Shown: one piece after another, positions 1 through 64,000 of the stretch
How the letters are laid out: the number at the start of each line of letters is the position of its first letter
How positions within the stretch are numbered: the first letter of the stretch is position 1
Origin: Sulfurospirillaceae bacterium
Lineage (GTDB): Bacteria > Campylobacterota > Campylobacteria > Campylobacterales > Sulfurospirillaceae
Length of the DNA stretch: 64,000 bases
Direction of reading: 5' to 3'
Assembly: GCA_028692875.1 (NCBI GenBank)
Contig: JAQUWL010000006.1
Location: 16,169 to 80,168, forward strand
Notes under the pieces: generated by a model
The model's database searches: none
What the model was told of the DNA's origin: nothing
What the model saw: the letters and a program-made list of their open reading frames with translations, nothing else
Made by a program: the position numbers and the translations under genes

Positions 1-691
1 AACCGTTAATAGTACACTCTACTTGACGAGCACCATTTTCGATACATGCCAAAGAGTTAGCAACCGCAAGACCTAAGTCATTATGGCAATGCACCGACAA
101 TATGGCACGCTCTCCTACAAACTCATGCAAAGACTTTATGATAGCACCCATCTCGTTTGGCAAACGATATCCAACCGTATCTGGAATGTTTAGCGTGGAA
201 GCCCCTGCATTGATAACTGCATCAAGAACCTCTTTCATAAAGCCAACATCACTTCTTCCAGCATCTTCACAACTAAACTCAACATCATCACAAAAGGTTT
301 TTGCATACTGTACCGCTTCAATAGCCTTTTTAATGACTTGATCTGGAGTCATTTTTAATTTATACTCCATGTGAATTGGGCTTGTCGCAATAAATGTATG
401 GATTCTTCTAAATTTTGCTTTTGCAACAGCTTCGCCTGCGGCTTTAATATCTTTTTCAAGAGACCTTGCCAACGAACATACCGTACTGCTTGTAATCTGC
501 TCACTAATTCTCGAAATTGCGTCAAAATCGCCAGGGCTTGCTGCTGCAAAACCTGCCTCAATAATATCAACACCCAATTTTTGTAGTTGCAAAGCAATTT
601 GAATTTTCTCTTCTGTATTCATCGAAGCACCAGGGCTTTGTTCGCCATCTCTTAATGTTGTATCAAAAATTTTAATCATATTTGTATTCAT
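1..691 (-). CDS. leuA: 2-isopropylmalate synthase, 3' end beyond window
   Basis: Condenses 2-oxoisovalerate and acetyl-CoA in the first committed step of leucine synthesis (cytoplasmic). Reading leftwards from the ATG at 691, the protein begins [21 protein letters not shown]; the [12 protein letters not shown] motif is the metal/substrate signature of the LeuA/homocitrate synthase family, and HCHNDLG further on supplies the metal-binding histidines. About 230 N-terminal codons are present; the rest lies left of position 1. An AAGGA ribosome site lies 8 bases upstream of the ATG. The 216-base gap in front holds a promoter and a leucine-rich leader ORF, so expression is probably leucine-controlled. 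Identity is certain; the regulation is inferred. Confidence 0.95.
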
Positions 692-739
692 TATATATCC
701 TTATTTTTTTGGTATTTTCTTATAAAAAGCGTGGTTTGG

Positions 740-835
740 CTAAAGACAGAGGAGCAGTTGCAGGAGAGAGTTTTTAATCTCAATTTTTGGTAAAATTTTT
801 ATGGAACATATGACGCCAATATCGACACTGTGCAT
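740..835 (-). CDS. Putative leucine leader peptide of leuA
   Basis: A 31-codon ORF, ATG at 835 to TAG at 740, with an excellent ribosome site (AAGGAG six bases before the ATG). The peptide starts MHSVDIGVICSIKILPK and its last nine residues are SLLQLLLCL, giving six leucines in the last eight codons before the stop. It lies between a TATAAT box and leuA, the position expected of an amino-acid-biosynthesis leader peptide. Leucine starvation would stall ribosomes in the run. The segment just after the stop (737-729, AAACCACGC) is followed by five U in RNA and can pair, with one mismatch, with 887-879 (GCGGGGTTT) near the predicted transcript start. The ORF and leucine run are seen directly; attenuation is inferred. 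Confidence 0.7.
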   Translation of the reverse strand: MHSVDIGVICSIKILPKIEIKNSLLQLLLCL

Positions 836-901
836 CTTTTTCTCCTTTTTTCACATATAGTCTCTTCGCACAAGGAGTAAACCCCGCCCATAGATGGGGT
901 T

Positions 902-907
902 ATTATA
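902..907 (-). promoter_or_regulatory. Predicted leuA promoter -10 box
   Basis: A perfect TATAAT reads leftwards immediately after the pssA stop codon. No good -35 is seen, which is normal for Campylobacterota sigma-70 promoters; the upstream bases are A/T-rich. Transcription would begin near 895, giving a leader of about 200 bases that carries the leucine-rich ORF before leuA. Confidence 0.5.
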
Positions 908-1636
908 CTAATTTTTATGATATTTTACAATCATCAAATTATAAATAGCCCGTCCCAAGCCAAAAAATAGATAGGCTGTAATAAACACTGTTGTGCTTTC
1001 GACAGGGTAAAGATATAAAACCGAAAAAACCAATATAAGATAGATAAGAACTTTAATAAGATTTGTTTTTTTAAAATCTATCTTTTTAAAACTTGGATAG
1101 CGTATATTGCTTACCATTAAAAAAGACAAAAGAGCCAAACCCACAAGCATTATCCACTCAAAGCCATGCAAAAAAGCATACTCTTTATAAACAAGCACCC
1201 ACATGGCAACCACAACAGCGGCCGTAGGTATAGGCACTCCGATAAAAACAGATGGCTCGCTCTCGCCTATCATAACATTAAATCTTGCAAGTCTGACCGC
1301 ACCAAAAACGACATACATGGCACATAGCAAAGAGCCGAGTTTTCCAAAACTATGACCTACTGAAAAATAAAAAAGCATAGCTGGAGCAACTCCAAAAGCA
1401 ACAATATCAGCCAAAGAGTCAAACTCTGCACCAAACCTGCTTGTTGTTTTTGTCAATCTTGCGACCCTACCATCAAGCCCATCAAAGATAAGTGAAAGCA
1501 AAATATACATAGCTGCTTTTTCGAACTGACCATTAGCAGAAGCAATGATGCTTACAACACCTAAAAAAGCACTCGCGGCAGTAAAAAGGTTTGGAAAAAC
1601 ATACATAAGTTGAAGTTTTCCGCTATCGTTATTCAT
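908..1636 (-). CDS. pssA: CDP-diacylglycerol--serine O-phosphatidyltransferase
   Basis: Integral membrane enzyme that makes phosphatidylserine from CDP-diacylglycerol and serine. The CDP-alcohol phosphotransferase signature D-G-x2-A-R-x8-G-x3-D-x3-D is complete (DGRVARLTKTTSRFGAEFD, then SLAD), and about six to seven hydrophobic segments follow the usual pattern. I chose the ATG at 1636 (MNNDSGKLQL, AGGATGACA in front), which overlaps the psd stop by 8 bases; in-frame starts at 1642 and 1699 exist but would add an unusual soluble extension. Downstream of psd in the conserved pssA-psd-ftsH order known from C. jejuni. Confidence 0.93.
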   Translation of the reverse strand: MNNDSGKLQLMYVFPNLFTAASAFLGVVSIIASANGQFEKAAMYILLSLIFDGLDGRVARLTKTTSRFGAEFDSLADIVAFGVAPAMLFYFSVGHSFGKLGSLLCAMYVVFGAVRLARFNVMIGESEPSVFIGVPIPTAAVVVAMWVLVYKEYAFLHGFEWIMLVGLALLSFLMVSNIRYPSFKKIDFKKTNLIKVLIYLILVFSVLYLYPVESTTVFITAYLFFGLGRAIYNLMIVKYHKN

Positions 1637-2291
1637 TGTCATCCTGCTTTTCATATCCAAAATATCCCAACACGCTCTCTCCCGCTTTAACACTATCACC
1701 TATGGTAGCTTTTATTCTAGTATCTATGGGAAGATAAAGCTTAACTGAGCCATCCACTAAAAGTCCAAATCTTTGAGCTGATTTTAGTGGTCCAACGCTT
1801 TTAAACAAATCAACTTTTCTACCAAACATCCCAACATTTACAATCATTCTAACAGTAGAAAACTTACTCTCACATGTAAGAATAACTCTCTCGATTAAAC
1901 CCTGTGCAACACTTGAGTTTATCGGCAAAAAAAGACCGTGAATTTTTTCTGTCTTTTGAATATAAAGTGCCGTTGGTGCACGCAAAAAGGAGACGTCCGA
2001 TAGGCTTTTTTTCAACACAACCCTTACCACTTCCAGATTTGAAGTAGGAATAGTAACTTTGGAAATACTCTCAACAGTGCCATCGCAAGGAGATAAAATC
2101 GCCATATCATCATCTTCGGCAGGTATTCTCTCTGGATTTCTAAACACATACATTGCCACCAACAATAGAGCAAGAAAAAACCACTGAAAAAATTGCAAAT
2201 ACAAAGCAATGCCAAATATAACAAAAAAAACACCTATATAAGACCATCCCTCTTTTGCAAAAAGTTGCGTAGTGGTGTGAAACTTAATCAC
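1629..2291 (-). CDS. psd: Phosphatidylserine decarboxylase proenzyme (short type)
   Basis: Converts phosphatidylserine to phosphatidylethanolamine; partner of the PssA step encoded immediately downstream. 220 residues, the short class, with two hydrophobic segments near residues 18-45. The self-cleavage site that generates the pyruvoyl group is the Gly-Ser in FGLLVDGSVKLYLP, so a small alpha chain would start at that serine. The start is GTG at 2291, overlapping the ftsH stop by 8 bases with GAGG upstream. The overlaps with both ftsH and pssA suggest translational coupling. Confidence 0.92.
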   Translation of the reverse strand: MIKFHTTTQLFAKEGWSYIGVFFVIFGIALYLQFFQWFFLALLLVAMYVFRNPERIPAEDDDMAILSPCDGTVESISKVTIPTSNLEVVRVVLKKSLSDVSFLRAPTALYIQKTEKIHGLFLPINSSVAQGLIERVILTCESKFSTVRMIVNVGMFGRKVDLFKSVGPLKSAQRFGLLVDGSVKLYLPIDTRIKATIGDSVKAGESVLGYFGYEKQDDNE

Positions 2292-4236
2292 CGCCTTGTT
2301 CCTCTTTGGATACTTTTGCGTCCTTGTCAGTTATGCGATGCTTAAAATCAGACGTAATTCCATTTTCATTTTCATAATTTTCAATAATGACACGCAATGA
2401 ATCTCCATCGATTGTCTCTTTTTCTTTTAACGCCTCAACTATGCTCTCTATACATCCTTTGTACTGCTCAAGTTTTTTCACTACAATCTTGTATCTATCT
2501 GTGAGCATATTTTTAACATAAGAGTCCAAATCTTCAGCCATTTTTTCACTATAATCTTTTGTGCTTCCGCCATTTAAAAAGACATTTCTCTGCTTCTCCA
2601 GCACCATCAAGCCAGCCACTTCACTCATTCCATAAATTCCAACCATTGCCTTTACGATATCAGTTGCTCTTTCAAGATCATTGCCCGCACCAGTAGATAT
2701 CTCGCCTATAAATACCTCTTCTGCGGCACGACCAGCCAAAAGAACGTCTATCTCGGCTACAAGCTCGTGTCTTTGCATTAAAAATTTATTCTCCTCTGGA
2801 GTATTGAGAGTATATCCCAACGCTGCCAATCCCCTAGGGATGATGGAAACTTTAGAAACCTTTTTAGCTCCCTTGGTTGTCTCAGCTATCAAAGCATGTC
2901 CGCTTTCATGGTACGCCACGATGCGTTTTTCTTCTGGATTTATACGTCTACTTTTCTTCTCCAATCCTGCAATCGCACGCTCAACAGCCTCAACCAAATC
3001 TTCTTGTTCAACATGTTTTTTGTTTTTTCTGCCACCCAAAAGCGCAGCTTCGTTTATAATATTTGCCAAATCCGCACCCGCCAATCCTGCGGTCAATCTT
3101 CCTATCTCGTCCAAATCTATATCTTTTCCTAACTTTATGCCTTCAATATGAACTTTCAAGATATCAACTCTGCCTTTAAAATCGGGCTTATCAACCAAAA
3201 CCTGTCTATCAAATCTTCCTGGTCGCAAAAGTGCAGCATCTAAAACTTCTGGTCTATTTGTAGCCGCAAGCACAATAACAGGGGACTTATCAGAGCTAAA
3301 ACCATCCATCTCTGCCAAAAGCTGATTTAAAGTTTGCTCTCTCTCGTCATTGCCACCCATCATACCGTTAGCCGCACGACTCTTTCCGATAGCATCTATC
3401 TCGTCAATAAACACTATTGCGGGGGCTTCTTTTTTTGCATTGTCAAACAAATCTCGAACACGACTTGCACCAACGCCCACAAACATCTCGATAAAACTTG
3501 AGCCTGAAACTGAGAAAAATGGAACACTTGCCTCTCCAGCAACTGCCTTAGCCAACAATGTTTTACCCGTTCCTGGAGGTCCAACTAGCAAAACGCCCTT
3601 TGGAATCTTTGCACCCAAATTCATATATCTATCTGGGTGCTTTAAAAAATCAACTATCTCTTTAACCTCTTCTTTTGCCTCTTCAACACCTGCAACATCA
3701 TCAAACTTTACTTTTGGCTTTTCGGAATTGACTAGCTTTTTACTGCTACCCATACCCAAAATACCGCCACCCATATTTTTTTGCATCTTGTTTGCTAAAA
3801 ACATCCAGATACCAAAAAAGATAAAAACCGGCAATATCCACGAGAAGAAAATCTCACTTAACATATTTGTTTCGTTGTATCCACCATAAGGAATCTTTTT
3901 CTCATCCAGCAAAGAGAGCAAACTAGGGTCTTCCCCTACTTTTTTTGCAACATAAGTACCATCTACTGCCGAAGCCTTCAAAAGCGTCTGCCCAATTGCA
4001 ACATAGCTCACTTGAGATGTTTTTATTTTCTCTTTTAAGTCATAATAACTTACATTTTTTGTAACACTACTCTGTACACCCATAGTTGAATTAGCAGGAA
4101 TTCCATCGCCTTGATTGACGAAACTTTTAAATATAATAATTACCACTATTGAAAATATTGCGAACACCAAAAGAGGATTTTGGTTAAAAGGTCCGCCATT
4201 TTTATTTTGTCTATTATTATTGTCTTTTTGAGCCAT
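2284..4236 (-). CDS. ftsH: ATP-dependent zinc metalloprotease FtsH
   Basis: Membrane-anchored AAA+ protease that degrades misfolded membrane proteins and short-lived regulators. At 650 residues it is normal length. A transmembrane segment at about 21-40, a periplasmic domain, and a second segment at about 131-148 precede the AAA module: Walker A GPPGTGKT at 219-226, Walker B VFIDEIDA near 275-282, and the RPGRFDR arginine-finger region at 338-344. The zinc site HESGH is at 443-447. The start ATG at 4236 follows prmA's stop by 4 bases with AAAAGG upstream. All catalytic residues appear intact. Confidence 0.98.
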
Positions 4237-4240
4237 TTAT

Positions 4241-5068
4241 CTATACCTTTTTAAAAACCAACGTAAACCATTCGTCTTTTTTATATTTTTCTATGAGAGT
4301 CATAGCATTAAATTTTTGCTCAACCCTATTAACATATTTATCCAAAATGCCTGAAAGCATCAACATGCCACCCTCTTTGACGGCTTTTTCCAAATCACTT
4401 GAAATCATGATAAGCACATCGGCTATGATATTTGCCACAACCATATCGTACTGTTTTTGTCTCTTCTGGACTGAGCCAACCCAAACCGTAGAAAACTCTT
4501 CATTATTTAGTAAAAAATTTGCTTTAGCACTATGTACTGCCAAATCATCCGTATCACACAAATCAACCACCGCACCCAACTTGGCTGAAGCGATAGATAG
4601 TATCCCGCTACCACACCCAACATCAAGAACTGTATCGCCTACATGTAGATATTTTTGGAGCAAAAGCAAACAACCATAAGTTGTCTCGTGATGACCTGAG
4701 CCAAAAGCAAGAGCAGGATCTATTATGATATTTTTAAATTTTCCATCCTCTTGCACCCAGCTTGGACGAATATAAAAATCCTTTACATGTAGTGGCTGAA
4801 TAGAATCTTTATATTTATTAATCCAATCTTCGTTTTCTTTGATACTCGAAGATGTCTCAACACTTATCTCTTTGCCAAAAGCCAAAGAGAGCCTTTTGGC
4901 AAACTCTTGAACACCAAAAACAACCATGTCCAAATTTTCTTCACTTCTTAATATGATTGTATTAGCACACTCTTCTATGGCATCATCCGTTAAAGTTAAA
5001 ACAAAATCTGCAAAAAGAGAGTATTCTTGATTTGGAGTAATATGAAGCTCGTTATAGGTCTTTTGCAT
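4241..5068 (-). CDS. prmA: Ribosomal protein L11 methyltransferase
   Basis: SAM-dependent methylation of ribosomal protein L11. The 275-residue protein has an N-terminal substrate-recognition part and a C-terminal Rossmann methyltransferase domain with motif I DVGCGSGILSIASAKLGA and motif IV-like VVANIIADV, both characteristic of PrmA; DPALAFGSGHHETT is the family's conserved loop. It lies between cheY and ftsH exactly as in C. jejuni, with gaps of 6 and 4 bases. Confidence 0.95.
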   Translation of the reverse strand: MQKTYNELHITPNQEYSLFADFVLTLTDDAIEECANTIILRSEENLDMVVFGVQEFAKRLSLAFGKEISVETSSSIKENEDWINKYKDSIQPLHVKDFYIRPSWVQEDGKFKNIIIDPALAFGSGHHETTYGCLLLLQKYLHVGDTVLDVGCGSGILSIASAKLGAVVDLCDTDDLAVHSAKANFLLNNEEFSTVWVGSVQKRQKQYDMVVANIIADVLIMISSDLEKAVKEGGMLMLSGILDKYVNRVEQKFNAMTLIEKYKKDEWFTLVFKKV

Positions 5069-5074
5069 ATAAAA

Positions 5075-5440
5075 TTAACCTAAAACATCCTCTAGTTTTT
5101 CCTTTAAAACCTGTGGTGTAAAAGGTTTTACAATATAGTTGTTTACACCTGCTTTAAGAGCGGTAATAACCTCAGCTTTTCCGCCTTCTGTTGTAACCAT
5201 TATAATAGGCATGTCAACATACTTTGTTTCGCCTCTTACTTTTTTCACAAGATCCAAACCATTCATTTCAGGCATGTTCCAATCGGTTATTAACACGTCA
5301 ATATCACTATGTCTTTCCATTAAATTCCAAGCTTCAACACCATGCTCTGCCTCAAGAACATCATCATAACCCAATCTCGATAGTGTATTTTTTATAATAC
5401 GGCGCATTGTCGAACTGTCATCCACTACTAGCAGTCTCAA
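5075..5440 (-). CDS. cheY: Chemotaxis response regulator CheY
   Basis: Single-domain receiver that carries the signal from the chemotaxis kinase to the flagellar switch. Numbered from the chosen start: acid pocket D7-D8, phospho-acceptor D53 (TDWNMPEMNG), T83 and K105 (VKPF), all required residues. The usual reading would take the GTG at 5446, but AAAGGAG directly abuts it; the TTG two codons on (5440) has this site at a good 5-base distance and gives MRLLVVDDSS, matching the family's short N-terminus. A rare TTG start is therefore preferred. Neighbour of prmA as in C. jejuni; here hisA and hisH sit between it and the pgl genes. Confidence 0.95.
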   Translation of the reverse strand: MRLLVVDDSSTMRRIIKNTLSRLGYDDVLEAEHGVEAWNLMERHSDIDVLITDWNMPEMNGLDLVKKVRGETKYVDMPIIMVTTEGGKAEVITALKAGVNNYIVKPFTPQVLKEKLEDVLG

Positions 5441-5469
5441 TGTCACTCCTTTAAAGTTATTCTTTTGGG

Positions 5470-5482
5470 TTATATTCTAACC
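5470..5482 (-). promoter_or_regulatory. Possible cheY promoter
   Basis: The 75-base gap between hisA and cheY contains, on the minus strand, TTAGAATATAACC, giving overlapping -10-like hexamers TAGAAT and TATAAC about 30-40 bases before the cheY start. This would let cheY and the genes after it be transcribed separately from the glycan genes upstream. Confidence 0.3.
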
Positions 5483-5521
5483 TAATTTGCTTTGAAGTTG
5501 CTTTAAGATAACGATTTGACC

Positions 5522-6241
5522 TTAGTTGCAAGCTATCATTTTAAAGGCTTCTTCGAGGTTTAACGTTCCCTCATAAAAAGCTTTTCCAACAATAACACCA
5601 GAAACTTTTTTGGTTGCTAGGAGAGCTTTAATATCTTCTATGTCCTTAAGTCCTCCGCTTGCAATCGTATCAATTCCTGATGCTTCAGCAATGGAAAGTG
5701 TAAAGTCTATATTTACGCCACTCAACATCCCATCTCTTCCAACGTCTGTGCAGATAATCGCTTCCACGCCAGCATTTGCAAATTCATATGCTAAATCCGT
5801 AGCTTTCATGGTTGATTTTTCTGCCCAACCTTCTACTGCAACAAAACCATCAATCGCATCAATTCCCACAACTACACGATACGATTTGCACATCTGCTTA
5901 ACAAAAGTTGGATTTTTAAGAGCGACTGAGCCTAAAATAACTCTATCTATCCCTAGCTCAACATACTTTCTAATCGTCTCTTCATCTCGAATCCCACCAC
6001 CAAGCTCAAGCTTTAGGTTGCAGTTTTTTCGTATCTTTTCAATCTGCTCAAGATTTTTTGGCTCGCCCGCAAATGCACCATTTAAATCCACCAAATGAAC
6101 CCACTGTGAGCCCATCTTCTCAAATGCTTTTGCAACCATCCAAGGCTCATCAGAATATATCTTAGCACTCTCCATAAGTCCTTTACTAAGCCTTACAGCC
6201 TTGCCATCTTTCAAATCAATAGCTGGTAAAATTGTCATCAT
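5522..6241 (-). CDS. hisA: Phosphoribosylformimino-AICAR ribotide isomerase (HisA)
   Basis: Fourth step of histidine synthesis, an Amadori isomerisation in a TIM barrel. 239 residues; [17 protein letters not shown] is the HisA N-terminus, with catalytic Asp in ILPAIDL and the second acid in [19 protein letters not shown] and IASGGL are the two phosphate-binding loops. The start overlaps the hisH stop by 4 bases (ATGA). Confidence 0.95.
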
Positions 6242-6849
6242 AACTCCACAAAATTTTTTAAGATTTTTAACCCATTGTCATGGGATTTTTCTGGATGAGG
6301 CTGGAAGCCAAATATGTTTCCTTTTTGCACCGCACTAGGAAATTCATACCCATAAATCGTCTTTCCGATAATGTATTTTTCTTCACATGTAGCATGAAAA
6401 CTATGCACAAAATAGAGGTAAAAAGCCTCGCTCATGCCCTTAAACAAAGGGGACTCTTTTTGAACAAAAAGCTCATTCCACCCCATGTGAGGGACTTTTA
6501 ACTTATGCTCAAATCTTGATATATCAAACTTTACAACCTCACCCTCAATCAGCCCAAGCCCTGCACTTTTTCCAAATTCAACACTATTGTCAAATAGAAG
6601 TTGCATCCCCAAACAGATACCCAAAAGCGGTTTTCCAGAGCTTGCAAAAGATTTAACTGCCTCGCTCATTCCACCTTTATCAAGACACTCCATAGCATCT
6701 TTAAATGCACCAACACCAGGCAAAATAATCTTCTCAAAATCGCCAATCTCTTCGGCTTTTTTAACAATCTTAATCTCAACACCAATCCGCCCAAAAGCAT
6801 TCACAACGCTTTGAAGATTGCCCATATTATAATCAATCAGACCTATCAT
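6238..6849 (-). CDS. hisH: Imidazole glycerol phosphate synthase glutaminase subunit HisH
   Basis: Class I glutamine amidotransferase that feeds ammonia to HisF. The nucleophile is C79 in [10 protein letters not shown]; the histidine and glutamate of the triad are in QPHPEKS near residue 185. 203 residues, full length. Coupled to hisA by ATGA, which argues for a histidine role rather than a sugar-amidating paralogue, and coupled by ATGA to the pglG-like gene upstream, so the histidine genes ride on the glycan operon. Confidence 0.93.
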
Positions 6850-7751
6850 AACTCTCTCTTTTGTGAAATAGCCCTAAGATAAAAGGCAAGCCCAAACAGA
6901 AGTAAAGTCACGCCTCCGATCAGATAAACCGCATTTAAAATATGTGCTGAGTCAATAATCGCATATTTAAAAACAAGCATCAACGCCTCTATGGCAAGAG
7001 CTATGATGATGGAACCTAAAAATCTAACCATAGTTTTATGGATACTAGAGTTTTCATCCCGCTCATTTCGCCCTAAAACTTCCTCTTCAAAAATAGTCTT
7101 TACCAAATCAAAAATCGCTAAAGAGAGCGTTATAAGAATAGTTGATTGGAACATAGCTTCGATATCAAGAAGGTTGAACGCAAAACCATGCATAAAAAGA
7201 CTTCTCATACCATTGAACAACAGCAACATAGCAATCGCCAAAAGCGATAGTGAAAAAATGGAGTATATAACTTGAGATGTTTTGCCAAATTTAGACTGCA
7301 AAGATGAAGGATGAGCAATTTTCAATATATGCTCTAGTGAAACATCAATACAAGCGATAAATTTGAGTATGTGCTGGTCATCATAAATAGGAAAAGAGGC
7401 GGTTACGGTCAAATCATTGGTCAAAGTTGAAGGATAAGGGTCGCTCAATACGCACCTTTTTTCACGCACAGCACGGTAGTAATAGGATTTTGCACTTCTG
7501 TTTTGCCCAATTCCACCAACTTTTTCTCGGTCTTTTGAGATATTGTCAATAATCTGCTCGCCTTTGTGATTTAACAGATACAAAGCTTCAAAATCATCTA
7601 CCTCGTGGGCTATTTTATCTAGTCCTGCAATGACAATATCAATATTTGGCTCTGGAAGAAGATTTGGCATATTGCGTGTAAAAAGATAGCACAAATATGC
7701 TCTTGCTCTGGGTCTAACTTCGCCAAACTGCTGAATTTCGCGAATAATCAT
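6846..7751 (-). CDS. PglG-like membrane protein with PDC-type sensor domain
   Basis: 301 residues. The N-terminal half (about 1-150) looks like a PDC/dCACHE-type extracytoplasmic or cytosolic sensor fold (DFEALYLLNHKGEQIIDN, YYRAVREKRCVLSDPYPS, VTASFPIYDD, IACIDVSL); the C-terminal half has about four hydrophobic segments (residues near 165-185, 205-222, 245-265, 275-293). In C. jejuni a membrane protein of unknown function, PglG, holds exactly this place beside pglF, so I call it PglG-like by position and general architecture; I cannot prove sequence homology. The AAAGGA site before the ATG fits. Function unknown; possibly senses a periplasmic ligand connected with glycosylation. Confidence 0.6.
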   Translation of the reverse strand: MIIREIQQFGEVRPRARAYLCYLFTRNMPNLLPEPNIDIVIAGLDKIAHEVDDFEALYLLNHKGEQIIDNISKDREKVGGIGQNRSAKSYYYRAVREKRCVLSDPYPSTLTNDLTVTASFPIYDDQHILKFIACIDVSLEHILKIAHPSSLQSKFGKTSQVIYSIFSLSLLAIAMLLLFNGMRSLFMHGFAFNLLDIEAMFQSTILITLSLAIFDLVKTIFEEEVLGRNERDENSSIHKTMVRFLGSIIIALAIEALMLVFKYAIIDSAHILNAVYLIGGVTLLLFGLAFYLRAISQKREL

Positions 7752-7816
7752 TAAAAATCCTTTTGCTTTTTTGTATTTTAGCTAAATATTAACTCGGCAC
7801 AACAGTAAAATTTTAA

Positions 7817-9589
7817 TCAATTTTTATTGTGGTTAAATTCTGGCACAATGTCTTTTAAGGATTTTAGTGGGTTGCTAGATACTAAAAGCTCTTCAATTTG
7901 AGACTCAAGCAAAGAGATATCATAAGGCTTTGTGCTTGTTACAAAAATCGAGCTATATTTTGTCTGGATATCATCCTCGTCTATCAAAAGCTCCTCAAAA
8001 AGCTTCTCCCCTTGTCTAAGCCCAGTAAACTCTATCCCCAACTCTTCTTTGTCGTAAAGTTTCAACATCTTTCTAGCCAAATCAACTATCTTTACAGGAC
8101 GCCCCATGTCAAGCACAAACAGCTCTTTGCCTTTGGCTATAGTTGCGGACTGCAATACCAACTGGCAAGCTTCAGGAATAAGCATAAAATACCTTGTAAT
8201 CTCTGGATGGGTAACGCTAAGCGGTCTATTTTGTGCGATAAGTTGTTGAAATTTTGGGATAACACTTCCGCTAGAGCCCAAAACATTGCCAAAACGAACA
8301 GCCGAAATCTCAGTGTCTTTGGCATCAACATTCATAGCATAAATCTCACACACTCTCTTGGTCGCACCCATAACATTTGTTGGTCTTACGGCTTTGTCTG
8401 TAGATATCAACACAAATTTTTGAACACCATTTTGTATGCTCGCATCAATACAGTTTTTAGTACCCATAATGTTATTTAAAATGGCTTGGGATATATTTTT
8501 CTCAACCAACGGAACATGCTTATACGCAGCTGCATGTAAAACGACATGAGGTTTATGCTTGGCGATTGTGGAAAAAACCTCATCCCTATTTACCACCGAC
8601 TGCATAATGGTCTCAACCTCTACATGTAAGCCACTAAAATACTCTGCAATCTGATACAAATTGTACTCACTGTTGTCCACTAAAACAAGTTTTTTAGCAC
8701 CAAATCTAGCACTGAGTTTTGCCAACTCACTCCCGATGCTTCCACCTGCTCCTGTTATCAAAACTGTTTTATTTTGAATAAACTCTTGAACGGCCGAGGA
8801 GTCCAAATCTTTTGGTTTTCGTGCCAATAAATCCTCAATGGAAATATCCTTAAGTCCATCTTCTTTATCGCCCAAAAGCTTAACGATTTTAATATTTTTA
8901 ATACCAAAGGCTTTGAGTTTTTCAAATAACTCATCAAGTGCTTTTGGCTCATAATGCTTGGCGATAATAGCACTTTTAATATTTTCATTTTTGATAATTT
9001 TTTCCATATCTTCCATGGCATAAACTTTGATATTGGCAAGCAATGTGCCCACCATTCTCTTTTTTTCACTCAAGATTGCTATCGGGTAGTAGTCAATATC
9101 TCCGTTTAAAAAACTTTTAACAATAGAAGATGCCTTCTCGTTTGCGCCAATAATAATCGTTTTATTGGTAAAATTTTTCTTCTTTCTCTCCATCCATAAG
9201 CGCTTTGAAAATCTCATACCGCCTATCAAAACAGCCGAAACAAAAAAATCTATCAAAACAACACTTCTAGGAAAACCCTCTTCCATTACGAAAAAAAAGA
9301 TAACCAAAAAGATAAGAGTAGAGGCAAAAAGTGCTTTAAGAATTTTAAAAGCTTCGTAAATACTCATAAAGCGCCATGCAACCTTATAAATATTTGAAAT
9401 ATACAAAGCAACTATCTTTAAAGGCAAAACAAGGGCTAAGGCTTTAAAAAATCCCTCATACATCTCATGTGGTATCACGAAACCAAACCTAAAAAGATAG
9501 GCTATCCAGAGAGAAAAAGCTATCAAAATAGTATCGCTTATAAGAAAAAATGCCACTCTTTTTGCTGGTGAAGGGGCAAAAAAATTCAT
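7817..9589 (-). CDS. pglF: UDP-GlcNAc 4,6-dehydratase PglF (membrane)
   Basis: Makes a UDP-4-keto-6-deoxy-HexNAc, the first nucleotide-sugar step of the pgl pathway. 590 residues, the normal length: four to five transmembrane helices in residues 10-125, an inactive Rossmann-like domain about 140-240, and the catalytic extended SDR domain with TGAGGSIGSE at about 279-288 and STDKAVRPTNVMGATKR near 390-406 (the T-D-K/M-K arrangement that replaces Tyr-x3-Lys in this family). The start overlaps the upstream gene by ATGA. Expected partners PglE (aminotransferase) and PglD (acetyltransferase) are not adjacent; LegC/LegH-type proteins lie 32 kb away. Confidence 0.93.
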   Translation of the reverse strand: MNFFAPSPAKRVAFFLISDTILIAFSLWIAYLFRFGFVIPHEMYEGFFKALALVLPLKIVALYISNIYKVAWRFMSIYEAFKILKALFASTLIFLVIFFFVMEEGFPRSVVLIDFFVSAVLIGGMRFSKRLWMERKKKNFTNKTIIIGANEKASSIVKSFLNGDIDYYPIAILSEKKRMVGTLLANIKVYAMEDMEKIIKNENIKSAIIAKHYEPKALDELFEKLKAFGIKNIKIVKLLGDKEDGLKDISIEDLLARKPKDLDSSAVQEFIQNKTVLITGAGGSIGSELAKLSARFGAKKLVLVDNSEYNLYQIAEYFSGLHVEVETIMQSVVNRDEVFSTIAKHKPHVVLHAAAYKHVPLVEKNISQAILNNIMGTKNCIDASIQNGVQKFVLISTDKAVRPTNVMGATKRVCEIYAMNVDAKDTEISAVRFGNVLGSSGSVIPKFQQLIAQNRPLSVTHPEITRYFMLIPEACQLVLQSATIAKGKELFVLDMGRPVKIVDLARKMLKLYDKEELGIEFTGLRQGEKLFEELLIDEDDIQTKYSSIFVTSTKPYDISLLESQIEELLVSSNPLKSLKDIVPEFNHNKN

Positions 9590-10521
9590 ACAAAAGCCTT
9601 TCTATGGTCAACAAACTTTAAAGCCCAAAACAAAAGCGTAATTGCAACTGTCAGAGCAACCCAATAACTACTTGGGTCTAAAAAAGAAAGGATAACAAAA
9701 AAAACTAAATTTAATGCCATTCCAGACAAAACTACTTTATCGTGTGCCCAACCAGATTGGCTTAGGCGTTGATACATATGCTTCTTGTGTGCGAAAGAGA
9801 GTTTCTCACCATTTCGCCATCGCCGATATAATGTTATCGTAGCATCAAACCAAAAAAGACAAAGTAACACAATCCACCCTACAAAATAGGGGGTGCCAGC
9901 AAAAGAAAGTGCAAAAAATGCAAACAAAAAACCTAAAGGAGCACTTCCAACGTCGCCCATAAATATAGAAGCTTTGTGCCAATTAAACAGAAGAAAACCA
10001 AAAGACGCCAGTGCGACAATCAAACCCAGACGAAAATCAAAAAGCACAAAACTCGCCATCCCAACAAAAACCGCCTCGCCTCCCGCATAACCATCAATAC
10101 CATCAAGAAAATTATAAAGATTGGTCATCCACACGAGAAACAAAAAAGCAAAAATATTTAACCATGCACCATGTAACTCAAAAATACCAAAATCAACATG
10201 GCTAACCCATCCCAAAAAATAAAGTGCAAGAAGGGCAGAAAAAGCCTGAACGGCAAATCGTATCTTTGCAGAAATCGTAAAAACATCGTCCAAAAAACTC
10301 ACGATCACAAGTGGCAAAAGTGGCAATAAAAAACTTACTTTATCCACCATAAAAACACCAAAAGCTATCGCCAAAATGATCGCCAAACCACCGCCTCTTG
10401 GCGTTGGAACAGCGTGCGAGCTTCTCTCGTTTGGCATATCAAGCAATTTTTTTTTCAAAGCAATATATCTCACAAGATATGTCGCAATAACTGATATGCA
10501 AAAAACTGCTACTTCTATCAC
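9586..10521 (-). CDS. Polytopic undecaprenyl-phosphate HexNAc-1-P transferase (WecA/MraY type)
   Basis: Starts a lipid-linked glycan by moving a sugar-1-phosphate from a UDP-sugar to undecaprenyl phosphate. 311 residues with about ten hydrophobic helices. Family motifs: HAVPTPRGGG (36-45), the DD pair at 78-79, NLYNFLDGIDG (134-144) and FMGDVGSAPLGF. It sits where C. jejuni has PglC, a small single-helix enzyme of a different fold, so this lineage appears to use another initiating enzyme. GTG start overlapping the previous stop (GTGA). A run of nine A codes for Lys23-25. Confidence 0.88.
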   Translation of the reverse strand: MIEVAVFCISVIATYLVRYIALKKKLLDMPNERSSHAVPTPRGGGLAIILAIAFGVFMVDKVSFLLPLLPLVIVSFLDDVFTISAKIRFAVQAFSALLALYFLGWVSHVDFGIFELHGAWLNIFAFLFLVWMTNLYNFLDGIDGYAGGEAVFVGMASFVLFDFRLGLIVALASFGFLLFNWHKASIFMGDVGSAPLGFLFAFFALSFAGTPYFVGWIVLLCLFWFDATITLYRRWRNGEKLSFAHKKHMYQRLSQSGWAHDKVVLSGMALNLVFFVILSFLDPSSYWVALTVAITLLFWALKFVDHRKAFV

Positions 10522-11648
10522 TTTTTTAAAACCTCACAGATAACATCAAGATATATTTTGTTGATTTTGTCTTGAGAAAATTCATTTTTGACTTTTTCAA
10601 AACCAGCCTCGCCCATTTTGGAAAGTGACTCTTTATTGAGAGACAAAATCTTCAAAAACCCTTCATAAAGAGATTTTGGAGAGTGGGCTTCAACAAGAAA
10701 ACCATTTTCCCCATCTTCTACAACATCTCTACATCCCGCAACATCAGTGGCAATAATCGCCTTTTTTGCACTTGCTGCTTCGAGTAAAACCCTTGAAAGC
10801 CCTTCTCGATAACTCGGTAAAACAACAACGTCACTCAGGCGCAAAAAATTCTTAATATCATCTGTAACGCCGAGATAACTCACAAGCCCCTCTTGCTCCC
10901 ACGCTAAAAGCTCATCTTTGGAAATACCACTTGGATTTCCATCATCAAAAGCTCCGCCTAGATAAAAACAAGCTTGTGGAAAATCTCCACTTTTTCGCAG
11001 CAAACGTATAGCCTCAATATATTCTAAAATACCTTTATCTCTCAACAATCTTGCGATAAGACAAAAAGAAATCTTTCCATCTTCTTGCTTCTCGCAATCC
11101 CCAAATGCCTCAACGCCAATACCAGAACCTGCAACATATCGAGCTTTTTTTTCACAAACCAATCCATCTTTGATAAAAAATTTTCTATCTTCTTGGTTTT
11201 GGAAAAAGACAATTTTTGCAAACTTAAGTGCAAACATATAAAGCGTTTTAACGATGGCTTTCAGCCACGATTTGCCTAAAAAACCTGAACCTAGACCATT
11301 TATGGTGCTAATTACAGGTATATTTAAAGCCTTGGCAACAAAGTTACCGAAGATGTTTGGCTTTATAGAGTAGCTCAAAACAATATCTGGCTTTATGTGT
11401 CGATAAACCCTCCAAAGAGCGTACATGTAACGTATCTCACCCAGCGGATTTAGACCTTTTCTGCTTATGGGAACTCTATAAAATTCGATGTCATTTTGCT
11501 CCAACACCGCCAAAGAGCTTTGTGAAAAACTATCCGTGTCAGATACGCACACAACTTTAAAGCCCTCTTTTTGTAGACACTGCATCAGCCCTAGCCTAAA
11601 ATTTACAATCGCCCAAAGAATATTTGCATGAATAACCACACATCTCAT
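10518..11648 (-). CDS. GT4 glycosyltransferase, PglA-like
   Basis: GT-B fold retaining glycosyltransferase acting on a lipid-linked sugar at the inner face of the membrane. Features: TINGLGSGFLGKSW acceptor-side loop typical of PglA/WbpT-like HexNAc transferases, FCLIARLLRDKGILEY in the donor half, and the E-x7-E motif in SYREGLSRVLLEAASA. I took the ATG at 11648 (MRCVVIHANI), which overlaps the asnB stop as ATGA; an upstream in-frame start would add 13 residues inside asnB. Position next to pglF and pglB suggests addition of the second sugar of the N-glycan. Confidence 0.8.
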   Translation of the reverse strand: MRCVVIHANILWAIVNFRLGLMQCLQKEGFKVVCVSDTDSFSQSSLAVLEQNDIEFYRVPISRKGLNPLGEIRYMYALWRVYRHIKPDIVLSYSIKPNIFGNFVAKALNIPVISTINGLGSGFLGKSWLKAIVKTLYMFALKFAKIVFFQNQEDRKFFIKDGLVCEKKARYVAGSGIGVEAFGDCEKQEDGKISFCLIARLLRDKGILEYIEAIRLLRKSGDFPQACFYLGGAFDDGNPSGISKDELLAWEQEGLVSYLGVTDDIKNFLRLSDVVVLPSYREGLSRVLLEAASAKKAIIATDVAGCRDVVEDGENGFLVEAHSPKSLYEGFLKILSLNKESLSKMGEAGFEKVKNEFSQDKINKIYLDVICEVLKK

Positions 11649-13453
11649 GTTTTTTTTCTCCAAACTTCCAAACAGTACATACACCACAACATTTTGGCTC
11701 TTTTTTCTGCCGAAACATTCACTTTATTTGCCAATAATGCATCGATAAAATTTTTGTCGATAAAAGAACTAGAATAACTTCTTCCACTTAGAGCATCAAA
11801 AATAGGCTCTTTTAGGTCATCTTCTACCCATTTTTTTAATGGCACTTCAAATCCTCTTTTAGGTTGGTTGATAAGCTCTGGAGGAAGATATTTTTTTGCT
11901 AACGTACGCAAAAGGGACTTTGTTTCTTTACCTTTTATCTTACATGTAGAAGAAAGCGTTGGGGTAAGGGAAAGCATATATTTACTCAAAAAAGGGCTTC
12001 TTCCTTCCAAAGAATGTGCCATCGTGGCAATATCCATTTTAACAAGCAAATCACCAAAAAGCAGAAGGGAATAATCAAGATAAAGCATCTTCGACAAATC
12101 ATCTGTTGGCTTATCGAAAACCGAGCGAATAAAAACATCAGCCTCGTCAAATCTCTCACTTTTTTCAAAACTATAAACATCTTCAAATATGTCATTGGTT
12201 GCAGAAAGATAAAAATCCATCCCTTTCTTTTTCGACATCGACAAAAGCCGATACGCATAGTTATAGAGTGATTTTTTATCGTGAGGTTTTGGCAAGATAT
12301 TTGTCAAAAAAGAGAGATGTTTTGCAAAACCAATCCAACCATTGGCAAGAGGAACGTACCGCCTATATCCGCCAAAAAGCTCATCGGCACCATCGCCGTT
12401 TAAAATAACCGTAAGATGCTTCTTTGCCTCTTGTGCCACATAGTAGCTTGGTATAGCCGAAGAGTCAAAAAATGGCTCTCCATAACTTGTCAAAATCGTT
12501 TCAATATCGTTTTTCAGATTCATAGAAATATCAATTTGTGTATGTTTTGTGCCGTATTTTTGAGCAGTCAATAAAGCAAGATGGGACTCATCAAAGGCAC
12601 CCTCAAACTTGACTGTAAAAGTTTTTAAATTTGAGCGATATTCACTCGCACATGCAACGATCAAAGAGCTATCTATGCCCCCACTCAAAAAAGCCCCTAC
12701 TTCCAAATCAGAAGATAAAAGTCTATCTTTAACACTCTTTTTCAAAGCCTCTTCCACGAGAAAAAGCCCCTCTTTAAGTCCGATATTTTGATTTTGAAGA
12801 TAGAGGTTTAGCATATCAAAATAACGCTCTTTCTTAACCTTTAGCGTATCCAAATCAATCTCCCAAAACGTTCCATTTTCCACCTCAAACACATTTTCGT
12901 AAGGCGTGTTTTGCTTGTAGAAAAATCCGCTTCGCAGGTAAAATTGAATGTTTTTCTCATCGACAGATAGCCTAGAAATGGCATTTTTGATGGCATTAAG
13001 CTCACTAGCAAAAAATAGCACATTGTTTTCGTGGTAGACATACAAAGGCTTTTTACCCGCTCTATCTCGTGCTAAAAAAAGTGTATTGGAGGTTTTATCT
13101 AAGATAGCAAAAGCGAACATTCCATCCAAAAAATCAAACATTTTTTCTTTGTATTTGATGTACATGTAAAGCAGTGTTTCGGTATCTGAGGAGGTTTGAA
13201 AACAACAATCGCTAAGATACGCTTGACGCAATTCTTGATGGTTATATATCTCCCCATTGAAAACAATCGTACAATTTCCTATACAAAAAGGCTGTCCTCC
13301 ATGTACGACATCTTGTATGGAAAGCCGTGTATGATAAAGCGTGATATTGTTATACGCCATTTTTGATTGCGCATCAGGTCCTCGATGAAAAAGTGAAGCT
13401 AAAACTTTTTCTCCAACAAAAGAACCATTAATAGAACCTGCAATACCACACAT
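11645..13453 (-). CDS. asnB: Glutamine-hydrolysing asparagine synthase family protein
   Basis: 602 residues. N-terminal class II glutaminase with nucleophile Cys2 (MCGIAG) and NGEIYNH; C-terminal ATP-pyrophosphatase domain with the loop SGGIDSS at 257-263. Such AsnB-like enzymes occur in surface-sugar loci, where some amidate uronic acids. Here it lies between pglA-like and pglB, and the window also encodes two enzymes for UDP-uronates (46997-48250, 51550-52551), so uronamide formation on the N-glycan is a reasonable but unproven idea. Ordinary asparagine synthesis is the alternative. Confidence 0.88.
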   Translation of the reverse strand: MCGIAGSINGSFVGEKVLASLFHRGPDAQSKMAYNNITLYHTRLSIQDVVHGGQPFCIGNCTIVFNGEIYNHQELRQAYLSDCCFQTSSDTETLLYMYIKYKEKMFDFLDGMFAFAILDKTSNTLFLARDRAGKKPLYVYHENNVLFFASELNAIKNAISRLSVDEKNIQFYLRSGFFYKQNTPYENVFEVENGTFWEIDLDTLKVKKERYFDMLNLYLQNQNIGLKEGLFLVEEALKKSVKDRLLSSDLEVGAFLSGGIDSSLIVACASEYRSNLKTFTVKFEGAFDESHLALLTAQKYGTKHTQIDISMNLKNDIETILTSYGEPFFDSSAIPSYYVAQEAKKHLTVILNGDGADELFGGYRRYVPLANGWIGFAKHLSFLTNILPKPHDKKSLYNYAYRLLSMSKKKGMDFYLSATNDIFEDVYSFEKSERFDEADVFIRSVFDKPTDDLSKMLYLDYSLLLFGDLLVKMDIATMAHSLEGRSPFLSKYMLSLTPTLSSTCKIKGKETKSLLRTLAKKYLPPELINQPKRGFEVPLKKWVEDDLKEPIFDALSGRSYSSSFIDKNFIDALLANKVNVSAEKRAKMLWCMYCLEVWRKKT

Positions 13454-13457
13454 TAAG

Positions 13458-15596
13458 CTATCTTTTTAACCTGTAAACTTTGGCATAAGGCGTTAAGATA
13501 GTTGCCTCAAACAACTCTGGATCATAATTTTCAAGCGCATAGAGCTGGATAAATAACGAGTTAAACATGGTGTAGTCTAGCACTAAAAATCGGTTGTAGT
13601 CTTTCATAAAAATCACAAACACCGAACCAGAGATATCAACATGTTTGACCGACCTAGTTAACTTTTTATTTGCATCATAAGAGGTAAGAACAAAAGTATT
13701 TATCGGCAATGTTTGACCCCCCACAACGACCTTGGTTGCATCTTTGAAAAACAAAACACCATTGCCTAAATCAACTTTATCTCCAACATCTGCCATCGGA
13801 GAGCCTGCATAGAAAAATGGCTTTTTTTGTTGATTGCCAGTTTTCAAATCAATAGTACTAAAAAGTGCCACTGTAGGGAAAATACTCAACATCCTATCTG
13901 GAAGATAAAAATAGACATCTCTTGTCTTGGCTGGAGGAGAAAATTGCTTATTGCTAAGAGAGTTTAGAAAAGTTGTGACATTTTTTTCGCCATAATCTTG
14001 CATCATCTGCACAAGTCCGCCACCACTTGGTTTCTCCGTATACTCAACCGCAAGTCTTGCCATATTGGCACCTGCGACTTGGTCACTAAGCAGTGAAAAA
14101 CTTACTGGAAAATTGACACTTCCAGAGTGCTTTCCACCATCTATCAATGTCTTCATATCACTATAATAACGGATAGGATACCCATAATCCCACCATGTAA
14201 CTACATAATCTTCCCGCTGAGCTTGTTTGCCCAACAAGTCCAGAGTTTGAACTTCATTTTTCATAAAAACAGTAGGAACTTTATAATTGACAATATGTTG
14301 CAAATTTGGATACAGCATCGCCATAACGCCCACGCCCACAAAAACTCCATAGGCTACTTTTTGAGCCTCTTTGGTTATAAAGTTTTGTATGTATTTTGCA
14401 ACCATAAATATAAAAAACGAAGCACCCAATGCCATCAAAGGAACCGCAAAAACAGTAAATCTAAGCCCTCCTCGAAGAGCAAAAAATCCTAAAATAACCA
14501 TCGGTAAAGAGAGTAGTGCAAGCTTATATCTGTAAACAAACAAGAGATATCCCGCAACAGAGATTATCAATCCTATCGTACTTCCACTGATGCGATGAGC
14601 AAAAGTTTCAAACGGAATATTTCCAGCTTCTCTGACAGTGTTTAGAACTTCAAAATAGTTAAAAGTATTTCCAGAGGCAATGTCATTTATGACTGCTCTT
14701 GTAAAATACTCGCTTTTAAAAACTATCATCAACCAACCGTAGCCACCCAAAACCACATACGCAACTATACATGTAAAGAGCAAGGTTAGCAAAATCTTTA
14801 CCTCAAGCCTCTCTTTAAAGTAGACAAAAAGAAGATTTAAGGCAATGATAAGTGCGATTTTAAGACCCATATCAAGGGTCATCAACGAGATGATAAGTAT
14901 AGATAAAAACTGATAAAAAATAGGATTTTTCCGCTCAAACAAAAGCATATAAACCAAAGTTATCGCAAAAACACCATTTCCTACATGTAGAACTGCTGGA
15001 TGCCAAAGCAGACCAAAGCAGACAAAGAGCGGAGCTATAAAAAGGACTTTTTGATTTTCAAAATGCAAAACATAGAGCGAAAAACAAACAACCATAAGCG
15101 GCAATACAACAACTAACATATCGGTATCAAAGTAGCCTGTCATAGTACGGTTGTAGTAGCTAACTGCTATAGAGCCTATCAAAGCGCCAGAAAAACCAAC
15201 CCACTCCTCTTGAAAAACTCTTGCAAACAACATCATAGGCACGACCAACAAAGAGCCTATGCATGTAGACATATAAAGGATAACTGTTTCAAAACTAAAA
15301 GGCAATGTTTTGACAAAAAATGCCGTAAGCAAAGACAGAGGCGTGCTTATCGGCGAAAGGTCATTGGGCTGATGAAAACCGTTCAGGATATCCCTTGCAC
15401 CTTCTGCAAAATAGTACCCATCGTTTGTATTTATCATCAATTCACCATTCCACACAAACTGCTCAAATCCACTAAATTGAAAAACCCAAATCAGACGAAT
15501 CCCAACACTAAAAGCATATGCCAAAAGCATCAAAAACAAAAAAACTCCAAAAGGCATATCCGAAGACTTCAAGGGTGGCTTAGCAACAGTTTTCAT
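13458..15596 (-). CDS. pglB: Oligosaccharyltransferase PglB (STT3 family)
   Basis: Transfers a lipid-linked oligosaccharide to Asn in D/E-x-N-x-S/T sequons in the periplasm. 712 residues, almost the length of C. jejuni PglB. About 13 transmembrane helices fill residues 15-430, then a periplasmic domain. Catalytic features: D59 in TNDGYYF, DTD at 157-159 (YNRTMTGYFDTDM), TVRE at 320-323 (TIxE motif), WWDYG at 468-472, DGGKHSG soon after, and RMLSI as the MxxI motif that reads the +2 Ser/Thr. Every signature is intact, so the enzyme should be active. Coupled by ATGA to the GT2 gene upstream. Confidence 0.97.
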   Translation of the reverse strand: MKTVAKPPLKSSDMPFGVFLFLMLLAYAFSVGIRLIWVFQFSGFEQFVWNGELMINTNDGYYFAEGARDILNGFHQPNDLSPISTPLSLLTAFFVKTLPFSFETVILYMSTCIGSLLVVPMMLFARVFQEEWVGFSGALIGSIAVSYYNRTMTGYFDTDMLVVVLPLMVVCFSLYVLHFENQKVLFIAPLFVCFGLLWHPAVLHVGNGVFAITLVYMLLFERKNPIFYQFLSILIISLMTLDMGLKIALIIALNLLFVYFKERLEVKILLTLLFTCIVAYVVLGGYGWLMIVFKSEYFTRAVINDIASGNTFNYFEVLNTVREAGNIPFETFAHRISGSTIGLIISVAGYLLFVYRYKLALLSLPMVILGFFALRGGLRFTVFAVPLMALGASFFIFMVAKYIQNFITKEAQKVAYGVFVGVGVMAMLYPNLQHIVNYKVPTVFMKNEVQTLDLLGKQAQREDYVVTWWDYGYPIRYYSDMKTLIDGGKHSGSVNFPVSFSLLSDQVAGANMARLAVEYTEKPSGGGLVQMMQDYGEKNVTTFLNSLSNKQFSPPAKTRDVYFYLPDRMLSIFPTVALFSTIDLKTGNQQKKPFFYAGSPMADVGDKVDLGNGVLFFKDATKVVVGGQTLPINTFVLTSYDANKKLTRSVKHVDISGSVFVIFMKDYNRFLVLDYTMFNSLFIQLYALENYDPELFEATILTPYAKVYRLKR

Positions 15597-16381
15597 TGAG
15601 CATTTTTCCTATAATGTATAAAATTTTTTAAAACCCTTAGCGTATACTTTGCCAAAGAATAGCCTACAAAAAAAAGATACCAGCCTAGCGATATAAAGCC
15701 TTTTTTATAACAAAACGCATAGTTAAAAAGCTCCCCTTTTTCCATCTGCCACATATGAGCAGAAAGTCCACTTTGCCCATAAGCTCGCTTGTGCAACCTT
15801 GCCAGACTTGGCTTTTGAAGAAAATACAAAGGCTCTTTTTGTGAGATTTTGAGCCAAAGATGATAATCCTCAGAGTATCGCTGAGAATCCAAAAATCCAC
15901 CAACCTCATCAAATAGTCTTCGCTCAACAACTGTACACGGCGTAGATGTTCGATTGAAAAATAAAAAATCTCTAAAATTATACTTTTGCAACACAACTTC
16001 CCCATCTTGCGTAAAACTATCAAAAGTATAGCTTGAAGAGATAAATCTTGCCTTTTTTTCGCAAATAAGTGCATATTGCATCTCCAGCTTATCGGCCCTC
16101 CACTCATCATCAGCATCTAAAAACGCCAAAAAATCTCCGCTTGAATGCTTTACGGCTAGATTTCTCGCACTTCCTGCACCTGCGTTTTCTTGATAAATAT
16201 AGCGGTACGACAAAGTAGTGTTTTGGAAAAATGTTTCAACCACTTGCTTTGTTGCATCTGTGCTTCCATCATCAACGATAACTATCTCAAAATCTTTAAA
16301 AGTTTGCGATGCAACCGAAGAGAGTGCAATGTGTAATGTTTTTTCACTGTTGTAGCAAGGAATAATGACCGAAAACATCAT
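15593..16381 (-). CDS. GT2 family glycosyltransferase
   Basis: GT-A fold inverting transferase, 262 residues. FSVIIPCYNSEKTL and VIVDDGSTDAT form the nucleotide site, LAFLDADDEW contains the DxD metal motif. The C-terminal 60 residues are basic and partly hydrophobic, suggesting membrane association. Its place beside pglB resembles PglI/PglJ-type pgl transferases, but the acceptor cannot be read from sequence. ATGA overlaps at both ends. Confidence 0.85.
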   Translation of the reverse strand: MMFSVIIPCYNSEKTLHIALSSVASQTFKDFEIVIVDDGSTDATKQVVETFFQNTTLSYRYIYQENAGAGSARNLAVKHSSGDFLAFLDADDEWRADKLEMQYALICEKKARFISSSYTFDSFTQDGEVVLQKYNFRDFLFFNRTSTPCTVVERRLFDEVGGFLDSQRYSEDYHLWLKISQKEPLYFLQKPSLARLHKRAYGQSGLSAHMWQMEKGELFNYAFCYKKGFISLGWYLFFVGYSLAKYTLRVLKNFIHYRKNAQ

Positions 16382-17151
16382 GATTTATGCTCTGTGAGAT
16401 TTTTCTCTTTGAACGCCAAATAATCATAATATCCTAGTATCTTACGCTCAAGATTCTGTATATCATCGCTGGCTATGATTTCTATTCTTTTCAATCGTCT
16501 CAAATCAACATTTTCTTTTGTATTGAATCCGATGTGACTCGAAGAGGCAATATTGTACCCAATTTTGCCTATCAAATCGATAGTGTCCGCATTGTAAGAG
16601 CCGTGTGGATAGCTTACATGTAACACTTTTTTTCCGATAATATCTTCTAATGTTTGCTTACTCTTGCGAAGTTCATCTTCTTGTTTTTCGTAGCTCAGCA
16701 TTGCCAAGCGTGTATGCGTTGCACCATGCGTACCCAATGTACAAATGGATGATTTGGCAAACAACCGTATATCTTGTGCATTGAGATAATCTTTTTGCCC
16801 AATTGTCCCTGTTGTTATATACAGCGTAAAGGGAATGCCATACATTTGGCAAACTTCTAACGCATAAAGGTTATCCTTATACCCATCATCAAAGGTAATG
16901 CAAAGCGTATTGGTATCTAACTTATCTTCATAGTGTTCATCTAAAGCGATAATCGTATATTGTTCTTTTAAAAATTGCATATGCTCTAAAAAACGCTCTT
17001 TTGTTATCGAGATGCCATAGCTATCATGTGCCAACTTTGAGCCAATGGCGTGATAAATCAAGATACGATTGCCAATTTGCGTAGTATGCTTATGATAGAA
17101 ATTGTAATACAAAAAAGCAAGTTGCTCTTTGAGATACTTTTTAAAACTCAT
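16378..17151 (-). CDS. NodB-type polysaccharide deacetylase
   Basis: Carbohydrate esterase family 4 fold, 257 residues. TFDDGY at 86-91 holds the catalytic Asp and metal Asp; LGTHGATHTRLA supplies the two metal-binding histidines, and VSYPHGSYN is motif 3. No clear signal peptide, so it probably acts on lipid-linked sugars in the cytoplasm. It could remove an acetyl group from a HexNAc, giving a free amine for the acyl- or aminoacyltransferase-like protein encoded next (17148-18116). ATGA overlaps on both sides. Confidence 0.85.
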   Translation of the reverse strand: MSFKKYLKEQLAFLYYNFYHKHTTQIGNRILIYHAIGSKLAHDSYGISITKERFLEHMQFLKEQYTIIALDEHYEDKLDTNTLCITFDDGYKDNLYALEVCQMYGIPFTLYITTGTIGQKDYLNAQDIRLFAKSSICTLGTHGATHTRLAMLSYEKQEDELRKSKQTLEDIIGKKVLHVSYPHGSYNADTIDLIGKIGYNIASSSHIGFNTKENVDLRRLKRIEIIASDDIQNLERKILGYYDYLAFKEKNLTEHKS

Positions 17152-18116
17152 AAATAAAGCCTATTGATAAGAAAACTTATGAGTTTTGAGTTACTTATCT
17201 CCCATTCACCAAGTTTTTCTACGATACTCGCCCTAAGCCCATTTTTAAAAGCAAAAACACCAGGATTTGAAACAGGGTCTATGCCAGACATATCGTACTT
17301 TGTGCAACCTAACGCTTTGGCTTTTTTCAATAGCTCAAACAAAAGGATATGGGATGAGTAGCTTTGTCTTCCCTCGTCAACAGATGCAGCCCAAAAGTCA
17401 ATCGCTTGATTTTCAAAATATAAAAAAGCTCTTATCGCCACAATGTGTCCATCTATCTTTGAGGTTGCCACGACGATTTGCTTACCTAAATGATTTTTGA
17501 TATGTGAAAGTTCTTGTTCCTTAGGCAAAACAACCTCTTTTTTTGTCTCAAATTTACGAAAAATTTTATCGAGTTCAGGTACTGGCACATCTTGCAAAAA
17601 GCAAACTTCAACTTCTTTGTTTTTTTCATAACCTCGTTTGAGATTTTTTCTAAAATTTGAAGAACAACTTTGTGTAAGCTCTTCCATGCTTTGATGCAAA
17701 TCGACATAGATGGTATAGTCGCTATTGATTTTTTTGCAACTTTTTTTCCACCCCGCACTGTGCAAAGCCAAAGAGTCATCAAAATCCAAAACATTGGTAA
17801 AACTGGTTTTGATAAATACGCATTTCACGCCAAAAGTATCTTGAATAAATCGAATTAAGGCTTCTTTCTGAAAACACTCTATCGCTCCTGCGATACTTCC
17901 CACACACCACCCAATAAAGATATTAAATTTTTGCTTATAGGCGATTTGAAAATATCCTATTTTCCCATCTTTATTGGCTTTGATACTAAGCGTCTTCCAG
18001 CCCATCTCATTTTTATATTGACCCAATTCATAAAGCTGATAAGCAGAAAAATTTGATTCTTGTGCAATAGCTTGATTCCAGACATTTGCATCAGTAATCA
18101 GTTGGTAATTTGGCAT
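17148..18116 (-). CDS. FemAB/GNAT-fold aminoacyl- or acyltransferase
   Basis: 322 residues of the FemAB-like superfamily (peptidoglycan-bridge or polysaccharide-decorating GNAT proteins). Visible are a central SSNFRKNLKRGYEK basic segment, HIVAIRAFLYFENQAIDFWAAS in the second GNAT half, and the family-typical DMSGIDPVSNPGVFAFKNG near the C-terminus. Related proteins use aminoacyl-tRNA or acyl-CoA to modify an amino group. Lying directly behind a deacetylase, it may re-acylate the freed amine with an amino acid or other acid. Family assignment is good; substrate unknown. Confidence 0.7.
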   Translation of the reverse strand: MPNYQLITDANVWNQAIAQESNFSAYQLYELGQYKNEMGWKTLSIKANKDGKIGYFQIAYKQKFNIFIGWCVGSIAGAIECFQKEALIRFIQDTFGVKCVFIKTSFTNVLDFDDSLALHSAGWKKSCKKINSDYTIYVDLHQSMEELTQSCSSNFRKNLKRGYEKNKEVEVCFLQDVPVPELDKIFRKFETKKEVVLPKEQELSHIKNHLGKQIVVATSKIDGHIVAIRAFLYFENQAIDFWAASVDEGRQSYSSHILLFELLKKAKALGCTKYDMSGIDPVSNPGVFAFKNGLRASIVEKLGEWEISNSKLISFLINRLYL

Positions 18117-18124
18117 ATTATGAT

Positions 18125-19168
18125 TTACCTCATACTCTCAAATATTTTTTGATACACAATCTCTTTTCCATGTTGTCCGTCAGCATAGTCATACTTTTTA
18201 ATTTCATACAAAGAGGGGTTGTAGGAGCCAAGTATCTGAATATCGTTTCTTTGCGAAAAGTCTTTCACATAATTTTCCACTTTTAAAATCATTCTAAAGG
18301 TATCATGATTGAGTAACAATGGATAAATTTCTGGATGATAAGGATGTAAAAAAAGTACCACTTCTACTTTGTTTTCTTTCAAGTAATGAATAAATTGTTC
18401 AAAAACTTCTGTGTTGGAAAGCATTTTAAATCCAAGAAGTTCATAATACCTATTATCCACTTGTATCTGCTTTTTTTCTCCTGCAAGTACTCTTTCTATC
18501 TCTGCATCTACTACATTAGGATAATAATGTGATCCAAATTTATCCAAAACATAGTCATTGATACCCTCACTATTTTTTGCAATTGAGTATTGACCTTGAT
18601 GATTGAAATTCCTATAAAAAAACAAAACATTCTCTTTGGTATATTCAAAATTTACCAAATTTTTATACTTAACCCCATCAAGTTCTTTTTTTTCTAAACT
18701 CTTCATACCCAATAAATTTCTGAGATTTTCTGCCCCATTTACCCTATTAAATATCCAAGGGTCTATCCCCATAATGATTCTTTTGGGTAAATTTCCTTTG
18801 GTTTTATACTCTTTCACAATATCTATCATATCTCCAAGTACTGCCCCGCTTACAGCATGGTTATAATAGAAAATATCTCCGCTTTTGGGAATAAAGTCAT
18901 AGCGTACCAACATACTTCTTGAAGAACCTAATACTATAGTATCTGGTTCTTGTACAAATTTGTTGATAATGATTTTTTGCAAAAGTTTTTCATCATAATT
19001 CTTTAATCCAACGACACTATTCCCATTAATCATTTCATTGGCCACATCAACCAAGTAGAGTTTTTGGTTGAAAAATCCCGCATAGTCTATCTTGTAATTA
19101 AAAAATACAATCCCTGCTAAAAGAAGCGAAGAAAAAAGAAAAAATTTGACGATTAATATCTTATACAT
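18125..19168 (-). CDS. SGNH-like cell-surface protein, MBOAT partner
   Basis: 347 residues from the ATG at 19168, the first start after the MBOAT stop; an upstream in-frame start would overlap it by 35 bases. One N-terminal membrane anchor (residues about 5-25). TIVLGSSRSMLV has the GxSR nucleophile-type block of SGNH-like O-acetylation proteins, and FLHPYHPEIYPLL may hold the C-terminal histidine. Such proteins are commonly paired with MBOAT acyltransferases to move acetyl from a membrane carrier to a glycan outside. Family assignment is by motif and pairing only. Confidence 0.6.
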   Translation of the reverse strand: MYKILIVKFFLFSSLLLAGIVFFNYKIDYAGFFNQKLYLVDVANEMINGNSVVGLKNYDEKLLQKIIINKFVQEPDTIVLGSSRSMLVRYDFIPKSGDIFYYNHAVSGAVLGDMIDIVKEYKTKGNLPKRIIMGIDPWIFNRVNGAENLRNLLGMKSLEKKELDGVKYKNLVNFEYTKENVLFFYRNFNHQGQYSIAKNSEGINDYVLDKFGSHYYPNVVDAEIERVLAGEKKQIQVDNRYYELLGFKMLSNTEVFEQFIHYLKENKVEVVLFLHPYHPEIYPLLLNHDTFRMILKVENYVKDFSQRNDIQILGSYNPSLYEIKKYDYADGQHGKEIVYQKIFESMR

Positions 19169-19175
19169 TCTCACA

Positions 19176-20627
19176 CTAAAACCTAAAATATAAAAATTCT
19201 GATGGGCCACTAAGCTTAATCAGACAAATTCCAAAACAAAACACCACAAAATATAAATATTTACTAATTTTTGCATCCAATAAACTATTGGTATTTTTAA
19301 ATCCAACAACCAATACAAATGCGACTATCATCATAACGACAACGATTTTGATATCACTTGCAACATTAGCTACTGCACCGCCAAAAGAGATATTGTAAGT
19401 TTCCAAAAAACTAAGTTTATTTCTCAAAACTTCAGGCAATACAATCCCATTCAACCCGACCATACCCTTAATAACTTTGATAGCATCATCCCACTCTTTA
19501 GCTCTAAAAAATACCCAAGCAATATTTACAAAGTTAAAAGTGATAAACCAAACTAAGTATTTGTTCATAGAAAAACCAAATGACTTCCAAACCCTATGAA
19601 TCATGAGTGCTAAACCATGTAATGTACCCCAAAAGATAAAAGTCCACCCAGCACCATGCCAAAGACCACCAAGAATAAAAGTAGCGAGAAGATTGATATA
19701 AGTTCTAAACTCTCCTTGTCTATTTCCTCCTAAAGGAATATAAATATAATCTTTCAAGAACCTTGAGAGTGTCATATGCCACCTTCTCCAAAAATCTTGA
19801 ATATCCAAAGCCTTATAAGGAGAATTGAAATTAATAGGAAGTTTGATGTTAAACATTAAAGAAGCACCAATAGCCATATCTGTATAACCACTAAAATCAA
19901 AATAAAGCTGAAAGGTATAAGAGAGACTTGTTGCCCATGCTTCAAAAAGGCTAAGTGTTGTAGCCGTATCAAACCCTGCAGTTGCCCATACAGAAAAAGT
20001 ATCCGCAATAACTACTTTTTTAAATAAGCCTATTGAAAATATAAAAAGTCCTGTTGCTATATTTTTATAGTTTTTTGTTTTATTACGAATATTAGCAAAT
20101 TGGGGCATCATCTCAGAGTGATGAAGGATTGGTCCTGCTAAGAGGTGAGGAAAGTAAGTTACAAAGAGGGCATAGCGTACAAAGTTATACTCTTTTACTT
20201 TATCTTTATAGCAATCTACCAAATAGGCAATTTGGGTAAAAGTAAAGAAGCTAATGCCTAGAGGTAAGATAATATGGGGAAGCGGTACATTTGCTCCAAA
20301 GATACCATTAAAGTTATCCAGAAGAAAATCTGTATATTTGAAGTATCCTAGAAGGGATAAATTTGAAATGACAGCAAATACAAGCAATGTTTTTTTCTTG
20401 ATTGCATCATGGACTTCAACAAATGATTTACCTATAACAAAGTTAAACAACATCGATGTTAATATCAGTGGTAAATATACAGGATTCCACCAACCGTAAA
20501 ACACCAACGATGCAAAAACCAAAAAAGCAATACTTGCTGTTGTTAATCTTTTATTATTCAGGTAAAAATAGACAAAAAACGTTATCGGTAAAAATACAAA
20601 TATAAACTCGTAACTGCTAAATAGCAT
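19176..20627 (-). CDS. MBOAT family O-acyltransferase (AlgI-like)
   Basis: Polytopic membrane acyltransferase, 483 residues and about eleven helices, moving acyl (usually acetyl) groups across the membrane for glycan O-acetylation. FDFSGYTDMAIG and QDFWRRWHMTLSRFLKDYIYIPLGGNR are AlgI/DltB signatures; the catalytic histidine is in GGLWHGAGWTF. The ATG at 20627 (MLFSSYEF, GGAT upstream) is preferred over a GTG two codons earlier. Followed at 7 bases by its likely partner. No TACATGTA motif occurs in this gene or either neighbour, unlike the genes to the left. Confidence 0.92.
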   Translation of the reverse strand: MLFSSYEFIFVFLPITFFVYFYLNNKRLTTASIAFLVFASLVFYGWWNPVYLPLILTSMLFNFVIGKSFVEVHDAIKKKTLLVFAVISNLSLLGYFKYTDFLLDNFNGIFGANVPLPHIILPLGISFFTFTQIAYLVDCYKDKVKEYNFVRYALFVTYFPHLLAGPILHHSEMMPQFANIRNKTKNYKNIATGLFIFSIGLFKKVVIADTFSVWATAGFDTATTLSLFEAWATSLSYTFQLYFDFSGYTDMAIGASLMFNIKLPINFNSPYKALDIQDFWRRWHMTLSRFLKDYIYIPLGGNRQGEFRTYINLLATFILGGLWHGAGWTFIFWGTLHGLALMIHRVWKSFGFSMNKYLVWFITFNFVNIAWVFFRAKEWDDAIKVIKGMVGLNGIVLPEVLRNKLSFLETYNISFGGAVANVASDIKIVVVMMIVAFVLVVGFKNTNSLLDAKISKYLYFVVFCFGICLIKLSGPSEFLYFRF

Positions 20628-20636
20628 ACACACATC

Positions 20637-21644
20637 CTACCATAGAAAAGGTACCACTTTTACATGTTTATAAAATTCCCTACATTGTCCAGCAATAACC
20701 TCATCTGGCAAATCTGGCCATGGCAATATAAAAAATCCTTTTTTGAATAAAAACCTTTCAAATGCTTTGCTTTTCGCATTATCAATAAAAGCAAACTCAA
20801 AAGGCACACCAAACGCATCTAGTTCATAGATAGCCTCTATACGAAATTCTTTTGCCCATGTTTGTATCATCTCATAAAGTTTTCTTCTTCTATCACTCTC
20901 TTTTTGGATATCCAATAAAATAGATTTATCTTTCAATACAGGCGTTAGGTAGCAATTAGAGGGCATATTATGTTCACTATCTTTATCTGGCAAAGGTAGC
21001 ATTGAGCCTGTTTTTAGATACCGCATGATCCGCCTCATAAGCACGATACCAATCCCCATATAATGGCTAAAAATCTTTTTTTTGATATTCAGCTTTTTTA
21101 GATATGCACTATCTTCAAAACTTTCCTCACTTGATGCACTCTCATAGCCTCTGTTTTTGAGTGCCTCATTATTGATAAGCAATGCCCCACCATTGGGTAA
21201 AAAAACCGTTTTTCGGATACTCAGTAACCCTATATCACCCCTACTTCCAAGCCACTCACCCTTTTTATCTTTACTTAAAAAACCATGCGCATTATCTTCG
21301 ATGATAAGGGCACCACACTTTTGTTTGTATGCCACAAAAGGTGCTATATCTTGTGCAAAACCAAAATAATTCACCATCAATATCGCTTCACAAGATATAT
21401 CTTCAAGTATGGGACAAAGCCTTTCATCCACGTCATAAAAAGTATATTTTATCCCTAAAGTATTGATAGGAGCTAATATATCCCTGCATATAAAGGCAGG
21501 AAGATAGATACTTTTAAGAGAGAGCTTTTTCAAAACTTCTAAAAAAGCATACCGTGCATAAGGGTAAAAATAGAGATCACTTTTTTCAAAAAGTTCTGGG
21601 ATAAAGGTTGGTTTGTTAGCTATTTGAAGGTCAAAAGGCGTCAT
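20637..21644 (-). CDS. DegT/DnrJ-type PLP enzyme, divergent
   Basis: 335 residues with the aminotransferase fold type I layout of sugar aminotransferases: LIIEDNAHGF supplies the PLP-pyridine Asp, and LLSIRKTVFLPNGGAL contains the Schiff-base lysine. It is shorter and more divergent than normal DegT proteins, lacking an obvious sugar-binding glycine-rich N-terminal block. Might aminate a keto sugar made by one of the dehydratases in the window. ATGA overlap with the GT2 gene upstream. Confidence 0.7.
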   Translation of the reverse strand: MTPFDLQIANKPTFIPELFEKSDLYFYPYARYAFLEVLKKLSLKSIYLPAFICRDILAPINTLGIKYTFYDVDERLCPILEDISCEAILMVNYFGFAQDIAPFVAYKQKCGALIIEDNAHGFLSKDKKGEWLGSRGDIGLLSIRKTVFLPNGGALLINNEALKNRGYESASSEESFEDSAYLKKLNIKKKIFSHYMGIGIVLMRRIMRYLKTGSMLPLPDKDSEHNMPSNCYLTPVLKDKSILLDIQKESDRRRKLYEMIQTWAKEFRIEAIYELDAFGVPFEFAFIDNAKSKAFERFLFKKGFFILPWPDLPDEVIAGQCREFYKHVKVVPFLW

Positions 21645-22531
21645 CGTTTTATCCCCAAAATTGCAAATGCCAAAGAGATATATTTTTTAATCGCAAAAGG
21701 ATAATCCATGATAGACTTTATCAGGATGGGTATAGCTTTTTTAAACTCTCCGCTCATCTGGTAAGAGCGACCTCGATAGTATTCTACTCGTGAGCCATGT
21801 ATCTTTTTTAACTCTCTTTTATTATCGATATGTAAAGCCTCAATATGATTTAGCACAAGTGTTTTAAGGTTATTATTGATGAGTTCTATATTGCCTGACA
21901 TATTGGTGCCACTTATGTTAAAAACACCAAAAGACTCCTTGATATAGCGAAATTCTCCGACCAAAGAGAGTTTCATCCACATATCATAATCTTCAACCGC
22001 AAAATACTCTTTACGGGTATCGAACAAACCAACTTCAAGCAACTTCTCTTTTTTAACACACATCGCAGAAGTAGATAAACTATTCCCATTAAACAGCAGT
22101 TCATTATAGGGTTTAGCAAAGAGCGTTTTACCGTGTTCAAGCATGGAGTGAAAGTCACCATCTACCATTTTGTCTTCATAATGGCTAATAGCTATCACAC
22201 TAGGATGATTTTTTATCATTCTGGCGACAACTTCTAATTTCCTCGGATACCAATAATCATCCGAATCCAAAAAAGCCACCCACTCTGCTTTAGCATGTTT
22301 TATCCCTGTATTTCGACTTCCTGCTGGAGAACCACTATTTTCTTGCCAAAAATACTTCACTCGCTTATCGATATCACGATAACTTTGCACCACCGCTTTG
22401 GTCGCATCTGTTGAGCCGTTGTCCACGATGATAAGTTCAAAATCTTGGTGGGTTTGAGCGAGAACTGATTGTATCGCTACATGTAACTCTTTTTCTCGGT
22501 TATACGCAGGAATCACAATGGAAAAAAACAT
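21641..22531 (-). CDS. GT2 family glycosyltransferase
   Basis: GT-A inverting transferase, 296 residues. FSIVIPAYNREKEL, LIIVDNGSTDAT and VAFLDSDDYWYP (DxD) identify it. AVEDYDMWMKLSL is the usual catalytic E/D-D region. No membrane segments. Shares layout with the 15593-16381 GT2 but is not a close copy. Its start overlaps the preceding stop by one base (TAATG). Confidence 0.85.
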   Translation of the reverse strand: MFFSIVIPAYNREKELHVAIQSVLAQTHQDFELIIVDNGSTDATKAVVQSYRDIDKRVKYFWQENSGSPAGSRNTGIKHAKAEWVAFLDSDDYWYPRKLEVVARMIKNHPSVIAISHYEDKMVDGDFHSMLEHGKTLFAKPYNELLFNGNSLSTSAMCVKKEKLLEVGLFDTRKEYFAVEDYDMWMKLSLVGEFRYIKESFGVFNISGTNMSGNIELINNNLKTLVLNHIEALHIDNKRELKKIHGSRVEYYRGRSYQMSGEFKKAIPILIKSIMDYPFAIKKYISLAFAILGIKR

Positions 22532-23454
22532 TATTTATCCAACAACTGGAAGATTTTTTCTACTTCATTCTCTATTTTATCTTCAACTTGAAAGTTAAAA
22601 ACACTTTTAAGTTTTGCATTGTCCACATATACATCCTCATAACATATGCAATCTAGAGCATTGATCTCTAACGCCAAAGGTTTTTGGTATCGCTTTTCGT
22701 AAACCTTTTGAACACTCATCGCAATCTCTAAAATCTTCAAACTTTTTCCTGAAGAGAGATTATACGTTTCACTCTTTTTAAATCCCAAAGAAGCTTCAAC
22801 CACACGACAAACATCACCCATCCAGATGAAATCTCTTTGTGCTTTTCCATTGGTTTTAAGCATGATTTTTCCGCTTTCGTGTGCAGATTTTGCCAAATCA
22901 TTTACTACCAAATACCACTTATTGGTATCAATAGTAAGCGGACAACCATAGCTATTGGTCAATCGAAAAATAACATAATCAAGCTTACATGTAAAGGCAA
23001 ATTGCTTGATGTAATACTCCGCAAAAAGATGCGTTGAAGCATAATCATTTTTAGGCAACAAAGACGTCTGCTCGGTTATGTGTCCGCTGTTTGCTCCATA
23101 AACATGAAATGTACTCATATAGATAAATTTTTTGATACCACTTACGCTTAAAACTTCAAGAAGATTTCTCGTACCAAGGGCATTGATAAGCAGTGCACCT
23201 TTGGCATAGTTCTCTAAAAAATGCTCATTAAGACTTGCTGTGTGGATACAAAAATCAAATGGCATGGTAATTTTTGATTTTAACTCTTCAAGATTTGAGA
23301 TATCCACCTCAATCACAGTGTACGCCAAGCCCTCTAGTTTAAACTTTTCTTTTCGGCTCAACACATATACATCAAACCCTTGATGGACAAAATGGGATGT
23401 TAGCCAACTGCCAAGATTGCCAAGGCCTCCTGTGATGAGCACTTTACCACGCAT
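22531..23454 (-). CDS. NAD(P)-dependent sugar epimerase/reductase (SDR)
   Basis: Extended SDR, 307 residues: nucleotide site TGGLGNLGSW, catalytic Ser-Thr in YMSTFHVYG and the Tyr-x3-Lys replaced by Tyr-x3-H-region YASTHLFAEYYIK, i.e. the canonical YxxxK lysine is a histidine, which is unusual. FRLTNSYGCP and RDFIWMGDV are family blocks. As the last enzyme in a row with rfbF, rfbG and an RmlC-like cupin, it probably reduces or epimerises a CDP-4-keto-6-deoxyhexose. Confidence 0.75.
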   Translation of the reverse strand: MRGKVLITGGLGNLGSWLTSHFVHQGFDVYVLSRKEKFKLEGLAYTVIEVDISNLEELKSKITMPFDFCIHTASLNEHFLENYAKGALLINALGTRNLLEVLSVSGIKKFIYMSTFHVYGANSGHITEQTSLLPKNDYASTHLFAEYYIKQFAFTCKLDYVIFRLTNSYGCPLTIDTNKWYLVVNDLAKSAHESGKIMLKTNGKAQRDFIWMGDVCRVVEASLGFKKSETYNLSSGKSLKILEIAMSVQKVYEKRYQKPLALEINALDCICYEDVYVDNAKLKSVFNFQVEDKIENEVEKIFQLLDK

Positions 23455-23845
23455 AGGGTATGCTCTCCAACGCTTGATTTATCGCTTCATTGGGGTCATG
23501 TTCTAAACTTGCAAGATTTAAAAGCATATTGTTCTTCCCAACCCCTCTAAAAGCCACCCACAACCCAGCACAAACCGTCAATCTTTGGTAATTTTCAGGA
23601 GATAAAATAACACTAAAAAACGCTTTTTCATCCCAAACCACAAACTCTATCGCACCAAAAGGTACAACCAAATTGAGGGTCATCTTCGTATGTTTTTTCC
23701 ATCCTTTAATGTCACCTTGATGAATGGTAGAAAAATATGCCTCACCAAATCCCTCAAATCCAACATCACTTTTTTTCATCGCATGAAAAACATCTCCTTT
23801 GGGATGATGTATCTGCTTAAGGGGAGTTAGTATCACTCCGTCCAT
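23444..23845 (-). CDS. RmlC-like sugar 3,5-epimerase cupin
   Basis: 133-residue cupin related to dTDP-4-dehydrorhamnose 3,5-epimerases but shorter than true RmlC (about 180). GEAYFSTIHQGDIKGWKKHTKMT carries the conserved W-K-x-H region with the catalytic histidine, and LWVAFRGVG matches the RmlC W-x-x-F block. Embedded between rfbG and the SDR gene, overlapping both, so it most likely epimerises the CDP-4-keto-6-deoxyglucose made by RfbG. Confidence 0.7.
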   Translation of the reverse strand: MDGVILTPLKQIHHPKGDVFHAMKKSDVGFEGFGEAYFSTIHQGDIKGWKKHTKMTLNLVVPFGAIEFVVWDEKAFFSVILSPENYQRLTVCAGLWVAFRGVGKNNMLLNLASLEHDPNEAINQALESIPYAW

Positions 23846-24933
23846 AAAAGCCCTTTTTGCCGTGCTTTTTGTTCGTATTCTTCGATTTGGCTAAGTGTTT
23901 TATGATACATATCTTTGGTGTTACGATAAAAATCATAATACCACTCGCTTGTAAATTTAATCGTCTCTTTGTACTCCAAATTCGCCTGCCATTTGAGATA
24001 GAAAAGTGCTTTATCGCAGTTAAGCTTTAAAAGCCCCGCTTCATGAAAAGGTATATTGCCCGTTACGCTAAACGCATCTTTTGCTTCAGCAAAATGCCAA
24101 TAGCCACTCAAATCTTCCAAAAGCTGTGCTACGGTGTGATTTTGCTCAGCACGAGGTCCAAAGTTAAACGCTTCGCCATGCAAAGAAGACTCTACATGTA
24201 AGGACGACCCAAGTGCGAGATAACCCCCAAGAGGCTCTAATACATGTTGCCACGGACGCGTTGCATTGGGACTTCGTATCTCTACTTTTTCACCCTTACT
24301 CCACGCCACCATACAATCCACCACAATCCTATCTTTCGCCCAATCCCCACCACCGATAACATTTCCAGCCCTTGCAAGAGCAAGTTTTACTTTACATGTA
24401 GAAGCTTTAAAAAACGAATGAAAATAAGACTTGATGACCAGTTCAGCCGCACCTTTTGAACCACTGTAAACATCCTTGCCACCCATTTTATCATCTTCTT
24501 TATAGCCCCAAACTTGCTCGACATTGTCATACGCTTTATCGCTAGTGATGATAATGGCTGTACATGTAGGGTTTAATAAACGAAGTGCTTCTAGGATATT
24601 TGCTGTTCCCATAACATTGGAAGATATGGTCTCAATTGGATTCTCGTAAGAAGTTGAAACTATCGCCTGAGCCGCAAGATGAAATAAAAAATCTGGCTTT
24701 TCCTCAGCAATAATTTCAGTCATTTTACGTAAATCTCGTATATCTGCTACGTAATGCTTTATCTTCTTCTCTAGCCCCAACGCTTCAAACATCGAAGGCG
24801 TTGTCGGTATATCTTTAGCAATACCCACAACATTCGCACCCAGTTTTAAAAGCCAAACTGTAAGCCATGAGCCTTTAAAGCCTGTATGTCCTGTAACTAT
24901 AACTTTTTTGTTTTTATAGGTATTTTGAAACAT
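23833..24933 (-). CDS. rfbG: CDP-glucose 4,6-dehydratase
   Basis: Turns CDP-glucose into CDP-4-keto-6-deoxyglucose. 366 residues; VTGHTGFKGSWL is the RfbG-type NAD site, ITSDKAYDN the catalytic Thr-Asp-Lys segment and YSGSKGAAELVIKSY the Tyr-x3-Lys. ATRPWQHVLEPLGGYL is a strong RfbG signature. Works with RfbF (25643-26419). Three TACATGTA palindromes fall in this gene. Confidence 0.93.
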   Translation of the reverse strand: MFQNTYKNKKVIVTGHTGFKGSWLTVWLLKLGANVVGIAKDIPTTPSMFEALGLEKKIKHYVADIRDLRKMTEIIAEEKPDFLFHLAAQAIVSTSYENPIETISSNVMGTANILEALRLLNPTCTAIIITSDKAYDNVEQVWGYKEDDKMGGKDVYSGSKGAAELVIKSYFHSFFKASTCKVKLALARAGNVIGGGDWAKDRIVVDCMVAWSKGEKVEIRSPNATRPWQHVLEPLGGYLALGSSLHVESSLHGEAFNFGPRAEQNHTVAQLLEDLSGYWHFAEAKDAFSVTGNIPFHEAGLLKLNCDKALFYLKWQANLEYKETIKFTSEWYYDFYRNTKDMYHKTLSQIEEYEQKARQKGLLWTE

Positions 24934-24938
24934 TATTT

Positions 24939-25646
24939 TTATTTCCTACCATGAATAAGCAGATGATGATATACGCTATCTTCTGCATGAGGAGACTTGT
25001 CAAACACAAATATATTACAAAAAGGGAGAAAAACTTTTGCAAAAATCTTTCTACCTAAACGCCCCATCAATGAAATATGAATCTTCTCACCATGCTTGAT
25101 AGGTGATTCATTCCACAATGAATACAATGTAAAACAAGTGTTGCCAACTTTAGTTATTTCTATATCTTTAAACTCCACATTCGTGACTTCCCGCAACATA
25201 TAACTACTGGTAAACCGCATAAGATCATGTGGCATCTCATGTTCTCTATATAAAAAAGGTACGCTAATTAAAAGCCTACCTTTGGGCTTTAGTATCCTAT
25301 GAAAATCTTTTAAAATGGCCTCCACATTGCCACTATGCTCCAGAACATCCATACACAAAATCATATCGACACTTTCATCTTCGATGGGCAAAGCACGAAA
25401 AGTCTTAGCATCTAAAACGATATTGATAGAGCCACTTTGATTTTGACAAACATCGGCTTTAATATACTTCTTACATGTAAACATCGTTTCATAAGGAGAG
25501 TTACCTGCACCAAAGTCCAAAATGGTCTCATAAGGCTCAGATGTAAAACGATTTAGAAACAGATTGATATTTTTTTCAAGCACATAGTCTGGACTACAAA
25601 CGCTCACGGTGTGATGGTTCTTTCTCTCCAATACTATTCTACTCAC
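24939..25646 (-). CDS. Class I SAM-dependent methyltransferase
   Basis: 235 residues. Motif I ILDFGAGNSPYE, then IILCMDVLEHSGNVEAIL (acid/aromatic post-I block) and LKPKGRLLISVPF (motif III region) mark a class I small-molecule methyltransferase. The GTG at 25646 overlaps the rfbF stop as GTGA and has AAAGG at 7 bases; a further in-frame GTG at 25661 has no ribosome site. Substrate likely a sugar, inferred only from neighbours. Confidence 0.78.
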   Translation of the reverse strand: MSRIVLERKNHHTVSVCSPDYVLEKNINLFLNRFTSEPYETILDFGAGNSPYETMFTCKKYIKADVCQNQSGSINIVLDAKTFRALPIEDESVDMILCMDVLEHSGNVEAILKDFHRILKPKGRLLISVPFLYREHEMPHDLMRFTSSYMLREVTNVEFKDIEITKVGNTCFTLYSLWNESPIKHGEKIHISLMGRLGRKIFAKVFLPFCNIFVFDKSPHAEDSVYHHLLIHGRK

Positions 25647-26419
25647 GCCCAGCCTTTCCACGGAGCTTTATTTGTATCCCAAAGTTTATTTAAATCATTT
25701 TTATCTTTCAAGCTATCCATCGGCTTCCAAAATCCCTCATGTTTATAGGTATATATCTCGCCATCTTCTGCCAAACTTCTCAAAGGGGTTTGCTCAAAAA
25801 CAACTTCATCCCCCGCATCTATATAGTCAAATACTTTAGGTTCACATACAAAAAATCCCGCATTAACCCAACCACCATCACCCTTTGGCTTCTCTGTAAA
25901 AGCATTGACTTGATGCGTATCGGTGATATCCAAAGCACCAAATCTTCCATCTGGTTGAGCTGAAGTCATCGTCATCGCTTTGCCATGAGATTTGTGAAAT
26001 TTGACTAAAGCTTCGATATCAATGTCCGCTACACCATCACCATAAGTGAGCATAAAAGGCTCATCTCCTACAAATTTTTGTGCTTTTTTTATCCTTGCAC
26101 CCGTCATCGCATTTAAACCCGTATCCAATAAAGTAACCTTCCATGGTTCACTAGAATTATTGAGTATTTCCATCTTGTTATCTTTAAGGTCTATGGTTAC
26201 ATCGCTTTGATGTAAAAAATAGTTCGCAAAATACTCTTTAATGTAATATCCCTTATAGCCAAGCAGAACCACAAAATCATTAAACCCATAACTAGAATAT
26301 ATCTTCATAATATGCCACAAAATAGGCTTTCCACCTATCTCTACCATTGGCTTTGGTCGGATGTCTGTCTCTTCGCTAAGTCTTGTTCCAAAACCACCGG
26401 CTAAAAGTAATACTTTCAT
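25643..26419 (-). CDS. rfbF: Glucose-1-phosphate cytidylyltransferase
   Basis: Makes CDP-glucose from glucose-1-phosphate and CTP. 258 residues from the ATG at 26419, which has AAGGA at 6 bases; LLLAGGFGTRLSEET is the nucleotidyltransferase signature, KPMVEIGGKPILWHIMK and YGDGVADID (metal Asp) are RfbF-specific. Precedes methyltransferase and rfbG, forming a CDP-deoxysugar module with the cupin and SDR. Confidence 0.95.
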   Translation of the reverse strand: MKVLLLAGGFGTRLSEETDIRPKPMVEIGGKPILWHIMKIYSSYGFNDFVVLLGYKGYYIKEYFANYFLHQSDVTIDLKDNKMEILNNSSEPWKVTLLDTGLNAMTGARIKKAQKFVGDEPFMLTYGDGVADIDIEALVKFHKSHGKAMTMTSAQPDGRFGALDITDTHQVNAFTEKPKGDGGWVNAGFFVCEPKVFDYIDAGDEVVFEQTPLRSLAEDGEIYTYKHEGFWKPMDSLKDKNDLNKLWDTNKAPWKGWA

Positions 26420-26420
26420 T

Positions 26421-27620
26421 TCAATCCTTATCAATTAATGCTTGATACTGTTTTAACATTTTATCATCGGTAAAATTACATCTATATATTTCATAACCAT
26501 TTTTTGCGTGTTCTGCTACCAAAGTAGCGTCTAGCATATACTTTTCAATGGCAGATGCCATAGACTCGGCCCCATCAATTATAAAACCATTGACACCATT
26601 TTGCACCTGTATATGAGCATCGCCAACATCTGTTGTTATAACCGGCATACCAACACTCATCGCCTCTACTCTTACCAACGCAAAGCTTTCAACAATAGAA
26701 CTTAAGATAAATACATCGCAAGAGTCATAGTATTGATAAGGGTCTTTACTAAACCCTTCAAAATATATATTTTGTAACCCATACTGTGTTATTTTATGTT
26801 TAAGCATTTCCAAATAGCCAGCATCTTCTTCTTTCCCCACAATATAAAGTGCTACTTGGTTATAGCCTTTTTTTTGAAGAATATGTAATGCTTCAATAAT
26901 CAAAAGTTGATTTTTTCTCTCTCCCAACGCACCTATATTGAGTAATTTTAGCTTTTCTTTCCCTAAAATAAAATCTTTTATCTGAGTTTTCATAGCTTTA
27001 ACCCCATTATAAATGACTAATGGTTCTTGTTTTATAAATCTTTTTTGGAGTAATTCTTCTTTGGTTTGATGTGAAACACAGATAATTTTACTGCATTTAT
27101 CGATCATCGTATCTATCATATATTCAAAAGGTGTAGCTATCTTTAAAAATACTTTTGTAGCGATATTGTGAACAATATGATAATTTTTAGAACCTATCAA
27201 ATAAGCAGCCAGTGTCGTCGCCCTATTGCACTCTCCGCCAGGATATCCACCATTGTTTGAGAAAAAAACATCAATAGGATATTTTCTAAATAAAAAGAAA
27301 AAATAGACCACAAACCACAGTATCAAAGGATACCTTATCAAAAGGTTCCATGCCTTGAAACAAATAAATAAAAGCTTACGAGAAGATTTGAAACTATTTG
27401 CCATCATTCCTAGCTCTGCTAAGGTAGGAACCCCGTATCGTATCAATTCTACATTGGAAGGTAATATTGTTGCTAGTAAGATAGAAGTATCATTAGACTT
27501 GTTAACAAATACGTAAGCCTTTTTATAACTCAACCCATCTATCAAATCTCTAGCTATCTTATCGCTACCTCCAGCTACATAATTTTCGATGAAAATGGCA
27601 ATATTTTTTTCAACTAACAC
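26421..27620 (-). CDS. GT4 glycosyltransferase
   Basis: GT-B glycosyltransferase, 399 residues with a GTG start overlapping the upstream stop by 11 bases. N-terminal AGGSDKIARDLIDGL is the acceptor-side glycine loop; KLLNIGALGERKNQLLIIEA and SSIVESFALVRVEAMSVGMPVITT (E-x7-E) form the donor site. A hydrophobic segment near 93-115 suggests membrane contact. Acceptor unknown. AT-richer than genes to the left and the first of a long run without TACATGTA. Confidence 0.85.
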   Translation of the reverse strand: MLVEKNIAIFIENYVAGGSDKIARDLIDGLSYKKAYVFVNKSNDTSILLATILPSNVELIRYGVPTLAELGMMANSFKSSRKLLFICFKAWNLLIRYPLILWFVVYFFFLFRKYPIDVFFSNNGGYPGGECNRATTLAAYLIGSKNYHIVHNIATKVFLKIATPFEYMIDTMIDKCSKIICVSHQTKEELLQKRFIKQEPLVIYNGVKAMKTQIKDFILGKEKLKLLNIGALGERKNQLLIIEALHILQKKGYNQVALYIVGKEEDAGYLEMLKHKITQYGLQNIYFEGFSKDPYQYYDSCDVFILSSIVESFALVRVEAMSVGMPVITTDVGDAHIQVQNGVNGFIIDGAESMASAIEKYMLDATLVAEHAKNGYEIYRCNFTDDKMLKQYQALIDKD

Positions 27621-28395
27621 TTTTTGATTTACCCAAAATAAAAAGTGATCCTTGAATCATAAAAGGAGCTAAAAACTTCATATACTTATAAATCCAAATA
27701 GAAACCTTAAGCTCATATCGTCTTAGCTTATTATTCCTTTGAGCATCAAATTCTTTTGTATCAGCATACAAAATATGCCTTGCGTAATCAGGAAAAAATA
27801 ACTCAATTGGCTCAAAGTATTGACGGAAATGCTTCAAAGCCGAGAGATAAGAGAAAAAATGGACATGCCCAAGTGTTGTTGTTTGTAAAGCATAGTATCT
27901 ATTTTTCATATAAATATTTCTCAAAATATCAAACATATTAATCTCTATTGGAATATTGTAAATGGCATATTTTGAAATTTTTTGAAGAATGGATGATGCA
28001 CTGTCTTTGTTTGGGATATGCTCAATAACATCAATCATAAGAACTAAATCAAGGGTAAAATCAATATTCAAATCTTCCAAATAACAATTATGCGTTTTGG
28101 AAACATAAGGATTATTGCTTCTTTGAACTTCTATCATCTTTTTGGAAACATCAAGGATATGAAATTCTACAGACTTACCATGTTTGACAAAAAAATCACA
28201 CACCATCTTTCCAAGGAAACCACCACCACCACCAACATCTAGGATTTTAATAACCTCATTATTTATATTCATCGCTTTCAATAGTGGTTCAATATAAAAA
28301 AATTTGTATCCCACATCTTCTAGTGCTAAAGTGGGATTATTGGCAATATATGTCTGCGTATTGAAATCATCTTCTTTGTTTAATTTTTTTTTCAT
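27610..28395 (-). CDS. Class I methyltransferase
   Basis: 261 residues. ILDVGGGGGFLGKM is motif I, DLVLMIDVIEHIPN the post-I acidic block, and a C-terminal hydrophobic basic helix (about 236-257) may touch the membrane. The start ATG is followed by nine A (Lys-Lys-Lys), a possible slippage tract. Resembles glycan O- or N-methyltransferases of the UbiE/WbdD-like kind; substrate not deducible. Confidence 0.75.
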   Translation of the reverse strand: MKKKLNKEDDFNTQTYIANNPTLALEDVGYKFFYIEPLLKAMNINNEVIKILDVGGGGGFLGKMVCDFFVKHGKSVEFHILDVSKKMIEVQRSNNPYVSKTHNCYLEDLNIDFTLDLVLMIDVIEHIPNKDSASSILQKISKYAIYNIPIEINMFDILRNIYMKNRYYALQTTTLGHVHFFSYLSALKHFRQYFEPIELFFPDYARHILYADTKEFDAQRNNKLRRYELKVSIWIYKYMKFLAPFMIQGSLFILGKSKSVS

Positions 28396-28401
28396 TGTTT
28401 G

Positions 28402-29538
28402 CTAATCCTCCTTTAAAAAACTAGTAATAATTTCATCATTTGTTCTATTTTCACTCTCAATGGATGTGAGATATTTATATTTATATTCGCTATATGCCAT
28501 CTTTGAAACATCAGGTATGCTTAGCTCTTCTACCAAATCCATATTAATAAACGGTACTTTTATCTCATCAGATAATACTTGCATAAAAGGCATTATATTT
28601 AAGCCATATATTTCTTGCATCTGCGAAGTATAGATAAGCATAATAGGTTTATTTCCTAAAATAGCATACGATATCGATGTACTATGGTGAGAAATTACTA
28701 ATGAAGAATGAAAAACAAGCTCTGCAGTTTTATTTTTCACTAACTTTCTATTGCCAAATGTATCGGGAGCATAGTTTGCCTTAGGGTGAATAGCTATCAC
28801 TACTTCTAGTCCCAAGTCTTTTTCTAAAAGTCTAAAGAAACTGTTCAAAGCATTGATATATTCATTTGAGTTCAATCTCTTTAAAGTAGAATTATATTTT
28901 ATATCTTCATGGTGTGCCAAATATGCATCTAAGAAAACTATATATTTATGCTCTGCTCGTGTTGATTTTTTTTCACCAAAGGCGTGTTGTCGATAGTATT
29001 CATAATCCACATAATTAATAGCAATAGCTTTATGCGTCTTTTTACTAGCTACTTCTAGTGCTACATTTCCTGCATAAAATATAAAATCAAAATCAATCTT
29101 CACAAGACCTAGTTTTCGAGCCAAAAAAGAGAGTGTTTTCTCCTTAATCCGCCTTAACATATCCATCGGCTGGGTTATATAATTTTTTGCTCGATTAGCG
29201 ACAGAGACTTCTGGTAAATAGCCGATTTCAAATCTACATAAATGGCAATTAAATTTTTTAAGCAACCTAAATAAAGTAAAAAATCTATCTTCGTAATGTA
29301 TCTGAATATTAAAATATGTTTGATCATCAAGATGTTCTCTAATAGCCTTTTCAAAATCTTTCCCCGAACCAATGCTTTGAACAAAATCATATCTTTGTGT
29401 TCTTTCTTCCCCAAATAGCCAATGCGAAAGGTCAAGAAATACAACCTCTTTGCCTTCTGCTAAAAAACTATCAATACACAAAGCATCGTAAAGATATTTT
29501 TCCAATGACCCGATAGAAACAAACACAATTTTTTTCAA
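28402..29538 (-). CDS. Candidate GT-B nonulosonate transferase (unrecognised family)
   Basis: 378 residues with a TTG start (AAAGGTG upstream). I do not recognise the family securely. VVIAIHPKANY places an HP pair at 251-252, followed 30 residues later by SHHSTSISYAILGNKPIM; an HP motif and a downstream Ser/Thr pair are features shared by several bacterial sialyltransferase and capsule-export families. Given its place directly after a complete CMP-nonulosonate pathway, it is a candidate transferase for that sugar. The acidic D/E-D/E-G motif of known sialyltransferases is not obvious. No signal peptide or membrane segment. Confidence 0.45.
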   Translation of the reverse strand: MKKIVFVSIGSLEKYLYDALCIDSFLAEGKEVVFLDLSHWLFGEERTQRYDFVQSIGSGKDFEKAIREHLDDQTYFNIQIHYEDRFFTLFRLLKKFNCHLCRFEIGYLPEVSVANRAKNYITQPMDMLRRIKEKTLSFLARKLGLVKIDFDFIFYAGNVALEVASKKTHKAIAINYVDYEYYRQHAFGEKKSTRAEHKYIVFLDAYLAHHEDIKYNSTLKRLNSNEYINALNSFFRLLEKDLGLEVVIAIHPKANYAPDTFGNRKLVKNKTAELVFHSSLVISHHSTSISYAILGNKPIMLIYTSQMQEIYGLNIMPFMQVLSDEIKVPFINMDLVEELSIPDVSKMAYSEYKYKYLTSIESENRTNDEIITSFLKED

Positions 29539-29586
29539 AAGACACCTTTTTAGAATATAACTACTTTAGCCTTACTAATTATAATA
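29539..29586 (-). promoter_or_regulatory. Possible internal promoter in the widest gap of the central operon
   Basis: This 48-base gap is unusually long for the region. On the minus strand it contains TATAAT (within ATATTATAATTAG) and a second AT-rich box TATATTC, followed by the ribosome site of the next gene. An AGCCTT/AAGGCT inverted repeat spans the end of the acetyltransferase gene and the gap but lacks a following T run. Confidence 0.3.
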
Positions 29587-30147
29587 TTAATAAAGGCTTT
29601 TTAACTCTTTGATAATTTTTCCTGGATTACCTGCAAAAACGGTATATTCTGGTACGGACTTAGTTACAATAGTTCCAGCTCCAACAACTGAATTTTTACC
29701 TATGACGACTCCTGGCAAGATAACAACATTAGCTCCAATCCAAGCACCTTCACAAATTTTTACATCTCGAGAAACATAATGTCCTTGCTCAATTATGGGA
29801 ATATTCATATTGTCAAACTTATGATTAGCAACATATATATGAATACCGGAACCCATCATAACATTGTCTCCTATAAAAATAAATCCTTCCTCGTCTTCTC
29901 GTGGATCAGCAAACAGCATTGAGTTTGGTCTTATAATTACATTCCTGCCTATGCTTATTTTAGAGCAAGTTATGGCATAAGCTCCAGCCCTAAACTCTGA
30001 GCTGTCTTCAAAATTTTTAAACTTCATCTTACATATTTTTTTCATTGAACTTTTAAAATATAATTTCCAATGAGTGAATGGACAATCTGGGCCTAGTCTA
30101 TCATTTGTCTTGTCAAATTTATATTTTTTGATTATTTCTTTAATCAT
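29587..30147 (-). CDS. Left-handed beta-helix acetyltransferase
   Basis: 186 residues with hexapeptide repeats (SKISIGRNVIIRPNSML, GAWIGANVVILPGVVIGKNS, GAGTIVTKSVPEYTVFAGNPGKII), typical of maltose/sugar O-acetyltransferases; the catalytic histidine is probably in YVANHKFDN. Probably O-acetylates a sugar or nonulosonate. ATGA overlap with ptmA. Distinct from the PglD/LegH-type acetyltransferase at 41562-42137. Confidence 0.82.
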   Translation of the reverse strand: MIKEIIKKYKFDKTNDRLGPDCPFTHWKLYFKSSMKKICKMKFKNFEDSSEFRAGAYAITCSKISIGRNVIIRPNSMLFADPREDEEGFIFIGDNVMMGSGIHIYVANHKFDNMNIPIIEQGHYVSRDVKICEGAWIGANVVILPGVVIGKNSVVGAGTIVTKSVPEYTVFAGNPGKIIKELKSLY

Positions 30148-30860
30148 ATACTAAATCCATCATCTACGATAATATTTTGACCATTAATACATTTACTCAT
30201 ATCACTCAAAAGATAAATCAAAGTTCCATTTAAATCTGAATTCTCCAGCATACCTTTATTTAAACATACGTTTTTATATTGTTCCAAAAATAGTTCATTT
30301 TGTCCATCTAGTATCCCGCCTGGGCTTATGCAATTTACACGGATGTTTAATCCTTTAAGGTACTTTGCTACATACTTTGTCATGTGAATAATCCCTGATT
30401 TTATGGCACTATATGCGATAGGGGAACTCATTGTTGTACCCTCGTATGTTTCAAATTTTGGTGCGACAACTCCTTGTATAGAAGAAATATTGACTATATT
30501 TCCATATCCTTGTTCTTTAAAACACTTGGAGAACTGTTGCATTACCAAAAAAGCTCCCCCTAATTGGAGATTAGTATTAACACAAAAATCCTCATACTCT
30601 ACATCAAAAAAATGATTTCCAAATGTTTTTGTTCTAGGATAGGCACTATTGACGACAGCATCTATTTTTCCATATTGATTTTTGACTTTTTCTATCAATT
30701 GCTGGATGGACTCTTTTGATGTAATGTCAATGGGATAATTTTTGCTAACAATGTCTGCATTTATAGCAATGCCTCTTGCATGAGTCACGACATTTACAAA
30801 TGCTTTACCCAACAACCCTTCCCCACCAACGATGACGATCACTTTGTTATTTAGCATCAT
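30144..30860 (-). CDS. ptmA: Short-chain dehydrogenase PtmA
   Basis: Classical SDR, 238 residues: VIVGGEGLLGKAF nucleotide site, NSAYPRT, catalytic Ser in VNISSIQG, and Tyr-x3-Lys in IAYSAIKSGIIH. The order neuC-like, ptmE, ptmF, ptmB, ptmA seen here is the C. jejuni legionaminic acid locus order, where PtmA is an oxidoreductase of the early pathway. Overlaps ptmB by 14 bases. Confidence 0.85.
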   Translation of the reverse strand: MMLNNKVIVIVGGEGLLGKAFVNVVTHARGIAINADIVSKNYPIDITSKESIQQLIEKVKNQYGKIDAVVNSAYPRTKTFGNHFFDVEYEDFCVNTNLQLGGAFLVMQQFSKCFKEQGYGNIVNISSIQGVVAPKFETYEGTTMSSPIAYSAIKSGIIHMTKYVAKYLKGLNIRVNCISPGGILDGQNELFLEQYKNVCLNKGMLENSDLNGTLIYLLSDMSKCINGQNIIVDDGFSI

Positions 30861-31551
30861 TTTTCCCCATTAAAAATTCAACAAACTCAAAATCTAGCTC
30901 TGTGTCTATATCTATAGACCTCTCTTCTGGCATAACATAAAGCCCTGTTTTATCAAGAAATAGACTTTTTTCATTTAAAATAATGTCTCGCTTCCAAATA
31001 TAAATAGAGGCATTCATATCATAACTTTTAGGTGCATCTTGTCTTCTCACAATACTACTATCAAGTTTCTTTGATAAAGCAACCTTCCCATCATTACTAA
31101 CTTCTACAAGATTAAAATATGGACTTCTCCGACTAAGCATAGCCGTAATTAAATTGTCATTGTCATTTTTCAAAAATTGAGCAAAAGAGTTTTTGATATC
31201 ATCAACGCTTCGCAAGGGTGCAGTTGCATCTAAATCTATAAGATAATCGTATTGCTTTTTATAGTGCTCTTCACTTCTGATAAATGCGTCTTTAATGACA
31301 TCAAGCTTTCCAGCTGTATCACTTGCCATTTCGGGATTTCTTTTAAAAAAAACCTCCGCTCCATACGCTTTGGCAACATCTGCTATGGCATCAGAATCTG
31401 TACTAATAACGATATGTTCAAAAAGTCCTGAAGCTTTAGCTTGTTCTATGGTATAGGCGATTAAAGGTTTACCGTTTAGTTCTTTTATATTTTTATTTTT
31501 AACACCTTTTGAACCACCTCTGGCACAAATCGTACATAAAACACTACCCAT
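30847..31551 (-). CDS. ptmB: CMP-legionaminic acid synthetase (PtmB/LegF)
   Basis: Activates a nonulosonic acid with CTP to the CMP-sugar donor. 234 residues: CTICARGGSKGVKNKNIK is the CMP-NeuAc synthetase nucleotide loop (R-x-G-S-K-x3-K-N), YLIDLDATAPLRS the metal/Q-region, and DIDTELDFEFVEFL the C-terminal D-x-D. Overlaps ptmF by 8 bases. Whether the sugar is legionaminic acid or a relative cannot be told from this enzyme alone; the GDP-GlcNAc-type neighbours favour legionaminic acid. Confidence 0.92.
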   Translation of the reverse strand: MGSVLCTICARGGSKGVKNKNIKELNGKPLIAYTIEQAKASGLFEHIVISTDSDAIADVAKAYGAEVFFKRNPEMASDTAGKLDVIKDAFIRSEEHYKKQYDYLIDLDATAPLRSVDDIKNSFAQFLKNDNDNLITAMLSRRSPYFNLVEVSNDGKVALSKKLDSSIVRRQDAPKSYDMNASIYIWKRDIILNEKSLFLDKTGLYVMPEERSIDIDTELDFEFVEFLMGKNDAK

Positions 31552-32455
31552 TATTATCCTTCTGAATACTCTCTATCACATCCATCACTTCCATTCCTTC
31601 ATCAAATGTACATGCTAAACATCCTTTTGACAAAATGGAGTCATGCATACACTCAAACATATAATTTCGCTCCAATCCAGGAATGGCATATTTTTCTTCT
31701 ACCCCAAATTTATCTCTTTGAAGTAAACTATTGTTAATAAAATCCAATTCAAAACTTTTATCATTGGTGGTTACAAAAACTTTGCGATGTGCTATCTTAC
31801 TAATATAATCAATGGAAAAATTGATAACCGTATCTTTATTTGTTTTCCCAATAGCAACTACCAAATCATCAGAGTCTATCTCAAGGTCTGATATTTTCAT
31901 CTGAATGCTGTTCAAAATTTGAATTTTACCAAACAACCACTGAATATAATCTATCTCATGGCTAAGATCGAGCAAAACGCCACCACCTTGATCTTTCTTT
32001 GCACTATACGAATCACGATAATCTATATTGGTTCGCCAATGAGGCAAATACGAACCGCATGTAACATTGGCACTCAGTATCGTAGCTTCTTTTAAACATG
32101 CTTTTAGCTTTTGAAGCAACGGATGAAACCTCAACACGTACCCCGCAAATACTTTATTGTTCTTTACATGTAAAGCTTTTTTTGTTTCAAACAAAGGTTT
32201 TTCACATAAAATGACTTTACCAACTACTCTTTCTTCAAGATAGTGTAGTTGAGCAAAATGCTTATGTGTTTCACTGGCTATCACAAAATAATCATAAACA
32301 TTTAAATCAGAAATATCTTCTAACGCTTTAAATGAAATCTGCTCTTCTGCTGTTTGCTTGGTTACAAGATGGATTTCTTTGACCATTTGAGATTTTAAAA
32401 GAACCTCATGATGTCTTCTGCCAATAGAGCCATATCCTATGATCAATACTTTCAC
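31544..32455 (-). CDS. ptmF: Gfo/Idh/MocA oxidoreductase PtmF
   Basis: 303-residue NAD(P)-dependent oxidoreductase: VLIIGYGSIGRRHH Rossmann loop, the conserved E-K-P of this family in VILCEKPLF, and GGGVLLDLSHEIDYIQWL (D-x3-H catalytic block). GTG start overlapping ptmE by one base. Located between ptmE and ptmB as in C. jejuni. Carries the only TACATGTA palindrome found between 25.5 and 41.6 kb. Confidence 0.88.
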   Translation of the reverse strand: MKVLIIGYGSIGRRHHEVLLKSQMVKEIHLVTKQTAEEQISFKALEDISDLNVYDYFVIASETHKHFAQLHYLEERVVGKVILCEKPLFETKKALHVKNNKVFAGYVLRFHPLLQKLKACLKEATILSANVTCGSYLPHWRTNIDYRDSYSAKKDQGGGVLLDLSHEIDYIQWLFGKIQILNSIQMKISDLEIDSDDLVVAIGKTNKDTVINFSIDYISKIAHRKVFVTTNDKSFELDFINNSLLQRDKFGVEEKYAIPGLERNYMFECMHDSILSKGCLACTFDEGMEVMDVIESIQKDNNG

Positions 32456-33501
32456 TAAAACACATCTCCATATTCACTATTTGCTCGCTCATACTCTTCC
32501 ATCCGACCAATATCTAGCCAATATTCTCGGATAGGAAATGAGAGTGTATTTTTACCTATGCCTATTAACTTTTCAAACAATATGGGCATATCAAAAAAAG
32601 TATCTTTCTCAATATACTCTATAGCTTTGGGATTTAACATATAAATACCAGCACTTACAAAAAATTTCTGGACAGGTTTTTCTTTAATAGATACTATTTT
32701 ACCATCTTGCATATTAACAACGCCATAAGGCACTTGAAAATCATATTCTCTTACGCACATCGTTGCCATAGAGTTGTTTGCGAGGTGGTAGTGATGCAAA
32801 TGCTCAAAATTTACATTGGTTAGCAAATCACCGTTCATGACAAAAAATGGCTCATTTGGCACCTCTTTTAAAAGGCTAAGTGCCCCTGCTGTGCCCATTC
32901 TTTTTTCTTCTAAAACATACTCTATATTGACACCAAAAGAACTTCCATCTCCAAAATAATCTTGAATAACATGGGATTTATAATTAACACACATCACAAT
33001 ATTGACAAATCCATACTCCGCAAACTTCTCGACAATGGTCTGAAGTATGGGTTTATTACCAACCATTAGCATGGGTTTAGGAGTATTTTCTGTTAAGGGT
33101 CGCAGTCTAGTTCCTAGCCCACCTACCATTAAAACAACTTTATTGGGTTTTACGCTTGAGCTTACAAGCTCCTCTATCTCTTTTATGCCAACAACTCTAT
33201 TTTCTTCATCCACTATTGGTATTTGATGCAATTTTTTAGCAAGTGCTTTTTTTAAAATCTCTTCTTTGGTATCGCTTATCTTGGCTACTGTTGGATTTTT
33301 AAAGATGATAGGCTCGATAGCACTATCCAAGCTCAAACCCCTCAAAAGTCCTCGCCTGATATCCCCATCGGTCAATGTGCCAACAAGTCTATCTTCTTCA
33401 TCTACAACGATAGCTATCTGCATGGCACCCTTGTCGATAACATCTAAAGCCTCTCTGATGGTCGAAGATGGCTTTAGTTTTATATTTCCTATATTTTTCA
33501 T
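32455..33501 (-). CDS. ptmE: Glucosamine-1-P guanylyltransferase PtmE with CBS pair
   Basis: 348 residues. Residues about 1-115 are two CBS domains (IAIVVDEEDRLVGTLTDGDIRRG and a second DEENRVVGIKEIEEL unit), fused to a nucleotidyltransferase from about 118 (VVLMVGGLGTRLRPLTENTPKP; metal Asp in FFVMNGDLL). This CBS-NTase fusion is the PtmE type that commits sugar to the GDP-linked legionaminic acid route. The start overlaps the stop of the intervening ORF6N gene (ATGA) rather than a pathway gene. Confidence 0.9.
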   Translation of the reverse strand: MKNIGNIKLKPSSTIREALDVIDKGAMQIAIVVDEEDRLVGTLTDGDIRRGLLRGLSLDSAIEPIIFKNPTVAKISDTKEEILKKALAKKLHQIPIVDEENRVVGIKEIEELVSSSVKPNKVVLMVGGLGTRLRPLTENTPKPMLMVGNKPILQTIVEKFAEYGFVNIVMCVNYKSHVIQDYFGDGSSFGVNIEYVLEEKRMGTAGALSLLKEVPNEPFFVMNGDLLTNVNFEHLHHYHLANNSMATMCVREYDFQVPYGVVNMQDGKIVSIKEKPVQKFFVSAGIYMLNPKAIEYIEKDTFFDMPILFEKLIGIGKNTLSFPIREYWLDIGRMEEYERANSEYGDVF

Positions 33502-34070
33502 TTTTTAATCTTTTTTATACTTCTGCTAACTTTGGCAAAACCAAGATTGAACTCAAATTTCGTAGTAGTTTCTACTACTTCACTATCTTCATCATCAGCC
33601 AATATATCAGATTCTATCTCTATAATCTCCTCAAGGATTTTATTTGATTTTTTCGCCAGTTCTTTTTGTTTTTCTTTATTTTCTGTTTTCATGATAGCAT
33701 TTATATTTCTTGATAGCTCTTTTACTTTTGCAAAGGTTTCGATGATATTTAAAGTAGTTTGAATAGCTTTTTCGCTAGTAAGAATTGTTGCTAACATATA
33801 TAAGCCTTTTTCGGTAAAAACCTTTGGGTTTACAGTAGAATGTTTGAGTTTATCGAACCGGTCAAAATTTTTGACCAGTTCTGTTTTTTCATCTTTTGTT
33901 AGCTCTATCACATAACCATTAGGAAATTTACTAGGATTGTTGGATACGGCTTGATTGACTTCTTTTGTAGCAACATTATATAACTCCGCTATATCTTTAT
34001 CTACTATTACAAATTGGTCATGATATTGAATGAGTTTGCTTTCTATTGTTTCAAATTTAATTATACTCAT
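33498..34070 (-). CDS. ORF6N-domain DNA-binding protein
   Basis: 190 residues from the ATG at 34070 (GAGG six bases upstream). QFVIVDKDIAELYNVATKEVNQAVSNN is the ORF6N/KilA-type N-terminal DNA-binding domain, and NPKVFTEKGLYMLATILTSEKA its second half; the C-terminal third is charged helix. Phage antirepressors and scattered chromosomal genes of unknown role carry this domain. It stands alone inside the legionaminic acid operon, between the PIG-L gene and ptmE, with no pathway function I can see. The junctions carry similar TTTCATTTTAA-like sequences (34080-34090 and 33496-33508), hinting at insertion. Confidence 0.8.
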   Translation of the reverse strand: MSIIKFETIESKLIQYHDQFVIVDKDIAELYNVATKEVNQAVSNNPSKFPNGYVIELTKDEKTELVKNFDRFDKLKHSTVNPKVFTEKGLYMLATILTSEKAIQTTLNIIETFAKVKELSRNINAIMKTENKEKQKELAKKSNKILEEIIEIESDILADDEDSEVVETTTKFEFNLGFAKVSRSIKKIKK

Positions 34071-34086
34071 GTTTGCCTCTTTCATT

Positions 34087-34746
34087 TTAACAAATTTCCT
34101 TCAAAAGTACAAAACTCTCAGCATATTCACATCCACAAGTAGCACCTCTTAAAGTTGCCAAAGCTCTTAAATTTCTCTCACTTCTTGGAAAAGGATGTTC
34201 TGCCATTTCGCTTTTAAAAACTTTCATTATCTCTATCTTCTTCTCAAAAAATTCACTTATATCAACAAATACATTTGGAATAAAACTATCCTCTTTTGTG
34301 CTTGGTGCAAACTCTGTTTCACTCAATGTTTCCATCATATATATTTTTTTTATAAATGGATATCGAAATAATTTTGTACAGCTATAAGAAGCTTCAAATA
34401 TTTTTCTATGGTCACTATGAACATCACCTTTAAAAGGAAGATAAATAATATTTGGTTGAACTTCTTTTATCACTTGAGAAATTTTACCTACAAGTTCACT
34501 GACCGTATATTCATCCACTTGCATAGTTTTTAATCTTAAGTTATGTACGCTGTCAAAATTATACATTTTAGATACTTGCTCTATCTCTTTTTCTCTTGTT
34601 TCAAAATAGCTATGATTTTTATCAATGGTTGTACAAATAAGCCAATGAATTTCATCACCATTTGCCTTATGCCTTAAAAGTGCTCCCCCGCAACCCAAAG
34701 TTTCATCATCTGGATGTACTGCTATAACTAAAATTTTATTTTTCAT
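34087..34746 (-). CDS. PIG-L family deacetylase
   Basis: Zinc-dependent N-deacetylase family, 219 residues. Metal site: AVHPDDETLGCGGALL (H-P-D-D-E) plus GDVHSDHRKIF (H-x2-D/H). Related enzymes remove N-acetyl from GlcNAc-type conjugates or from nonulosonates. Placed directly after legG and coupled to it by ATGA, it may trim an acetyl group on a pathway intermediate or on the finished glycan to allow another acyl group. Confidence 0.85.
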   Translation of the reverse strand: MKNKILVIAVHPDDETLGCGGALLRHKANGDEIHWLICTTIDKNHSYFETREKEIEQVSKMYNFDSVHNLRLKTMQVDEYTVSELVGKISQVIKEVQPNIIYLPFKGDVHSDHRKIFEASYSCTKLFRYPFIKKIYMMETLSETEFAPSTKEDSFIPNVFVDISEFFEKKIEIMKVFKSEMAEHPFPRSERNLRALATLRGATCGCEYAESFVLLKEIC

Positions 34747-35909
34747 ATAAGCTTCTTTTTAACATACCATTTTCTATCATCCAAATTAATGGTCTCAAGA
34801 AAACTAACGATTTTTTTATGAGCATAACCATCGCCATACGGATTTACCAATTCTGAAACCATGCGTCTATATACTTCATCAAAACAAGCTTTGTCTAAAG
34901 ACTGTTCTATCTTTTCGATATTATAAGATACAAATTCAACATTTCCCGCATTTAATCTCCCTTTCTGGCGATTTCCAACATTGACCACTGGCAATTTATA
35001 GAGTGGTGCTTCAAGAATTCCCATACTTGAGTTTCCTATTAGAGCTTTTGCATTTCTCATCAAATTAATAAATATTTCTCTTGGCAAAGTCTTATAAAAT
35101 TTAATATTATCATTGCAATTTTGATCAATAGCTCTTAATATGTCATAGGAACCAGGATCTGTATTTGGGTATATTCCAACAACCTTGATATTTTTTTTAT
35201 CAGAAAATTTTCTGATTGCTTCCATTGTAATCGTCATTTGCTGGTATGCATCTTCAACCTCAGAAGACAAAGGATGTTTCAATACGACAATATATTCGTT
35301 TGTGTCTATATCCATCCCTAAAAACTTGCTAATTTCCTGCCTACTAATCTTTTGGGTTACTATAATATTACTCAAAGCAGGATTACCACTAAAGCATATT
35401 CTAAACTCTTCCTCTCCAAGCTTTTTTATATTTTCAGCATATACATTTGCGGTCGCAAAGTGAATATGCGCTAGTTTGCTACAAGCCACCCTTATCGGAT
35501 CATCAGCATTTCCATATACCGTATCTCCACCTCCAATGTGAGCGACTAAGACATCCATATAATTACCGACAACACATGTTGCAATACTCTCTTCTCTGTC
35601 ACCAACAAAAAGCAAAATATCTGGCGCTAATCTTTCAACCGTTTGTGTTAGCCCTTGAATCAGCAGTCCGACACCTTTTGGTCTTTGAGTTTTTCTATTA
35701 GTCATCAATAAATAATCAATTTGTTCAACAACCTCAAACCCATCTTGTTTAATTTTTTCCACAGTAAATCCATGCCAATCTGACAAATGAGCACCCGTGG
35801 CAACTATTTTTAAATCGAACTTTTCATTTGCTTGCAATTCTTTTAATACTGGATAAAGAATATCATATTCTGAGCGAATTCCCGTAACTGCTAATATCGT
35901 TTTTTTCAT
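34743..35909 (-). CDS. legG: Hydrolysing nucleotide-HexNAc 2-epimerase (NeuC/LegG)
   Basis: 388 residues. TGIRSEYDILYPVLKEL and GDREESIATCVVGNYMDVLVAHIGGGD are NeuC-family blocks; the enzyme removes the nucleotide from a GDP-diNAcBac-type sugar while inverting C2 to yield 2,4-diacetamido-trideoxymannose for the NeuB-type synthase (39357-40361). IGNSSMGILEAPLYKLPVVNVGNRQKGR is the donor-binding C-terminal half. Full length. Confidence 0.92.
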   Translation of the reverse strand: MKKTILAVTGIRSEYDILYPVLKELQANEKFDLKIVATGAHLSDWHGFTVEKIKQDGFEVVEQIDYLLMTNRKTQRPKGVGLLIQGLTQTVERLAPDILLFVGDREESIATCVVGNYMDVLVAHIGGGDTVYGNADDPIRVACSKLAHIHFATANVYAENIKKLGEEEFRICFSGNPALSNIIVTQKISRQEISKFLGMDIDTNEYIVVLKHPLSSEVEDAYQQMTITMEAIRKFSDKKNIKVVGIYPNTDPGSYDILRAIDQNCNDNIKFYKTLPREIFINLMRNAKALIGNSSMGILEAPLYKLPVVNVGNRQKGRLNAGNVEFVSYNIEKIEQSLDKACFDEVYRRMVSELVNPYGDGYAHKKIVSFLETINLDDRKWYVKKKLI

Positions 35910-35917
35910 CTTATTTT

Positions 35918-36622
35918 CTACCTCTCAACCAAATTCAGCGAACCATTTGTTAATATATACTCTTTTGCTATTTCCAAATCATTAAACAACAAGTCTATAA
36001 TACTAAGATATTGAATAAAACCTTGTTTTTCCCAGAGTTGTGTATATGGTCTATATTTAAAATTATACTCGTATATACTGATGCCTTTTTGAGAAAACTT
36101 ATCCAAATCCATATAGGTCAATCCACCAGAACCCGTTATGTACTCTTTTTCACTATTTGCCATTATCAAATCAAGCACTAAATCATCTTTTCTTGATGAT
36201 ATATGAAAATCACTTGATTTTTTTATCACCACTTTTGCATTTATAAGTTTAAGCGATAAAAAAAGCAAATCCATATTTAAGTCATTTAATTTTTCATATT
36301 TTTTTGAATTAATTAAATACTCTATTTCTCCAAAAACAATATCAAAATACTTTGCCTTCGAATAATTTGTTTTTAATGTTTTTAGCATTTTTTGGATATA
36401 TACATCATTCAAGATATGTACTTCATTAATCAAACTACTTGATTTACTAAGAACGGGGATAGTTAAATAAGATTCACCTGTCGGCGTCTTAATAGAATTT
36501 CTATTTTGAACCCCATTTTTTTGATATTGCACATCATCCATCATGATAAAAATATCACTCTTTAATATCTTATAAAAATAAGGAAGCCATGGCAAAAACT
36601 GTGATTGATGAATACTAATCAT
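35918..36622 (-). CDS. WbqC-like protein
   Basis: 234 residues of the WbqC family, which occurs in O-antigen and nonulosonate clusters. The signature is SIHQSQFLPWLPYFYKI followed by DIFIMMDDVQYQKNGVQNRN. The biochemical role in most species is unclear; some are suspected of acyl or aminoacyl transfer onto amino sugars. Overlaps the aminotransferase gene by 8 bases. Very AT-rich. Confidence 0.8.
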   Translation of the reverse strand: MISIHQSQFLPWLPYFYKILKSDIFIMMDDVQYQKNGVQNRNSIKTPTGESYLTIPVLSKSSSLINEVHILNDVYIQKMLKTLKTNYSKAKYFDIVFGEIEYLINSKKYEKLNDLNMDLLFLSLKLINAKVVIKKSSDFHISSRKDDLVLDLIMANSEKEYITGSGGLTYMDLDKFSQKGISIYEYNFKYRPYTQLWEKQGFIQYLSIIDLLFNDLEIAKEYILTNGSLNLVER

Positions 36623-37739
36623 TAAGTAATCCTATAAGTTCTTGAATAATATACCGTGCATCGTTCTCATTTATTAACATATGAATTGGAAGTGAAATGT
36701 GCCTAGCTGAAAGCTTTTGGGCATTTGGATATTTGCCTTTATCATTTTTCTTAAATACTGGTTGATTATGCAACAATGGAAAATATGGGGCATCTGCCTT
36801 AATATTTAACAAATTCAATTTTTCTTTTATCTTGTCTCGATTATGTTTTTCTAAAAAAACAATAAATCTCCAATATGCATGCCTACTGTCTTTAGCAGGT
36901 TCTTGAAGTCTAACGGCACCATTTTCAATCAGCAAAAATAATGCATTTTTATATATAGTTGCTATTTTATTTCTATGTTGCAAAAATTCTTCAAGTCTTT
37001 TTAGCTGATGCAACCCTAAAAGAGCTTGAAACTCTGTAACCCTATGATTGCTTCCTAAATTAATAAACAACTCTCCTTTATAATTAATATCCATGCCCCT
37101 ACTTCTCATGCTGGCACATTTTTCATATAATTCTTTATTGTTAGTGGTAATCATTCCACCTTCACCTGTAGTCATGATTTTGGTAGAATAAAACGAAAAA
37201 CATCCTAAATCGCCGATATTCCCAGCTTTTAAGTTTCCAAATGTTGCACCATGTGCGTGTGCATCATCTTCGATAAGAACTATATTTTTCTCTTTCAAAT
37301 AATCTCTAATTTTAATAATATTTTTACTTATCATCCCCGCAAAATGTACCATAATAACTGCTTTTGTGTTTTTGTTTATCAATTTTTTCATTGATTCAAA
37401 ATCAAGTAAAAAATCATCATCTACATCACAAAAAGCTATTTTAGCCCCTACTTTTAATACGGCAGAACCCGTTGCTATAAAAGTTTGAACGGGAACAATT
37501 ACTTCATCATCGCCCTTTAAATTTAAACTGCTTAAGCTAATTTCTAAAGCACTTGTGCAAGAATTTGTAGCGATAGCATATTTTACTTCACAGTAATTAC
37601 TAAATTGTTTTTCAAATTCGCTTACATTCTCACCCATAGTCAACATTTTATTTCCGCACAATATTTCTCTTGTTTCTTTTAAAATTTCTTCAATATCTTC
37701 TTCTGGGAAATAAGGAAACGCTGTATTATATGTTTTCAT
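36615..37739 (-). CDS. DegT/DnrJ/EryC1 sugar aminotransferase
   Basis: 374 residues, PLP-dependent. IEDDAHAHGATFGN gives the PLP Asp, GCFSFYSTKIMTTGEGGM the Schiff-base lysine, and SMRSRGMD the phosphate region. It differs from the LegC-type protein at 42134-43273, so the locus has two aminotransferases of this family and probably makes a second amino sugar, perhaps from the keto sugar produced by the adjoining SDR (37726-38631). Confidence 0.88.
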   Translation of the reverse strand: MKTYNTAFPYFPEEDIEEILKETREILCGNKMLTMGENVSEFEKQFSNYCEVKYAIATNSCTSALEISLSSLNLKGDDEVIVPVQTFIATGSAVLKVGAKIAFCDVDDDFLLDFESMKKLINKNTKAVIMVHFAGMISKNIIKIRDYLKEKNIVLIEDDAHAHGATFGNLKAGNIGDLGCFSFYSTKIMTTGEGGMITTNNKELYEKCASMRSRGMDINYKGELFINLGSNHRVTEFQALLGLHQLKRLEEFLQHRNKIATIYKNALFLLIENGAVRLQEPAKDSRHAYWRFIVFLEKHNRDKIKEKLNLLNIKADAPYFPLLHNQPVFKKNDKGKYPNAQKLSARHISLPIHMLINENDARYIIQELIGLLND

Positions 37740-38631
37740 TTTCCATATCCTTTATGTATCTTTTAAGCCCAAATTGAATCTTTAAGGGTTGAAAACCTAA
37801 TATCTTTTGAGCTTTTGTCGTATCTATCATTACATCAAAGTCAGAAGGTGGAAATTTATCAACAGGGACAACAACCGAACCACTATTTGTAAGGCTAACA
37901 ACCAATCTTGCAACGTCAATAAGCTTAAGCGAATCCTCACTGCCGGCCATAAAAATCTCATTTTTAGAAAGATTTTCTTGGTTTTTATAAAGTAAATAAA
38001 GCATCTCGGCTGCACTTTCCACATAGATTAAGTTTCTAAGTTTTTGACCATTACTGTACACTTCTATTGGCTTATTTTCTTTTGCTAGTGTATAAAATGT
38101 TTCCACGATGCCACCTCTGCTGTTGACACCAAAGATAGACGGAAATCTTACAATGCAGGTTTTTATATCAGTTTTCTCAAATTCTATTTCTACTAGTTTC
38201 TCCGCAATATATTTTGTAAGTCCATAATAATTCTTTGGATTTGGACAAGTGGTCTCATCAAACACACTGGCAGGGTCTTTGCGTGAAAATATACTACCAG
38301 TTGATATATATACAAATTGATTAATTTTAAGAAACTTAGCGTAATTTATAATTTTTCTTGTTAATTCAACATTTGTTTCATAAAAATCTTTATATTCTGG
38401 AAATTCGCTGAAAACTTTAGAAGCTAAATGATAAATTGTATCTATCTGATAAACTTGAGATAAATTTTCATCAAAAGAATCAATAATAATTAAATCATCA
38501 CTACCTAGATTTAATATATTATCCAGATTTATATGTTTATAAACTACTACTTTTAGATTTTTAGACAATAAATATCGAATCAAATTGCTTCCTAAAAAAC
38601 CTGTGGCTCCAAAAACTAAAACTACTTTCAT
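37726..38631 (-). CDS. NAD-dependent sugar epimerase/dehydratase (SDR)
   Basis: 301 residues from the ATG at 38631, which overlaps the methyltransferase stop as ATGA; a longer reading begins in that gene. VFGATGFLGSNLI nucleotide loop, YISTGSIFS catalytic Ser/Thr, YYGLTKYIAEKL Tyr-x3-Lys, RNLIYVESAAEML. GalE-like extended SDR; probably epimerises or reduces a nucleotide sugar used by the neighbouring aminotransferase. Confidence 0.82.
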   Translation of the reverse strand: MKVVLVFGATGFLGSNLIRYLLSKNLKVVVYKHINLDNILNLGSDDLIIIDSFDENLSQVYQIDTIYHLASKVFSEFPEYKDFYETNVELTRKIINYAKFLKINQFVYISTGSIFSRKDPASVFDETTCPNPKNYYGLTKYIAEKLVEIEFEKTDIKTCIVRFPSIFGVNSRGGIVETFYTLAKENKPIEVYSNGQKLRNLIYVESAAEMLYLLYKNQENLSKNEIFMAGSEDSLKLIDVARLVVSLTNSGSVVVPVDKFPPSDFDVMIDTTKAQKILGFQPLKIQFGLKRYIKDMENENI

Positions 38632-39335
38632 TTTTCTAAAACCAAATACCATCTGCCATGTTGATAATTACTTATACAGCTATCAACCGTATGCAGTTCA
38701 CACCATTTTATTTTAAAATTTGTATCTTTGATAAATTCTTCTATCTTTTGTCGACTAAAAAGACTTTGAATCGTTCCTTTTTCATGTTCTTCTTCAACTT
38801 CAACCTCGCCATCAAAAAATTCTTTGTCTTTAACTTGCCTAAAGATATCCGCACTCTCAACAGAAATTAGACTTAAGAAAAAATATTTTTTTGTAACCCT
38901 ATCTATATCTTTGATTAATCTTTTAGCTAATTCAAAAGGCATACTATCAAGAACACCTTCTGATATTGTAAAATCAAAATAGTTGTCATCAAAAGGTATT
39001 TTTTCACCATCGTAGGCTTGTAAAAAACCTTCTAAATTAAACCCAAAATACTCTGATAATTTTTTGGCTTCAACGATAGCATTTTGAGATATGTCTATTC
39101 CATATCCATCTATATCAAACTCGTGAAGCAAAATTGTCATACGCCCTATACCACATCCAAAATCAAGCCCTCTTAATTTTTGTGGCGAATCTATTAATTG
39201 AATATATTTATTGAGCGATTTTTTTTTCTTAATAAATCGATTTAAAAACTTTACCGTCTCTTCTTTTGGATAGTATATAAAGTTTTGTCCTTTTGCATAA
39301 CTTGATTCCCAATTGTCTTTTTTAATATCAAACAT
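38628..39335 (-). CDS. Class I methyltransferase
   Basis: 235 residues: LDFGCGIGRMTILLHEF motif I, YGIDISQNAIVEAKKL motif II, FDFTISEGVLDSMPFELAKRL. Looks like a small-molecule (sugar or nonulosonate) methyltransferase of the UbiE-like group. Located between legI and the SDR, with a 21-base gap from legI. Confidence 0.78.
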   Translation of the reverse strand: MFDIKKDNWESSYAKGQNFIYYPKEETVKFLNRFIKKKKSLNKYIQLIDSPQKLRGLDFGCGIGRMTILLHEFDIDGYGIDISQNAIVEAKKLSEYFGFNLEGFLQAYDGEKIPFDDNYFDFTISEGVLDSMPFELAKRLIKDIDRVTKKYFFLSLISVESADIFRQVKDKEFFDGEVEVEEEHEKGTIQSLFSRQKIEEFIKDTNFKIKWCELHTVDSCISNYQHGRWYLVLEK

Positions 39336-39356
39336 TACTTTTCCTTAATTTAATTT

Positions 39357-40361
39357 TTATATCAATTCATCTTTTTGATAATTTTTATCCGCAATCATTC
39401 CTATTATATTATCCCATAACATTGGACTTATACCATTTCCAGCCCTTTTAATTGCAAGATTATTTTCAGCAAAGACTTCACCTCGTTGAATTGTACAACT
39501 AGCTACGATGGCTTTTCTGGCAATAGATTTATTTTTACTTTCGCTTGGAGTTGGTTTTTTAATGCCATCGCCTAAGGCTCTCTCAATATTTCGTATTGCT
39601 TTTACCATCGCAACCAACTCTTCTGGCTCCAATGAGGCCTTATGATCAGGTCCTTGCATATTTTTATCTAATGTAAAATGTTTTTCAATCACACACGCTC
39701 CCATAGCTACAGCGGCTATGGGTATTTCGATACCTTGCGTATGGTCAGAATAACCTACTTTAAAACCAAAAACATTATGTATGGTTTGCATCGCTTTTAA
39801 ATTCACTTCATCCATAGGGCATGGGTACTCCGTGGTTGCATGTAATACAGTTATATTCTCTTTATGTGTACCTACTTGCACCAACACTTCAAGTGCATCT
39901 TCAACCTCTTTTAAAGTTGCCATACCAGTTGACAAAATGACCTTCTTTTGTAGTTTTCCTATGTGTCTAAGATAAGGTAGATTGGTGATTTCACCACTAG
40001 GAATTTTAAAGATTTCAAGTCCTAAATTATCCAATAAGTCAATGCTATCATGGTCAAAAGGTGTTGACAAAAACAAGATACTTTTTTCTTTACAATAATC
40101 CATCAAAACATGGTGCGCTTCTTCATTAAGCTCTAGCTTTTTTATCATATCAAATTGAGATTCACTCTTATCGGTTGTTTGTTTTTGATAGTCAGCTTTT
40201 TGGGCACTCTTTGAAACCAGTTTATCGGCTTTAAATGTTTGAAATTTGACTGCATCAGCCCCAGCGACACATGCCACATCTATAAGCTTTTTAGCTAATT
40301 CCAAATTGCCATTGTGATTGACTCCAGCTTCGGCAATGATAAAAACTTTACCTGATTTCAC
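39357..40361 (-). CDS. legI: Legionaminic/N-acetylneuraminic acid synthase (NeuB family)
   Basis: Condenses phosphoenolpyruvate with a six-carbon HexNAc to a nine-carbon nonulosonic acid. 334 residues: IIAEAGVNHNGNLELAKKLIDVA, VKFQTFKADKLV, GYSDHTQGIEIPIAAVAMGACVIEKHFTLD with metal histidines, then the SAF antifreeze-like domain (about 278-334, SIARKAIVASCTIQRGE). GTG start overlapping the nuclease stop (GTGA). With legG, legF, legB, legC and legH in the window, the nonulosonate is most likely legionaminic acid. Confidence 0.93.
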   Translation of the reverse strand: MKSGKVFIIAEAGVNHNGNLELAKKLIDVACVAGADAVKFQTFKADKLVSKSAQKADYQKQTTDKSESQFDMIKKLELNEEAHHVLMDYCKEKSILFLSTPFDHDSIDLLDNLGLEIFKIPSGEITNLPYLRHIGKLQKKVILSTGMATLKEVEDALEVLVQVGTHKENITVLHATTEYPCPMDEVNLKAMQTIHNVFGFKVGYSDHTQGIEIPIAAVAMGACVIEKHFTLDKNMQGPDHKASLEPEELVAMVKAIRNIERALGDGIKKPTPSESKNKSIARKAIVASCTIQRGEVFAENNLAIKRAGNGISPMLWDNIIGMIADKNYQKDELI

Positions 40362-41467
40362 GCTTGTTCCTTGCTTTGTCTGTAGTTTATTTTATCTACT
40401 GCTGACAATTCTTCCAAATCTTCTTTTACTAAATCTTCTAGTTCTTTTGTTGTTGGCAATACGACCTTATACTTTGAAACAAAAAGATTTTCATCAAGCC
40501 CTGCGGTGGCATATTCTACTTTGACGCTGTTTTTTTCAGTACAAAGTATGATTCCTATAGGTGGGTTATCGCCTTGCATTGAAATTTCGTTTTTGTAGTA
40601 GTTAAGATAAAAATTCATCTGCCCGACATCCGCATAACTAAAAGCTCTAACTTTAAGGTCAACCAAAACATGACATTTAAGCACTCTGTGATAAAAAACT
40701 AAATCTATTCTATCATGTTCATTATCTATAGAAATTCTTTTTTGTCTTGCCTCAAAACAAAATCCAGTGCCTAGTTCTAGCAAGAAATCCTCTATATGAT
40801 TTAATAAAGCACTTTCTAAATCATTTTCGCTATAGCTCTCCTTATTTTCAAGTCCCGTAAACTCCAGTATATAAGGCTCCTTGACAATTAAGGCTGGATT
40901 GAAAAGTTCTTTTTTATTTTCTAGTGATTGGAGTAAACTTTTTTTATCTACCGACAATCCAACTCTTTCATACAGAAGTGATTCCACTTGTCTTTTTAGC
41001 TCCCTTACGCTCCAGTTTCCTTTGATGGTTTCTACTTCATAAAATGTTCTCTTGAGTTCATTATCTATTTTTATAAGCTCAATAAAATGGGTAAAACTGC
41101 AAGTTCTTAAAAGCTTCTCAGTAGGTACATTCAAAGATTGGTCAGTCACTGATTGACTTATTTTATAAGGTATCTTGAATTGGTCGCTCACTGATTGACT
41201 TATTTGTGGATAAGTGAGATAAAATTGCCTCATAAGCTTTAAAGCCGTAGTTGACATCCCTTTGACATGCGATAACTTTTGAGCCATATTCTCTATAAGT
41301 TTCGCTCCATAAATGGCTCTATCACTCCCATTTTGTTCATACTCTACAATATAATACCCGATAATAAAATTTCGCAAAGTAAGATTTATACTCAAGCTTT
41401 GCAAAGCTTTGGTTTGAAATGTTTGATGTACGGTGTTTATGGTTGAGATAAGGCTTGGGAGTGTCAT
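40358..41467 (-). CDS. YhcG-like PDDEXK nuclease (DUF1016)
   Basis: 369 residues. N-terminal helical domain (about 10-150) characteristic of DUF1016; C-terminal PD-(D/E)xK nuclease with IDLVFYHRVLKCHVLVDLKVRAF and the following QMNFYLNYY. Family members are thought to act in DNA repair, defence or mobile-element biology. Isolated between legH and legI; its GTGA overlap with legI and the ATGA overlap with the small ORF upstream make it fully embedded in the operon. It is a different subtype from the second copy at 50080-51114. The upstream legH looks truncated here. Confidence 0.85.
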   Translation of the reverse strand: MTLPSLISTINTVHQTFQTKALQSLSINLTLRNFIIGYYIVEYEQNGSDRAIYGAKLIENMAQKLSHVKGMSTTALKLMRQFYLTYPQISQSVSDQFKIPYKISQSVTDQSLNVPTEKLLRTCSFTHFIELIKIDNELKRTFYEVETIKGNWSVRELKRQVESLLYERVGLSVDKKSLLQSLENKKELFNPALIVKEPYILEFTGLENKESYSENDLESALLNHIEDFLLELGTGFCFEARQKRISIDNEHDRIDLVFYHRVLKCHVLVDLKVRAFSYADVGQMNFYLNYYKNEISMQGDNPPIGIILCTEKNSVKVEYATAGLDENLFVSKYKVVLPTTKELEDLVKEDLEELSAVDKINYRQSKEQA

Positions 41468-41565
41468 TTTAACTTTCCTGACTCATCCAGCATTACCTGA
41501 ATACCTCTTGTGGTATAAATTTTATCTTGAATCGTTTGGTTATTGGCTATGGTTAAATTATTCAT
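41464..41565 (-). pseudogene. Remnant of an ORF6N-domain gene
   Basis: A 33-codon ORF between legH and the nuclease. Its first 27 residues (MNNLTIANNQTIQ, then DKIYTTRGIQVMLD) match the beginning of ORF6N-domain proteins, in which VMLD is normally followed by the D-L-A-E-L-Y helix; here the reading breaks off into ESGKLK and stops. The ATG overlaps the legH stop (ATGA) and the stop overlaps the nuclease ATG. It looks like the stub of an earlier insertion overwritten by the nuclease. Confidence 0.6.
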
Positions 41566-42137
41566 TTGGCCACACTCCCTGCCTTGATAAATCCACTGAC
41601 AAGTATAGACTCTTTACATGTAGCGTTACTTCCATAAAAAGTTGACGCTTTTACATGTACATTTCCATTCACAATCGCACCTGTTGAAATGTGACAATTA
41701 TCTTCGATAATAGCATCGTGTTCTATCAATGCTTTGGTGTTGATAATGCAATTTTTTCCTACTTTTGCATTGGCATTAACAAGAGCATGGTGCATAACAA
41801 TGCTTCCTTCTCCTACATGTGCATGTTTTGAAATGTATGCTAGTGGAGAGATAATAACTGGTAAGTTATATCCTAGTTGTATTAGTTTTTCAAAAATACC
41901 AATGCGTATTTGAGATGTTTTTATCTGTCCTAGCGTGATAAATGCGTGGTGATATTGTTTTCGTAAAGCGCCCAAGTCATCATCACAACCAACGATATCA
42001 TACCCCAAAACTTTTTGTCCGATAAACTCTTTTTTATCGATAATCCCAGCAATGGTAAATCTACCTTCTTGCTCTATCACATCAATGACAGATTTACAGT
42101 GTCCACCTCCACCGATAAGAAGGATTTGCTCTTTCAT
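41562..42137 (-). CDS. legH: PglD/LegH-type sugar N-acetyltransferase, C-terminus short
   Basis: Acetylates the 4-amino group of the LegC product. 191 residues: N-terminal Rossmann-like ILLIGGGGHCKSVIDVI, C-terminal left-handed beta-helix with catalytic His in NTKALIEHDAIIEDNCHIS. The family normally ends with a coil such as a G-A-G-x-V-V-x-K-D ... V-G-x-P-A-K tail of about 16-20 residues; this protein stops at KAGSVAK, just where the ORF6N remnant begins. The loss of the tail, which helps hold acetyl-CoA, may impair it. Contains two TACATGTA sites. Confidence 0.85.
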   Translation of the reverse strand: MKEQILLIGGGGHCKSVIDVIEQEGRFTIAGIIDKKEFIGQKVLGYDIVGCDDDLGALRKQYHHAFITLGQIKTSQIRIGIFEKLIQLGYNLPVIISPLAYISKHAHVGEGSIVMHHALVNANAKVGKNCIINTKALIEHDAIIEDNCHISTGAIVNGNVHVKASTFYGSNATCKESILVSGFIKAGSVAK

Positions 42138-43273
42138 ATTCTCACCGAACTTGGGATATTAACAACACGTTCTTCTAGCCAAGAAGCATTGGATAAATCT
42201 CCACACTGACATGCTTTAAACATCTCTAACTTATTCATTAATGTCCATATGGGTCGGCTCATCACACCGTTGCTATTGGTGTATTCTAAAAATATATCTC
42301 TTTGTTCTTTATTCTCCAAGATAATAGCATTGAGCCAGTAATTAGACTTTGAATCTTTAGGCTCTTTAACATAGCTTATCTTTGAGTCTTTAAAAAATGC
42401 TTCATAGCGTTTTGCCAAATCTCTTTTGTTCTCTAAAAAGTTATTGAGTTGTTCAAGTTGTGCCACCAAAAGAGCCGCATTGAGATTTGGCAGACGGTAG
42501 TTATAGCCTATCTCATCATGCACAAACAACCATTTATGAGGTACTTTTGCAGTTGTTGTGATATGTTTTGCTTTTTTTGCCAAAACCTCATCATCGGTCA
42601 CAACAACACCGCCACCACCGCTGGTGATGATTTTATTGCCATTGAAACTAAATGCACCTACCCGACCAAAAGTGCCCGTATGTCGTCCTTTGTAGTAACT
42701 CCCCAGCGACTCGGCAGCATCTTCGATAAGAGCGATATGCCACTCATCACAAATGGCTTTTATCTCATCTATGCGACATGGATGCCCAAAAGTATGCATC
42801 GGGACACACGCTTTAATGACTTTTTTCGTTATTTTATTGATACACTGATTATCTTTAATGTGTGCATTTTCATTTAAAAATGTACGCAAAGCTTCTGGAG
42901 ATAAACCCAAAGTATCTCTATCCACATCTACAAAAATAGGCTTCGCCCCACAATACGTTATAGCGTTACATGTTGCGATAAAAGTCAAAGGCTGGGTGAT
43001 AACTTCATCGCTCTCACCTACTCCCATCAAAACTAAGCTTACATGTAAAGCCGCCGTTCCATTCACGGTTGCTATAGCATACTTGCTACCTACATGTAAA
43101 GCAAATTCTTTTTCAAATCTATCGACATAAGCCCCCACGCTTGAAACAAATGTGGAATCTATACAGTCATTGAGATACTTTTTTTCATTGCCTATAAAGC
43201 GTGGTTCGTGCAAGGAGATAAACTTTTGAGCTACAAAAGTGTCTTGAATAAATTTTACTATTTTTGCATACAT
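42134..43273 (-). CDS. legC: LegC-type sugar aminotransferase
   Basis: Transfers an amino group to C4 of the keto sugar made by LegB. 379 residues; FISLHEPRFIGNEKKYLNDC and STFVSSVGAYVDRFE are the LegC-family N-terminus, IEDAAESLGSYYKGRHTGTFG gives the PLP Asp, AFSFNGNKIITSGGGGVVV the Schiff-base lysine. Its ATG directly follows the KilA-N stop (TAGATG), and that junction is one copy of a 15-bp direct repeat whose other copy ends legB, so legC originally abutted legB. Confidence 0.92.
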   Translation of the reverse strand: MYAKIVKFIQDTFVAQKFISLHEPRFIGNEKKYLNDCIDSTFVSSVGAYVDRFEKEFALHVGSKYAIATVNGTAALHVSLVLMGVGESDEVITQPLTFIATCNAITYCGAKPIFVDVDRDTLGLSPEALRTFLNENAHIKDNQCINKITKKVIKACVPMHTFGHPCRIDEIKAICDEWHIALIEDAAESLGSYYKGRHTGTFGRVGAFSFNGNKIITSGGGGVVVTDDEVLAKKAKHITTTAKVPHKWLFVHDEIGYNYRLPNLNAALLVAQLEQLNNFLENKRDLAKRYEAFFKDSKISYVKEPKDSKSNYWLNAIILENKEQRDIFLEYTNSNGVMSRPIWTLMNKLEMFKACQCGDLSNASWLEERVVNIPSSVRI

Positions 43274-43285
43274 CTACATCTTCCC
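43271..43285. repeat. 15-bp direct repeat, copy 1 (KilA-N/legC junction)
   Basis: CATCTACATCTTCCC on the plus strand; on the coding strand GGGAAGATGTAGATG, i.e. Gly-Lys-Met-stop of the KilA-N gene plus the ATG of legC. Identical to 44099-44113. The two copies are 828 bases apart, exactly one gene. Confidence 0.9.
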
Positions 43286-44101
43286 TAACTTTTTAATCGA
43301 TGAATTATTTATCAAAGATTTCATTTGAGATATCGCCATTTCATTGAGTGCTATAAGTCTATCAGATTGAGCAATACCTCTTTTTATAAGTTCGGCATTG
43401 ATACTCTCCATATTTGAAAGAACTATAAGCTGTTCTACGCTTGTATAATCTCTAATATTACCCTCTTTGTTCGTATTTGCTTCTCTCCATTCTTTTGCAG
43501 TCATTCCAAAAAGTGCTACGTTTAGCACATCCGCTTCGTTAGCATAAATAAAACCATCTTTTTGTTTTGATAATACACTCATTGGGATGAGATGTTCTTT
43601 TATAGCATCCGTATGTATTTTATAGTTTATCTTCGAAAGACTTCTGCTTAAATTCCACTCTAAAGATTTATTTTGTATCTCATCTTCTTTGAGTCTTTGA
43701 AACTCTTTGATAAGAAAAAGTTTAAACTCGGCACTTATCCAACTAGCAAATTCAAAAGCTATATCTTTATGAGCATAGGTTCCACCATACCGTCCTGCTT
43801 TACTAATAATACCTATAGCATTTGTATTTTCTATCCATTTAGAAGGAGACATCGTAAAACTATTTAATCCAGCTTCATTTTTAAACCCGTCGAATTCGAC
43901 CCCTTTAAAATTAGGATTGTTTATTTGCTCCCAAAGACCCAAAAACTCTATCGTGTTTTTACTTCTAAGCCAGTTTTTGACAACATCTTTTGGTTCATCT
44001 GTATTTTTAGCTCTTGCTATATCTGTTAAAGATATAAAATCAATTTTTTCATGCCGACGAATTTCGATACTTGTATCTTGAACTATAATTTTATTTTTCA
44101 T
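43274..44101 (-). CDS. KilA-N domain protein
   Basis: 275 residues. IEIRRHEKIDFISLTDIARAKN, VVKNWLRSKNTIEFLGLWEQINNPNFKGVEF and SKAGRYGGTYAHKDIAFEFASWISAEFKLFLIKEFQRLKEDE form a complete KilA-N DNA-binding domain like that of phage antirepressors; the C-terminal half carries helices of the kind seen in chromosomal KilA-N proteins. It lies exactly between legB and legC: the unit from ATG to stop is 828 bases and is bounded by an exact 15-bp direct repeat, each copy holding a G-K-M-stop end plus ATG. It therefore looks inserted without disturbing either pathway gene. Function unknown. Confidence 0.88.
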   Translation of the reverse strand: MKNKIIVQDTSIEIRRHEKIDFISLTDIARAKNTDEPKDVVKNWLRSKNTIEFLGLWEQINNPNFKGVEFDGFKNEAGLNSFTMSPSKWIENTNAIGIISKAGRYGGTYAHKDIAFEFASWISAEFKLFLIKEFQRLKEDEIQNKSLEWNLSRSLSKINYKIHTDAIKEHLIPMSVLSKQKDGFIYANEADVLNVALFGMTAKEWREANTNKEGNIRDYTSVEQLIVLSNMESINAELIKRGIAQSDRLIALNEMAISQMKSLINNSSIKKLGKM

Positions 44102-44113
44102 CTACATCTTCCC
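44099..44113. repeat. 15-bp direct repeat, copy 2 (legB/KilA-N junction)
   Basis: Same CATCTACATCTTCCC as at 43271-43285. Here it encodes the last residues of LegB (GKM), its TAG stop and the ATG of the KilA-N gene. YLDGKM is probably the native end of LegB, so this copy is probably the original and the other the duplicate. Confidence 0.9.
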
Positions 44114-45295
44114 ATCTAGGTATTTGCCTGTTTCTTTATGTCCGAAATTAGGAATCATTTCATGAAAAAGTGTAACTATCTCTTCTTTTGTCCACGATTT
44201 ATCATTTTTCATTTTTTCTATCTTTTTCGTAAAATTATCAAGCTTTTCTTCATCAAATAATGGCTCATTTTTGATAATCCCAAGATTTTTAAATCGGGTC
44301 ATATCAAGCGTTTCATTTTCTGTAAAAAATTCTTCAAAATCCTTCTCGCCTGTTGTATCACTACATGTAAATAGACAAGGCCACTTTCCTTGTTGTGGAA
44401 GCACGCGGGCAAGCCTTCTTGCTTCGTCCTCATCTTTACATAAATAAGGCTCGTAGCCTACATTTTCAAGGTACTTTATCGCTATATCAGCAAACGTTAT
44501 CAAATGAAGCTCAACGCTAAGTTTTGGGAAAAATATATCTCTATTTTCACCAAAAATACAACTCATCAAACAAAGCTCTCCACTCTCTTTTGGCGTTACA
44601 AAATAGCGTTTAATATCATTGGGTGCGACAAGGGGTTGATGTTTTTGGATGCGTTGATTGAAGCTGTGAAGTAATGAGCCATCGCTAAACGCAACATTGG
44701 CAAATCTAGCAGTGGAGATAGGTATGTGAAGGCTTTTTCGCATCAAAAACATCTCCATGATACGCTTACTTGCACCCATCATATTGACAGGATTTGCTGC
44801 TTTATCCGTACTTACACAGAAGTATTTTTTAGTGCCTTTTTCTATGGCTTGTTGCAATGTTTTATCGGTATTGAAAATATTGACATCAATAAGGCGCATC
44901 AATGTAAAAGGGTCTTTTTCACTTCGCACATGCTTCAATGCAGAAAGATTTAACACATAATCATACTGACCATCAGCCTGTATAAAAGCCTCATATTCGA
45001 TACTTCCAACATCAAGTGCAAAAGTTTGAAAATCCCCATCAATATACCCAAAAGAACTGCGAATATCACGTACCAATTCTGCCATATTGTTTTCACTGAT
45101 ATCCACAACATGTAACTTTTTAGGACTTCGTTTAAATATCTCTTTAGTCACCGCTTGACCGATGCTTCCAGCACCTCCGATGACAAGAAAAGAAGAAGAA
45201 GAAACAATAGAAAAAAGTTCTTTTTCATATTTCCCTATGTCATATAAAAAAAGTTCTTTTTCTCTACCAATTAAGTTCAATATATTATTTCTCAT
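44102..45295 (-). CDS. legB: NDP-HexNAc 4,6-dehydratase (LegB)
   Basis: First step of the nonulosonate branch: GDP- or UDP-GlcNAc to the 4-keto-6-deoxy sugar. 397 residues: SFLVIGGAGSIGQAVTKEIF nucleotide loop, FCVSTDKAANPVNMMGASKRIMEMF (T-D-K ... M-G-A-S-K-R catalytic region, the soluble PglF-like class), plus a C-terminal extension with FTCSDTTGEKDFEEFF. Soluble, unlike PglF. Overlaps the pglK stop by 11 bases. Next to legC, originally adjacent. Confidence 0.88.
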   Translation of the reverse strand: MRNNILNLIGREKELFLYDIGKYEKELFSIVSSSSFLVIGGAGSIGQAVTKEIFKRSPKKLHVVDISENNMAELVRDIRSSFGYIDGDFQTFALDVGSIEYEAFIQADGQYDYVLNLSALKHVRSEKDPFTLMRLIDVNIFNTDKTLQQAIEKGTKKYFCVSTDKAANPVNMMGASKRIMEMFLMRKSLHIPISTARFANVAFSDGSLLHSFNQRIQKHQPLVAPNDIKRYFVTPKESGELCLMSCIFGENRDIFFPKLSVELHLITFADIAIKYLENVGYEPYLCKDEDEARRLARVLPQQGKWPCLFTCSDTTGEKDFEEFFTENETLDMTRFKNLGIIKNEPLFDEEKLDNFTKKIEKMKNDKSWTKEEIVTLFHEMIPNFGHKETGKYLDGKM

Positions 45296-46988
45296 GGATT
45301 ATTTTTCCATTTTCAATTCTGTATATCTTTTGACATCGTTTTATCGTACTTAGACGATGGGCGATGATAATAAGTGTTTTATCTTTGCTAATATCATAAA
45401 TCTCATCCATAATTTGCATCTCTGTTTCATCATCAAGGGCAGAAGTTGCCTCATCAAGCACAAGAATTTCTGGTTTTTTGTATAAAGCTCTTGCGATGGC
45501 AATACGTTGCTTTTGACCACCGCTGAGCATGATTCCACCTTCACCTACAAAAGTTTTTACCCCTTCTTTTGTTTGTAAAAAATCATATATCTTAGCTTGT
45601 TGCAAAACTTCAATTAACCTATCCTCGTCATAACTTTCACCAAAAACAACATTTTCCGCAACTGTGCCATCAAAAAGATAAACAGCTTGTGGGATATAGC
45701 CTATTTTTCTTCTCCATGATGCAATATTGTCATTACAAATCTCTTCATCATCAACAATCAATTGACCTTTTAAAGGTCGATATAACCCTATAATCAAATC
45801 TACTAAAGTGCTTTTCCCACTTCCACTTTCTCCCACAAAAGCAATACTTTCACCTTTTTTTATTTCAATTTCAACATGGTCTAGAATAGGCTTTCCTGTT
45901 TCATAAGCAAAATCGATGTCTTTAAGTTTTATAATTTCATTAAAATCAATTGCATTATTTCCTAAATTTTCGCCATCATACATCAAGTCTGTATGAATAA
46001 TTTCTAATGACTTATAGGTAAATAAAATTGTATTGTAACTTGTCATAATTCTACTCACTGATGGCATTAACCGATACAAAGAAAGTACAAACATAGACAA
46101 AACAGAAAGTAAGAAAGAGATATTTTCTTGATACTGCCACACAATATACAAAACCATCAAAATAACTAACGAAAAAGCAACGACCTCCAAAAATAATCTT
46201 GGCACCTGTTGAAGTGTTTGTGCAAAAACATTAGATTTAGCATAACCATAACTTGCATTTTTAAACTCATTGACTATATTTTTATCATTCGCTTGAAGTT
46301 TAATAAATTTAAAATTTGATAAACTTTTATTAATAATTTCGTAAAAATTTTTTTGAAGTTCCGCCCTATTATCTCCATGAGTTTTTATCTTTGTCGAAAC
46401 TGTTTTGATCATCAATATAGCATTTAAAACCAATATAGATGTCAAAACCATTGTGATTTTATAGTTTACCCAAAGCATCATCACATAGATAAAGAGCACG
46501 ACAAAAACTTCACTCATCATAAATAAAACAGAAGAAATCAACATAGTTAAACTTAATGCTTCACTAATAATTGATTTAGATAAATTTGACGAATTTTTCG
46601 ACACAAAATCCCTATAATGCATCCCCATATAGTTTTCAAACAATCTATAGGCAAAAAAATGGTATCTCCCTTGTGAAAACTTTGCCAAAGAGTATGTATA
46701 AAATATATTGATTCCACCTCTAAAAACATAGAAAAACATCAAAGCTATTCCAAAGAACAACACAAAAGAAACATCGCTTGTACAACCCAAAAGATTGTAA
46801 GCATACATACAATATTGGCTAGAGTGTATCTTTGTAAAATCCATTGCGACTGTTAAAAAAGGCATAATTGCAGATATCCCTATAGTTTCGATCATCGAAA
46901 CAAAAATGGAAAAGAATAACAGTAGCCAAAGCAGCTTTTTATCTTTTTTCGTTAAGATATCCCCTAGTTTAGAAAGTACATTTCCCAT
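45285..46988 (-). CDS. pglK: Lipid-linked oligosaccharide flippase PglK
   Basis: ABC half-transporter that flips undecaprenyl-PP-oligosaccharide to the periplasmic side for PglB. 567 residues (C. jejuni PglK 564). Six transmembrane helices in residues 17-310; nucleotide domain with Walker A GESGSGKST, signature LSGGQKQRIAIARAL, Walker B ILVLDEATSALD. Phrases FFYVFRG, KFSQGRYHFFAYRLFENY and LYRLMPSVSRIMTSY closely follow PglK. In C. jejuni pglK is next to pglH in the same cluster; here about 29 kb of other glycan genes separate it from pglB. Confidence 0.92.
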   Translation of the reverse strand: MGNVLSKLGDILTKKDKKLLWLLLFFSIFVSMIETIGISAIMPFLTVAMDFTKIHSSQYCMYAYNLLGCTSDVSFVLFFGIALMFFYVFRGGINIFYTYSLAKFSQGRYHFFAYRLFENYMGMHYRDFVSKNSSNLSKSIISEALSLTMLISSVLFMMSEVFVVLFIYVMMLWVNYKITMVLTSILVLNAILMIKTVSTKIKTHGDNRAELQKNFYEIINKSLSNFKFIKLQANDKNIVNEFKNASYGYAKSNVFAQTLQQVPRLFLEVVAFSLVILMVLYIVWQYQENISFLLSVLSMFVLSLYRLMPSVSRIMTSYNTILFTYKSLEIIHTDLMYDGENLGNNAIDFNEIIKLKDIDFAYETGKPILDHVEIEIKKGESIAFVGESGSGKSTLVDLIIGLYRPLKGQLIVDDEEICNDNIASWRRKIGYIPQAVYLFDGTVAENVVFGESYDEDRLIEVLQQAKIYDFLQTKEGVKTFVGEGGIMLSGGQKQRIAIARALYKKPEILVLDEATSALDDETEMQIMDEIYDISKDKTLIIIAHRLSTIKRCQKIYRIENGKIIHEK

Positions 46989-46996
46989 ATCTTATC

Positions 46997-48250
46997 TTAC
47001 AACCTTCCATCACTACAAGGTAATACTGATTTGATATCGTAAACAATTTGTTCTTTACCTGTTTTAATCTCTAACTTTTTAAACACATCATGCGAAACGG
47101 CCAATACAAGAGCATCGTAGTCCCCTAGCTTTGTTTCAAAGTTATCAACCAAATTAAGTCCATATTCATGTTTGACCTCATCTTTATCTGCCCATGAGTC
47201 TGCAACATCTACTATACAACCAAACTCTTTTAGCTCTTCTATGACATCTATAACTCTAGAATTTCGAATATCTGGACAGTTTTCTTTGAATGTGATGCCA
47301 AGAACGAGCACCTTTACGCCTTCTACTTTTTTGCCTTTTTTGATGAGAAGTTTAACGATCTGATTGGCGACGTAGATACCCATATTATCGTTTATTCTTC
47401 TTCCTGCGAGTATCATTTCAGGGTGAAATCCTAGGCTTTGTGCTTTATGTGTTAGGTAGTATGGGTCAACGCCTATGCAGTGTCCACCCACAAGTCCTGG
47501 TTTGAATTTTAAGAAATTCCACTTTGTGCCTGCGGCTTCTAGTACTGCGTTGGTGTCTATGTTCATCTTGTAAAAAATCATCGAAAGCTCGTTGATAAAA
47601 GCGATGTTGATATCTCTTTGAGTGTTTTCTATGACTTTAGCTGCTTCTGCTACCTTGATAGATGGTGCTTTATGCGTTCCAGCGGTAATGATACTTCGGT
47701 ACAGAGCATCTACTTTATCGGCAATTTGTGGCGTTGAGCCTGAAGTGACTTTTAAAATTTTTGTAACGGTATGCTCTTTATCCCCTGGATTGATGCGTTC
47801 AGGGCTGTAACCACAGAAAAAATCAACATTAAATTGTAATCCAGAAAACTTTTCCAAAACAGGCACACAGTCCTCTTCAGTAGCCCCTGGATAAACTGTA
47901 CTTTCATAGATGACGATATCATCTTTTTTAAGCACTTTTCCTACGGTTTCACTCGCTTTTAGCAGAGGTGTTAAATCTGGTTTTTTGTTTTTGTCGATGG
48001 GAGTTGGAACGGTGACGATATAGATATTGCACGATGCTATATCTTCGCTTTTGTTGGAAAATTCCATCTTGTTTGCTAGAGCTTCTTTTAACTGTGTTTC
48101 ATTAAGTTCAAGCGTTCTGTCATATCCACTTTTAAGTTCATCGATGCGTTTTTGATATATATCGAAACCTACAACTTGATACTTTTTGGCAAATTCAACT
48201 GCTAAAGGAAGTCCTACATAACCTAAACCTATCACTGCTATTTTATACAT
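46997..48250 (-). CDS. UDP-N-acetyl-hexosamine 6-dehydrogenase (WbpO/TviB type)
   Basis: Oxidises UDP-HexNAc C6 to the uronate in two NAD-dependent steps. 417 residues; [19 protein letters not shown] nucleotide loop, [17 protein letters not shown] and the catalytic cysteine in [15 protein letters not shown]. The TviB/WbpO-type spacing favours UDP-GalNAc or UDP-GlcNAc over UDP-glucose. Its product could be amidated by the AsnB-like protein or used directly. Lies 19 bases after the AlbA_2 regulator gene. Confidence 0.9.
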
Positions 48251-48269
48251 GCATAGTCCTAATTATCAT

Positions 48270-49682
48270 CTATTTTACTTCGCTTTCCAATTTCCAATAT
48301 CCACTTTTATCACTTCCAACTCGCACTATAAGTTTATACTCTTTTAACTTTTGAATACTTCTCATAATCGTTGTTCTATTTTTACCAACTTCTTTCACAA
48401 TCTTAGTATAAGAGATATTTGGATTGGTCCGTATCGCATTTAATATTTTTTCTTGTGTTTCATTTAGAGGTGCATTTAGAGGTGCATTTAGAGGTGCATT
48501 TTCTTCTCTCTCTTGCAATTTAACTTCCACTCGAAAAACTTCACCTTCTACCAAAATAGGATCGCTTCCACCATAGGCTTTTGCATACTTGTAAAGATTT
48601 TTCACTCCGCTTCCAAGCTCATCCGCAAAGCCTATCTCGCGAAAAACCTTTGCTATGGTTGGATTTTTTGGATAAGGTGTAAAATTGGTTGGTTTTAGCT
48701 CCCCATAACTATGTGGGATATTTGCATTTTCAAAAACTACATTATGTCTACCAATAACCATTTTTGCCACATATGCACTGCTATATTCTCGATGTATCAA
48801 GCTATTTGACACGGCTTCTCGAAAGATTTTATCTCTTAGACTTATGCGCATATCTCCCTCAAGATAAAAAGGGTCATTTAGATGTTTTTTTACAAATTCC
48901 ATCATCTTATAATAACTGTCAATCAGATTAGTCGTTACTATCTCTCTATCATCATATCTATCAAGATTCATTTTACGAAGTATCAGGTCTGTTTTATGAT
49001 GAGGCAGAGCATTGGTTATCGTTTCATCTTTACCAAAAAGCAAAATAGCCCCAAGGGTAAACCCTTCTTTGTTTGTCGTTTTATCGACCTTGTAAAGTCC
49101 TGAACTTTTTAATAATTCAAAATCACTCAATTCTTCCCACGGATGAGTATCAACACGTCTGTTTGATGCTACGATGCGGATTCGCTTTATAAGGTCTAAA
49201 TCAAAATCATCCATTGTTACATAAGGAAAAACTTTGTCTTCTGTATAAATGTCTTGCTTAAAAAGGTAAAGCTTAGCAATATTTGCATTTTGTCCAGTGA
49301 TATTTATATCGCTATCATTGTTTCTATCAAATATCTTTCCATTTAGAGTGCACACAGACTTGCTTTGTGGTACTTTGATGTATAAAATCTTTTTGTTTTT
49401 TATTTCTATCGTTTCTATAGTAAGATACAAAGGTGGACTAAATTTTTGGGGATTGTTTATGGCTGTCACAAACTCTTTTTTTATGTGTTCAATGGCATCT
49501 TCGTCTACACCCACGATGTTTCCATCATCTTTTACACCTAAAAATATATGACCTCCAGCTCGATTTGAAAATGCACATACGGTTTCATAAACATCTTTGC
49601 TGAGCTGATTTTTTGATTCTTTAAACTCAACTTTAAAGCTCTCGCCTTGCATAATAAGCTTTAGTATATGCTCTAGTTGCAT
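48270..49682 (-). CDS. AlbA_2-type ATP-binding transcriptional regulator
   Basis: 470 residues. N-terminal AlbA_2 DNA-binding domain (FKVEFKESKNQLSKDVYETVCAFSNRAGG, HIFLGVKDDGNIVGV), a GHKL-like ATPase region (LRDKIFREAVSNSLIHREYSS, GSGVKNLYKYAKAYGG), a linker of repeated NAPL units, and a C-terminal winged helix (NISYTKIVKEVGKNRTTIMRSIQKLKEYKLIVRVG). Proteins of this kind are scattered singletons in many bacteria; targets rarely known. It overlaps the MarR-type gene by 10 bases and may be co-transcribed with it. The linker repeat is perfect at DNA level and could vary in copy number. Confidence 0.85.
   Translation of the reverse strand: MQLEHILKLIMQGESFKVEFKESKNQLSKDVYETVCAFSNRAGGHIFLGVKDDGNIVGVDEDAIEHIKKEFVTAINNPQKFSPPLYLTIETIEIKNKKILYIKVPQSKSVCTLNGKIFDRNNDSDINITGQNANIAKLYLFKQDIYTEDKVFPYVTMDDFDLDLIKRIRIVASNRRVDTHPWEELSDFELLKSSGLYKVDKTTNKEGFTLGAILLFGKDETITNALPHHKTDLILRKMNLDRYDDREIVTTNLIDSYYKMMEFVKKHLNDPFYLEGDMRISLRDKIFREAVSNSLIHREYSSAYVAKMVIGRHNVVFENANIPHSYGELKPTNFTPYPKNPTIAKVFREIGFADELGSGVKNLYKYAKAYGGSDPILVEGEVFRVEVKLQEREENAPLNAPLNAPLNETQEKILNAIRTNPNISYTKIVKEVGKNRTTIMRSIQKLKEYKLIVRVGSDKSGYWKLESEVK
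48461..48496. repeat. Perfect 12-bp tandem repeat, three copies
   Basis: CATTTAGAGGTG repeated at 48461, 48473 and 48485, followed by a partial fourth unit. It encodes (Asn-Ala-Pro-Leu)x3 in the linker before the winged helix of the AlbA_2 protein. The unit is a multiple of three, so copy-number change keeps the frame. Confidence 0.95.
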
Positions 49683-49996
49683 GATTTCATCACTTCAAGT
49701 TCTCGCTGCAATTCTTCATACTCTTGTTTCTTTCGCTCAATAAACTTTTCTGTTAAAGCTATTTTTTCTTTAAAACCTTGTTCTGTTAAAAGATATCGAT
49801 AGGCTTTTTTATTGGTACTATGAGAGAAATTTTCGATTTTTATGAGTCCTTTTTGGATAAGTGCTTTTAGGATGTAATTCACTTTTCCTACACTGTACCC
49901 GATTGAACTTGCAATATCTCTTTGGGTGGTATGCTCCCCAGCAACTCTCAGGATGGCTAAAGTATCGGTATTGTTTATTGTATCTTGTGTGTTCAT
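49673..49996 (-). CDS. EPS-associated MarR-type transcriptional regulator
   Basis: 107 residues. Winged helix TQRDIASSIGYSVGKVNYILKALIQKGLIKIENFSHSTNKKAYRYLLTEQGFKEK then a coiled coil LTEKFIERKKQEYEELQRELEVM; this arrangement is the small MarR-type family found at the head of exopolysaccharide/O-antigen operons. It heads the leftward run of pglK, leg and later genes. Two GTTCA-N5-TGAA(C/T) inverted repeats lie in front and over its start codon, suggesting autoregulation. TATAAA ends about 11 bases before the ATG and no ribosome site is visible, so the mRNA may be leaderless. Confidence 0.85.
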   Translation of the reverse strand: MNTQDTINNTDTLAILRVAGEHTTQRDIASSIGYSVGKVNYILKALIQKGLIKIENFSHSTNKKAYRYLLTEQGFKEKIALTEKFIERKKQEYEELQRELEVMKSCN

Positions 49997-50005
49997 GTGT
50001 TGAAT
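49991..50005. promoter_or_regulatory. Operator-like inverted repeat over the MarR gene start
   Basis: GTTCATGTGTTGAAT: GTTCA, five bases, TGAAT; it overlaps the start codon of the regulator gene and is 37 bases from the perfect copy at 50028-50042. Confidence 0.45.
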
Positions 50006-50015
50006 TTTATAGTCT

Positions 50016-50042
50016 TGAAGCTTTGATGTTCATAAATTGAAC
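50016..50042. repeat. 27-bp direct repeat, copy 1
   Basis: Begins TGAAGC and ends with the palindrome GTTCATAAATTGAAC. The other copy at 51516-51542 differs only at the sixth base (A for C). Copies are exactly 1,500 bases apart and enclose the YhcG/123-residue gene pair. Confidence 0.92.
50028..50042. promoter_or_regulatory. Operator-like inverted repeat GTTCA-N5-TGAAC
   Basis: GTTCATAAATTGAAC, a perfect five-base inverted repeat with five-base spacer, lying just upstream of a TATAAA box for the MarR-type gene. An identical copy lies at 51528-51542 in front of the 123-residue gene. Probable binding site for the MarR-type protein; inferred from position and symmetry. Confidence 0.55.
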
Positions 50043-50079
50043 ATATAGAATTTTTTCTATCAATTGCTTTCATTTTGCA

Positions 50080-51114
50080 CTACTTTTCAAATAAATTTTC
50101 CAATCTTTGGCTTATTTCACTTGGCGTTGGCAACAAATCTTTAAATTCGCTTGGTAAAAATTCTGTAAGTTTATAAGTAGCAACTCCTATTGGTTGATTG
50201 CTCTCTTTGAGTGCGTATTCCACTGTTGTTCGTTTTTTTTCTTTACAAATGATGATGCCGATGGATGGATTTTCATCAGGTAGTTTAATAGTGTCATTTA
50301 ACACTGAGAGATAAAAGTTCATTTTTCCTGCGTATTCTGGTTTGAACTTTCCTATTTTTAGCTCAATGGCTATTAGAGATTTGAGCCTTCTGTGATACAA
50401 AAGTATATCTATAAAATACTCTTCATCATCTACTTCTAGTTTGTATTGATTTCCCAAAAAGGCAAAGTCAGAACCCATCTGAGCTAAAAACTCTCTTATT
50501 TTATTTATAAGTCCAATTTCCAACTGATGTTCGCTATACTCTTCACCTAATTCTAGAAAGTCAAAATTATATTCATCTTTTACAGCAAGTGAGGCTTGAT
50601 GTTTGTATTTTTCTACTATTGTAATATCAAAATTTGTTTGATTTAAAAGAAATTTTTCATAAGATTTGTTATCGATATGATTGTCCAGCACTCTAGATGT
50701 CCAGCCAAACTTTATGACCATTTTGATGTAAAATTCTCTTTCTAATTCATCTTTGGCTTTTTGGAAAATGACCACATTGTGTGTCCAACCAATTTGTGCA
50801 GTCAATGCCTGCAGTTTTGTGTTGTCTCTGTATTCAATATAGAAAGTTCGCATATTCCAAAGATTTCTTTCACTAAAACCTTTCATTCCTACAAACTCTT
50901 TTTGAAGTTCTTCTGAGAGGTTTTTTACTACAGATTGTCCCCAGCCAAACTGCTCTTGTTTTTCTACAATATTTTTACCAATATCCCAATAAAGATTTAT
51001 AAGCTCTTTGTTGACTGCTTTTAGGGCTTCATATTGAGATGAAAGTATTTTAGATTTTATTTCTTTGACAAAGGTAGTGAAGTGTTGGTCTGTAGGCGAA
51101 AGTTCTTTTTTCAT
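50080..51114 (-). CDS. YhcG-family PDDEXK nuclease (DUF1016)
   Basis: 344 residues, the standard layout: N-terminal helical DUF1016 domain (LINLYWDIGKNIVEKQEQFGWGQSVVKNLSEEL, GFSERNLWNMRTFY, IGWTHNVVIFQKAKDELEREFYI) and C-terminal nuclease (DEEYFIDILLYHRRLKSLIAIELKIG, KMNFYLSVLND) with the D ... ExK catalytic set. Coupled by ATGA to the small gene upstream; the pair is bracketed by 27-bp direct repeats between the epimerase and the MarR-type gene, so it looks like an inserted cassette. Role in defence, recombination or insertion itself unknown. Confidence 0.88.
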   Translation of the reverse strand: MKKELSPTDQHFTTFVKEIKSKILSSQYEALKAVNKELINLYWDIGKNIVEKQEQFGWGQSVVKNLSEELQKEFVGMKGFSERNLWNMRTFYIEYRDNTKLQALTAQIGWTHNVVIFQKAKDELEREFYIKMVIKFGWTSRVLDNHIDNKSYEKFLLNQTNFDITIVEKYKHQASLAVKDEYNFDFLELGEEYSEHQLEIGLINKIREFLAQMGSDFAFLGNQYKLEVDDEEYFIDILLYHRRLKSLIAIELKIGKFKPEYAGKMNFYLSVLNDTIKLPDENPSIGIIICKEKKRTTVEYALKESNQPIGVATYKLTEFLPSEFKDLLPTPSEISQRLENLFEK

Positions 51115-51482
51115 TTTAGCAACTCTATTATTTTATACCACTGTTCTTTATCTATATCGTGACCAATACTATTATTTTCTATAGCTTCTTCTATCTCTGT
51201 TTTCATTTTATTTTTTGTATTTTGTGATAATATTTGCCAATTGGTCAATATGTTTTCGACAACTTCTGAAACTATATAGGTTTGTCTACCTAAAGCATAT
51301 CTAAAAGATGCAAGTAGTGTTAACTCAGATACTTTTATCGCAGATTTTTGTAATAAATCTTCTAAAATATCATGGCACTCTTGCAGCTGTTCATCTGTGA
51401 CATTATCACTCATACTTATTGCTTGAGCTAAAATATCAAACTCACATAAATTTTGTTCTCTATTATCATCTATAGTTTTCAT
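51111..51482 (-). CDS. Small protein of unknown function paired with YhcG nuclease
   Basis: 123 residues, acidic, predicted helical. SAIKVSELTLLASFRYALGRQTYIVSEVVENILTNWQILSQ is the most distinctive block and resembles short proteins I associate with phage or plasmid genomes, without an assignable function. Ends ATGA-coupled to the nuclease, so the two probably act or are controlled together. Inside the 1,500-base repeat-bounded unit, with an operator-like site 46-60 bases upstream of its start. Confidence 0.7.
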   Translation of the reverse strand: MKTIDDNREQNLCEFDILAQAISMSDNVTDEQLQECHDILEDLLQKSAIKVSELTLLASFRYALGRQTYIVSEVVENILTNWQILSQNTKNKMKTEIEEAIENNSIGHDIDKEQWYKIIELLK

Positions 51483-51515
51483 TACTTATTATCGTTCCTT
51501 TGATACCTTTTTCAA

Positions 51516-51542
51516 TGAAGATTTGATGTTCATAAATTGAAC
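51516..51542. repeat. 27-bp direct repeat, copy 2
   Basis: Second copy of the repeat at 50016-50042 (26 of 27 bases identical), including GTTCATAAATTGAAC at 51528-51542. It lies 8-34 bases after the epimerase stop and upstream of the 123-residue gene. Confidence 0.92.
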
Positions 51543-51549
51543 TTTCATT

Positions 51550-52551
51550 TTAAACATTAAAAAACTCTCTATACCAATCCACAAATTTATCTATTCCCTC
51601 TTGGATTGGTGTTGAGGGTTTATACCCCAAATCCTCGACCAAATCGCTCACATCCGCATACGTTGAGGGCACATCTCCTGCTTGAAGTGGCAAAAAGTTT
51701 TTTTCTATCGTTTTTCCGAGCTTCTTTTCGATGGCTTCAATAAAATCCATCAATTTTACTGGATTATTATTGCCGATATTGTATATCTTATAGCTCTTTG
51801 CTGGACTGTCTATTACCCTTACTACACCCTCGATTATGTCGTCAATATAAGTAAAATCTCTTAGCATTTCGCCATTATTGAACACGTCAATTGCTTTTCC
51901 CTCAATAGCCGCTTTGGTAAACAAAAACAACGCCATATCTGGTCTGCCCCACGGTCCATAAACTGTAAAAAAGCGAAGTCCTGTTGTCTGCAAACCAAAA
52001 AGATGACTATACGTATGTGCCATCAGCTCATTGGATTTTTTGCTCGCTGCGTACAAACTGATAGGGTGATCAACATTGTCGCTTGTGCTAAAAGGAAGTT
52101 TTTCATTGGAGCCATAGACCGATGAGCTGCTCGCATAGCAAAGGTTTTTTACCCCAAAATGCCTGCAGCACTCTAAAATATTCATAAAACCAACGATATT
52201 GCTCTGGATATAAGCATCTGGGTTGGTTAGCGAGTAACGCACCCCTGCTTGTGCTGCGAGATTGCATACAGCATCAAATTTCTCAGTGGCAAAAAGAGCC
52301 TCTAGTCCAGCTTTATCCTCAAGATTGAGTTTGATAAAACGATAGTTTACATGTAAGCTGGATTGAATGAGTTTATTGAAAACAATAGACTCTTGAGCTA
52401 TACCTGCACGCTCCAATCTTCCGAATTTAACACTTTGGTCATAGTAGTCATTGATGTTATCAAGTCCAATAATTTCATCTCCTCTAGCCAATAGCTTTAA
52501 CGCTAAATGACTTCCAATAAATCCTGCTGTTCCCGTGACTAAAATCTTCAT
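51550..52551 (-). CDS. UDP-glucuronate 4-epimerase
   Basis: 333 residues, extended [108 protein letters not shown]-like block (here KAAIEGK) are typical of UDP-GlcA 4-epimerases making UDP-GalA. No gene for UDP-glucose dehydrogenase proper is seen in the window. One TACATGTA site. Confidence 0.9.
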
Positions 52552-52552
52552 A

Positions 52553-53356
52553 TCATTCCTTAACCCTAACCCTTAAAAACACAGGAAACCTAGGTTTCCC
52601 AGCTTTGGTGATTTCTTGATATTTGTAGGTGATTTGTGTCCCTACTTTGGGTGGATTTTTGCGCTCATTTTCACTAAAGCCAGAACCCACATCAAATGTC
52701 ATCCCTTTTTCGCCTTTACATGTAAGTGAGCCTAAAAGATTTTTATATTTGCCTTGCCCTTTATGGTGGGCGATAACTTCGCACTCTGCATCATAAAAAG
52801 TTTTCACTTTTAAAGCGCTATCGTCTCGTTTTGCGATGTAAGGTGTTTGTGGATTTCGTAGCACGACACCCTCTCCACCCTTTGTTTCAACCTCTTTTAA
52901 AAATTGCGCTAAATGGGCTTTGTCTTTACATGTAAACTGAGGCACAACTCTGAGATACTGCGGTAAAGGCTCTTTAAGAAGTGCTAAACGCTGTATCAAA
53001 TTTCCTTTCGCTTCAGGTACTTCAAAAATATTATAGGTTAGTTTTTTCCATCCCTCATGGGGTTCTTTTTGCATCACGATAGATTGAATCACCTCAAAAT
53101 CGCCTTGCTTGCTCCACAATTCGCCATCGAGTTTAAACAATGGAAAATCTTTGGTAAACCACTTTGGAGCAGCAAAAACCCTACCACTTCGAGAGACAAG
53201 GCTTTTCCCATCCCAATACGCTCTCACACCATCGAGCTTTTCGCTCATCAACCAGCCTGAGATATTTTGGTCTTTATAGGTTTCTAGCAATAAAAGTTCT
53301 GGCTTAGCACCCCATGCGAAACAACATAAAAGGACAAAAAAGTAAACAAATCTCAT
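52553..53356 (-). CDS. Periplasmic ATP-dependent DNA ligase (LigE type)
   Basis: 267 residues. Residues 1-17 ([17 protein letters not shown]) are a signal peptide, so the enzyme acts in the periplasm. Nucleotidyltransferase motif I is [10 protein letters not shown] with Lys40; [20 protein letters not shown] (motif IV) and SALKVKTF (motif V) follow, then an OB-fold. Such minimal secreted ligases are known in naturally transformable Neisseria, Haemophilus and Campylobacter relatives and are thought to mend nicks in incoming DNA. Its position between sugar genes, overlapping rmlB by ATGA, is unexplained. Two TACATGTA sites fall inside. Confidence 0.9.
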
Positions 53357-54366
53357 CGGTTATGATACTTCTTCAAATACCACTCAATCGTCTTAACAAT
53401 CCCGCTCTCAAAATTTTCTTCAGCTTCCCAGCCGAGTTTTGTTTCTATCTTAGTCGCATCAATGGCATAGCGTCTATCATGCCCTGCTCTATCTTCTACA
53501 AATGTTATCAATTGTTTATAGGAAGTTTCTTGTGGCACTAAACTATCCAATATCTCGCAAATTTTATGGGCGATGTAAAGATTATCTCGTTCATTGCGTC
53601 CACCGATATTGTACGTTTCGCCACTATTTCCCTCATGAAATACCAAATCAATACCTTTGCAATGGTCAAGTACATAGAGCCAATCACGGATATTTTTTCC
53701 ATCACCATAAATGGGAATTTTTTGATTATTTAAGGCTTTTCGTATGATAGTTGGAATCAGTTTTTCATCGTGCTGTTTAGGTCCATAATTGTTGGAACAA
53801 TTGGTGATAACCGTATTCATGCCATACGTATGATGATACGCCCTTACGATCATATCGCTTCCCGCTTTTGATGCTGAGTAAGGAGAATTGGGAGCATAAG
53901 GCGTGTTTTCGGTAAAAAATCCTGTTGCACCCAGTGTTCCATAAACCTCATCAGTGGAGATATGATGAAACCGACACTCTTCATAGCCTTCAAGTCTTGC
54001 AAAAGGCTTTTGCATCCAATATCTATACGCTACATCGATAAGCGTAAATGTGCCATTGACATTGGTTTCGATGAAAACGCCTGGATTTTTGATGGAGTTG
54101 TCCACATGACTCTCGGCTGCAAAATGAATAACTCCTTGTATATCGTATTTGTTAAAGAGTGATTCTACGGTATCACGATCTCTGATATCGCCTTGCACAA
54201 AAGTATAACGAGGGTGATTTTCCACTTCGCTAAGATTGTCCAAATTGCCAGCATAAGTCAATAAATCCAAATTTATCAAACGGTAATTTTCATATTTTTC
54301 CAAAAAATACGGCACAAAGTTTGAGCCGATAAATCCTGCACATCCTGTTACTAAAATATTTTTCAT
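53353..54366 (-). CDS. rmlB: dTDP-glucose 4,6-dehydratase
   Basis: Makes dTDP-4-keto-6-deoxyglucose. 337 residues: VTGCAGFIGSNFVPYFL, FAAESHVDNSIKNP, ISTDEVYGTLG (catalytic T-D-E), YSASKAGSDMIVRAYHHTYG (Tyr-x3-Lys), NNYGPKQHDEKLIP. Two bases separate it from rmlA. rmlC and rmlD are not in the window, so the product may feed another dTDP-sugar. Confidence 0.95.
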   Translation of the reverse strand: MKNILVTGCAGFIGSNFVPYFLEKYENYRLINLDLLTYAGNLDNLSEVENHPRYTFVQGDIRDRDTVESLFNKYDIQGVIHFAAESHVDNSIKNPGVFIETNVNGTFTLIDVAYRYWMQKPFARLEGYEECRFHHISTDEVYGTLGATGFFTENTPYAPNSPYSASKAGSDMIVRAYHHTYGMNTVITNCSNNYGPKQHDEKLIPTIIRKALNNQKIPIYGDGKNIRDWLYVLDHCKGIDLVFHEGNSGETYNIGGRNERDNLYIAHKICEILDSLVPQETSYKQLITFVEDRAGHDRRYAIDATKIETKLGWEAEENFESGIVKTIEWYLKKYHNR

Positions 54367-54368
54367 GC

Positions 54369-55232
54369 TTACTTCACCAAATCTTTAAGATACTGACCGT
54401 AGTTGTTTTTGCTCAGTGGTTTGGCAATTTCTAAGACACGCTCTTTATCAATCCAGCCGTAGTTATAGGCAATCTCTTCTAAACAAGCGATTTTGTAGCC
54501 TTGACGTTTTTCGATGGTTTGTACAAACATTCCCGCTTCAATTAAACTATCATGTGTTCCTGTATCAAGCCATGCAAAACCACGTCCCAATACCTCTACA
54601 TGTAAGGTGTCTCGCTTCAAATACTCCTCATTTACAGTAGTGATTTCAAGCTCTCCTCGCTCACTCGGCTTAACATTTTTAGCGATTTTTATGACGCTAT
54701 TATCGTAAAAATAAAGTCCCGTCACGGCAAAATTTGACTTGGGATTTTGAGGTTTTTCTTCGATACTAAGTACCTTTTGATTTTTATCAAACTCTACCAC
54801 GCCAAAACGCTGAGGGTCTTTGACTTGATAGCCAAAAACAACCGCACCGCTTGTCAGTTTTGCCGCATTTTGCAGCAATGGGGTAAAGCCTTGACCATAA
54901 AAAATATTATCGCCCAAAATAAGGCAAACACTATCATCTCCGATAAACTCTTCTCCAAGAATAAACGCTTGCGCCAAACCATCGGGGCTTGGTTGGATTT
55001 TATAGGAAAGTGAAATGCCCCACATGTTTCCATCACCTAAAAGCTCTTCAAACTTACCGATATCTTGCGGTGTAGAGATAACCATAATCTCACGAATCCC
55101 CGCCAACATCAACACTGAAAGCGGATAATAAATCATGGGTTTATCGTAAATAGGAAGCAGTTGTTTGCTGATGGATTTCGTAACAGGATACAGCCTAGTG
55201 CCACTACCTCCGGCTAGAATAATGCCTTTCAT
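54369..55232 (-). CDS. rmlA: Glucose-1-phosphate thymidylyltransferase
   Basis: 287 residues. [37 protein letters not shown] is the RmlA signature, ILGDNIFYG gives the metal Asp, and [11 protein letters not shown] the product-site loop. Full length, short gap to the phosphohexomutase gene. Supplies dTDP-glucose to RmlB. Confidence 0.96.
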
Positions 55233-55233
55233 G

Positions 55234-56604
55234 TTAATGCAACTTCGCTTTAGCTTGAACGATAATCTCGTTTAGTTTTTGCTCATATAACTTTGCATTA
55301 GCTTCACTAGTTGACTCAAAACGTGTAACCAAAACAGGCGTAGTATTGCTCGCTCGAACAAGTCCCCAACCGTCATTAAAGATAACCCTCACACCATCGA
55401 CATCGACTATCTCTTTGATGGCAGGAAAATCCGCTGGAGGATTTTTGAGAAGCTCTTTGACTTTTTCAACCAATGGAAATTTATCGTTTTCATTGGTCTC
55501 GACTTTGAGTTCTTCAGTGGAATAAACCACAGGAAGACCCGCTATCTCTTCATCCACATCGAGTCCATTTTTAACCAGTTCTATCATACGAAGCGTGGCA
55601 TAAATGGCATCATCATAGCCAAAATAACGGTCATTAAAGAAAAGATGCCCACTCACTTCTGCTGCAAAATCAGCGTTCGTTTTAGCGATCATCACTTTAA
55701 GATTGCTATGCCCTGTTTTATACATAATCGCCTTGCCACGCTTGTTGATATCATCATACATAATTTGAGAGCATTTGACCTCACCGATAACCGTAGGATT
55801 GCTCATCGCACGGGAAAATAAAATCGCCATGATGTCGCCTTTGACATTGTTTTTCTTTGTCAAAAAGGCTATTCTATCGGCATCGCCATCGTAAGCAAAA
55901 CCTAACTCAAAATCGCCCTCTAGCTCTTTTTTGATATCTTTTAGGTTTTTCTCTACCGTTGGGTCTGGGTGGTGATTTGGAAAACTTCCATCTGGCTCAG
56001 TAAACAGACCTTTACATGTAAAGCCCAAAGCTTTAAAAATATCTTGTGCAACAACCCCAGCAACGCCGTTTCCACAGTCATAGACAAACTTTTTATCAAA
56101 CCCTTTGAGGTGGTCAAACTCTTTAATGAGATAAGCGATATAACGCTCTTTGGCATTGATAAATTTTGAAGTGGTGTTATCTTCGATTTGCAACTCATAA
56201 TTTGCAAGAATTTCTCGACCCAATGCGTAAATATCTTCGCCAAAAAAAGGCTTTTTATCAATCGTGATTTTAAAACCATTGTACTCGCTAGGATTGTGTG
56301 AACCAGTTATCATGATAGAAGCATTTGGCGTGATGCCATCGAAGTTTTGAAAGTTACTAAAGTAGTTGACTGGCGTTGCGACAAGCCCCATGTTGAGGAC
56401 AGAACATCCTGCTTTATTTAAACCACTTGTCAGATACTCACACAAAATCGGGGAGTGACTACGTGCGTCATAACCGATAGCAACAAAATCTCCAATTTTC
56501 TTTACATGTAAGCCTAAAAAATAGCCAATAAGTTTTGTCATCTGCTCATCTAGCTCTTTTTTATAAATGCCTCTGATGTCATACTCTCTAAAAATCGTTT
56601 TCAC
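55234..56604 (-). CDS. Phosphomannomutase/phosphoglucomutase
   Basis: 456 residues of the alpha-D-phosphohexomutase family (ManB/AlgC). [13 protein letters not shown] at the start, phosphoserine loop [13 protein letters not shown], metal loop [10 protein letters not shown] (D-x-D-x-D), sugar loop EVSGHLFF, and phosphate loop [17 protein letters not shown] start with AAGGAG 8 bases upstream. Supplies glucose-1-P (for RmlA, RfbF) and possibly mannose-1-P; glucosamine-P mutase activity for PtmE is conceivable but unproved. Confidence 0.92.
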
Positions 56605-56606
56605 GT

Positions 56607-57392
56607 TTAATTCTCCTTGTACAATTCTTCTTCAATAGCGATTCCAAAGACATCCGTGTAGGATTTTTCAGCTCGTAAATTTTCCTGCATTGTAGCTAAA
56701 GCACGTTTATAATCCTCTATAATAAGATTGCCTTTAAGCAGTTCGTGCTTTAAAAACAGCCAATAAGTATTGAGCACATCACTCTCACAATACTCTTTGA
56801 TTTTCTCGATCTCTCCTGCATAAAAAAGCTCCATCACTTGATCGCCACTTACGTCATATTTGCCAGGAAGTCCCGCCATTGAACAGACATGGTCTAGCTT
56901 CATTCCTCGCACCGCACCAAATTCGCATAGCTGATCCATCAAGTCGATATGAAACTTGTCACTGTACCTTGCACGGTAGTTTTCCCATTTATTTTTACCG
57001 TTTTCTTTGTTATCACTCTCAAAATAAGCACTACATGTAAGGTTATATCGAAGTGCTCGAAGCATTAAAAGAGGCATATCAAAACTGCGTCCGTTAAAAC
57101 TTACAAGTTTTGGACTTTTTTTGTCGATAAATCCTAAAAAATTTTTAATCATCTCAAACTCATTTTTACCCTCAATGCTACTCACTTTGCGAAAAATCCC
57201 AAATTCATCGGCAATAACAGCCGAAATGGCAACGATTTTATGAAAACTCAAAGGCAAAAAACTACTACCATTTTTCGCCTCTTGTTCGCTCATCGCCAAA
57301 AGTGAAACCTCTTTGTCCTCGCCTTCGTAAGCAAAAACATCTCTTATAACTTCAGCATCTGGTATGGTTTCGATATCAAATACGCAAATCAT
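56607..57392 (-). CDS. PolB-like 3'-5' exonuclease
   Basis: 261 residues. CVFDIETIPD carries the first D-x-E of the DEDD exonuclease fold, LVSFNGRSFDMPLL the second motif, YCESDVLNTYWLFL the third. Predicted 3'-5' exonuclease related to the exonuclease domain of family B polymerases, found as a stand-alone protein. First gene of the leftward operon next to the divergent promoter region; role in a sugar operon unclear, probably DNA maintenance. Confidence 0.88.
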   Translation of the reverse strand: MICVFDIETIPDAEVIRDVFAYEGEDKEVSLLAMSEQEAKNGSSFLPLSFHKIVAISAVIADEFGIFRKVSSIEGKNEFEMIKNFLGFIDKKSPKLVSFNGRSFDMPLLMLRALRYNLTCSAYFESDNKENGKNKWENYRARYSDKFHIDLMDQLCEFGAVRGMKLDHVCSMAGLPGKYDVSGDQVMELFYAGEIEKIKEYCESDVLNTYWLFLKHELLKGNLIIEDYKRALATMQENLRAEKSYTDVFGIAIEEELYKEN

Positions 57393-57455
57393 TTGTCAAC
57401 CTTTAAGTCGCATTTTGTTAAAATTTTATCTTAAATAATTTATGAAAGTGATTAG
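57393..57455. promoter_or_regulatory. Divergent promoter region
   Basis: 63 bases between start codons of oppositely oriented operons. Leftward: TAAAAT-like box (within GATAAAATTTT) and AAAGG before the exonuclease ATG. Rightward: TAAAATTTTATCTTAAATAAT gives several -10-like boxes, then GAAAGTG before the lpxL ATG. The only place in the window where transcription must start in both directions. Confidence 0.6.
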
Positions 57456-58340
57456 ATGAAAGACTTTTGGGAGTATTTTGCTATTCGTTGTGTTTTACTT
57501 TTTACAAGATTTATACCAAAAAGTCTTGTGTACAATTTTTGCAAATTAGTGGCAAAAATATTTTTTAAATACAATAAAAGAAGAAGCTCCTTAACACTTA
57601 AAAATATTCGCTTGGCCTATCCCGAAAAAAATGACGATGAAGTTTTATTTTTAGCAAAAAAAAGTTACGAAAGCATTGCTATAACACTAGCGGAAATATT
57701 GCTTATGCTAACCGACAGAATAGATTTTGATGCGATGGTTGAAAACACTCAAGAAGCACTTGAGCAAATAGCACAACACATCAACAAACCGCAAGGCACA
57801 ATCATTTTAACAGCTCATTTTTCAAACTGGGAGTTGGCGGCTCATTTTTTAGCAAAAAATGGATATCCGATGGTAGGTATAGGCAGAAGGGGGAACAACA
57901 AGTTTATCGAAGAGAGGCTCACAGCACCTTTTAGAGCCAAATATGGAAACCAGATGATATACAAAGACTCTGCTGGAACAAAAATGATAAAATGTCTTAA
58001 AAGTGGCGGACAATTGGGGATTTTAGCAGACCAAAAAGCAAGTGGCGTCAGTAGTATAAAGGTAAAATTTTTCAATCAAGAAGCCGACACATTTAACTCC
58101 GTGGCTGTACTAAAACTAAAATACAACCCAACAATATTGCCGATTTTTGTAGCGAGACAGCCAAGCGGAAAATACAAAATCATCATCAAAGAGCCTATTT
58201 CTTACACCGCCGAAGAGCTTAATGATGAGAAAGAGCGTATTGAGAAAATGACCCAAAAATACAATGACGTTATCGAAGAGGCTATAAGAGCTTATCCAGA
58301 GCAGTGGTTTTGGATGCACAACAGATGGAGAATCCAATGA
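57456..58340 (+). CDS. lpxL: Lipid A acyltransferase (LpxL/HtrB family)
   Basis: Adds a secondary acyl chain to lipid A at the inner membrane. 294 residues with an N-terminal membrane helix near 8-25; HFSNWE at 121-126 is the catalytic H-x4-E, YGNQMIYKD and GILADQKASG are family blocks, EQWFWMHNRW the C-terminal signature. First gene of the rightward operon. Confidence 0.92.
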   Translation: MKDFWEYFAIRCVLLFTRFIPKSLVYNFCKLVAKIFFKYNKRRSSLTLKNIRLAYPEKNDDEVLFLAKKSYESIAITLAEILLMLTDRIDFDAMVENTQEALEQIAQHINKPQGTIILTAHFSNWELAAHFLAKNGYPMVGIGRRGNNKFIEERLTAPFRAKYGNQMIYKDSAGTKMIKCLKSGGQLGILADQKASGVSSIKVKFFNQEADTFNSVAVLKLKYNPTILPIFVARQPSGKYKIIIKEPISYTAEELNDEKERIEKMTQKYNDVIEEAIRAYPEQWFWMHNRWRIQ

Positions 58341-59203
58341 ATTTGCTTATCATCAGTGACGGCAGAGCAGGACATCTAAATCAATCTATCGCTTATGCAA
58401 AACACCATAAAGCCACTTATGAGATAATAAAAGTAAAATTTAGCAATAAATTTTTAAAGGCTCTTTCGTATATTTTTGATTTTTTATACTGTTATACAAA
58501 GATTATATTTAGTGCTGAAAAACCATCTTCTAGCACATATGACGGGGTTGTCTCAACTGGCTCAAACACCTACTATGCCAACAAAACTTTTGCAAAAATT
58601 TACAAAACCAAATCTATCTCAATGATGCTTCCAAAGGGATATCGCTACGATTTTGATACCATTTTTGCCCAATCTCACGACAATCCACCAGCAAAAGAGA
58701 ACATTACCATTTTGCCAATCAATTTTAGTTTTGTGGAGCCCAAAGGACTTTTTTCTCCATCCAAAAAATCAGTCGGCATTATCATTGGAGGCAATAATTC
58801 GTACTTTAAAATGCACAAAGAGCTTCTAAAAGACCAGCTGGATTTTATATTCGAGCATTTTAAAGAGTATGAGATTGCGCTCACAACTTCGCCTCGCACA
58901 CCTCAAGAGATTGAACAGATGATAGAAAATTACAATTTTGACTATAGCGTTATTTATTCAAAAAATAAAGCAAATCCTATTGCTGATTTTCTACATCATT
59001 GTGAGGTTATTTTTATCACAATGGACTCTACTTCAATGATAAGCGAAGCCCTAAGTTACGGCAATTCATACGTGGAGATACTGCCACTAAATCCAAACAA
59101 ACGCAATAAATTTTATATAATGGTTTCACAGCTTGAAGAAGAGGATTTTTTGCATATTTTTGATGGCAAGCTCGGATACAAAAATAAAAAGATAGCCCTA
59201 TGA
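58337..59203 (+). CDS. ELM1-family putative glycosyltransferase
   Basis: 288 residues from the ATG at 58337, which overlaps the lpxL stop (ATGA). LLIISDGRAGHLNQSIAYA and SLDRTP-like region (here TSPRTPQEIEQMI) and FITMDSTSMISEALSYGNSYVEILPL match the ELM1/DUF1022 family, predicted GT-B proteins of unknown substrate. Its position between lpxL and two GT4 genes suggests addition of a sugar to lipid A core. Confidence 0.75.
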   Translation: MNLLIISDGRAGHLNQSIAYAKHHKATYEIIKVKFSNKFLKALSYIFDFLYCYTKIIFSAEKPSSSTYDGVVSTGSNTYYANKTFAKIYKTKSISMMLPKGYRYDFDTIFAQSHDNPPAKENITILPINFSFVEPKGLFSPSKKSVGIIIGGNNSYFKMHKELLKDQLDFIFEHFKEYEIALTTSPRTPQEIEQMIENYNFDYSVIYSKNKANPIADFLHHCEVIFITMDSTSMISEALSYGNSYVEILPLNPNKRNKFYIMVSQLEEEDFLHIFDGKLGYKNKKIAL

Positions 59204-60288
59204 AAATAGTCCAACTTCTGCCAGAGCTAAACGAAGGTGGCGTGGAGCGAGGAGTGGTTGAGCTTTCACGAGAACTCGTAAAAAGAGGTTTGCAAAGCGT
59301 AGTTATAAGCAATGGCGGAAAATTAATAACTCAACTTGAGAGTGACGGAGCCTTACATGTAAGGCTTGATGTGTGCTCTAAAAACATCCTCACCGCACCA
59401 TGGCGTATCTTTAAACTATATCGAACACTAAAATCACTTAAGCCAGACATCCTACATGTAAGAAGCAGAGTTCCTGCGTGGATGGTCTTTTTTGCCAATG
59501 CGTTTTTACATATTCCTCTTATTTCAACGGTACATGGTTTTAACGGTGTGAGCTTTTACAGTCGTATTATGACGCACTCAAGCCATGTGATTTGTGTGAG
59601 TAATGCCATTAAAACTTATATCCAGAAACATTACAATACGTCAGAATCAAAAATAACTGTTATACCACGTGGTGTGGATTTGGAAAAATTTAATCCAAAC
59701 CATCTTGATAAAATCTTTATGGATGAGTTTATCAGTCAATTTAGCTTGCAAGGAAAATGGGTCGTTTCAACCATTGGCAGAATCACACAACTCAAGGATT
59801 TAGAAACTTTTATAAAAGCAATTGCTATACTAAAAAAAGATTTTCCAAATATCGTGGGACTTGTCGTCGGTGGTGTCAGAGAAGACAAGCAAAAATACTT
59901 TGAGTCGCTCCAAACGCTTGTTGAATCTTTACATGTAAAAGAGCAGATACTTTTTTGCGGAAGTACTGACAAAGTTGCTGAAGTGTATGCGCTGAGTGAT
60001 ATTGTTGTTAGTAGTTCCAAAAAACCAGAAAGTTTTGGAAGAAGTGTAGCTGAAGCGATTGCGTTAAATACACCGGTTGTTGCAACCAATCATGGCGGTG
60101 TTTTAGATATCATCATGGATGGCGAAAATGGCTATTTTACTGCGATTGGAGATGAAGTCGATTTGGCAAAAAATATTGCAAAAGCAAAAATCTTGAGATT
60201 TGATGGGTACAATTATATCAAAGAAAATTTTTCCCTGGAAAAGATGATGAATAGCACAATTGGAATTTATAAAGGGCTTGGTAAATAA
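59200..60288 (+). CDS. GT4 glycosyltransferase
   Basis: 362 residues. LLPELNEGGVERGVVELSRELVKRG is the N-terminal loop of GT4 LPS/core transferases, STIGRITQLKDLETFIKAIAIL and SSKKPESFGRSVAEAIALNTPVVAT (E-x7-E) the donor site. ATGA overlap with the ELM1-family gene. Three TACATGTA sites lie inside. Probable LPS core or O-chain transferase. Confidence 0.88.
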   Translation: MKIVQLLPELNEGGVERGVVELSRELVKRGLQSVVISNGGKLITQLESDGALHVRLDVCSKNILTAPWRIFKLYRTLKSLKPDILHVRSRVPAWMVFFANAFLHIPLISTVHGFNGVSFYSRIMTHSSHVICVSNAIKTYIQKHYNTSESKITVIPRGVDLEKFNPNHLDKIFMDEFISQFSLQGKWVVSTIGRITQLKDLETFIKAIAILKKDFPNIVGLVVGGVREDKQKYFESLQTLVESLHVKEQILFCGSTDKVAEVYALSDIVVSSSKKPESFGRSVAEAIALNTPVVATNHGGVLDIIMDGENGYFTAIGDEVDLAKNIAKAKILRFDGYNYIKENFSLEKMMNSTIGIYKGLGK

Positions 60289-61379
60289 TGCATATTTTGA
60301 TGGTTTCGTTAGATTTTTTACCAACCGTTGGTGGTATCACGGCACATGTTTATGAACTTTCTTTAGCCCTCATTCAAAATGGTTGCAAAGTAAGTATTGT
60401 CACACGAAAAACACCTCAGGCAAACAATGCATTTGATACGGTTGATGGCATTGATGTGTACCGTATGGATTTACGTTTTTTTGGTGCCACTTATGGCTTG
60501 CAAATCAACAACCTTATCAAGCAAAAACTACCCATCATCAAGCCGGACATTATCCATATTCATGGTATGCGCCCGTTAGAATTTTATACTATCAAAGGTA
60601 TTCCGCTTGTCTATACAAACCACACTTCGGGTTATCTCAAAAGAATTCAAAAAGGCGGATACAGAATCGCGTTGCTCAAAAGACTTTTTCAAAAACCTTC
60701 CTTATTTTTAGCCCCTAGCAAAGAGCTTTTAGATGTCCCTTTTGCCATATCTGCCAAAAAAGTTTATATCCCCAATGGCGTGATAAGTTCAAAGCTGGCA
60801 CGAAACGAAAGCGCTAGACAACAAGTGCGTGCTTCTTTGGGGTTGAATGATGACGATATTTTAGCTATTGTTACAAGGCGTTTGGTCGAAAAAAATGGCG
60901 TTAAGTATCTTTCTTTAGCCACAAAATGTATTCAAAATCCTCACCTAAAACTGCTTATTATCGGCGATGGCGAAGAATTTAACGAGATTAAAACCAACCT
61001 AGAAACCTATTTTAAAGATAGGTTTTTTATGATGGGAGCAAAAAAACATCACGAAATTATAGGCTATTATAGTGCATCAGATTTTTCTATTTTGCCATCT
61101 CTTATGGAAGCAACTAGCATTAGTGGGCTTGAAGCTATGGGCGCTTCTCTTCCTTTGGTGGGAACACGAGTTGGTGGTATTCCTGAGCTTATCATGGAGG
61201 GCGTCAATGGCTATCTTTGTGAACCCAAAAATCCACTAGATTTAGCACACAAGATTGATAAACTTCTTTTGGAAAATTTTAAGGCTATGGGAGAAAAATC
61301 ACTAGAAATAGTCAAAAAAGATTTTGATTGGGATGTGATTGCTAAAGCCACACTTAATGAATATGAAGAGCTCTTATGA
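60288..61379 (+). CDS. GT4 glycosyltransferase
   Basis: 363 residues, [93 protein letters not shown] (E-x7-E). Overlaps the previous stop by one base and the next start by four. Resembles HexNAc/hexose core transferases; acceptor not deducible. Confidence 0.88.
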
Positions 61380-62503
61380 AAAAAATCCTTATTGTGTTTG
61401 GAACCCGCCCAGAAGCCATTAAAATGGCACCTTTGGTAAAAGAGTTTCAAAAATATCCTCAACACTTTGAAACCAAAGTATGTGTTAGTGCACAACATCG
61501 CCTTATGCTTGATCAGGTATTGAGCCTTTTTGACATTGTGCCTGATTTTGACCTAGATGTGATGAAACCAAATCAAGACTTATACGATATAACCTCTAAT
61601 GTTCTGTTGGGGCTCAAAGATGTTTTGAGTGATTTTCAGCCAGACACCCTTTTCGTACATGGAGATACCACCACAACGTTTAGTGCTTCCCTCGCAGGGT
61701 ATTATCAAAAAATAGATATTGCCCATGTTGAAGCCGGACTTAGAACACACAATATCTATTCTCCATGGCCAGAAGAAGCCAATAGAAAATTAACCAGTGC
61801 TTTAGCCAAATACCATTTTGCCCCAACGCTCGAGTCAAAAGAAAATCTACTCAAAGAAAATGTTGATGCAGAGAATATCTTAGTAACAGGGAACACCGTC
61901 ATTGATGCCCTTTTCATCACTATCGAAAAAATACACTCTGATAAAACGCTCAAACAAAAGTTAATCGACCAACTTAACTTGACCTTTGATATTGAAAATT
62001 CAAAGTTTATCCTTGTCACGGGACATCGAAGAGAAAATTTTGGGCAAGGCTTTATCAATATTTGTGAAGCCCTCAAAGAAATAGTCACAAAAAATCCATC
62101 CATCAACATCATCTATCCCGTACATCTCAACCCAAATGTACGAGAACCCGTCCTTGCCATACTCTCAGATGTCGATACTATTCATCTTATAGAGCCTCAA
62201 CAATATGAAGCATTTGTCTTTCTGATGAGTAGTGCTCATATTATTTTAACGGATTCGGGAGGAGTGCAAGAAGAAGCACCCAGTCTTGGAAAACCTGTCC
62301 TTGTCATGAGAGAAACCACAGAACGCCCCGAGGCATTAAGTGCTGGAACAGTGAAACTTGTCGGTACGGATAAAGAAAAGATTATCCATGAAATTCAGCT
62401 TCTACTTGACTCGGATGAGGCGTACTCAACTATGAGTAAAGCCCACAATCCTTATGGCAATGGTGGTTCATGTGAAAAAATAGTCAAGTTTATGATGCCA
62501 TGA
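61376..62503 (+). CDS. wecB: Non-hydrolysing UDP-GlcNAc 2-epimerase
   Basis: Interconverts UDP-GlcNAc and UDP-ManNAc. 375 residues: [110 protein letters not shown], all diagnostic of WecB and separating it from hydrolysing NeuC/LegG enzymes. Full length. Confidence 0.96.
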
Positions 62504-63471
62504 AAATTCTCATCATACGATTTACGGCACTTGGTGATTTGGTCACATTGGAGCCAACATTTAGAGCATTTAAACACTTTTTTAAAGATGCGAACATTAC
62601 TTTACTAACCTCTTCTTTAGGAAAAGGGCTCTATGAAGACAGTGACTATTTTGATGACTTTGTGGTTCATAAAAACTTTTGGGCTACTGTTAAAAAACTT
62701 AAAAAAACGCACTTTGATATAGTCATCAATCTTCAATGCAATAAGCCATCACACTACATCAATCTGTTTTTACATAAAGACAAAACCATCAATAAATCCT
62801 TCAATCTTTTACAAAAAATTTTCCATATCAAGACCCATTCCAAAAATATCCAAGAGATGCTTTTATGTGCCGATATTGAACAAAGTGCTATCAAAACCTA
62901 CTTTGAGAGTAAAGACAGTATCACTATTTCCCTTCCTACATGTAAGGATAAAGAGACCTCAAAGAGACCTTGTATTGCACTTTCCACAGGCAGTAGCGAA
63001 AGATGGAAAAGCAAACAATGGGGCATTGAAAACTATAGTGAACTTATACAAAAACTCTCCAAAAAGGGAATAGAAATCACACTTGTGGGCTCAAAATTGG
63101 AATTAGAAGATGCAAGGCATATCGTCACACAAGTGCCATCTGTTATCAATTTAGTAAACCAAACCTCATTAAGTGAACTGAAAAATATCTTAAATTCTGT
63201 AGATTTATACATAGGAAATGATAGCGGACCAACGCATATTGCCGCCGGAGTAGCTACAGATACGCTCACCATTTTTGGACCAACCGATATCAAACATTGC
63301 CCTGCTTTTGAAAAATACAATGGAAAACATTTATATATCAAACCCGACTCGAGCATTTTGTGTCATCCTTGCTACAAAGGCATTTGTCCCACAAAACATG
63401 AATGTATGAAAAACATAAGTGTCTATACTGTTTTCAATACGATTATAAAATATCTAGAGAGCAAAAAATGA
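62500..63471 (+). CDS. GT9 (heptosyltransferase-like) glycosyltransferase
   Basis: 323 residues: [96 protein letters not shown] are the ADP-heptose:LPS heptosyltransferase blocks. The cysteine-rich end [15 protein letters not shown] is common in this family. Adds heptose (or another sugar) to the LPS core. One TACATGTA. Confidence 0.9.
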
Positions 63472-64000
63472 ACTCACTCAAAATAGTTCATTGTGCCAAT
63501 TTTAGTGAATCGAAATATGGAGCAGTTTATTATGCCATAGATAGAAAACTCTCCAATGGGCTTATCCGCAATGGTCATTTTGTTTATGATTTTAGTTATC
63601 GAGAGGTTGCAAAAAACTCAACTTTCTTTAAAAGTAAAAAATTTGGCATTAAAAACACCAATAATGCCTTACTTGAAACCATTAAAAATATTGAGCCAGA
63701 CCTCTTGCTTTTGGGACATAGCGAACTCATTACCAAAGAGATTTTAATCAAGGCAAAAGAGATGTTCCCACAAATGAAAATTGCAATGTGGTGGGTAGAT
63801 CCTTTTGAAAAAATAGCTCACATTCCTGAGAGACTAAAGATCATAGATGCTTTTTTTGCGACAACAGGTACTTCTAAACTAAATGCTTTATTTGGGAAAA
63901 CTCATGCGAAATTATCATTCTTCCCAAATGTTTGTGATAACTCAATCGAAAAACAAAACCTTGACCTCAAAAATGAATTTGACTACGATGTTATTTACGT
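63468..64000 (+). CDS. Glycosyltransferase-like protein, 3' end beyond window
   Basis: About 177 N-terminal codons; ATG overlaps the GT9 stop (ATGA). KIVHCANFSESKYGAVYYAIDRKLSNGLIRNGHFVYDFSYRE, EPDLLLLGHSELITKEILIKAK and KIAMWWVDPFEK resemble the N-terminal domain of CgeB-like GT-B proteins. Probable next LPS/surface-glycan transferase in the rightward operon; the donor half is not visible. Confidence 0.6.
   Translation, partial: MNSLKIVHCANFSESKYGAVYYAIDRKLSNGLIRNGHFVYDFSYREVAKNSTFFKSKKFGIKNTNNALLETIKNIEPDLLLLGHSELITKEILIKAKEMFPQMKIAMWWVDPFEKIAHIPERLKIIDAFFATTGTSKLNALFGKTHAKLSFFPNVCDNSIEKQNLDLKNEFDYDVIY

Follow-up and report, generated by a model that had tools for sequence, protein, structure and literature searches.

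What does a short open reading frame ending in a run of leucine codons do directly in front of leuA, and by what means might it act on that gene? The locus lies in the window, the whole stretch of 64,000 nucleotides of Sulfurospirillaceae DNA analysed here, to which all coordinates refer. On the minus strand a gene ending at 908 is followed by a TATAAT box, a Shine-Dalgarno (SD) sequence, the leader ORF and leuA, with 48 nt between the leader stop and the leuA ATG (Table 1), and the leader SD was rated strong on inspection of the sequence. An original prediction made from this DNA had described the 31-codon ORF, its ribosome site and leuA 48 bases on, and its coordinates and all the letters it quoted are correct. 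Because a run of Ns interrupts leuA just outside the window (L001, G000:C43, left of 16169), the leuA frame is only 249 aa in the assembly.

Table 1. Features of the leuL-leuA region in the window.
Feature	Coordinates	Strand	Basis
Probable leuL-leuA promoter, -10 box TATAAT	902..907	-	sequence; transcript start estimated at ~895
AGGAGA, leader Shine-Dalgarno and predicted 5' arm of the SD:Leu-codon helix	841..846	-	sequence, duplex, covariation
leuL leader ORF, 31 codons, MHSVDIGVICSIKILPKIEIKNSLLQLLLCL, then stop	740..835	-	sequence, conservation
LPKIEIKN codons, conserved, candidate nascent-chain motif	770..793	-	comparison of relatives
Leu run CTC CTG CAA CTG CTC CTC TGT CTT	743..766	-	sequence
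TCTCCT, predicted 3' arm pairing with AGGAGA 846-841	762..767	-	duplex, -9.3 kcal/mol in the window
Spacer between leader stop and leuA, poor in G; candidate zone of Rho loading or termination	692..739	-	base composition
AAGGA, leuA Shine-Dalgarno	698..702	-	sequence
leuA (2-isopropylmalate synthase), N-terminal 230 aa inside the window	2..691	-	sequence, ATG at 691

A leucine leader upstream of leuA

We compared 156 leuA upstream regions, comprising the window, 29 relatives from a first sample, eight named Campylobacterota contigs and 118 further regions from the family and order, the order sample holding 168 genomes with a LeuA match, with upstream regions taken from 100 genomes outside the family. 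L141 was left out of this set, the script having found no leuA match there (its translation shows no leader), and L137 and L154, with unlikely scan-picked ORFs, were omitted from the pairing and Leu counts. Identical rows were merged to give ‘distinct’ sets of 60 rows (over 21 codons), 63 rows and 109 SD/run pairs. In 109 of the 156 regions the scan picked up a leader rich in Leu and preceded by an SD, against 1/156 reverse strands and 30/780 shuffles, and the leader ORF is therefore real and widespread. Conservation upstream of leuA, a check put forward with the original prediction, thus supports the leucine leader peptide proposed there, as do its position, its SD, its rare Leu codons and the published Campylobacter LeuL. 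Three features described below are not part of that prediction: a conserved motif in the peptide, pairing of the SD with Leu codons, and a spacer poor in G.

LeuL was predicted in the Epsilonproteobacteria from the C. jejuni primary transcriptome, and this account describes orthologs in most Epsilonproteobacteria having leucine genes, rare Leu codons in LeuL, C. jejuni leader RNAs that end shortly past the leader stop, and attenuation as the proposed mode of control (PMC3847290, 2013). A later account reports strong LeuL initiation peaks in C. jejuni from initiation profiling, and its tBLASTn searches recovered leuL, as a rule, from no organisms other than C. jejuni or related Campylobacter (PMC11955535). 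Judged by its sequence, the window ORF is a member of this known class, being an SD-bearing ORF next to leuA within the 20-35 aa range (31 aa, 48 nt from the gene) with several rare C-terminal Leu codons (six Leu after LPKIEIKN, five of them CTC/CTG). Since the ORF belongs to LeuL as these accounts present it (PMC3847290; PMC11955535), the leader itself is not new, and the remark in the original prediction that such a layout was not known to be described for this organism gives way to a leader class already described for the group. What appears to be new is the selected peptide block, the predicted pairing of the SD with Leu codons and the hairpin-free G-poor spacer, none of which is mentioned in the passages of PMC3847290 and PMC11955535 compared here. 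LPKIEIKN used as a literature search term matched no paper.

The LPKIEIKN block and the choice of leucine codons

The motif LPKIE[I/T][K/R]N-x-Leu-Leu occurs in the leaders of 65 of the 156 regions, in lineages f1, f4, f10, f11, f19 and f21. It is present throughout f1g1 (1/1), f1g3 (23/23), f4 (9/9), f10 (2/2) and f21 (1/1), partial in f19 (12/13), f1g4 (8/9), f11g15 (7/9), f1g2 (1/3) and f11g55 (1/2), and absent from f1g5 (0/5), f6 (0/21), f9 (0/18), f16 (0/8) and the remaining small groups. As a degenerate DNA pattern it was found in 92 of the 398 genomes of the order, in exactly one copy each, with no match to the reversed pattern in any of the 398. The match lies just upstream of leuA in 91 of the 92, the exception being G313, where match and leuA are on separate short contigs. 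The motif was missing from each of the 72 named sequences upstream of leuA that came from outside the order; one of these loci, L082, is labelled Desulfurellaceae and may belong to the same phylum.

In the 60 distinct rows L, P, K, I, E and the last N of the block never change, although every codon is synonymously variable. The pN/pS of LPKIEIKN was 0.034, compared with 0.34 and 0.42 for the preceding five-codon blocks, the value of 0.034 being biased downward by a search expression that permitted some substitutions and not all; for comparison, the catalytic LeuA stretch FDTTLRDG gave 0.033. Synonymous sites at the motif are near saturation (pS 0.85). That LPKIEIKN is kept while synonymous change is free indicates that selection acts on the amino acids, and such purifying selection close to a putative stall site is a property of arrest peptides. 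Two f11 variants lie outside the motif search, L200 with LTKIEIKN and L205 with the motif gone, and both retain a leader.

The spacing between motif and Leu pair is constant, with no gap in the 60 distinct rows, and the lengths before and after vary. This constancy suggests that, during decoding of the Leu codons, the motif would sit in the upper exit tunnel in the manner of arrest peptides and in keeping with the general geometry of the tunnel, and the conservation of the motif across many related bacteria suggests that the growing peptide may itself aid ribosome stalling. The C-terminus of the leader is not conserved, and 17 of the 60 rows have just two or three Leu after the motif.

The leaders of f6, f9, f14 and genus g5 use other peptides. 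Those of f9 (L176-L190, L228-L230) share a block of their own, KSVN[S/T], ahead of the Leu run, and other families may therefore own conserved pre-Leu peptides. In a LeuA tree built from 46 rows the motif is distributed patchily, with 11 changes of which at least six are forced by well-supported branches, so that either it arose early and was lost many times or it has travelled together with leuA. Since the motif has been lost or replaced in many lineages, the nascent chain would not be essential to the LeuL class.

The codons that follow the motif are rare ones. CTC, CTG and CTA together make up 20.8% of the Leu codons in 55 window ORFs, and in the window leader CTC or CTG serves for five of the six Leu that follow LPKIEIKN (P for at least five of six, 0.0019). 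In motif-bearing relatives the first two codons of the run always encode Leu. Of 63 distinct rows, 51 have CTC for the Leu that comes directly after N-x; the next codon (codon 10) is CTG in 50 and CTA in 13, with no other codon. In f4 eight of nine leaders use CTA, which accounts for 3.1% of Leu codons (CTG 33.7%), and in f1g3 all 23 use CTG, 6.9% of Leu codons. The Leu inside LPKIEIKN is encoded by TTA or TTG in 51 of 60 rows, as against 5 of 251 Leu codons in the run. Codon choice thus tracks local rarity, which points to slow decoding, that is, to sensing of charged tRNA. The G000 draft gave 31 tRNA matches (L263-L293), among them tRNA-Leu with anticodons UAA, GAG and CAA; a tRNA for CUA/CUG was not found among the matches read, nor were His and Ile tRNAs, and because a draft that lacks the latter is probably missing tRNA genes the isoacceptor argument was dropped.

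Self-pairing, terminators and the spacer

The leader SD is predicted to pair with the first Leu codons, and covariation over 122 leaders supports this pairing: the energy of the leader's own SD:Leu duplex averaged -10.74, compared with -9.57 for swapped partners, and beat all 200 swaps. An initial comparison had been weak (own -10.6, swapped -10.2) and support came with all 122 leaders. Within f6 the own pairing beat 300 of 300 swaps; swaps were equally good in 14 of 300 for g5, 31 for f4, 34 for f11 and 37 for f9, and in 91, 112 and 188 of 300 for f1g4, f19 and f14, lineages that give the pairing no support, the test being uninformative in f1g3. Consensus folding recovered the SD:Leu helix in f1g1+g3 (z -4.8), f4 (z -11.2) and f11g15 (z -4.4), and did not recover it in f19, f6 or f9. 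L157, which has an unusual SD flank, forms 10 contiguous pairs with its own run, a number reached with 0 of 108 foreign runs; L169, L168 and L138 have unusual SD flanks without a matching partner. In the window the pairing is just 6 bp, with an energy reached by 44 of 113 ordinary genes when the best of four windows is taken.

The original prediction had placed the output of the leader in a long-range terminator, in which GCGGGGTTT (887-879) pairs with AAACCACGC (737-729) ahead of TTTTT. The letters are right and 8 of the 9 positions pair, with a duplex energy of -8.0 kcal/mol; the terminator role did not survive, as 28.6% of shuffles gave an equally good best 5'-to-3' duplex, and the helix is not conserved. 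In 33 of the 65 motif relatives the distance from the estimated start site to the SD is below 12 nt, so that the 5' segment is often missing. For the other 32 the mean z was -0.28, with three below -1.9 (L011, L118, L126), and the RNA folding that had been suggested as a check gave z-scores of -1.26 to 0.41 in the window. With a helix no better than shuffles and half of the relatives too short at the 5' end, the long-range terminator is unsupported and we consider it extremely improbable.

The G+C-rich hairpin and U-run that a classical leu attenuator carries between leader and leuA are absent from that interval in the window, and no hairpin with a U-run follows the leader in any of the 65 motif leaders. 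Folding from the leader 3' end to leuA gave a z of -0.49 in the window, Rfam returned no match up to an E of 5 for positions 1-2500, and Pfam and NCBIfam returned none for the leader. Consensus folding from the Leu run to leuA found nothing in f4, f19, f6 or f9, and in f1g1+g3 a trivial 2-bp pairing for which every shuffle scored 0 and z is meaningless. Individual lineages have structures of their own. In f11g15 (L193, L201, L202, L204, L206-L208) a short hairpin GCTAC..GTAGC overlaps the end of the Leu run together with the leader's stop codon (consensus-folding z -9.1). In f6/Sulfurovum (L033, L157, L159, L160, L165, L168, L226) a post-leader hairpin TTTCTAAT-ACC..GGT-AAATTAGA, in some followed by CAATTTTT, is perhaps a true attenuator hairpin of that family only. 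In f1g3 (e.g. L004, L122, L125) a 5' stem-loop of the GAGGTAAAG..CTTTACCTC type, variable in sequence, lies directly behind the promoter, and in f1g1+g3 the folding energy of 20 of the 24 5' segments is -7 kcal/mol or below.

The spacer between leader and leuA is poor in G, which makes up 3.9% of it where the leader has the motif (65 leaders) and 6.4% where it does not (55), compared with 16.6% in 180 intergenic controls from the same genomes. More C than G is seen for 63 of the 65 motif leaders against 70 of the 180 controls (p 1.8e-21, the rows not being independent), and a predominance of C over G in unstructured RNA near the leader stop is a property of Rho-dependent leaders. Among motif lineages of seven or more, spacer G ranges from 0.7 to 7.5%, as against 11.1-23.2% in controls of the same lineage; in f9 the controls are themselves low in G (9.0%, spacer 4.8%). 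A Rho domain, and with it a rho gene, is present in the genome. Given the lack of a hairpin terminator, the G-poor spacer and the Rho domain, termination of the Rho type would be the most economical output, although the spacer could reflect merely a need for unstructured RNA. In f9 (L176-L190, L228-L230) a TATAAT lies within the last 60 nt between leader and leuA in 16 of 18 regions, compared with 4 of 65 in the motif group, and may be a second, leader-free leuA promoter.

A proposed leucine sensor and its relatives

Taken together, the leader probably acts as a leucine-starvation sensor ahead of leuA, with stalling assisted by the nascent chain and an output of the Rho type; we infer the stalling, the action of the nascent chain, the dependence on Rho and the response to leucine. 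A ribosome would load at the strong leader SD and, when leucyl-tRNA is scarce, would stall at the rare CUC-CUG/CUA codons right after LPKIEIKN, where the nascent chain in the exit tunnel may strengthen the stall or its selectivity. The stalled ribosome would mask the Leu codons, preventing them from pairing with the leader SD, and would shield the C-containing, G-poor RNA near the leader stop, such that RNA polymerase continues into leuA. With ample leucine the ribosome would finish and depart, the Leu codons could close the leader SD, and on the resulting ribosome-free leader transcription would end before leuA without an intrinsic hairpin, most likely via Rho. More tentatively, and with slightly less than even confidence, we regard LeuL of Campylobacterota as a composite sensor in which an ancient arrest motif, LPKIEIKN, is joined to rare Leu codons, a self-closed start site and a Rho output in place of a hairpin; it would then be a leucine-tuned arrest peptide serving a biosynthetic operon.

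A plain codon-starvation leader, in which the Leu codons alone matter and LPKIEIKN is kept by descent or for a minor or unrelated role of the peptide, is a rather unlikely alternative. In its favour, classical attenuators require codons only and 57 leaders without the motif, in many families, keep Leu runs before leuA. It sits poorly with a block that stays fixed across six family-level lineages at near-saturated synonymous sites, and with the motif leaders that have so few Leu codons after it. The conserved part of the peptide lies 3-18 residues away from the putative stall codon, as in arrest peptides such as TnaC, which senses tryptophan, and LeuL might likewise sense free leucine in the tunnel, a stall at high leucine repressing leuA; the short Leu runs of f4 and f19 would suit this. 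Rare Leu codons tuned lineage by lineage are a better fit to slow decoding on low leucyl-tRNA, and we hold direct sensing of leucine to be improbable.

Strong conservation of amino acids in an ORF that, where it bears the motif, always adjoins leuA might also be expected of a functional small protein that works in trans, with LeuA as one possible target. We think this very improbable, as the motif is locked without gaps to rare Leu codons while flanking lengths vary, and the C-terminus is unconserved. The starvation sensor with an assisting nascent chain remains our preferred reading. Leader peptides of amino-acid operons are usually seen as codon counters that drift outside their regulatory codons; in LeuL, eight residues next to the Leu codons have been kept by selection in six family-level groups even as the codons encoding them changed. 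If LPKIEIKN is a true arrest motif, it would offer a natural and testable case of nascent chain and codon starvation acting jointly, and a hairpin-free attenuator would be widespread in the order to which Campylobacter belongs.

The attenuator of the enterobacterial leu operon has a run of Leu codons in a leader ORF before leuA, followed by a terminator hairpin with a U-run. The window leader shares the Leu run ahead of leuA, but lacks the hairpin and U-run and any Rfam match and encodes a different peptide. In E. coli trpL the ribosome site of the leader is shut by pairing with the distal leader, and closure of the leader SD by a downstream leader segment is likewise predicted here, with the difference that the partner is formed by the regulatory codons themselves. 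E. coli tnaC is under Rho control at its leader stop, which is a candidate here. It also has conserved leader-peptide residues near the stall site (tnaC, PMC8429421), which is putative here. Among the differences, leuA is biosynthetic rather than catabolic and the putative stall site here carries rare cognate codons. Closest is the epsilonproteobacterial LeuL, with its 20-35 aa ORF, SD, position before leuA and rare C-terminal Leu codons (PMC3847290; PMC11955535), from whose description in the passages compared the present leader differs in LPKIEIKN, in the predicted SD:Leu pairing and in the G-poor spacer. The range of leuL given in PMC11955535 is centred on Campylobacter by tBLASTn, whereas the LPKIEIKN motif found here extends over six family-level groups.

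What the first reader, a model, noticed from the sequence alone, without database searches (positions are those of the whole stretch)
43271..44113. KilA-N gene inserted exactly between legB and legC, bounded by a 15-bp direct repeat
Seen directly: GGGAAGATGTAGATG (coding strand) occurs at the end of legB and again at the end of the KilA-N gene. Each copy encodes G-K-M-stop followed by the ATG of the next gene, and the copies are 828 bases apart, exactly one ATG-to-stop unit. Inference: legB and legC once abutted; the KilA-N unit entered at the stop/start junction and duplicated it, leaving both pathway genes and the likely ribosome site (GGGAAG) intact. No transposase, integrase or terminal inverted repeat is present. 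A gene-sized, junction-directed, coupling-preserving insertion of this kind is not a mechanism I know.
Basis: partly seen in the sequence, partly recalled or inferred. Interest (0 to 1): 0.8.

Follow-up and report, generated by a model that had tools for sequence, protein, structure and literature searches.

The report
Defence-candidate gene slotted into sugar operon
A single KilA-N gene, of a family suspected of protecting against phages, has been inserted exactly between two sugar-pathway genes and took its stop codon from a duplicated copy of its neighbour's end, and related single genes in other genomes show the same kind of scar.

Summary
GGGAAGATGTAGATG occurs exactly twice in the window, 828 bp apart, at the ends of legB and of the KilA-N gene. 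The insertion is real: in nine same-family loci (eight genomes), and about two dozen order-wide, legB runs straight into legC without a KilA-N gene. Those empty sites read GGGAARATGTAATG (overlapping), not TAG-ATG, so one extra G is unexplained. KilA-N relatives share sequence from about GATG to AAAAGTTAGG; the window gene's last codons and stop come from legB. The 15-mer decomposes as GGGAA+GATG+TAGATG, whose two edges match the ends of a relative (G030).

It is not unique. KilA-N relatives are flanked by partial copies of neighbouring sequence far more often than control genes (22/129 vs 5/380). The right copy begins at the KilA-N 3' end in 10/129 vs 0/334. Differences between copies are mostly third-position, so many copies come from two functional alleles. 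PADLOC calls the protein PDC-S22, a single-gene phage-defence candidate; PDC-S05 and PDC-S02 genes sit in the same locus.

Best reading: additive recombination at short homologies duplicated the site, and selection for operon continuity kept it. Precedent: "insertion with long target duplication" of restriction-modification genes.

The parts
43274..44101 (-). Inserted KilA-N gene, 275 aa, PDC-S22; sequence shared with relatives runs from about the ATG to codon 271-272, the rest is site-derived
   Evidence: ORF; Pfam KilA-N E 7e-24; PADLOC PDC-S22 E 3e-136; end alignment
44099..44113 (-). Upstream copy of the 15-bp direct repeat GGGAAGATGTAGATG: the native end of legB plus the KilA-N ATG
   Evidence: legB end conserved as GGGAARATGTA in relatives
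43271..43285 (-). Downstream copy of the 15-bp direct repeat: last codons and stop of KilA-N plus the legC ATG, derived from the legB end
44109..44113 (-). GGGAA at the 5' edge of the upstream copy; matches the KilA-N 3' end TTAGGGAAATAA of relative G030 (proposed right joint; its counterpart is 43281-43285)
   Evidence: sequence and L032 end; the joint itself is inferred
44099..44104 (-). TAGATG at the 3' edge of the upstream copy; matches the KilA-N 5' flank TTAGATGAAAAATAAAAT of relative G030 (proposed left joint; its counterpart is 43271-43276)
   Evidence: sequence and L032 start; the joint itself is inferred
44102..45295 (-). legB-like nucleotide-sugar dehydratase, intact, 397 aa
   Evidence: Polysacc_synt_2; relatives 78-85% identical
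42134..43273 (-). legC aminotransferase, intact, 379 aa
   Evidence: NCBIfam TIGR04181 LegC family above cut-off

Best explanation
A single-gene phage-defence candidate (KilA-N, PDC-S22) was added between legB and legC by additive recombination at two very short homologies. The KilA-N 5' flank joined at TAGATG, on the downstream side of the junction; the KilA-N 3' end joined at GGGAA, on the upstream side. Because the two joints are crossed, the 15 bp between their outer edges is duplicated. The upstream copy keeps legB's end; the downstream copy gives KilA-N its last codons, its stop and legB's old spacing to legC. Purifying selection for an unbroken, translationally coupled operon explains why such junction insertions are the ones seen. 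In relatives the same outcome is reached with longer partial duplications of a neighbouring gene, often between diverged alleles, which fits incoming DNA that recombines at one end and joins illegitimately at the other. Shown: the insertion, the empty sites, the site-derived end, recurrence, allelic divergence of the copies. Inferred: the molecular route, the place and order of the joints, and selection as the filter.
For: Empty legB-legC sites in relatives. KilA-N genes share sequence up to AAAAGTTAGG and then diverge into the sequence of their own site. G030 carries both matching ends, TTAGATGAAAAATAAAAT and TTAGGGAAATAA. In G133 KilA-N between rmlD and rmlB ends KRLGERR*, the C-terminus of rmlD; in G247 a different two-gene unit at that junction is followed by a copy of the rmlD tail. 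Flanking repeats: 18/102 and 4/27 KilA-N loci against 5/380 control genes; right copy starting at the 3' end in 10/129 against 0/334. Differences between copies fall 10/12/44 on codon positions 1/2/3, p = 3e-8.
Against: The homologies in the window are only 5-6 bp and partly expected at coupled gene ends (stop, ATG, purine-rich ribosome site). Both copies carry TAG-ATG while every legB-legC empty site seen has an overlapping or other junction, so one G is unexplained. Fifteen identical bases cannot show whether one or two alleles were involved here. The donor is unknown; G030's gene is only about 60% identical in protein. Loci in the repeat test are not phylogenetically independent, and L140 and L145 involve neighbouring accessory genes.
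Confidence: 0.58

Rival explanations
1. The gene is a minimal mobile unit moved by a dedicated activity (its own protein or an enzyme acting in trans) that opens the target with staggered or paired cuts, giving target duplications of variable length; borders lie just outside the start and just before the stop.
For: About tenfold enrichment of flanking duplications at KilA-N genes, similar sign for DUF1016; similar borders in separate insertions; wide spread over phyla; exact 86-bp copies in L140.
Against: No recombinase or nuclease motif or fold was found; no terminal repeats; copies differ mainly at third positions, so many are not simple duplications of one target; a different two-gene unit shows the same rmlD-end scar.
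Confidence: 0.18
2. The window strain received a ready-made legB-KilA-N-legC segment by ordinary homologous recombination from another strain, so the insertion event happened elsewhere and by an unknown route.
For: Glycan loci are exchanged as blocks and gene order around legB and legC varies among relatives.
Against: No other genome searched has KilA-N between legB and legC. It moves the question rather than answering it.
Confidence: 0.17
3. Coincidence: KilA-N inserted by any route, and its end came to look like the legB end by chance or by selection for a ribosome site before legC.
For: KilA-N relatives natively end KKLGK or KKLK and purine-rich ends are common; GGGAA may be native.
Against: The exact 15 bp exceeds all of about 6000 mispaired flanks. 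GATGTAG is absent from the native KilA-N ends compared, while GATGTA is the legB end of relatives.
Confidence: 0.05

Closest known systems
Insertion with long target duplication (Nobusato 2000; Furuta 2010; as described in PMC3874152, PMC1643837, PMC3031569)
   Same: Accessory genes inserted without a known mobile element, flanked by direct repeats of the target of variable length; first described in Helicobacter pylori, of the same bacterial phylum.
   Different: There the cargo is a restriction-modification system and the duplication is of the order of 100 bp. Here it is one KilA-N gene with 15 bp at a stop/start junction of a glycan operon, and the duplicated site supplies the stop codon. 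The two original papers were not available to read.
Phage-defence candidates found by guilt-by-embedding (PDC-S22, PDC-S05, PDC-S02 of PADLOC-DB 2.0; see PMC12988326, PMC10855318)
   Same: The inserted protein matches PDC-S22; ORF6N and DUF1016 neighbours match PDC-S05 and PDC-S02. Single genes embedded inside operons.
   Different: The host operon here is a nonulosonic-acid pathway, not a defence system, and no antiviral activity is shown.
Homology-facilitated illegitimate recombination
   Same: Would give additive insertion with one homologous and one illegitimate joint, and partial copies from donor and recipient alleles, as in L202, L321 and L012.
   Different: The window shows no long homologous anchor, only 5-6 bp on each side. 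Cited from general knowledge; the term is used in PMC8504540 and PMC6382021, which were listed but not read in detail.
Insertion sequences and transposons
   Same: Short direct target repeat around an insert.
   Different: No transposase in the unit, no terminal inverted repeats, and repeat length varies widely among relatives.

Membership tests
KilA-N domain family (PF04383) | Profile match above the curated cut-off | tested here: met
   84.1 bits against 23.8
PADLOC PDC-S22 | Profile match over the full protein | tested here: met
   E 3e-136, residues 2-273
PADLOC PDC-S22 | Embedded in a known defence system | tested here: not met
   Here between legB and legC; other relatives do neighbour restriction-modification genes
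PADLOC PDC-S22 | Antiviral activity | not testable with these tools
   Candidate only; needs a phage assay
Insertion with long target duplication | Empty site without the insert in relatives | tested here: met
Insertion with long target duplication | Direct repeat of target sequence on both sides of the insert | tested here: met
Insertion with long target duplication | Long duplication, of the order of 100 bp | tested here: not met
   15 bp in the window; 30-120 bp in several relatives
Insertion with long target duplication | Restriction-modification cargo | tested here: not met
   Single KilA-N gene
Insertion sequence or transposon | Terminal inverted repeats | tested here: not met
Insertion sequence or transposon | Transposase in the unit | tested here: not met
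   The unit holds one ORF, KilA-N
Homology-facilitated illegitimate recombination | Long homologous anchor on one side | tested here: inconclusive
   Only 5-6 bp in the window; partial copies of diverged alleles in relatives
Integron gene cassette | attC site and an integrase | not tested
   No attC model was run; no integrase was noticed among the window ORFs

The most novel reading that the evidence does not exclude
Solitary PDC genes (KilA-N, DUF1016 and perhaps others) are minimal mobile units: one ORF with fixed borders just outside the start and just before the stop, inserted by a dedicated activity that duplicates roughly 12-200 bp of target, so that the host site supplies the stop codon and the translational coupling.
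Probability: 0.18. Interest if true: 0.88.

Novelty: new variant of a known kind. Interest (0 to 1): 0.6.

Why it matters
Single defence-candidate genes are known to sit inside operons, but how they get there without breaking them is open. This locus and its relatives show a readable scar: the neighbour's end is duplicated, the newcomer borrows its stop and its spacing to the next gene, and an intact neighbour remains. That makes the entry route testable, gives a sequence signature for recent arrivals, and links embedded genes to the older observation of restriction genes that insert with target duplication. It also shows such genes repeatedly entering surface-glycan operons, a locus that phages act on.

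Tried and rejected
Chance or composition as the source of the 15-mer. Terminal inverted repeats. A structural clue to a nuclease or recombinase: model mean pLDDT 77, best PDB match DdrC at E = 0.026, not interpretable. A phage or plasmid vector: phages carry relatives of at most about 64% and plasmids up to 73% over part of the protein, so no direct vector was found. A Campbell-type circle with GGGAAGATG as the only crossover was rejected because it would leave GGGAAGATG-AAAAAT, without TAGATG, on the left. ORF6N alone does not show a significant excess of flanking repeats (1/19). Paper searches for KilA-N with operon or restriction terms gave nothing on mechanism, and Furuta 2010 is not held.

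Full report
Observation. The repeat is exactly as described: GGGAAGATGTAGATG at 44099-44113 (end of legB) and 43271-43285 (end of the KilA-N gene), minus strand, 828 bp apart. The KilA-N ORF spans 43274-44101, 275 aa, between legB (44102-45295) and legC (42134-43273). legC is a LegC-family aminotransferase, followed by NeuD-type and NeuB-type genes, so the pathway naming holds. With two mismatches allowed only these two sites occur in the window. Among about 6000 mispaired KilA-N flanks the longest shared stretch was 14 bp.

Empty sites. In the same family, nine loci from eight genomes have legB directly joined to legC without KilA-N. They read GATGGGAARATGTAATG or close variants: in most of them the TAA stop overlaps the legC ATG. 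In the order-wide legB set about two dozen loci (some of them the same genomes) have legC directly after legB. So the KilA-N gene is the addition. The G may be an earlier change in this lineage; this is unresolved.

Where the unit ends. KilA-N relatives end natively in KKLGK or KKLK. Aligned, the genes agree from about GATGAAAAATAAAAT to AAAAGTTAGG and then diverge, each into its own site. In the window the tail is legB's GAAGATGTAG. In G133, KilA-N lies between rmlD and rmlB and ends KRLGERR*, which is the C-terminus of rmlD in this group; its 3' end AAAAGATTAGGAGAAAGAAGATAA-ATGTTC resembles empty rmlD-rmlB junctions. In L082 the stop lies in a duplicated 60-bp stretch that, read in another frame, matches the end of the upstream gene. 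The insertion site thus supplies the last codons and stop in several separate insertions.

Short homologies. G030, a more distant relative, has TTAGATGAAAAATAAAAT at its KilA-N start and TTAGGGAAATAA at its end. These match the two edges of the window's 15-mer, which reads GGGAA-GATG-TAGATG. Crossed joints at GGGAA and TAGATG would duplicate exactly this stretch. This is an inference; the homologies are short and partly expected at coupled gene ends.

Recurrence. The same family occupies other junctions in Campylobacterales glycan loci: legC|legH (G051), rmlD|rmlB (G121, G186, G043, G285, G133), the junction of a truncated rmlD with a UDP-GlcNAc 2-epimerase-like gene in G371, and sites beside epimerase and flippase fragments (G030, G043). 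At rmlD|rmlB another genome carries ORF6N (L339), and G247 carries a two-gene unit whose right edge, TTAGGAGAGAGAAAATAATG, repeats the rmlD tail.

Test for flanking duplications. With 300-bp flanks and an ungapped +1/-2 score of at least 16, 18 of 102 KilA-N loci have a direct repeat across the gene, against 5 of 274 other genes in the same loci. A further set gave 4 of 27. DUF1016 gave 3 of 21 and ORF6N 1 of 19; legB 0 of 38 and legC 0 of 39; GNAT acetyltransferases 0 of 29. Pooled KilA-N against controls: p = 5e-10; ORF6N alone is not significant. Requiring the right copy to begin at the gene's 3' end, with a score of at least 15, gives 10 of 129 against 0 of 334. The window itself scores 15, so it is not among the 18 but is among the 10. 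Caveats: a few repeats involve neighbouring accessory genes (L140, L145), and the loci are not phylogenetically independent.

Origin of the copies. In the neighbour gene's frame, differences between left and right copies fall 10/12/44 on codon positions 1/2/3 across ten pairs; for a few short pairs the frame was chosen as the open one. A truncated copy that decayed after one duplication would not show this. The copies are therefore mostly from diverged functional alleles (donor and recipient), or the intact gene was later replaced by another allele. In relatives this favours recombination of incoming DNA over duplication of a single target. The window's 15 identical bases are too short to tell.

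What the gene is. Pfam: KilA-N. PADLOC: PDC-S22; the ORF6N gene at 33498-34085 is PDC-S05 and both DUF1016 genes are PDC-S02. PDCs are mostly unvalidated candidates found by embedding in defence operons (PMC12988326, PMC10855318). Tight neighbours of KilA-N relatives are mainly nucleotide-sugar genes and restriction-modification genes. Structure prediction gave no informative match. What the protein does in this locus is not shown; a role in phage defence is the leading guess.

Comparison with the known. PMC3874152 states that some restriction-modification systems insert with long and variable target duplications of the order of 100 bp, and some with short ones; PMC1643837 describes the Helicobacter pylori case. 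The present case shares the outcome but differs in cargo, in size at this site, in the stop/start location inside a glycan operon, and in the donated stop codon. Hence 'new variant of a known kind'.

Verdict. The claim of an unknown junction-directed mechanism is not required, but the enrichment and the shared borders leave a dedicated mechanism possible.

Noticed in passing
window 41464-41565 (-): A 33-codon remnant that keeps an ORF6N-like start (MNNLTIANNQTIQDKIYTTRGIQVMLDESGKLK*) lies between legH and the DUF1016 gene, overlapping both neighbours by ATGA: a shrunken insert that still preserves coupling.
   Followed up: partly
window 50016-50042 and 51516-51542: A 27-bp direct repeat (96%) flanks the two-gene unit 50080-51482 (unknown ORF plus DUF1016), a second insert with target-like repeats in the same locus.
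   Followed up: partly
window 50028-50042 and 51528-51542: The palindrome GTTCAATTTATGAAC occurs exactly only at these two places, one of them just upstream of the MarR-like gene 49673-49996; it could be that regulator's operator.
   Followed up: no
L032 (G030) 1440-3874: Epimerase 5' fragments alternate with DUF1016 and KilA-N genes, and a KilA-N-like tail (TTAGGGAAATAAGATAATG) stands alone upstream of the first fragment, like an excision scar.
   Followed up: partly
L354 (G247), between rmlD and rmlB: A two-gene insert, the first gene with a P-loop-like start (IIAGANGSGKTT), is followed by a copy of the rmlD tail, so the scar is not limited to KilA-N.
   Followed up: partly
window 48461-48501: Three copies of a 12-bp tandem repeat inside the AlbA_2 gene (NAPL repeated in the protein), next to its HTH domain.
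   Followed up: no

What the first reader, a model, noticed from the sequence alone, without database searches (positions are those of the whole stretch)
50016..51542. 1,500-bp YhcG-nuclease cassette between 27-bp direct repeats
Seen directly: 26 of 27 bases are identical at 50016-50042 and 51516-51542, exactly 1,500 apart, enclosing a two-gene unit (123-residue protein plus YhcG nuclease) between an epimerase gene and a MarR-type regulator. Removing the unit and one repeat would leave a normal intergenic promoter region. Inference: the pair is a mobile or repeatedly acquired cassette that duplicated the promoter/operator of the operon it entered, so it may also be under that operon's control.
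Basis: partly seen in the sequence, partly recalled or inferred. Interest (0 to 1): 0.72.

Follow-up and report, generated by a model that had tools for sequence, protein, structure and literature searches.

The report
Duplicated regulator site flanking nuclease insertion
The 27-base repeat is a second copy of the likely binding site of the neighbouring polysaccharide-gene regulator, left beside a phage-defence-type nuclease gene pair that was spliced into a sugar-coat gene cluster, one of several such single-gene intruders found in these clusters.

Summary
In detail: 26/27 identical bases, exactly 1,500 apart, the only such pair at offsets up to 20 kb in the window. The core is a dyad, GTTCATAAATTGAAC; GTTCA-N5-TGAAC occurs only at these two places in the 1.94-Mb genome. 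It is very likely the operator of the adjacent TIGR04176 (MarR_EPS) regulator: of 2,816 palindromes tested upstream of 45 regulator loci, TTCA-N5-TGAA ranks first (32/45; about 1% in random windows), and first again in two disjoint subsets. The repeat carries only the distal operator and -35 region; the -10 box and a proximal operator stay with marR. The closest relative has one copy and no cassette, but a different upstream gene, so the empty site is partial. YhcG relatives recur in polysaccharide clusters without the 123-residue partner. Accessory genes there (YhcG, KilA-N, ORF6N/RhuM, AlbA_2) are flanked by direct repeats more often than other genes (6/26 versus 1/234); in several cases the repeat is the duplicated 5' end of the next gene. 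Best model: homology-anchored illegitimate integration with marR as anchor left the second operator behind. Control of the cassette by MarR_EPS is plausible but unproven. New variant of known insertion patterns, plus an operator prediction.

The parts
51516..51542 (-). cassette-side copy of the 27-bp repeat (dyad 51528-51542), 7 bp after the epimerase stop codon
50016..50042 (-). marR-side copy of the 27-bp repeat (dyad 50028-50042): predicted distal operator of MarR_EPS, overlapping the -35-like hexamer
49991..50005 (-). predicted proximal operator ATTCAACACATGAAC, overlapping the marR start codon; not part of the repeat
50004..50011 (-). -10-like box TATAAAAT of the marR promoter; outside the repeat
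49673..49996 (-). TIGR04176 MarR_EPS regulator, 107 aa
   Evidence: 114.9 bits, cut-off 88
50080..51114 (-). YhcG nuclease (DUF1016_N + YhcG_C), PADLOC candidate PDC-S02, 344 aa; FID...ELK of the PD-(D/E)XK motif present
51111..51482 (-). 123-aa protein; residues 55-120 match phage family phrog_11947; no relative in 399 genomes of the order
51550..52551 (-). NAD-dependent epimerase gene (upstream boundary of the insertion)
48270..49682 (-). AlbA_2 gene lying between marR and a nucleotide-sugar dehydrogenase gene that follow each other directly in L012 and L013
43274..44101 (-). KilA-N gene (PDC-S22) inserted between two genes that adjoin in L005; flanked by a 17-nt direct repeat (43269-43285, 44097-44113)
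40358..41467 (-). second YhcG gene, inserted between two genes that overlap in L005; 86% DNA match to L094 confined to the ORF
41464..41565 (-). 33-codon ORF6N stub (first ~28 and last ~5 codons of an ORF6N gene, middle deleted)
33498..34085 (-). ORF6N gene (PDC-S05); homology to L100 begins at the internal ATG 34070

Best explanation
The repeat is the distal operator of the MarR_EPS regulator. A DNA segment carrying the 123-aa gene and yhcG entered the polysaccharide cluster just upstream of marR, probably by homology-facilitated illegitimate recombination: incoming DNA in which the pair lay upstream of a marR homologue was anchored by homology in marR on one side and joined by a non-homologous or very short-homology end just after the resident marR distal operator on the other. 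This left one operator before the inserted pair and one before the intact marR. Shown: the two copies, the operator motif across relatives, a single-copy relative without the pair, and the same architecture (5' fragment of gene X, accessory ORF, intact gene X) at other accessory ORFs. Inferred: the recombination route, the donor, binding by MarR_EPS. The pair is probably transcribed by read-through from the epimerase operon, perhaps modulated by the operator copy; YhcG probably acts as a DNA nuclease in phage defence.
For: TTCA-N5-TGAA is the top palindrome of 2,816 upstream of 45 MarR_EPS loci (32/45), top again in two disjoint subsets (7/15, 24/29), 1.3% of random windows; it usually follows a -10-like box. 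Only two GTTCA-N5-TGAAC in the genome. L005/L029: one distal plus one proximal operator with the same spacing, no cassette. Parallel cases: L093 57-76-bp epimerase 5' ends around yhcG and kilA; L094 62-nt epimerase 5' copies around YhcG; L096 57-bp epimerase 5' copy before AlbA_2; L101 regulator-plus-operator block duplicated at 96% among ORF6N/RhuM genes. Direct repeats of 17 nt or more flank 6/26 accessory ORFs versus 1/234 others, Fisher p = 4e-6. DNA homology between relatives at different sites stops near the ORF ends.
Against: No relative with this exact epimerase directly followed by marR was found, so the strict empty site is missing. The window repeat is short (27 bp) and in non-coding DNA, unlike the coding 5' ends of the parallel cases. 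No donor with this pair upstream of marR was seen. Several YhcG insertions (L087, L088a, L091, L095) show no flanking repeat. The accessory gene set for the Fisher test was drawn up after some cases had been seen, and clusters were chosen because they hold regulator or YhcG genes. The motif is absent upstream of the five most distant homologues (L021-L023, L025, L026) and of some within the order.
Confidence: 0.6

Rival explanations
1. Insertion with target duplication driven by the nuclease itself (homing-like): YhcG or a relative cuts near the 5' end of a resident gene and repair inserts the ORF with a duplicated target.
For: Inserted genes encode nuclease or DNA-binding families; several have target duplications; insertion with long target duplication is known for restriction-modification genes of Helicobacter pylori.
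Against: KilA-N, ORF6N and AlbA_2 genes are not known nucleases yet show the same pattern; targets differ in sequence; many YhcG sites lack repeats.
Confidence: 0.15
2. The operator copy was selected as a regulatory device: duplication of the site brought the nuclease pair under MarR_EPS, coupling defence to coat production.
For: The dyad is perfect in both copies; a promoter-like TTGAAA-16-GATAAT (10/12) lies directly after the cassette copy.
Against: The -10 box and the proximal operator were not duplicated; no other YhcG examined has the operator in front; that promoter-like site would start transcription at the ATG.
Confidence: 0.15
3. A conventional mobile element whose insertion made a 27-bp target-site duplication.
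For: Direct repeats bound the unit exactly.
Against: No transposase or integrase gene in the unit; no terminal inverted repeats; single copy in the genome; YhcG relatives have other neighbours and ends.
Confidence: 0.05

Closest known systems
Insertion with long target duplication (Nobusato et al. 2000, restriction-modification genes in Helicobacter pylori; cited in PMC1643837 and PMC4978471)
   Same: Nuclease-type genes inserted between direct repeats of the target; same bacterial phylum judged by named relatives.
   Different: Here the repeat is a 27-bp operator, no same-species empty allele could be compared, and non-nuclease ORFs take part.
Homology-facilitated illegitimate recombination (Acinetobacter, Streptococcus, Pseudomonas; proposed for Vibrio T6SS arrays, PMC5361080)
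   Same: Explains one anchored end, one illegitimate end, and a displaced fragment of the resident gene.
   Different: Inferred from architecture only; no donor or transformation experiment.
TIGR04176 MarR_EPS regulators
   Same: The flanking regulator scores above the family cut-off.
   Different: No paper in the searched library names the model; the operator is predicted here.
YhcG/DUF1016 PD-(D/E)XK proteins (PF06250/PF17761; PADLOC PDC-S02)
   Same: Both domains full length, catalytic-type motif present.
   Different: A 2005 neighbourhood survey saw no consistent association (PMC1189080); here several close relatives lie in polysaccharide clusters.

Membership tests
TIGR04176 MarR_EPS | score above the curated cut-off of 88 bits | tested here: met
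   114.9 bits
TIGR04176 MarR_EPS | lies in a polysaccharide gene cluster | tested here: met
   neighbouring epimerase, dehydrogenase, rml-type and glycosyltransferase-type genes
YhcG family | DUF1016_N and YhcG_C domains, full length | tested here: met
   155 and 204 bits
YhcG family | E-D-E(I/L/V)K nuclease motif (PMC1189080) | tested here: met
   FID...ELK read in the translation; not aligned residue by residue to a structure
YhcG family | nuclease activity | not testable with these tools
   no solved relative found by sequence
Insertion with target duplication | direct repeat of target sequence at both ends | tested here: met
   27 bp, 26/27; it matches the marR operator of relatives
Insertion with target duplication | empty allele with one copy in an otherwise identical context | tested here: inconclusive
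   L005/L029 has one copy and no insert, but a different upstream gene
Homology-facilitated illegitimate recombination | one homologous end, one illegitimate end | tested here: inconclusive
   similarity of the two copies ends abruptly on both sides of the 27 bp; no donor available
Transposable element | transposase or recombinase gene | tested here: not met
Transposable element | terminal inverted repeats or several copies | tested here: not met
Two-gene defence cassette | conserved partnership of the 123-aa gene with yhcG | tested here: not met
   no relative of the 123-aa protein in 399 genomes, while close YhcG relatives occur

The most novel reading that the evidence does not exclude
YhcG, KilA-N, ORF6N and AlbA_2 genes form a guild of single-ORF passengers that spread through surface-polysaccharide operons by inserting at start codons with duplication of the next gene's 5' end, keeping the operon translatable and sometimes capturing the operon's own operator.
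Probability: 0.2. Interest if true: 0.72.

Novelty: new variant of a known kind. Interest (0 to 1): 0.5.

Why it matters
It offers a testable operator for an apparently uncharacterised regulator family that stands at polysaccharide clusters, and a footprint (duplicated 5' ends beside accessory ORFs) by which insertion of defence-type genes into these clusters can be recognised and dated. If the operator copy is functional, coat synthesis and a candidate defence nuclease would share one regulator.

Tried and rejected
Transposon with target-site duplication: rejected (no transposase, no terminal inverted repeats, single copy). Genome-wide plain regulator site: rejected for GTTCA-N5-TGAAC (two sites); the looser TTCA-N5-TGAA gives 73 sites against 46 for the reversed control, too many to interpret. 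Conserved two-gene cassette: rejected. Searches for the 123-aa protein gave only weak C-terminal phage and plasmid matches and no viral-contig relatives; the phage neighbourhood holds no annotated YhcG. Its single-sequence structure model is poor (pLDDT 61, all helical), so no fold search was run. Same-genus comparison was impossible: only the window's own genome is held for the genus. Literature searches for MarR_EPS operators and for YhcG genes in polysaccharide clusters gave nothing relevant.

Full report
Observation. No other 27-mer pair in the window reaches 26 matches at any offset from 28 to 20,000, so this is not chance. On the coding (minus) strand each copy reads GTTCAATTTATGAACATCAAA(G/T)CTTCA. 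The first 15 bases are a perfect dyad, GTTCA-N5-TGAAC, a pattern present only at these two places in the 1,935,516-base genome.

What the repeat is. The gene after the marR-side copy is a TIGR04176 MarR_EPS regulator (114.9 bits, cut-off 88). I collected relatives from named genomes (closest: Sulfurospirillaceae, Sulfuricurvum, Sulfurovum, Sulfurospirillum, Sulfurimonas) and from 399 genomes of the order. After removing identical upstream sequences, 45 loci remained, the window's included. I tested all 256 four-base half-sites with spacers 0-10 in the 150 bases upstream plus 30 bases into each gene: TTCA-N5-TGAA is first, present in 32 of 45; the next, TCAA-N3 and ATTC-N7, are overlapping descriptions of it. 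Split into two disjoint sets it is first in both (7/15 and 24/29), against 1.3% of random windows. It often lies directly after a -10-like box, the classical position for a repressor site (20 of 37 dyads by a loose pattern; contexts). Binding has not been shown; the operator assignment is inference from conservation.

In the window the marR promoter has two such dyads: a distal one (in the repeat, overlapping the -35-like hexamer) and a proximal one at 49991-50005, overlapping the start codon, directly after TATAAAAT. L005/L029 has both with the same spacing. Only the distal one plus 12 bases stands before the 123-aa gene. A promoter-like TTGAAA-16-GATAAT directly follows the cassette copy, but it would place the transcript start at the ATG; read-through from the epimerase gene seems likelier.

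Empty site. L005 (L029 carries the same arrangement) has one distal operator directly before its marR and no cassette. Its upstream gene is an fcl-type epimerase whose stop codon lies within the operator, so the upstream side differs from the window. This supports insertion without being a strict empty allele. The same genome gives better empty sites for two other genes of the window: KilA-N (43274-44101) interrupts a gene junction that is contiguous in L005 and is flanked by a 17-nt repeat, and the second YhcG (40358-41467) interrupts a junction where the two genes overlap in L005. Between that YhcG and its upstream neighbour is a 33-codon stub, MNNLTIANNQTIQDKIYTTRGIQVMLDESGKLK: the beginning and end of an ORF6N gene with its middle deleted. 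AlbA_2 likewise lies between marR and a dehydrogenase gene that follow each other in L012 and L013.

YhcG elsewhere. In 70 of 399 genomes some YhcG relative is present; those at 69-78% identity include genes between PseF and PseG (L087), between gmd and fcl (L088, on a contig with a MarR_EPS gene), before a UDP-glucose dehydrogenase (L091) and beside a nucleotide-sugar gene (L076); L096 holds a remnant of the first 18 and last 41 residues in a polysaccharide cluster. Others lie elsewhere: L089, L090 and L092, and more distant ones beside type I restriction genes. None has a relative of the 123-aa protein before it. DNA similarity between window genes and relatives at other sites begins at or near the start codon and ends near the stop: second YhcG against L094 (86%), KilA-N against L094, ORF6N against L100, YhcG against L096.

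Footprints. In L093 the 5' end of an epimerase gene (57-76 bp) occurs before yhcG, between yhcG and kilA, and after kilA; L094 has 62-nt epimerase 5' copies on both sides of a YhcG; L096 has a 57-bp copy of the downstream epimerase start before AlbA_2; L101 has the regulator-plus-operator block duplicated at 96% among ORF6N and RhuM genes. The copies differ by 5-20%, as expected if one came from the resident and one from a donor gene. Direct repeats of at least 17 nt flank 6 of 26 accessory ORFs and 1 of 234 others (Fisher p = 4e-6). Caveat: the accessory list was fixed after some cases had been seen, and the loci were not drawn at random. The window pair with its 27-bp repeat is not among the six, because each ORF was tested singly.

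Mechanism. The pattern 'fragment of gene X, accessory ORF, intact gene X' is what homology-facilitated illegitimate recombination would leave: homology in gene X anchors one end, the other end joins by chance within the resident gene's 5' region. In the window, gene X is marR and the fragment is its distal operator. The process is known from transformable bacteria and has been proposed for Vibrio effector arrays. 'Insertion with long target duplication', described for restriction-modification genes of Helicobacter pylori, is the nearest named pattern. I cannot separate the two without a donor or same-species alleles.

Function. YhcG has both family domains and the FID...ELK motif expected of PD-(D/E)XK nucleases, and PADLOC lists it as a defence candidate, PDC-S02; activity is unproven. 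The 123-aa protein resembles a phage family of unknown function over residues 55-120.

Verdict. A real, non-random feature: the predicted operator of an uncharacterised regulator family, duplicated by insertion of an accessory nuclease pair, within a recurrent but so far loosely quantified pattern.

Noticed in passing
window 43269-43285 and 44097-44113: 17-nt direct repeat flanking the KilA-N gene; the junction is contiguous in L005.
   Followed up: yes
window 41464-41565: 33-codon ORF6N stub consisting of the two ends of the gene, directly before the second YhcG.
   Followed up: yes
L096 6842-7043: YhcG remnant of the first 18 and last 41 residues in a polysaccharide cluster: internal deletion of an accessory ORF.
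   Followed up: partly
L090 477-2788: Two YhcG genes with the same translation in tandem (spacing 1271) with repeated flanks; a real duplication or an assembly artefact.
   Followed up: no
L101 734-10098: Three MarR_EPS genes, each with its own dyad, plus a marR 5' fragment among ORF6N and RhuM genes in one cluster.
   Followed up: partly
L098 6595-7686: A third YhcG of the window's genome lies between type I restriction methylase and specificity-type genes.
   Followed up: no
L021 3434-3506 and L022 3418-3490: Pairs of GTTCA-N5-TGAAC dyads 58 bp apart, about 1.5 kb upstream of gammaproteobacterial MarR_EPS homologues.
   Followed up: no
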